Source of the DNA: a virus
Virus record (IMG/VR): IMGVR_UViG_3300017964_000110
Span: 1 to 20,757 of that record
Length of the DNA stretch: 20,757 bases
Strand: one strand, 5' to 3'
Under the pieces are notes generated by a model, which ran no database searches, was not told where the DNA came from, and worked only from the letters and a program-made list of their open reading frames with translations. A program made the position numbers and the translations under genes. Below are positions 1-20,757 of this stretch, piece after piece (position 1 is the first letter of the stretch; each line of letters starts with the position of its first letter).

Positions 1-204
1 CCAAACAGCTACCAAGCCTAGTAATCCTTGATCACTAAATCCTGATATAATTGCTTGTACATTTCCAATTACAGAAATGTTTGGCCAAAAAGGAATACCT
101 TGGCCGCTGAATAACACTTCAAGTACAATACCTAGTGCTATTAAAGAAACACCCACATCTGCTAGTGCCGATGCCCATGTTTTTATTTTGTTAATAATAT
201 CCAT
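1..204 (-). CDS. small membrane protein, C-terminal part beyond window edge
   Basis: The gene starts at 204 and runs leftward off the window, so 68 residues are visible with no stop. A strong ribosome binding site, AGGAGG (minus strand, 213-218), lies 8 bases before the ATG, which makes this start convincing. The protein opens with a short amphipathic stretch (MDIINKIKTWASALADVG). A hydrophobic segment follows at about residues 17-32, then a polar/aromatic turn with GIPFWPN (36-42), and a second hydrophobic stretch begins near residue 60. This looks like a small two-helix inner membrane protein. Size and hairpin shape would suit a holin or another small phage membrane protein, but no family motif was recognised and the end is missing. 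It has its own putative promoter at 235-264 and follows the terminator at 331-361, so it appears to be a separate transcription unit. Confidence 0.75.
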   Translation of the reverse strand, partial: MDIINKIKTWASALADVGVSLIALGIVLEVLFSGQGIPFWPNISVIGNVQAIISGFSDQGLLGLVAVW

Positions 205-234
205 AATAAGGACCTCCTAACTTTTGTTTGTAAT

Positions 235-264
235 ATATTATTATAAAACTTTGTACAAAGTCAA
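235..264 (-). promoter_or_regulatory. putative sigma70-like promoter for the membrane protein gene
   Basis: On the minus strand TTGACT (259-264) is followed by overlapping -10 candidates. TATAAT at 240-245 gives a 13-base spacer, which is too short. TAATAT at 235-240 gives 18 bases, which is acceptable but a weaker match. It lies between the terminator of the preceding unit and the strong ribosome binding site of the gene starting at 204. Position supports it; the spacing ambiguity limits confidence. Confidence 0.4.
248..261. repeat. 14-bp perfect palindrome in the promoter spacer
   Basis: ACTTTGTACAAAGT reads the same on both strands. It overlaps the end of the -35 candidate and the spacer of the putative promoter at 235-264. 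That is a typical place for an operator bound by a dimeric repressor. No regulator is identified, so the operator role is inference from position and symmetry. Confidence 0.4.
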
Positions 265-304
265 ATAAAAATTTTACCATAATATTTAAAATTGTGAATA
301 ATCG

Positions 305-324
305 AGTTAACTAATATGTTAACT
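305..324. repeat. inverted repeat, 7-bp arms
   Basis: AGTTAAC (305-311) and GTTAACT (318-324) are perfect reverse complements separated by 6 bases. The repeat lies between the terminator at 331-361 and the putative promoter at 235-264, about 40 bases upstream of that -35 element. It is AT-rich and has no T tract, so a protein-binding site is more likely than a terminator, but chance cannot be excluded. Confidence 0.3.
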
Positions 325-330
325 TTCCAT

Positions 331-361
331 AAAAAAAGGGCGATATTTTGCAATACCGCCC
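331..361 (-). terminator. intrinsic terminator of the 104-residue gene unit
   Basis: Read on the minus strand, GGGCGGTATT pairs with AATATCGCCC over 10 base pairs, including one G-U pair. The loop is the GNRA tetraloop GCAA, and seven T residues follow directly. In the plus direction the same stem has an A-C mismatch and no T tract, so it works in the minus direction only. It lies 57 bases after the stop of the gene ending at 419 and before the promoter of the next minus-strand gene. Confidence 0.88.
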
Positions 362-418
362 AAGTTTTAGTCATTTGTTATTATAGTTATAAACTATTAC
401 ATTTGAACTTTTTTATTA

Positions 419-733
419 TTATGCATTTGCATTGATTACAGTTTTACCTGAATCAGCAAGTAAGTCAATTACAGAGTTTTTAATTGATTTAGCAACTTCG
501 TAGTTACCAGTACCAATTACTCTTACATTGAAATCATAACCTTTTGACACTAGATCAGTTGTTGGTGTTGATCTTTTCATTGCCAAATTTTTATGTTTGA
601 TAACACCACCATTGACGTTACCTGAGTTATCTAGAGCATTTTTAGCCTCATCAAGGAAAACGCCAACTTTGTTGGTTACTCTTCCTTTAGAAAATTCTCT
701 AGTGTATACTACATACTGTTTAGTTCTAGCCAT
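419..733 (-). CDS. 104-residue protein of unknown function
   Basis: The start is placed at 733 (MARTKQYVV), not at an in-frame ATG 42 bases further upstream at 775. The ATG at 733 is preceded by a textbook ribosome binding site, AAGGAGA, seven bases away (741-747), and the upstream ATG has none. The protein is basic in its first half and has no signal peptide, membrane segment or Cys/His metal site. It alternates strand-like stretches (KQYVVYTREF, YDFNVRVIGTG) with an Ala/Lys-rich helix-like stretch (YEVAKSIKNSVIDLLADSG), which suggests a small alpha/beta globular domain. The family is not recognised. It is an isolated cassette with its own promoter (784-810) and terminator (331-361), suggesting independent and perhaps early or strong expression. 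Confidence 0.85.
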   Translation of the reverse strand: MARTKQYVVYTREFSKGRVTNKVGVFLDEAKNALDNSGNVNGGVIKHKNLAMKRSTPTTDLVSKGYDFNVRVIGTGNYEVAKSIKNSVIDLLADSGKTVINANA

Positions 734-783
734 TTGTGTATCTCCTTCAAATAGGTTTTTTATTAAGTTAAACATATCTATAT

Positions 784-810
784 ATTATACTAGAATGTGC
801 TGTTTGTCAA
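784..810 (-). promoter_or_regulatory. sigma70-like promoter of the 104-residue gene
   Basis: On the minus strand a perfect TTGACA (805-810) is followed by a perfect TATAAT (784-789). The 15-base spacer is shorter than the usual 17; the weaker TAATAT at 781-786 would give 18. The predicted message would carry a leader of about 40-45 bases with a good ribosome binding site. Two perfect hexamers directly upstream of a single-gene unit that ends in a terminator make a host-polymerase promoter likely. Confidence 0.55.
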
Positions 811-813
811 CAA

Positions 814-1062
814 CTATTTTATCCACTTTTTGGATTTTTCTACTTTGATACCAGCATTTTTAAATATGAGTTCTGGAAAACGCATGATTTCGTCTTTGAT
901 TTCATACATCTTTAAAGAAACATCATGGTCGTCATACCATAATTCGTCTGAAAGTTTTTTGTTGTACACATCTGTAATGACATCCAATAAACGAACAGCT
1001 TGTTCTTTTTCCATATACCACCATTCTTTGCCATTGGCAAAGTTTTTTAAATTTGCTGACAT
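814..1062 (-). CDS. 82-residue charged protein of unknown function
   Basis: It starts four bases after the stop of the clpP-like gene and is read in the same direction, so it is probably cotranscribed and may depend on translational coupling. No clear ribosome binding site precedes the ATG at 1062. An alternative start at residue 17 (MEKEQAVRLLD) has a purine/G-rich GGTGG stretch upstream and cannot be ruled out. The product is rich in Lys, Glu and Asp, with a likely helix over residues 17-35 and a second helical stretch around residues 50-62. It has no membrane segment and no recognised motif. Its place after a ClpP-like protease raises the possibility of an adaptor or inhibitor of that enzyme, but only position supports that. 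Confidence 0.65.
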   Translation of the reverse strand: MSANLKNFANGKEWWYMEKEQAVRLLDVITDVYNKKLSDELWYDDHDVSLKMYEIKDEIMRFPELIFKNAGIKVEKSKKWIK

Positions 1063-1066
1063 ATTG

Positions 1067-1627
1067 TTATAATATATGATCTGCTATCTTTAAGTCAACC
1101 AGTTGTTTTGCCGTAAAGTATTGATCAGAAGGATTATTAAACTTTTTACGTACTTCTGATAGAGGAAATCCAGTTGCATCTCTTAGAATTTGCATTGATC
1201 GTTGTTCACAGTTCACGTTTTCTTTCATCTGTGATCTCATATCATGCATTTTAGATTCCATTGCATCTGAATGTTGATGATTCATAATACCAGTATTTTT
1301 ACCAATGTATCTTTCGCCTTGCTTTCCACTAGCAAAAATTAAAAAACCTGCACTCATAACAGCACCAATTCCTATTGTGGATATGTGATGATAGCTATTA
1401 CGCATAACATCAATTAATCCAAAAGTTTCATATAAGTCCCCACCAACGGTGTTCACATATAATTTTAGAGTTCTTTTAGGTTTCTTGTTTAGGTTACAAG
1501 CAATAATCCATTTTATAGCTTTGCCAATATTTTCTTCAGTTAATTCTCCATTCAGATAATGTATATCTTCATTGTTAAGCAAAACGTCAACTCTATCTTC
1601 AGCAGTAAATTGGTCGTATTTTTTCAT
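1067..1627 (-). CDS. ClpP-like serine protease (family S14)
   Basis: The 186-residue product has the ClpP fold signatures in the expected order. NTVGGD at 59-64 corresponds to the substrate-binding loop, GAVMSAGF at 88-95 holds the nucleophile Ser92, MNHQHS at 115-120 holds the catalytic His117, and PSDQYFTA at 166-173 holds Asp168. The triad is therefore intact. The length is close to bacterial ClpP (about 190-200 residues). No signal peptide or membrane segment is seen. Some tailed phages use ClpP-type enzymes as head-maturation proteases. Here the gene is not beside capsid genes but is divergent from the baseplate cluster, so a role in cytoplasmic protein turnover, alone or with host Clp ATPases, is equally possible. 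No clear ribosome binding site is seen before the ATG. An exact T4-type late promoter octamer lies 30 bases upstream (1658-1665). It appears to form a two-gene unit with the 82-residue gene downstream. Confidence 0.9.
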   Translation of the reverse strand: MKKYDQFTAEDRVDVLLNNEDIHYLNGELTEENIGKAIKWIIACNLNKKPKRTLKLYVNTVGGDLYETFGLIDVMRNSYHHISTIGIGAVMSAGFLIFASGKQGERYIGKNTGIMNHQHSDAMESKMHDMRSQMKENVNCEQRSMQILRDATGFPLSEVRKKFNNPSDQYFTAKQLVDLKIADHIL

Positions 1628-1657
1628 TGGTTAAATAGTATATGTTAATATGTAACT

Positions 1658-1677
1658 TATTTATAAGCAGATGTCAA
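1658..1677 (-). promoter_or_regulatory. putative late promoter of the clpP-like gene
   Basis: On the minus strand the octamer TATAAATA (1658-1665) is identical to the T4 late promoter consensus and lies 30 bases before the ATG at 1627. A TTGACA (1672-1677) sits 6 bases upstream of it. That is too close to pair with the octamer as a sigma70 promoter, and no good -10 hexamer lies 16-18 bases away. The octamer is embedded in the short palindrome CTTATAAATAAG. A late promoter is the better reading, though AT richness makes single octamers cheap. Confidence 0.5.
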
Positions 1678-1706
1678 GCATAATTAAGTTAGCAGTTAAT
1701 CAAAGC

Positions 1707-1714
1707 AATAAATA
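1707..1714 (+). promoter_or_regulatory. putative late promoter of gene 25
   Basis: AATAAATA lies 17 bases upstream of the gene 25 ATG and differs from T4 TATAAATA at the first base only. The same octamer precedes the 448-, 226- and 433-residue genes. Between it and the start lies the ribosome binding region AAGGATAAGGA (1720-1730). This would start a late transcript covering gene 25, gene 6 and the giant gene. Confidence 0.65.
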
Positions 1715-1731
1715 TTATTAAGGATAAGGAA

Positions 1732-2157
1732 ATGGCATACTCGGGTTCAACACAAATGACTAATTCCACTGCAAATAGTAGTGAAGATTCAGGATTTAAT
1801 CAGATCTATAAAGGGTTTTCAACGAGTGCTGGAAACAAGAGTAATATGCTATATGATATTGATGTAGTAAAACAAGATCTTATCAATCACTTTTATACCA
1901 GAAAAGGCGAAAGAGTTATGAATCCTGAATTTGGTTCAATTGTGTGGGATCTATTATATGAACCACTTGATGAAAGTGCAGAAGAAGATTTAATTGAGGA
2001 TTGTAGTAGAATTGTAAATGAAGATCCAAGATGTGAATTAATAGACATTCGTTTAGATTCGTTGGGCAACGGTATAAGAATTGATATCAGTATTAACGTT
2101 TTACCATTTAATAAACAAGCAGTAATGCAATTGGATTTTGAAAGAGAAACATTATAA
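1732..2157 (+). CDS. 25: gp25-like baseplate wedge subunit
   Basis: The 141-residue product matches the gp25 / GPW family of phage baseplate wedge proteins. The core begins near residue 40 with DVVKQDLINHFYTRKGERVM, followed by the family hallmark GER-x3-P-x-FG (residues 58-67) and a WDLLYEPLDE helix. The C-terminal strands include IRIDISINVLPFN. Length is close to T4 gp25 (132 residues); the extra residues are a Ser/Thr/Asn-rich N-terminal tail of about 40 residues. In contractile-tail phages gp25 sits in the inner baseplate next to gp6 and bears a sheath-like handshake domain that seeds sheath assembly. The ATG is preceded by AAGGATAAGGA. Its TAA stop shares one base with the gene 6 ATG, so the two are probably translationally coupled. 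Confidence 0.93.
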   Translation: MAYSGSTQMTNSTANSSEDSGFNQIYKGFSTSAGNKSNMLYDIDVVKQDLINHFYTRKGERVMNPEFGSIVWDLLYEPLDESAEEDLIEDCSRIVNEDPRCELIDIRLDSLGNGIRIDISINVLPFNKQAVMQLDFERETL

Positions 2158-5100
2158 TGAGTCAAATAGTAAGACAGAATAATTTATTTGCCGCAGAAGA
2201 CTGGAAAACAGTTTACAGAACATTTTCACAAGCAAACTTTACAGCATATGATTATGATTCAATCAGATCAACAATGCTTAACTACATCTCAGTAAACTAT
2301 CCTGAAGATTTTAATGATTATATTCAATCCAGTGAATTTATTGCTATTATTGATCTTGTTGCATATCTAGGCCAAAGTATTGCATTTAGAACAGATTTAA
2401 ATTCAAGAGAAAACTTTTTAGATACTGCTGAAAGAAGAGACTCAATTATTCGATTAGCAAAACTAATTAATTACAGAACTAAAAGAAATGTTCCTGCTAG
2501 AGGTATTTTAAAAATTACAAAAATTTTAACTAGTGAACCATTAGAAGATTCTAATGGTAATGAACTTTCAAACACATCAATATCTTGGAACGATTCTACA
2601 AATGCTGATTGGTATGATCAGTGGTTAACAATTTGTAATTCAATGTTTAATTCAACAAACCAGTTTGGCAATCCAACATCAAAAAAAGTTGTTGGTGGAG
2701 TACCGACAGAAATTTATAATGTTAACTCACAAACAGACACCAGTGTTGTTAAACCTATTTCTGTTAGCATCGACGGAGTGAATACTAAAATTGATATTGT
2801 AAAATCATCAATTAACACTTCTAATTATTTAGAAGAAAGATCTCCAGACCAAACAGATGCATTTACTATAATATATAGAAACAACAACCAAGGTTTTGGA
2901 TCAGTTGACACTGGGTTTTTTGTTTATTTTAAAGAAGGTGAATTAGAATACCAAGACCAATATTATAACGACCCAATACCAAACAGAGTTTTATCTGTTG
3001 ATAAAACAAACATTAACGATTTAGATGTTTGGGTACAGAAAGTATCATCTGGCGGTGTCCCAATAGAAAAATGGAAAAAAGTTCCTTCGTTGTTTGGGCA
3101 AAACACCATCTACAATTCACTTGCATTGTCTGAAAGAAATATCTTTAACGTACAGTCTGAAAATAACGACAAAATAAAAGTATTGTTTGCAGATGGCAAC
3201 TTTGGTAATGCACCCAAAGGAAATATTAGAGTTTGGTATAGACGAAGCAAAGGCAAAGGCCAAGTATTAAGAGCAAACAGAATTCAAAACAAAGAAGTTA
3301 CATTGACTTATCTTAACAAAGACGGTCAAGAGTATCAGGCTACACTAAGTTTAACATTAACATATACTGTTAACAATTCATCTGATACAGAAACAAATGC
3401 AAATATTAAAAATAATGCACCGGTGGCATTCTATACACAAGATCGTATGGTAAATGCAGAAGACTATGCAATTTTTCCATTAACACAATCACAAACAATA
3501 CAAAAAATCAAAACAATTAATAGAACACACATAGGTCATTCAAGATATCTTGATACAAATGACCCTACTGGTACTGTTAAAAATGTAAATGTTTTTGGCG
3601 AAGATGGAATCTTGTATAAGAATCCAAACTTTACATTGGCTACTGAAGAAATAACTGGAATTATATCAGATAATTCTAGTTATAGTTACATTATTAATAG
3701 TGTGCTTGAACCTTTATTAAAAAAACCACAGTTAAAGAATTTTTATTTTGATACTTACAAAAAAGCAGTTGAAACTGATCATGATTCAGATCAATTTGAA
3801 ATGGATCAAGTATCAGTGAACCAAGTTGCGTGGCAACCTTATCCAGTTTCAGGATCAAGCAACGTTGGATTTTTCTATATTGGTAACGCCCCGGTGTTAG
3901 CAACAGGTAGACCAAATTCAGCACAATTAATTACAGTATTCAATAATCCATACAGTTCAAATGAAAAACTTGCATTTATTAGACCTGGTGCTAAGTTAGA
4001 ATTTGTTGACAGTTATTCCAACCCTACTACAATCAAATGGGCCACTGTTGTTTCTGTTACTAATGATGGTACAATTTTATCATCAGAAACTACAGGATCA
4101 ATCACACTTGATCAAGAAATAACAGCTGGCCTAAAAGTTAGAAAAGTCTTGCCAGCTTTTAGGACAACATTGTCAACTGATGAAAAAGCATTAATACAGG
4201 CACAAATGGAAGCAGGATTAGATTTCGGTATAGGATATCATTACAGAGATTTATCAACAACAGCAAATAAATGGTATGTAATTGGTGAAGACTTTGTTGA
4301 TACCTCAGCAGATTTTACAGTAAAATATAATCAGTCACACGGCGGATACAGTTCATTAGGTGAAGATGCTTCTTGGTTAATAAGAGCTTCATACATACCT
4401 GCATCTGATACTGCTAGTTCACCAAAATATGTTTTTACAGTTAGAGGACTAGAATATGTTTTTGAAAGTGACAACGAAGTTAGATTTTTCTATGTAGACA
4501 AATATAAAAATATTAGTACACAAACAGGAAAAGCAATCAAAGATACAATCAAAATACTTGATATAAACAAAGATGTAGACGTATTATCAAACCCAGCAAG
4601 TACAACAAAATTAACAAACCCGGTAACATTTGAATTGTCCGAAGAATTTGTTGAGCAAGACGGATATGTTGATACTAAAAAAGTTAAAATTGCAAACTAT
4701 GATTCAGACGATGACGGAATGCCAGACAATCCAATTGGTCATGAACTTTTAATTAACGATACTAATTTTGTATTCTTTAATAGTTACAGCGATTACAATG
4801 GTTATACATATTACAAGATTAACAAAGAGGTCTCTCAAGTTGATGTATTAACCGGAGCGGGTCTTGAATTTTTAACAACTGATCAACAGTTTTATTTGAA
4901 TAATACTAAACTTAACAACGGAACGTCATCTCAATATACAAAAAGATATGGTGTTTCTGGTAATACAATTTATAAAGCGTATACTGGAAGAACAGCAACA
5001 ACATCAGAGCCGTTCTATTTTCAGTATAAGCATTCAGCACCAAGAACACAAAGAGTTGATCCTAGCGTATCTAACATTATTGAAATGATTGTTTTACAAA

Positions 5101-5648
5101 CATCATATTATACAAATATACAGAACTGGTTTGCCGCAAATAAAACTGCCGCAGAATTACCTGTTCAACCAACTGCAACAGAGTTAAAAGAATCACTAGC
5201 AGAACTTGAAAAATATAAAACAATAGGAGATCAAATAGTTTATTCTCCAGCTAAATTTAAATTGTTGTTTGGTAAAACTGCTAATGTGGCTAACCAAGCT
5301 ACATTTAGAGTAGTTAAAATACCAGGTGCAACATTTACAGATAATCAAATTAAAACAGGTGTTGTTAATGCAATCAACGATTACTTTAATATTGCAAACT
5401 GGGATTTTGGAGACACATTCTTTTTTACAGAATTATCAGCGTACATTCACAATCAACTGTCGTCGCAAATTTCATCTGTTGTAATTGTGCCCAATGACAG
5501 TGAATCAAAATTTGGTAATCTTTTTCAAATTAGAGCAGAACCAAATGAACTTTTCTTTTCAACGGCATCTGTTGAGGATGTTGAAATTGTAGTAGGTTTA
5601 ACTGGAAACAATTTAAACCCTTCAATGACAGACACTGGGAGTTACTAA
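2157..5648 (+). CDS. 6: gp6-like baseplate wedge protein, enlarged
   Basis: The gp6 assignment rests on position after gene 25 and on recognisable blocks. The N-terminal part has a conserved FLDTAERRDSIIRLAKLINY segment near residue 85 and the following TKRNVPARGILKI. A VNAEDYAIFPLT segment lies near residue 430. A YKHSAPRTQRVDPSVSNIIE block lies near residue 960. The C-terminal domain (about residues 1020-1150) has the family pattern of a repeated small alpha/beta unit ending in EPNELFFS. gp6 dimers form the ring that holds the wedges together in T4 baseplates. At 1163 residues it is far longer than T4 gp6 (660 residues). The extra length is mainly in the middle and includes a DSDDDGMPD loop at 849-857 that resembles a calcium-binding DxDxDG site. 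Stop and next start are 3 bases apart. Confidence 0.88.
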   Translation: MSQIVRQNNLFAAEDWKTVYRTFSQANFTAYDYDSIRSTMLNYISVNYPEDFNDYIQSSEFIAIIDLVAYLGQSIAFRTDLNSRENFLDTAERRDSIIRLAKLINYRTKRNVPARGILKITKILTSEPLEDSNGNELSNTSISWNDSTNADWYDQWLTICNSMFNSTNQFGNPTSKKVVGGVPTEIYNVNSQTDTSVVKPISVSIDGVNTKIDIVKSSINTSNYLEERSPDQTDAFTIIYRNNNQGFGSVDTGFFVYFKEGELEYQDQYYNDPIPNRVLSVDKTNINDLDVWVQKVSSGGVPIEKWKKVPSLFGQNTIYNSLALSERNIFNVQSENNDKIKVLFADGNFGNAPKGNIRVWYRRSKGKGQVLRANRIQNKEVTLTYLNKDGQEYQATLSLTLTYTVNNSSDTETNANIKNNAPVAFYTQDRMVNAEDYAIFPLTQSQTIQKIKTINRTHIGHSRYLDTNDPTGTVKNVNVFGEDGILYKNPNFTLATEEITGIISDNSSYSYIINSVLEPLLKKPQLKNFYFDTYKKAVETDHDSDQFEMDQVSVNQVAWQPYPVSGSSNVGFFYIGNAPVLATGRPNSAQLITVFNNPYSSNEKLAFIRPGAKLEFVDSYSNPTTIKWATVVSVTNDGTILSSETTGSITLDQEITAGLKVRKVLPAFRTTLSTDEKALIQAQMEAGLDFGIGYHYRDLSTTANKWYVIGEDFVDTSADFTVKYNQSHGGYSSLGEDASWLIRASYIPASDTASSPKYVFTVRGLEYVFESDNEVRFFYVDKYKNISTQTGKAIKDTIKILDINKDVDVLSNPASTTKLTNPVTFELSEEFVEQDGYVDTKKVKIANYDSDDDGMPDNPIGHELLINDTNFVFFNSYSDYNGYTYYKINKEVSQVDVLTGAGLEFLTTDQQFYLNNTKLNNGTSSQYTKRYGVSGNTIYKAYTGRTATTSEPFYFQYKHSAPRTQRVDPSVSNIIEMIVLQTSYYTNIQNWFAANKTAAELPVQPTATELKESLAELEKYKTIGDQIVYSPAKFKLLFGKTANVANQATFRVVKIPGATFTDNQIKTGVVNAINDYFNIANWDFGDTFFFTELSAYIHNQLSSQISSVVIVPNDSESKFGNLFQIRAEPNELFFSTASVEDVEIVVGLTGNNLNPSMTDTGSY

Positions 5649-5651
5649 TAA

Positions 5652-8600
5652 ATGGCTAAGGTAAGTTCAAAGTTACCAGAGTTTTTACAGAATCCAAAAC
5701 TGAAAAACTTTTTTGATGGCACAGTAGAACAAGCATTTTCAAAAGCCGACAATGAAAAAGTTACTGAATGGATTGGTAGAAAATACGGCACATATTATAA
5801 TCCTTTCAAAGATAATTACAAGCCCGAAGATAACAGCTTAAGAAAGAATTATCAATTAGAAACCACAGCCACATTAAAAAATCCTGACAATCTACTAACG
5901 TCAGATTCTATATTTTTTAACGAAGCTCTTGATTACATAGTAAATGAAAATGGAAAAATTAATAATCAAAATAGATTGTTTGGTCAAGAATATTATACAT
6001 ATTCTCCACCTATTGATTATGATAAATTTTTAAATTACGAAAACTATTATTGGTATCCAAGTTTAGATACTGGTGTTCCGAGTGTTGTTGTTTCAGGAAC
6101 TACTGAAACATTTACAGCAACAAACAGCCAAGATTTCACATTAGAATATCCTATATCAAGTAACGATGAAGTAAAAGTTAACGGAACACTGATTTCAACG
6201 TATACATCAACCGGATTAAATTTAACTATAAGTAGTCCAACTTTATCCGCAGGCGATAACATTTCTGTATTACATAAAATCGATCCAGATGATATCGTTG
6301 GTTTAAAAATTTATACATCACCAAACGGAATTACGTTCACATCAGGTTTATTAATTGAGTTTTCATCAAACTATCTTTCAAATTCAAGTTATGCAAACAA
6401 AAGATATTTTGTTGAAGGTGTTAATAGCAAAAATGGTATTGAATTTGTTGAAACCAGTGACGAAACTGAATTATTTTTAGATGAAGAGTTTCTTCCATGG
6501 GATCCGGCTGAAGATCAAGGAACAACATCAACAACAGATGGATTTGATTCAAATAGATGGGATACTGTTCCTTCAATTCAAAATCCTGACTATATTACAA
6601 TTGAAAGAGGTTGTACTGACAAAAATCCATGGTCTCGAACTAACGGTTGGGTACACAAAGATGTTATTACAGCATATAAAAACTTTCAAGAAGAAGTAAC
6701 CGTATATCATCCTTTTGATAGTGTTACAAGTTCTATCAGTGGTTGGGACGATGGTTACTGGGATAGCACAACTGAATTTCAACCTTCAATATTTCAATTA
6801 GATATTAGCAGAAAAGGTAGAAGACCTATTATCGAATTCAAAAAAGATATAAAACTTTATAACTACGGAGAAAAACACACACAAACAGTTGACGTGTTGT
6901 CTATAGAAGACACAATTGATGATATAACAGGAGAAGCAAGTTATAGAATTGATGATATTGAATTACGCGATGGTATGAAAATATTGTTTATTAATTCAAA
7001 CTTTGAAACAACACTAACACCATGGGATGGTGATAGTTATCCATGGGACCATGACAGTGATAATAATCCTTTAACGCCAGTTGAAGATGATGGCGACATT
7101 ACAACAACGTCAGGACTAACAGGCGGTGACGTTGGTTGGGATATCTCCGGTACCGACTTTGATGTTTCAAGTTCAATATGGCAAGTGTCAGGAGTAGGCT
7201 CATCTATAACACTTACAAAAGTACCCAGCGTTACTATTGATGATTATAGTTTAGTGACTATTAGACTTGGTGCAGTGAACGCCGGCAGAGAATACTACTG
7301 GACAGGATATGCATGGCAAGTATCACAACAGAAAACTTCTTTAAATCAATCACCATTGTTTGCATTATATGATAGTAACGGCAAGTCATTAGACGATTCA
7401 ATTACATATCCATTATCAACTTTTGTTGGTAATAAAATATTTGGCTATAAAATAGGCACAGGCGCCACTGATTCTGTATTAGGATTTGCACCTTATTATG
7501 TAGGATATAATTCGGTTAGTAACTACCAATTTGAAAACTTTTTAAACACTGATTCTAGTATAAATGGATTCAAGTATTATAAACAATTTGATTATAAAAA
7601 TATTTTAAAAGATACAATTGAATATGATCTAGTAATTAATCCAGACTATACATCTTCTGCTAACAAAGTTTATATAGAAAATATAAAACAGCAAACATTA
7701 AATTTACAAAGAGGAAATTCTTATAAATTATTATTAAATGACAGTTCGTTTAGTTCAAACGGGTTTTCAAAAACATATCATCCTGTATTGATAAGTTTAA
7801 CAGACGACGGAGTACACAACTCGGGCACAGTTTATAATACCGGTGTAAAATATTATCTTGATAATGTTGAAGTAACAGAAACGGTTTTTAAATCTAGTTC
7901 TTTTAACACAGCCAAAAAAAGATACATCGAAATTAATCCTACAGCATCAACTCCTGACACATTATATTATTTCTGTAATACACATCCTGGCATGGGAGGA
8001 AAAATAAGTTTATTAGATAATCCTTATTCTACTGTTGCTGAAAAAACAGAAACAAATTATTTTAACGAATGGAGATCAGTTGAAACAAAATCAAAACAAA
8101 AATTAATTCAAGAATTTGAAACTGACGAATATTCTATCAAAAATAATTTTAAACTTGATACTATTGTAGCAAGTGATCAGTCCGTGCAAGTATATGTTAA
8201 CAACAAACTGGTATCAAACTATACAATTAATTTTGGGCAGTTTATTAAATTTAATAGTGATTTAGAAAATCATCAACATATTTTAATAAAGTATGATACA
8301 AATGATGTTGATACAATACTAACATCAGCCTATCACGAAGTGCCAAAAAACTTGTCTAATAACTCACAAAACAAAGATGTAGTTAGTTACAGTTATAGTA
8401 ATTTCTTAGATCATTTTGCTTCTGGTATACAAAATCAGCATAATCTTGTAGGACTTGCACTAGGTAATAACACATATCGAGACACTAGAAAAGATTTAAA
8501 TTTATCTACTGAAATTTTACAACACAATGCACCGTTACTAAAATTTATGACCCATGTTAACAGTGATGACAGAAATATTGTCAAGTCTGTTAGATATGCA

Positions 8601-11600
8601 CAAAGCGAATATGTAAGATTCAAAAATAAATTTCTTCAGACACTAGAAGCAGTTGATAGAGAAAACGACACTGGAACATGGTCCGGTAAACAGCTTGTTG
8701 ATGCCACACTAAAGAAAATGAATACCAATAAAAAACTAATCAACAATTGGTCATATAGTTTAATGCTGTCATATGGCGAAACAGGAAAACGTACCACAAT
8801 TACTATTGATTCTACAAATAAAACATGGAACAATGATACATCAACTGTAACGCAGAACTATCAAGAAATTTTAAATCTTGTAGGTGCACCTGGATTAGAG
8901 TTAGATGTTAGTTATAATCCAGTAACTGATAAAGACATTAAATCTTTATATGTTTACAAGAATAATGTAATTCAATTAATGAACGTTGATTATGTTATAG
9001 ACAATTCCGCCGGTACAAAAATTGTGTTTATTGGTGCTGATAAACCTGTTATAGGAGATAAAATTCAAGTTGATTATTTTGATGTAAAACAACCTGCGTG
9101 GATTCCAGCAACACCATCAAAATTAGGAATAAGTCAAGTGTTTATTCCACAAGAAATATCTGATACATCATATTCTGCAGGATCGCAAACATTTATTCAA
9201 GGACATGATGGTTCGTTGACTTTAAAATACAACAACTTTAAAGATACAGCACTATTAGAGTTAGAAAAAAGAATTTATAACGACATTGAAGTTAAATTTA
9301 TTGATCCAGATTATGTTCCTTTATTATCTTACGATCATGTCTTTGGAAATTATTTTAATAAAAAAGATTACAATTACGAAGAATTTGTTCAAGCAATTCG
9401 ATCACATGCATATGATTGGGGTGTAAAAAATGAAGTAGAAATGAGATTAAACAAAACGTATGATTCAACTGATTGGAAAACATGGAATTATTCTTCTGTA
9501 AAAAATATTTCAAACGATCCTACTCCGGGACATTGGAGAGGTATATTTAAAAAGTTTTACGGTACGCACAGACCACATTCACACCCATGGGAAATGTTAG
9601 GATTTAGCATTAAACCAAACTGGTGGGATGACACATATTCATGGACTGATGTTGATAAAAGAAATAGTTTAATTAATGATATTGAACAAGGTATTATCAA
9701 ACTTGGTAGTCGAAGAAATAATTTAAAAAATGAGTATGCTGATAAATCTAATGTTTATAGACACGATGGGTTTACTAATTATGTTCCTGTTGATTTGCAA
9801 GGACAATTAAGAAGTCCAAAGGATATTGGATTGATTTCGGTTAATCCTGTTTCAACAGAAGCTAAAAAAGACTGGAAGCTAGGAGATCTATCACCAGCTG
9901 AATTGGCTTTTGTTATTGACAGTTCTTATGCGTTTGCTATGATGAATGTGATGCTTGTAAGCAAACCAGCTGAATTTTGTGAAACAATGTTTGACACACT
10001 AAATGTCGATTTTGCTAACATAAACAAAAAACAAAAATTTTCAAAATTAACAAATAAAAGGTTAAACAACAATGTATATGTTCATAGAGAAATATCTACA
10101 GATAGCAAAGTAGTAGTTGGTTACGGATACAATCAATATGTTTCTGAAAGATTAATATCACAGACTAAAAATGTTTTAAATTTATATGGTGGTATTATTA
10201 GAAATGTAAATCCACAGTTGGGTATTAAACAAGCATCTTATATAGATTTTGATTCATACAGAGTACAAGCAGAATCATATTCACCAACATCGTCAACTTC
10301 AAGTATTTTCTTACCAGATAACAACGTGACAACATTTGTACACACTAGCGAAGCTGTTGGTAAAACTGCATATTCTGGTGTTATCATTGAAAAAACAAGC
10401 AACGGTTATAAAGTGCATGGATATGATGCAGGTGCAAACTACTTTAATGTAACAGAAAGTGATATAAATGGGTTAAAAGCACCAGTTGTAGTTGGAGCAA
10501 AGCCAATTAATGTTCCAGCATATACACCAGGTAATAGTTTAACATCTGGAGATTATATCAAGTACGAAGGACAAATTTATAAAGCAGTTAAAGATCATAC
10601 AACCGGTGATAAATTTACACCAAGCAATTATCAATCTGTTGCAGAAGCGCCAACAGAGGGTGGAAAAAAAGTTACATATTATAGAAACGTTGTTAACGAT
10701 TCAATTAAAATAGTTGAATACGGAACTGAGTTTACATCAGAACAAGAAGTATTTGATTTTATGATTAACTGGGGAAGATACTTAGAAAATCAAGGTTGGA
10801 TATTTGATGTACAAAATAACAGAATTAGAGAAACATATGACTGGCTATACTCTGCAAAAGAATTTTTATTTTGGAGTCTAGGTGAATGGGCAGATGGCTC
10901 AGTACTAACATTATCACCTCTTGCATCTGAAGTTTCTTTTGAACCTAAAAAAGGTATTGTTGCTAATGTTGAAGATATTATCGGTAATAGCTATGCTATT
11001 CTTAATAGATCGGGTATGCCAATTGATGCCGCAACTACAACAGTGATTAGAGATGGTAGAAAAGTAACTATTACAGAAGACAACAATGATCCAATTTACT
11101 TTGTTAATTTGTTTACTAGAGAAATTGAACATGTTACTGTTTTTGACAATACTACATCATTTGGAGATGTAATTTACGAACCGGTACTTGCAATTAGACA
11201 ACCAAGATTAAAACAAACAGTTTTAAGATCAACAGGCTGGCTTGGTAAGTTAGAAGCAAACGGTCATTTAATTACTACAAGCGGTATTGTCAGTAACTTT
11301 GACACATCAGCAAAAGATATTCAAACATATCTTGATGTTGATTCAACTACAAACAATGATGAACTTAATAAAGCTGGGTTACACACAATTGGCTATCAGT
11401 CTAGAGATCACTTAGATAACTTAGAAATCATTGATGAAAATCAAGTTAGATTTTATCAAGGGTTTGTTAAACAAAAAGGTAGTAAAAATGCAATTGATAG
11501 ATTGTTAAGAAGCAACACAGTTCTAGACAATCAAGATATTAATATCTATGAATATTATGCTATTAAACTTTCAGACTTTGGTGGTAACGATATTAATCAA

Positions 11601-14600
11601 TCAATTGAAGTAAAACTCAGCGATGAAGAAATTAAAACCAATCCGCAAATAATCCAATTCTTACCTAAAAAAGATGATGTAGTTACAACCGATATAAAGA
11701 CCGATAACATTATTACAATAGATGTTGATGATAATACAAGATGGGTTAAAAAACCAAATGGCAATAAAAACTCTGAAGAACTTTTTGCAACAAGACCAGA
11801 GTCATTTGAAATGCCAACTGCTGGGTATGTACATTATAAAGATGTTAATGCAAGAGTGTTTACAAAAACAGACTTAGACAGTTATTATAAAAATAATCAT
11901 TTATCAGGAAGTATAAACGAAGGACATTTAGTATGGGTAGCAAAAGATAATTCAACAGAGTGGAATGTTTATAGATTCACAGAAGTCTCACAGGCCATTG
12001 AATCAGTAACTTCAACAGAACCGTTTACTGTTACATTATCAGAACCAACAAAATTATTAACAATACACGGTGATTCAACAAATTTAATTTTAGAAAAATC
12101 AAATATAGCCGATCAGAGTATCACAGCTGATACATACGGTGATAAAACACTGACACTAAATTTACAAGATCAATCTGTGTCAAAAACATTTGAATTTGCA
12201 AATGTTGGTGGTTCGGGTGCAGATGTTGTTGCCGGCAATGTTGCAGATCAAGTACTTGAAATGATAGTAACTACAGCAGGCTCAGGATATTCAGTTGGAG
12301 ACAGCGTTGAAGTTTCTGGATCGGGTGGATCATCTGCAACAGGTAATGTTACTGCAATTGATATGTCGGGTGGTATAACAAACATTGCCGTTGTATCAGG
12401 TGGCGCAAACTTCTTTGGCGAACCTGGTGATATATCAATTAAAACAGCCGGTGTTGATTCTGCCGGAGTAGGTGCTGTTATTAGATTTAAAGGTAATAAT
12501 CCTACGTATCAAATTAACACAACTTTATCTAGCTCAGCCACACCGTTTACAAAAGGAGAAACAATCACAGGTAGTGTTAGTGGAGTTTCTGCAACTATTA
12601 TAAATGTGTACACAGACGGAACAACTACAATTTTACATATTAACGGACATACTGCAACACCAGTTGCAACTGATGTGTTTACAGGCGGTACATCTGGCGC
12701 AGTATCAACAGGAACAAACACAATCACAGCAAGAAGCTTGGCATCTTATGGCGACTCAACATTTGGTGCATTACTTGATTTAGAAATTAACAATGGCGGC
12801 ACAGGATATCAAAGTCCAAGTATTCATGTTTCAGGTACAACACCAGCACAAGGTATACTTGAACAGACTTCCGGTGTAATTGATAAAGCATATATAACTG
12901 ACGGCGGTTCTGGATATAGATTACAATTTCCTGAAAAAGCAGATGTTGAAATCGCAATCAAAGATACAGTATTAAATGCAAACGTTGATTTTGCTGACAG
13001 TTTATTAAAATGTGATACAGTATCAAATGTTGTTGTTACAATTAATGAAGCATTTGACGGCACAGGTCCTACAATTAATTTAGGATCAACTGCAAATACT
13101 TCTTTACTAATTTCAACACAAAGTTTATCTGCAAATGCTACAGTAACTTCTTTTAATAGTAATATAACTGATAGATCAAACACAACATTAAGATTGAGCT
13201 TTAGTGCCACAAATGCAACAACAGGTAATGCTACAGTTACAGTTAATTACAAAAAAGCATTATACAATATTTCAGAACTTGATGGAAGTGCTACTACTAT
13301 AACAGCAAATGATTTATCAGGTGGTACACATGCTTTATATAAATGGAAAGATGTAAGACTTGCATCAAGAAACAACGGAGTTGATCAAAGCAATGTTGGT
13401 TCTAGTTTATCTGCAACTGTAAATGATTTTGTATCAAATGTTTGTTCTGATGTAACGTTTATTGATGGAGACAAAATTTTCTTAGACAATGGCGGCAACA
13501 ACAAATGGTATACAATGACTATGACCACAGATGCTTCTGTAAAAACAGCATACGACATTTTAGCAAGTAACAGCAACGTAGACTCAAGTATTACAATTGG
13601 TAGCAATTATTGGATTATTAATTCTGATGTTGACTATACAGCAACAACACCAAACCAAACACTGTTTAATACTACAAAAAGAATGCAACACACTCAAGTA
13701 AATTCAGCACTGTTAAACAGATCGAGAATTTATAACAACTATGAAGGTGACAACGAAGTTGATTTAGAAGTGTTTGATCCAATTAAAAATATCTACCCAG
13801 GTGTTGCAATGAGAGAATTATCTTATATAAGAAAAACAAATCCTGCGGTGTTTAGTAATACAGCAAACAACTCTATTAAAACAGCAAATGATTTAGATGT
13901 ATGGGGAGAAAATCAAGTAGGACAATTATGGTGGGATTTATCAACAGTAAGATACATTGAATATGAAAACTTTGATCAACAATATAGACTAAGACACTGG
14001 GGTTCGTTATTTCCAGAATCAACTATCGATGTGTATGAGTGGGTAAGCAGTACAAAAGCACCAAGCAGTTGGAGTTTAGACGGAACAGTTCAAAGTACAA
14101 CTGATTATGTTGTTGAAACTGAAACTGACAAGCAAGGCATTGAGCATACAACTTATTACTTCTGGGTTAAAGCCAGAACTGAAATTCCTGCGAACCATCA
14201 ACGAAATATTTCAGCATTGTCAGTACAAAGATTACTAAAAAATCCTACTTCTCAAGGATTAAGTTGGTACGCACCAGTATCAACATCAAGCATATTAGTT
14301 TCAAACATTGCAAGGTTTATTTCAACCGAAAATAGTGTTTTAAGAGTTAATTATAAAATCAAAGATCTTGATGTGCCAATACACAAACAATGGTTATTGA
14401 TAAAAGAAAACGATCCTAATGCTTTAGTTCCTACTAGTGTATGGAATAAATTCACAGATTCATTATCAGGCCAAGATGCATCCGGTCTTGCTGTTCCTGA
14501 TACTACATTACATGAAAATATGAAGTATGGTAACACGGTTCGACCAAGACAAAGTTGGTTTAAAAATGTTCAAGAAGCAAGAAGAATATTTAGATACAAA

Positions 14601-16952
14601 GCTAATAACATTTTATCAAAAATTAATCTTGATCTTGAATATCCAAATTGGGATAGTAATATCAATACTAATACACTGTATGAAAAAGTTGACTTTTATT
14701 TAGATGGTTATAACAGTTCTTTAATTATCGATAGAATTGTCGACACAGCATCTGAAATTGACAAATCGGTTTTATCAAAAAATGAAGTTATTAAAGTAAA
14801 CATTGATAACAATTCTAAATGGGCCATTTACATTTACGGCAACAGAGAAAGTATTTTATCAGGTAATATTGATGTGGCAACAGATACAACAGAACAAGCA
14901 TCAACAGCCACAACAGGTGCATCAACCGGTAACATTTATTCTGCATCTTCACAGTCAACCCACTTAGATGATGAAGGTATAGATCCAGCTACATATGAAC
15001 TTGTAAGAGTTGCTACACAAACTAGCACAATGGAATTAAAACAAAACTTCTATTCAAGTACAGCAAGTGCAATAGAAATTAGAGAAATTATGAGCACATT
15101 GTATAATACAATATTACCTGGATCATATAAACAATCACTAAGTGAATTAATGTTTGAATGTATTAACTATGTGTTCACTGAACAAACAAACATTGATTGG
15201 ATTATCAAAACCAGTTATTTTGATGTTCTACAAAATGACAACAGTTTACAACAAAAAGTTTCGTATAAACCAGATACTTTTGATTTTGTAGAAAGTTATA
15301 TCAATGAAGTTAAACCATATCATGGTAAACTGCTAAACTTCTTATCTAAGAAAACAACAGCAATTGAAGAAGCTAATGTTGACATGGATGAATATTCAAT
15401 TAATATGAAAACCGATTTAGTATTTGATAGAGTTTCTAAAAACATTGAAGTATTAAGTTCCGGTACACCAGCTGAACAACTTGAAGCATTAAAAGCCAGA
15501 ACATCTTTAACAACTGTACCTGATGCATCAGCAATTGACAGAATAGCAAAATATTATTTTGGAGAACAGTTGGCTTCGTTAATTACATCAAATCCTGATT
15601 CTGTTGATGCATTTATGAAACAATTACATAATATTGTTTCTCCATTTAACGACTTAGACCTTGACAGTACACCTTTTACAATTAATGAAGAAGGAAATAC
15701 TGTTGGTATTGACAAACACAGATTTGACAACGACATTGGTTGGGATTCAGATGTACAACAAACAATATACAGATCATTATTCCAAAGAAAAAATTTATGG
15801 CAATCTGGTATAGCATACACAACCACAATTAATACAAACAGTTCAGGTGTTATTACATCAAATAGTTATGTACAATACAATGACATATCACATTTTGCAA
15901 ACTGGAGTGTGTCAAACACTTATGCTGTTGACGATTTGGTTGTGTATGATGATAGACTTTATAAGTGTAATGTTGCACACAAAAATCTTGCAAGTGAAAC
16001 TACTTTCCAAAACAGTAGATGGGATTTAATTGAAGATTACGTTTACTTTACAGCAAAAGATCATACATCATCAAGTAGTTTTGCTACAGATTATAATAAT
16101 GGTAATTGGAGTTTGATTACAATTAGTTTTGATGGTGCTGGTTTTATTAGACCACAGCATGAAGATCATCCACAAGAAATGATACCAACAAAAGTAAAAG
16201 AAACATTAAGTATCACTGCTATAACTTACGAACAGATGGCCACAGATATTGATGACATTGATAACGATGGCAACGTTACCGAAAGTCACGGTTATGGTGA
16301 TCAATATGCATTTAGAATTTTTTATGGTCATGATGGTAGAACAAGCTATCAAAGATTACCAAAAATTGCAGAAACCACATTGACAGCAAATATTGATACA
16401 AACGTTTCTGAGATAACTGTTGCAGATGCTTCTGTGCTTTGGGACACATTGTCTGTTCCGGATCCAGATGATTCAAGTACAACTATTGGCACAATTGATG
16501 TTGTTCCAGCAGGTGCAGTTAATAAAAACAATCCAAGCAGAATATGGATTGGTGCAGAGCTGATCGAATTTACAGGAATTAGTGGAAATACATTAACAGG
16601 AATTAGAAGGGGTGTACTTGGTACTCCAATATATAATCATACAACAACTGATGTTGTACGTTCTGCTAGTGTACAACATAATATACCAAATGCATCAGCA
16701 TCAGCAAGATGGAGTGCATTTGATCCAGTTGGGACCAAATTAATTGATAAAACAGTACAAGCAACATGGGACGCAACTGCTTGGGATAATGACGACGCTC
16801 CATGGGATGTAGCAACACTTGATCCATCAGAACAAGCAGTGTTTATCAGAGCAGGTAGTATCAGTAACTTTAACTTATATAATACAACATACGTTAAACC
16901 AGGCTATGCAACACCACAATCTGGTTTAACAGGATACTTTAGTGAAGAATAG
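5652..16952 (+). CDS. giant multidomain baseplate/tail structural protein (3766 aa)
   Basis: This single uninterrupted gene fills over half the window. The N-terminus is conserved-looking (LPEFLQNPKLKNFF) and is followed by a Tyr/Trp-rich segment (QEYYTYSPPIDYDKFL). Later marks are Trp-Asp-rich stretches near residues 283, 457-462 and 3706-3720, and a cupredoxin-like module (about 655-790). A SHPWEMLGFSIKPNWWD block lies near residue 1314, and two short modules resembling CBM5/12 sugar-binding domains lie at about 1617-1665 and 3413-3462. GGxGY repeats span about 2204-2438, the block ESYINEVKPYHGKLLNF lies near residue 3216, and an ELIEFTGISG...LTGIRRGV element lies near residue 3635. I know such blocks from very large structural proteins of marine T4-like phages. 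Where T4 has separate genes 7, 8, 9 and 10, this phage has one, so a fused wedge/fibre-attachment role is inferred. GGGAG at 5637-5641 serves as ribosome binding site. No signal peptide or catalytic motif was found. Confidence 0.8.
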   Translation: MAKVSSKLPEFLQNPKLKNFFDGTVEQAFSKADNEKVTEWIGRKYGTYYNPFKDNYKPEDNSLRKNYQLETTATLKNPDNLLTSDSIFFNEALDYIVNENGKINNQNRLFGQEYYTYSPPIDYDKFLNYENYYWYPSLDTGVPSVVVSGTTETFTATNSQDFTLEYPISSNDEVKVNGTLISTYTSTGLNLTISSPTLSAGDNISVLHKIDPDDIVGLKIYTSPNGITFTSGLLIEFSSNYLSNSSYANKRYFVEGVNSKNGIEFVETSDETELFLDEEFLPWDPAEDQGTTSTTDGFDSNRWDTVPSIQNPDYITIERGCTDKNPWSRTNGWVHKDVITAYKNFQEEVTVYHPFDSVTSSISGWDDGYWDSTTEFQPSIFQLDISRKGRRPIIEFKKDIKLYNYGEKHTQTVDVLSIEDTIDDITGEASYRIDDIELRDGMKILFINSNFETTLTPWDGDSYPWDHDSDNNPLTPVEDDGDITTTSGLTGGDVGWDISGTDFDVSSSIWQVSGVGSSITLTKVPSVTIDDYSLVTIRLGAVNAGREYYWTGYAWQVSQQKTSLNQSPLFALYDSNGKSLDDSITYPLSTFVGNKIFGYKIGTGATDSVLGFAPYYVGYNSVSNYQFENFLNTDSSINGFKYYKQFDYKNILKDTIEYDLVINPDYTSSANKVYIENIKQQTLNLQRGNSYKLLLNDSSFSSNGFSKTYHPVLISLTDDGVHNSGTVYNTGVKYYLDNVEVTETVFKSSSFNTAKKRYIEINPTASTPDTLYYFCNTHPGMGGKISLLDNPYSTVAEKTETNYFNEWRSVETKSKQKLIQEFETDEYSIKNNFKLDTIVASDQSVQVYVNNKLVSNYTINFGQFIKFNSDLENHQHILIKYDTNDVDTILTSAYHEVPKNLSNNSQNKDVVSYSYSNFLDHFASGIQNQHNLVGLALGNNTYRDTRKDLNLSTEILQHNAPLLKFMTHVNSDDRNIVKSVRYAQSEYVRFKNKFLQTLEAVDRENDTGTWSGKQLVDATLKKMNTNKKLINNWSYSLMLSYGETGKRTTITIDSTNKTWNNDTSTVTQNYQEILNLVGAPGLELDVSYNPVTDKDIKSLYVYKNNVIQLMNVDYVIDNSAGTKIVFIGADKPVIGDKIQVDYFDVKQPAWIPATPSKLGISQVFIPQEISDTSYSAGSQTFIQGHDGSLTLKYNNFKDTALLELEKRIYNDIEVKFIDPDYVPLLSYDHVFGNYFNKKDYNYEEFVQAIRSHAYDWGVKNEVEMRLNKTYDSTDWKTWNYSSVKNISNDPTPGHWRGIFKKFYGTHRPHSHPWEMLGFSIKPNWWDDTYSWTDVDKRNSLINDIEQGIIKLGSRRNNLKNEYADKSNVYRHDGFTNYVPVDLQGQLRSPKDIGLISVNPVSTEAKKDWKLGDLSPAELAFVIDSSYAFAMMNVMLVSKPAEFCETMFDTLNVDFANINKKQKFSKLTNKRLNNNVYVHREISTDSKVVVGYGYNQYVSERLISQTKNVLNLYGGIIRNVNPQLGIKQASYIDFDSYRVQAESYSPTSSTSSIFLPDNNVTTFVHTSEAVGKTAYSGVIIEKTSNGYKVHGYDAGANYFNVTESDINGLKAPVVVGAKPINVPAYTPGNSLTSGDYIKYEGQIYKAVKDHTTGDKFTPSNYQSVAEAPTEGGKKVTYYRNVVNDSIKIVEYGTEFTSEQEVFDFMINWGRYLENQGWIFDVQNNRIRETYDWLYSAKEFLFWSLGEWADGSVLTLSPLASEVSFEPKKGIVANVEDIIGNSYAILNRSGMPIDAATTTVIRDGRKVTITEDNNDPIYFVNLFTREIEHVTVFDNTTSFGDVIYEPVLAIRQPRLKQTVLRSTGWLGKLEANGHLITTSGIVSNFDTSAKDIQTYLDVDSTTNNDELNKAGLHTIGYQSRDHLDNLEIIDENQVRFYQGFVKQKGSKNAIDRLLRSNTVLDNQDINIYEYYAIKLSDFGGNDINQSIEVKLSDEEIKTNPQIIQFLPKKDDVVTTDIKTDNIITIDVDDNTRWVKKPNGNKNSEELFATRPESFEMPTAGYVHYKDVNARVFTKTDLDSYYKNNHLSGSINEGHLVWVAKDNSTEWNVYRFTEVSQAIESVTSTEPFTVTLSEPTKLLTIHGDSTNLILEKSNIADQSITADTYGDKTLTLNLQDQSVSKTFEFANVGGSGADVVAGNVADQVLEMIVTTAGSGYSVGDSVEVSGSGGSSATGNVTAIDMSGGITNIAVVSGGANFFGEPGDISIKTAGVDSAGVGAVIRFKGNNPTYQINTTLSSSATPFTKGETITGSVSGVSATIINVYTDGTTTILHINGHTATPVATDVFTGGTSGAVSTGTNTITARSLASYGDSTFGALLDLEINNGGTGYQSPSIHVSGTTPAQGILEQTSGVIDKAYITDGGSGYRLQFPEKADVEIAIKDTVLNANVDFADSLLKCDTVSNVVVTINEAFDGTGPTINLGSTANTSLLISTQSLSANATVTSFNSNITDRSNTTLRLSFSATNATTGNATVTVNYKKALYNISELDGSATTITANDLSGGTHALYKWKDVRLASRNNGVDQSNVGSSLSATVNDFVSNVCSDVTFIDGDKIFLDNGGNNKWYTMTMTTDASVKTAYDILASNSNVDSSITIGSNYWIINSDVDYTATTPNQTLFNTTKRMQHTQVNSALLNRSRIYNNYEGDNEVDLEVFDPIKNIYPGVAMRELSYIRKTNPAVFSNTANNSIKTANDLDVWGENQVGQLWWDLSTVRYIEYENFDQQYRLRHWGSLFPESTIDVYEWVSSTKAPSSWSLDGTVQSTTDYVVETETDKQGIEHTTYYFWVKARTEIPANHQRNISALSVQRLLKNPTSQGLSWYAPVSTSSILVSNIARFISTENSVLRVNYKIKDLDVPIHKQWLLIKENDPNALVPTSVWNKFTDSLSGQDASGLAVPDTTLHENMKYGNTVRPRQSWFKNVQEARRIFRYKANNILSKINLDLEYPNWDSNINTNTLYEKVDFYLDGYNSSLIIDRIVDTASEIDKSVLSKNEVIKVNIDNNSKWAIYIYGNRESILSGNIDVATDTTEQASTATTGASTGNIYSASSQSTHLDDEGIDPATYELVRVATQTSTMELKQNFYSSTASAIEIREIMSTLYNTILPGSYKQSLSELMFECINYVFTEQTNIDWIIKTSYFDVLQNDNSLQQKVSYKPDTFDFVESYINEVKPYHGKLLNFLSKKTTAIEEANVDMDEYSINMKTDLVFDRVSKNIEVLSSGTPAEQLEALKARTSLTTVPDASAIDRIAKYYFGEQLASLITSNPDSVDAFMKQLHNIVSPFNDLDLDSTPFTINEEGNTVGIDKHRFDNDIGWDSDVQQTIYRSLFQRKNLWQSGIAYTTTINTNSSGVITSNSYVQYNDISHFANWSVSNTYAVDDLVVYDDRLYKCNVAHKNLASETTFQNSRWDLIEDYVYFTAKDHTSSSSFATDYNNGNWSLITISFDGAGFIRPQHEDHPQEMIPTKVKETLSITAITYEQMATDIDDIDNDGNVTESHGYGDQYAFRIFYGHDGRTSYQRLPKIAETTLTANIDTNVSEITVADASVLWDTLSVPDPDDSSTTIGTIDVVPAGAVNKNNPSRIWIGAELIEFTGISGNTLTGIRRGVLGTPIYNHTTTDVVRSASVQHNIPNASASARWSAFDPVGTKLIDKTVQATWDATAWDNDDAPWDVATLDPSEQAVFIRAGSISNFNLYNTTYVKPGYATPQSGLTGYFSEE
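7614..8021 (+). other. cupredoxin-like module inside the giant protein
   Basis: About residues 655-790 of the 3766-residue protein form a beta-rich module ending in LYYFCNTHPGMGGKI. The spacing C775-x2-H778-x2-M781, together with an upstream His710 in TYHPVLIS, reproduces the four ligands of a type 1 copper site (His, Cys, His, Met). The DGVHNSGTVYNTGV stretch between them is one I associate with related modules in marine phage structural proteins. Metal binding is inferred from the motif only. The module could also be a stable structural fold that keeps the ligands. Confidence 0.65.
10500..10646 (+). other. CBM5/12-like module 1 in the giant protein
   Basis: About residues 1617-1665 show the pattern of small chitin/cellulose-binding modules: AYTPG..LTSGDYIKYEGQ, then IYKAV.DH and a closing hydrophobic strand. 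The Y-x-x-GD-x-(I/V)-x-Y-x-G-x-x-(Y)-x-(A/C) core is recognisable, but the usual final Trp is not evident. Such modules in tail proteins may touch surface glycans. The call is tentative. Confidence 0.4.
12262..12966 (+). repeat. GGxGY repeat region in the giant protein
   Basis: About residues 2204-2438 contain four degenerate copies of a unit that starts with a strand and a glycine turn: TTAGSGYSVGD, VSGGANFFGEP, NNGGTGYQSPS and TDGGSGYRLQF. Each is followed by a short strand. Between them lies a paired unit, KGETITGSVSGVSATI and TDVFTGGTSGAVSTG. The region is poor in Cys and aromatic residues and rich in Gly, Ser and Thr, which suits an elongated beta-structured spacer. The copies are diverged at the DNA level, so they are old. 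Confidence 0.6.
15885..16040 (+). other. CBM5/12-like module 2 in the giant protein
   Basis: About residues 3413-3462 read FANWSVSNTYAVDDLVVYDD, then RLYKCNVAHKN and finally SRWDLIED. This follows the W-x-x-x-x-x-Y-x-x-x-D-x-V-x-Y-x-x-x-x-Y-x-C-x-x-x-H...W pattern of CBM5/12-type carbohydrate-binding modules better than the copy near residue 1640. Both flanking Trp residues are present. It lies in the C-terminal sixth of the protein, which may be exposed on the baseplate rim. The sugar-binding role is inferred. Confidence 0.55.
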
Positions 16953-16953
16953 G

Positions 16954-16961
16954 AATAAATA
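16954..16961 (+). promoter_or_regulatory. putative late promoter of the 448-residue fibre gene
   Basis: AATAAATA begins two bases after the stop of the giant gene and ends only five bases before the next ATG. If transcription starts 6-7 bases after the octamer, as at T4 late promoters, the message would begin at or within the start codon. Either the transcript is leaderless or this copy acts differently from the other three. Confidence 0.45.
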
Positions 16962-16966
16962 TTGTT

Positions 16967-18313
16967 ATGGCGCTAGGAAATATTAAATTAAGAGCAACAT
17001 CGGCAAATGTTACCACTCAGATTAATGGCATAACTGCTATATCTTCTAGTCAAGTAACAAATGCTCCGTTGACTCACGAACAATTAGACTTAAACTTTTT
17101 AGAATTAGCAAATTCTATAGTGAATTTGTCATCTGCTGAAGGTATAACTCTTGCAAATCAAACAACAACTGATTTAACAGAAGGCACAAACTTATACTAC
17201 ACAGATGCCAGAGTAGATTCAAGAGTAGCCAATATTGCAGTTTCAAATATTGGTGCTAATGCTGTCAATGATACACATATTGATTTTGGTACAGGTGCCA
17301 ATCAAGTGTCAACAGCAGACATACCAGAAGAAACTAATTTATACTACACAGATACAAGAGTTGACAACAGAATTAGTCAAGCATCAATAAATGATTTATC
17401 AGATGTGGTTGCAACTTCTCCATCCAATGGAGATATTTTAAAATATGTAACAGCAAATTTAAGATTTGAATTGTCAGCTGATACAAACACTACAGATATC
17501 AGTGCAAACACAATAAATCAACTTTCAGATGTAGACACAACCGGCGTAACAACAAATTCAATTTTAAAATACAATGGTGCAAATTGGGTAGTATCAACTG
17601 ACATAGATACCACAGATTTATCTGCAAACACAACAACTGATTTGACAGAAGGTACAAACTTATACTACACAGATGCTAGAGTAGATGCCAGAGTTGCAAA
17701 CATAGAAGTATCAAATATTGCCATAGATGCAGTTGGCAATACACATCTTGACTTTGCAAATATATCTGTAACTAGTTTTGCTGACATTGGTGATTATGTC
17801 ACAACAACAATGACTGCAAACTTAGATGCAAACGCATATAGTATACTAAACGCAGGCAACGTAGAAGCTGTGGCTTTCAATGCCAATGCAGATTCAACTA
17901 GTCAAGTTTCCACATTCACAAGAGATCAAGAATCAACTGGAACTACAGTAAGAACATTGAACATCAGAGCACAGTCAAGTATAGACATGACAGACGGTTA
18001 TGGTGGTTCACTGGGATTCAAAATCAAAGACGACACAGCAGAAGAAGACATTGGTTCAATCAGTATTGCCAGAGATGGTGCTGACAACACTGGTAAGTTT
18101 ATTTTAACTTTGGTTGATACCGGTACATATACCGAAGTATTAACAGTAAAATCAGACGGTTTAACAGCATTTACTGGTGCAGTACAACTAGCAAGTATGA
18201 CAACAACACAGCGTGATGCAATTAGTTCACCTACTGCTGGAATGATGATTTACAACACCACAGTTAATAAACACCAAGGATATAATGGTACTACATGGAA
18301 TGATTTCTATTAA
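16967..18313 (+). CDS. tail-fibre-like protein with LYYTDARV repeats
   Basis: The 448-residue product is built from repeats. It has three copies of the (T)EGTNLYYTDARVD unit (residues 67-108, 119-136 and 223-263) and two tandem copies of an LSDV...ILKY...SANT unit (141-182 and 183-222). A glycine/aspartate-rich strand region follows (about 320-400), and the C-terminal tip RDAISSPTAGMMIYNTT runs into a YNGTTW motif. Such repeats and tips are typical of fibre and adaptor proteins of marine phages and prophages, usually trimeric and beta-rich. No intramolecular chaperone domain is visible. The start is 14 bases after the giant gene. No convincing ribosome binding site precedes it; the nearest is AGGA, 12 bases away. 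It is probably part of the host-recognition apparatus attached to the baseplate. Confidence 0.8.
   Translation: MALGNIKLRATSANVTTQINGITAISSSQVTNAPLTHEQLDLNFLELANSIVNLSSAEGITLANQTTTDLTEGTNLYYTDARVDSRVANIAVSNIGANAVNDTHIDFGTGANQVSTADIPEETNLYYTDTRVDNRISQASINDLSDVVATSPSNGDILKYVTANLRFELSADTNTTDISANTINQLSDVDTTGVTTNSILKYNGANWVVSTDIDTTDLSANTTTDLTEGTNLYYTDARVDARVANIEVSNIAIDAVGNTHLDFANISVTSFADIGDYVTTTMTANLDANAYSILNAGNVEAVAFNANADSTSQVSTFTRDQESTGTTVRTLNIRAQSSIDMTDGYGGSLGFKIKDDTAEEDIGSISIARDGADNTGKFILTLVDTGTYTEVLTVKSDGLTAFTGAVQLASMTTTQRDAISSPTAGMMIYNTTVNKHQGYNGTTWNDFY
17165..17755 (+). repeat. mosaic repeat block in the fibre gene
   Basis: Units run almost back to back: LYYTD copy 1 at 17165-17290, a short copy 2 at 17321-17374, LSDV/ILKY copy 1 at 17387-17512, LSDV/ILKY copy 2 at 17513-17632, and LYYTD copy 3 at 17633-17755. 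Copies 1 and 3 of the LYYTD unit share long stretches of identical DNA, including TTATACTACACAGATGC, which points to a fairly recent duplication or gene-conversion event. Confidence 0.8.
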
Positions 18314-18366
18314 ATCAATGAAAACTAGTAAAAGTAAATTAATTAAGGTTAAATATAGTTTTAATC

Positions 18367-18396
18367 TTGACAATAAATAGAATTATAGGGTATAAT
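18367..18396 (+). promoter_or_regulatory. consensus TTGACA/TATAAT pair overlapping a late promoter octamer
   Basis: A perfect TTGACA (18367-18372) and a perfect TATAAT (18391-18396) are 18 bases apart. The late-type octamer AATAAATA (18372-18379) lies inside this span. The octamer ends 23 bases before the ATG at 18403, leaving room for a short leader. Transcription from the TATAAT would begin at about the ATG itself. Either or both could be used, and the octamer is favoured for a structural gene. Confidence 0.5.
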
Positions 18397-18402
18397 AAAG
18401 AT

Positions 18403-19047
18403 ATGCAAAACACAGAAAAACCAAATGAAACAGGCACAGTAAAAGTTCAAGGTCATGTGTTAATCACAGACAAACAAACTGGAGAAGTGCTTGTGGACAA
18501 GAAAAACGCAATTCACCATGGAAACATGGCATTTGTTATTGCGGCGGCCTTGTCACATCATACACTAAATGACTCAGGTATATATCATATGGGATTTGGT
18601 AATGGTGGTTCTGATGTGCTATCTACTGGTGCTATTAAGTATAAAAGCACCAACACTGGCTCTACAAAAGACAATTCTGCTGATTTATACAACCGAACAT
18701 ATCAAAAGGTTGTAGCAAAACCATCAGCTACAACGTCAGTACAGAGCGGTGACCCAAGCAACAATATTGAAGTAATAGCATCAACTGGTGCTTATACTGA
18801 TTTAAAAGTAAAATGTTTACTTGACTTTGGAGAACCCACAGGTCAAGATGCAACTGATAATGCAATAACTGATACCAGTTATGTGTTTGATGAGCTTGGT
18901 TTGTTTGCGTACTATCAAAATACTGCTAGTGGTACAATTGACATTGATCAGAGTTTAATGCTGTCACATGTTATTTTCCACCCAGTACAAAAGAGTACAA
19001 ATAGACAAATTGAGATTATTTACACAGTTAGAGTGCAAATGCAGTAA
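18403..19047 (+). CDS. probable phage structural (tail/fibre-associated) protein
   Basis: The start is placed at ATG 18403 (MQNTEKPNETG), giving 214 residues. A longer reading from TTG at 18367 is rejected because that codon is part of the promoter. The N-terminal block VKVQGHVLITDKQTGEVLVD followed by KKNAIHHGNMAFVIAAAL, then a YHMGFGNGG segment, are features I associate with structural proteins of marine T4-like phages. The exact role is not known to me. A YVFDELGLFAYYQ segment near residue 170 and a C-terminal strand IEIIYTVRVQMQ suggest a beta-sandwich. The block is flanked by fibre genes, so a fibre connector or a baseplate-fibre adaptor is likely. No signal peptide or membrane segment. 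The ribosome binding site is weak (AAAG close to the ATG, or GGG 12 bases away). Confidence 0.75.
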   Translation: MQNTEKPNETGTVKVQGHVLITDKQTGEVLVDKKNAIHHGNMAFVIAAALSHHTLNDSGIYHMGFGNGGSDVLSTGAIKYKSTNTGSTKDNSADLYNRTYQKVVAKPSATTSVQSGDPSNNIEVIASTGAYTDLKVKCLLDFGEPTGQDATDNAITDTSYVFDELGLFAYYQNTASGTIDIDQSLMLSHVIFHPVQKSTNRQIEIIYTVRVQMQ

Positions 19048-19051
19048 TGAA

Positions 19052-19059
19052 AATAAATA
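19052..19059 (+). promoter_or_regulatory. putative late promoter of the 433-residue fibre gene
   Basis: AATAAATA begins 5 bases after the stop of the preceding gene and ends 18 bases before the ATG at 19078. A clear ribosome binding site, AGGAG (19064-19068), lies between them. Spacing is nearly the same as at gene 25. Confidence 0.6.
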
Positions 19060-19077
19060 CGTTAGGAGCAATATATA

Positions 19078-20379
19078 ATGTCATACACAATTAATAACAG
19101 TAGAGGTTCTGTAGTAACAACAGTTACCCCTGGTACAACCCAGGTTGTTGGTGGCATTACCCTAATTGGTAAAAACTACACAGGATACGGTGAATTAATT
19201 GCTGAAGACTTGGTCAAAATGTTGGAAAATCAAGCCAACACTACCAATCCAAGCTCACCCTTGGAAGGCCAGTTATGGTATGACACTACAGAAAATATTC
19301 TAAAAGTATACGATACAAATTGGCAGAGACTACAAGTAACAGTAGGTACATCTGCACCATCATCACCAACAGCAGGTACAATGTGGTTAGACACATCCGG
19401 CGATGGTGTATTCAAAGTTTATGATGGTAGTTCTTTTGTAGCGACAGCAATGGCGTCGTCAAAAACAAGAAGTACCGCAGTAACAGTAAAAGTTGGCAAT
19501 AACACATGGGCCACAACAGCTAGACAAAATGGCTTTACATCAAATTCAAATGCTGAAGTTGATTTAACGGCTATCGTAGCAACAGACGGTTCAGGTAATG
19601 AAGAAGTAGTAGCACTATTTTCTCCAGCATCGTTTGATATTAGTAATCAAACAGATGGCATTGCTAACTCATCAACACTAGCATATGATATCTATAACAA
19701 CTTCTCTGTAACAACAGCAGGTGCAGGATCAAATTCTTTACAAGCTGGTTTGAACATCAGAGACGGGTTTTTAGATCCGGCGGCAACAGCGCCGTTGGCC
19801 GATGAAGCATTAAGTGTTCAAGATGCATCAAATTCATCAGTAGCATATGACAGTGATTCAATTTTAATTTTAACAAAATCTACAGCTCAAGAGCATGTTG
19901 GCGATATTAGACCATCAGCTAACAACACTGTAAACTTAGGTTCAACAACAAATAGATACGCAACTATATACGGTGTATCTACATCAGCACAATATGGTGA
20001 TATTGCGGAAAGATATCATGCTGATGTACCAATGGAACCAGGTATGGTTGTTGCTCTAGGAGGTGCTGAGGAAATTACTCGCACAGCCGAAAGAGCTGAT
20101 GAAAACGTATTCGGAGTCATCTCAACTTCACCAGCATTTAGAATGAATGATGTTGAACAAGATGATGCAGAATATCCTTTTGTTGCATTTTCCGGGAGGG
20201 TTCCTTGTTTAGTCAAAGGACCGGTAGCAAAAGGTGAGAGGTTGGTAAGCAGTGACATTCCAGGAGTTGCTGTTGCGGCCAGCCACACAGACAGTTGGAA
20301 ATCTATCATTGGTAGATCACTAACTGACAAAACTTCAGACGAGGTCGAAAAAATAACTATTGCAATAGGAGTAAAATAA
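19078..20379 (+). CDS. tail-fibre-like protein with conserved C-terminal domain
   Basis: The 433-residue product has a head of about 60 residues (ITLIGKNYTGYGELIAED) that recurs in marine phage fibre proteins. Two copies of a G-x-x-W-x-DT...KVYD module follow (about residues 58-82 and 92-118). After a Ser/Thr/Asn-rich shaft, NTVNLGSTTNRYATIYG (about 285-301) leads into a C-terminal domain starting at QYGDIAERYHAD (about 304-315) and running to the end. That last domain, with EPGMVVALGG and a VFGVISTSPAF motif, recurs at fibre C-termini. It may be related to the self-cleaving peptidase G2 type of fibre chaperones; I cannot confirm a catalytic residue. The gene has its own AGGAG ribosome binding site and late-type promoter octamer and follows the 214-residue gene by 30 bases. 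Confidence 0.82.
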   Translation: MSYTINNSRGSVVTTVTPGTTQVVGGITLIGKNYTGYGELIAEDLVKMLENQANTTNPSSPLEGQLWYDTTENILKVYDTNWQRLQVTVGTSAPSSPTAGTMWLDTSGDGVFKVYDGSSFVATAMASSKTRSTAVTVKVGNNTWATTARQNGFTSNSNAEVDLTAIVATDGSGNEEVVALFSPASFDISNQTDGIANSSTLAYDIYNNFSVTTAGAGSNSLQAGLNIRDGFLDPAATAPLADEALSVQDASNSSVAYDSDSILILTKSTAQEHVGDIRPSANNTVNLGSTTNRYATIYGVSTSAQYGDIAERYHADVPMEPGMVVALGGAEEITRTAERADENVFGVISTSPAFRMNDVEQDDAEYPFVAFSGRVPCLVKGPVAKGERLVSSDIPGVAVAASHTDSWKSIIGRSLTDKTSDEVEKITIAIGVK

Positions 20380-20380
20380 A

Positions 20381-20757
20381 ATGGCTTATCAACAAGGTGA
20401 TACAATTACTGCTAATGATTATAATACATTCATTGGCGATATTAATACGGTCATCGGTACTGGTAGCGGAGACTCTGGTTATGGCTTAACTGAAATTTCA
20501 ACTGTGGCGCAAGGAGCAACAATATCTGCGGCACAATGGAATTCATTACTTTCTGGTTTACAGAAAGCGGCTAATCACCAAGGATCAACTATTACCAATG
20601 CATCAAACACAGTAAGCACAGGCGGTAATATATTACCACTTTCAAACCTGGCTACTGATATTACAACAATTTCAACTAACAGATTAACAGCGGCAGGCGG
20701 AAACTTATCAACAGGCATTACAGGAACTTCTTCAACAAGAACAACTGCATGGACTGG
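20381..20757 (+). CDS. phage structural protein, cut by window end
   Basis: An open frame starts one base after the preceding stop and is still open at the window end after 125 codons. The ribosome binding site AGGAG (20368-20372) lies 8 bases before the ATG, inside the end of the upstream gene. The N-terminus MAYQQGDTITANDYNTFIGD and the later ISAAQWNSLLSGLQKAANHQ stretch resemble the head of structural proteins found among tail-fibre genes of marine phages. The rest is Thr/Ser/Asn-rich, consistent with a fibre shaft or a decoration protein. Tight spacing implies it is in one transcript with the 433-residue gene. Function beyond structural is not known. Confidence 0.75.
   Translation, partial: MAYQQGDTITANDYNTFIGDINTVIGTGSGDSGYGLTEISTVAQGATISAAQWNSLLSGLQKAANHQGSTITNASNTVSTGGNILPLSNLATDITTISTNRLTAAGGNLSTGITGTSSTRTTAWT

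Follow-up and report, generated by a model that had tools for sequence, protein, structure and literature searches.

The window, which is the whole stretch of DNA analyzed here, is a 20,757-base virus fragment (a record of ~20.8 kb) and not a complete genome. It contains an intact frame with no internal stop that encodes a protein of 3766 residues, hereafter the giant, whose ATG lies 3 bases past the stop of a gp6-like baseplate wedge gene. The sequence-only reading had placed a single 11.3-kb frame directly after gp25 and gp6, and this arrangement stands, with the frame open throughout and both neighbors matched by profiles (Table 1). On the other side, a 448-aa frame lies between the giant and a gene of phrog_11259. 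The giant matches phrog_10938, annotated as 'virion structural protein', at 1238.5 bits (the best of four matched stretches covers residues 534-3056); with this score and conserved blocks throughout the family, the frame is real and far from chance. It contains 16 Trp-Asp pairs, in agreement with the Trp-Asp stretches described earlier; 300 shuffled sequences average 5.07 pairs and reach at most 14. The GGxGY repeats described in the same reading are present and thin, amounting to three sites only: two GGxGY sites (2382 and 2418; mean 0.07 and maximum 2 in 300 shuffles) and one further GSGY at 2210.

Table 1. Positions of the giant, its parts and its neighbors in the window.
Feature	Residues or length	Position	Strand	Basis
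gp25 baseplate wedge protein		1732..2157	+	PF04965 32.6 bits (cut-off 27.2), phrog_43
gp6-like baseplate wedge protein	1163 aa	2157..5648	+	phrog_10646, phrog_219
Giant gp7-slot virion protein, phrog_10938	3766 aa	5652..16952	+	ATG start
Conserved N-terminal block	1-145	5652..6086	+	block conservation across family
Cupredoxin-fold module	653-793	7608..8030	+	fold search of predicted model; predicted type-1 ligands
Conserved central scaffold	1150-2100	9099..11951	+	block conservation across family
CBM5/12-like module 1	1619-1664	10506..10643	+	profile and fold
FYQGFxxQKGT-type motif	1934-1953	11451..11510	+	resembles gp7 KGT motif
GSGY/GGxGY region	2194-2424	12231..12923	+	weak likeness to cyanophage tail-protein repeats
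Conserved C-terminal scaffold blocks	2700-3300	13749..15551	+	block conservation across family
CBM5/12-like module 2	3417-3445	15900..15986	+	Pfam 27.9 bits
phrog_11259 protein		18367..19047	+	downstream of giant in 28 of 30 contigs

Within its clade the giant is unremarkable: this arrangement was already known, and the protein is a further member of a known family. Members of phrog_10938 include PA5oct gp355 (3857 aa), Atu_ph07 gp180 (the Atu_ph07 giant has 4449 aa), CBB_236, GAP32_230 and RaK2 gp465. The order gp25-gp6-giant is found in eight of nine named jumbo phages (PA5oct, Atu_ph07, PBECO4, GAP32, RaK2, Phosso, Vibrio phage 2.275.O and CBB, with the homology of gp25, gp6 and the giant confirmed for all eight); the exception is SCTP-2, in which the giant is ~92 kb distant from the gp6-like gene. 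Similarly, in metagenomic contigs that include the giant's start and are distinct by a 600-base signature, a gp6-like gene lies directly upstream in 69 of 73 and is absent from that place in the other four, and gp25 precedes the gp6-like gene in 61 of 62. The phrog_11259 gene lies 3' of the giant in 28 of 30 contigs, within 161 bases in 24 of these. Forty complete giant frames range from 936 to 4799 aa from stop to stop; those of 936 and 2241 aa are frame-broken copies, and the next shortest has 2434 aa.

Searches by tblastn matched 57 phage records with the C-terminal part of the giant and 95 with the N-terminal part, the cyanophage matches listed landing on or beside the cupredoxin module. 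The IMG/VR collection yielded 38 loci with an N-terminal query and, with an alignment of the central part, at least 581 relatives among at least 599 stretches, on contigs of up to 518 kb, these family sizes being lower bounds. When segments of the family were searched against PHROGs, phrog_10938 was the one family matched throughout, in each of the 43 KGT-segment sequences and each of the 48 central-segment sequences. Other PHROGs were matched by just 1 to 5 members, and both phrog_708 (E 2.7e-6) and phrog_701, the cyanophage giant family (E 5e-6), by a single one of the 48 central-segment members.

Virion proteomics, proposed by the sequence-only reading as a check, has detected the giant's family in relatives, namely in PA5oct, in CBB and, by inferred orthology, in phAPEC6. 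The PA5oct record annotates ESI-MS/MS for its giant, gp355. For CBB_236, whose identity as the giant was checked by gene order and homology, the virion mass spectrometry table gives 21 and 7.72 in the portion available, and for the adjoining gp6 protein, CBB_237, it gives 13 and 12.47; we interpret these figures as peptides and percent coverage (PMC5259590). In phAPEC6, gp245 (381.9 kDa), which lies beside the wedge protein gp244, is represented in the virion by 17 unique peptides (PMC7247149), and its position and size suggest that it is the giant's orthologue. The accessible text of the Atu_ph07 paper names gp181 and gp182 among the baseplate proteins, reports 131 virion proteins and gives no role for gp180 (PMC6102473). 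The giant is likewise not described in the accessible portions of the phiKp24 cryo-EM paper (PMC9700779) and the PA5oct biofilm paper (PMC6950013).

Eight conserved blocks, in the order N1, N2, N3, N4, C1, C2, T1, T2, run through the family. They occur in one frame in 117 of the 120 loci with any block and are colinear in all 117, with the complete set of eight in 80 of them; the remaining three loci (L015, L061, L035) are frame-broken. Structure was predicted for residues 1145-2110 (model 1, from 48 sequences; mean pLDDT 78.7, pTM 0.60, falling to pLDDT of about 31-53 around the KGT-type motif) and for residues 1-805 (model 2, from 54 sequences; mean pLDDT 79.9, pTM 0.74). Foldseek comparison of model 1 with the PDB gave a best E of 0.028 and no chain at E ≤ 0.001, and the CBM-like stretch alone stood out. 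No wedge-scaffold, gp8 or gp10 fold was found for the two models, which cover about half of the giant; because a single module filled each list, the absence of wedge folds is no evidence against them. A Foldseek search of viral models yielded 22 rows at E ≤ 0.001. Identities are 22-37% for most of them and 11-13% for two, and the few proteins with names include an Atu_ph07 structural protein. These matches look like the giant's own family.

The sequence-only reading had also described two sugar-binding-like modules, and both are borne out. Module 2 scores 27.9 bits, above the Pfam cut-off of 26.2. Module 1 (residues 1622-1660) scores 24.8 bits, slightly below that cut-off, and is backed by fold and profile: its model aligns over 45 residues with a chain of the Milano phage baseplate entry (Z 7.7, rmsd 1.2), a profile of its segment matches chitin deacetylases at E 8.8e-5, and model and profile both match chitin-binding domains. 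The annotation of the gp6-like protein in Vibrio phage 2.275.O likewise includes CBM5/12-like modules, and the giant of PAC2 has an annotated chitin-binding type-3 module.

The cupredoxin-like module of the earlier description is confirmed by a fold search of model 2, in which Foldseek matched it to rusticyanin (E 3.6e-5) and to a pseudoazurin with an amicyanin loop (E 7.1e-4). Nine chains were found at E ≤ 0.001, eight of rusticyanin and one of pseudoazurin, and a second fold comparison with model residues 653-793 gave a best Z of 10.1 (rmsd 2.7 A, 103 residues aligned). The modeled domain has a cupredoxin fold with a complete set of predicted type-1 copper ligands, His710, Cys775, His778 and Met781, in the spacing Cys-x2-His-x2-Met, that of amicyanin. 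By sequence alone the link to known copper proteins is weak. Pfam Copper-bind (PF00127, plastocyanin/azurin) matches 8 of 32 copies with a best E of 0.022; the window copy stays below the curated cut-off and is not listed at E ≤ 1. In a search of the PDB with the module profile, antibodies lead by a shared Tyr-Tyr-Cys and plastocyanin comes behind (E 0.34-0.58), and a smaller alignment of the module found no copper protein among PDB profiles.

An alternative to copper binding is that the module plays a purely structural role as a beta-barrel and that its ligand-like residues bind no metal, a serious possibility to which we give somewhat less than even weight. Besides the weak Copper-bind matches, some copies are matched as well or better by other Pfam models: PF25489 (At5g54830-like), the model matching most copies (15 of 18), matches 10 of 32 in a larger set with a best E of 1.9e-6, and CBM_4_9 matches 4 of 32 with a best E of 4.3e-4. 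Moreover, the Cys-His pair is missing from 7 of 39 distinct copies (through a gap in two). These seven, however, keep at most one of the four ligands, whereas 21 of the 39 have all four together, in a further nine the aligned part includes Cys-His-Met and not the first His, and two are without the Met; in an alignment of 18 copies, 14 have all four. Two further observations stand against a purely structural barrel: the fold itself matches blue copper proteins, and an upstream His-Pro is present in 106 of 122 copies chosen by their Cys-His-Met motif.

The module is an insertion and sits at different joints in different giants. The distance from N3 to N4 is 289-319 residues in 29 of 33 records that carry it (543 in the other four) and 118-193 residues in 50 of 54 that do not (259-335 in the other four), and in five relatives (L096, L104, L114, L122, L125) the module lies between N1 and N2; some of these counts, like some of the block counts above, include overlapping fetches from one contig. 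It is not confined to giants. Copies are also found in cyanophage wedge proteins, in a gp9-type connector and in PSS2, and tblastn with the module matched 113 phage records, of which 109 are named cyanophages, Synechococcus or Prochlorococcus phages and two are Pelagibacter phages. The 32 aligned copies match nine PHROG families, comprising two families of wedge proteins, two of tail fibres, and one each of gp9-type connectors, major tail proteins and virion structural proteins, together with two whose function is not known. A DNA pattern for Tyr-Tyr-Tyr-Cys-x2-His-x2-Met found at least 120 stretches. All 122 distinct pattern matches listed are recognized by the module profile (E < 0.01), a result to which the presence of the motif in that profile contributes. 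Likewise, in a set of 64 copies chosen by this pattern and filtered for His-Pro and redundancy, the ligands are invariant partly by construction.

In the mostly open literature covered, we found no description of a cupredoxin or blue copper domain in a phage baseplate, virion or tail fibre, a provisional result given that subscription literature was mostly outside the search. It is possible, at a little less than even odds, that marine phages commonly carry a mobile type-1 copper domain (with a complete His-Cys-His-Met site) in baseplates and tail fibres, with wedge proteins, gp9-type connectors and tail fibres as its hosts, and that it gives them a metal or redox function. Copper might, for instance, mediate attachment to the cell surface, or the domain might act as a trigger that responds to redox state. 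If the module does bind copper, the tails of many marine phages would hold a metal site of which we found no description, and it is the part of the giant worth a test at the bench.

The sequence-only reading had interpreted the giant as a fusion that replaces T4 gp7, gp8, gp9 and gp10 and bears inserted surface modules. Part of this holds: there is a single giant virion protein at the wedge locus, and modules have been inserted into it. The fusion is unlikely. Profile comparison by hhalign of the giant's family with T4 gp6, gp7, gp8, gp9, gp10 and gp11 and with cyanophage wedge proteins found no wedge similarity; apart from the cupredoxin module, and a weak match of the GSGY region, nothing in the family aligned with cyanophage proteins. 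T4 gp6 compared with jumbo gp6 as a control reached only 57% probability (E 1e-4), so that profile sensitivity is limited and very old relations may escape it. Profiles of gp8 and gp10 reached at most 1.4% inside the whole protein and at most 7.1% in one segment.

Homologues of gp7, gp8 and gp10 elsewhere in the genome, which the same reading named as evidence against a fusion, were sought in 15 relatives, with T4, F86 and Syn9 as T4-type controls. The outcome was divided, gp9- or gp10-type genes appearing in 3 of 15 relatives and gp7 and gp8 in none. The gp10_C domain (PF21939; two of three controls, Syn9 negative) was found in PA5oct alone, where a gene of its own downstream of the giant encodes it, and gp9/10_N (PF07880; all three controls) barely passed its cut-off in two relatives (G003 and G004, 25.3-25.4 against 25) and stayed below it in three more, so at least PA5oct, and perhaps the other two, keep gp9-/gp10-type proteins apart from the giant. 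Neither gp7 (phrog_964) nor gp8 (PF09215) was detected in any of the 15 relatives; both were found in all three controls, gp8 weakly in Syn9, and phrog_964 also matched one cellular control genome. The missing gp8 is what a true fusion of gp7 with gp8, gp9 and/or gp10 would lead one to expect, as is a protein so much bigger than T4 gp7. Against it stand the want of any gp8-gp11 match in the giant, blocks that keep to one frame and one order in every locus that is not frame-broken, and the separate genes just described. Cyanophages, too, retain gp8 and gp9-type genes and yet have a giant in the slot after gp6. Furthermore, a T4 wedge contains one gp7, two gp8, three gp9 and three gp10, unequal numbers that one fused chain could not supply without internal repeats. 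We regard a fusion as very improbable; the giant probably corresponds to one T4 protein in enlarged form and not to several.

That protein would be gp7. In Syn9 and Syn33, giants of 6076 and 6376 aa follow gp25-gp6 directly, with the gp9-type and gp8 genes separate and further on. The cyanophage giant has the T4 gp7 KGT motif (hhalign E 4.4e-6 over 34 columns) and matches phrog_964, the T4 gp7 family, at E 9e-6; similarly, phrog_17744 matches T4 gp7, F86 gp7 and the Syn9 giant. Gp7 belongs to the non-cyanophage core in the accessible part of a comparison of 26 T4-like phage genomes (PMC3037559). We read the cyanophage giant as equivalent to gp7 and, by analogy, the jumbo giant too, an assignment to which position, exclusion and the cyanophage comparison point. 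Profiles of the giant's own family lend it no support: neither phrog_17744 nor phrog_964 matches any of 15 relatives, hhalign of the family against gp7 gives a probability of at most 0.3%, and a profile of T4 and cyanophage gp7 run over the jumbo loci reaches a best E of 0.77. The FYQGFxxQKGT-type motif was set aside as a sign of gp7 homology, being a resemblance that no profile supports, and a 95% hhalign match of the family to the Syn9 giant was lost with a deeper alignment and is taken as chance. PF09684 (P2 gpI) found nothing in 18 of 18 records, and as these include T4 it is uninformative.

This lack of gp7 profile similarity is also what would be seen if the giant were a peripheral baseplate or fibre-anchoring protein that occupies the gp7 slot while another gene performs the gp7 function, and the virion proteins phrog_12050 and phrog_11190, which lie near gp53 and gp5 and match no Pfam family above cut-off, could be thought of in that connection. 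We consider this unlikely, although clearly less so than a fusion, since the slot directly after gp6 is so widely kept among the contigs and the cyanophage giant in the equivalent slot has the gp7 signature.

On balance we favor, with somewhat better than even confidence, an enlarged baseplate-wedge scaffold in the gp7 slot of a jumbo, distantly T4-related myovirus, its loops enlarged by inserted modules. Such a protein, probably at about one copy per wedge, would clamp the gp6 ring in place of gp7 and extend outward, with two CBM5/12-like modules, a glycine-tyrosine repeat stretch and the cupredoxin-fold module as the inserts in its loops. The modules may face the host and help in adsorption or hold the tail on the cell surface, and the copper site, if real, could stabilize its module, use the metal to bind a ligand on the surface, or serve as a redox sensor. 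For a jumbo phage virion protein of ~400 kDa, assignment to the gp7 slot provides a role that can be tested.

The closest known systems are the other phrog_10938 proteins, which share with the window's giant their family, the slot after gp25 and gp6 and, in PA5oct and CBB, presence in the virion; the window's clade differs in the cupredoxin insert between N3 and N4, which is found at none of the nine named jumbo phage loci. T4 gp7 (phrog_964, a Tri2 wedge protein) shares the slot directly after gp6, but it has only 1032 aa and no detectable sequence similarity to the giant. The cyanophage giants (Syn9 gp101, Syn33_092; phrog_701) occupy the same position, are likewise several thousand residues long and have GSGY repeats; in contrast to the window's family, in which profiles find no gp7 motif and gp8 is found in none of 15 relatives, they carry the motif and their genomes keep gp8 and gp9-type genes. 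The same cupredoxin module occurs in the cyanophage wedge protein of phrog_708 (Syn9 gp103, with two copies, and Syn33_094) and in the gp9-type connector of phrog_677, which are different proteins from the giant, and the copper ligands kept in the window are lost in one Syn9 copy and in the aligned Syn33 copy. Finally, rusticyanin and pseudoazurin with an amicyanin ligand loop share the predicted fold of the window module, which is ~16% identical to rusticyanin; these are soluble copper proteins of cells, whereas the module described here is built into a tail protein.

Downstream of the 3766-residue giant, a conserved phrog_11259 family gene was found in 28 of 30 contigs, and its product is a candidate wedge partner. 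The products encoded at the 3' end of the window look, from their sequences, like tail-fibre or tail-spike-end proteins, with the End_tail_spike match falling below its cut-off. On the opposite strand, a candidate ClpP-type protease gene, judged by eye, adjoins the baseplate genes. In a near-identical contig (L015 and L061) and in the more distant L035, the giant is split into two or more frames, which may reflect assembly error or real mutation. The annotation of Vibrio phage 2.275.O places a CBM5/12 module in its gp6-like protein, so gp6 may, like the giant, also be a target for the insertion of sugar-binding modules.

Positions of the genes discussed, in the window and in comparison loci
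Feature	Location	Remarks
Candidate ClpP-type protease gene	window 1067-1627 (-)	
Tail-fibre or tail-spike-end-like genes	window 16967-20757	phrog_697, phrog_22593, phrog_19602
phrog_11259 family protein	window 18367-19047	~200 aa; 3' of giant
gp6-like protein, Vibrio phage 2.275.O	L010:8589-12452	CBM5/12 module
Syn9 'virion structural protein'	L058:10763-28993	6076 aa; directly 3' of gp6
Syn33 'virion structural protein'	L059:10720-29850	6376 aa; directly 3' of gp6

In some cyanophage records, the gene matched by the cupredoxin module is named 'gp7 baseplate wedge initiator'; in Syn33, the match falls within Syn33_094, not within that phage's giant. The T4 gp7 KGT signature is present in the Syn9 and Syn33 giants, which are probably the gp7 equivalents of those cyanophages.
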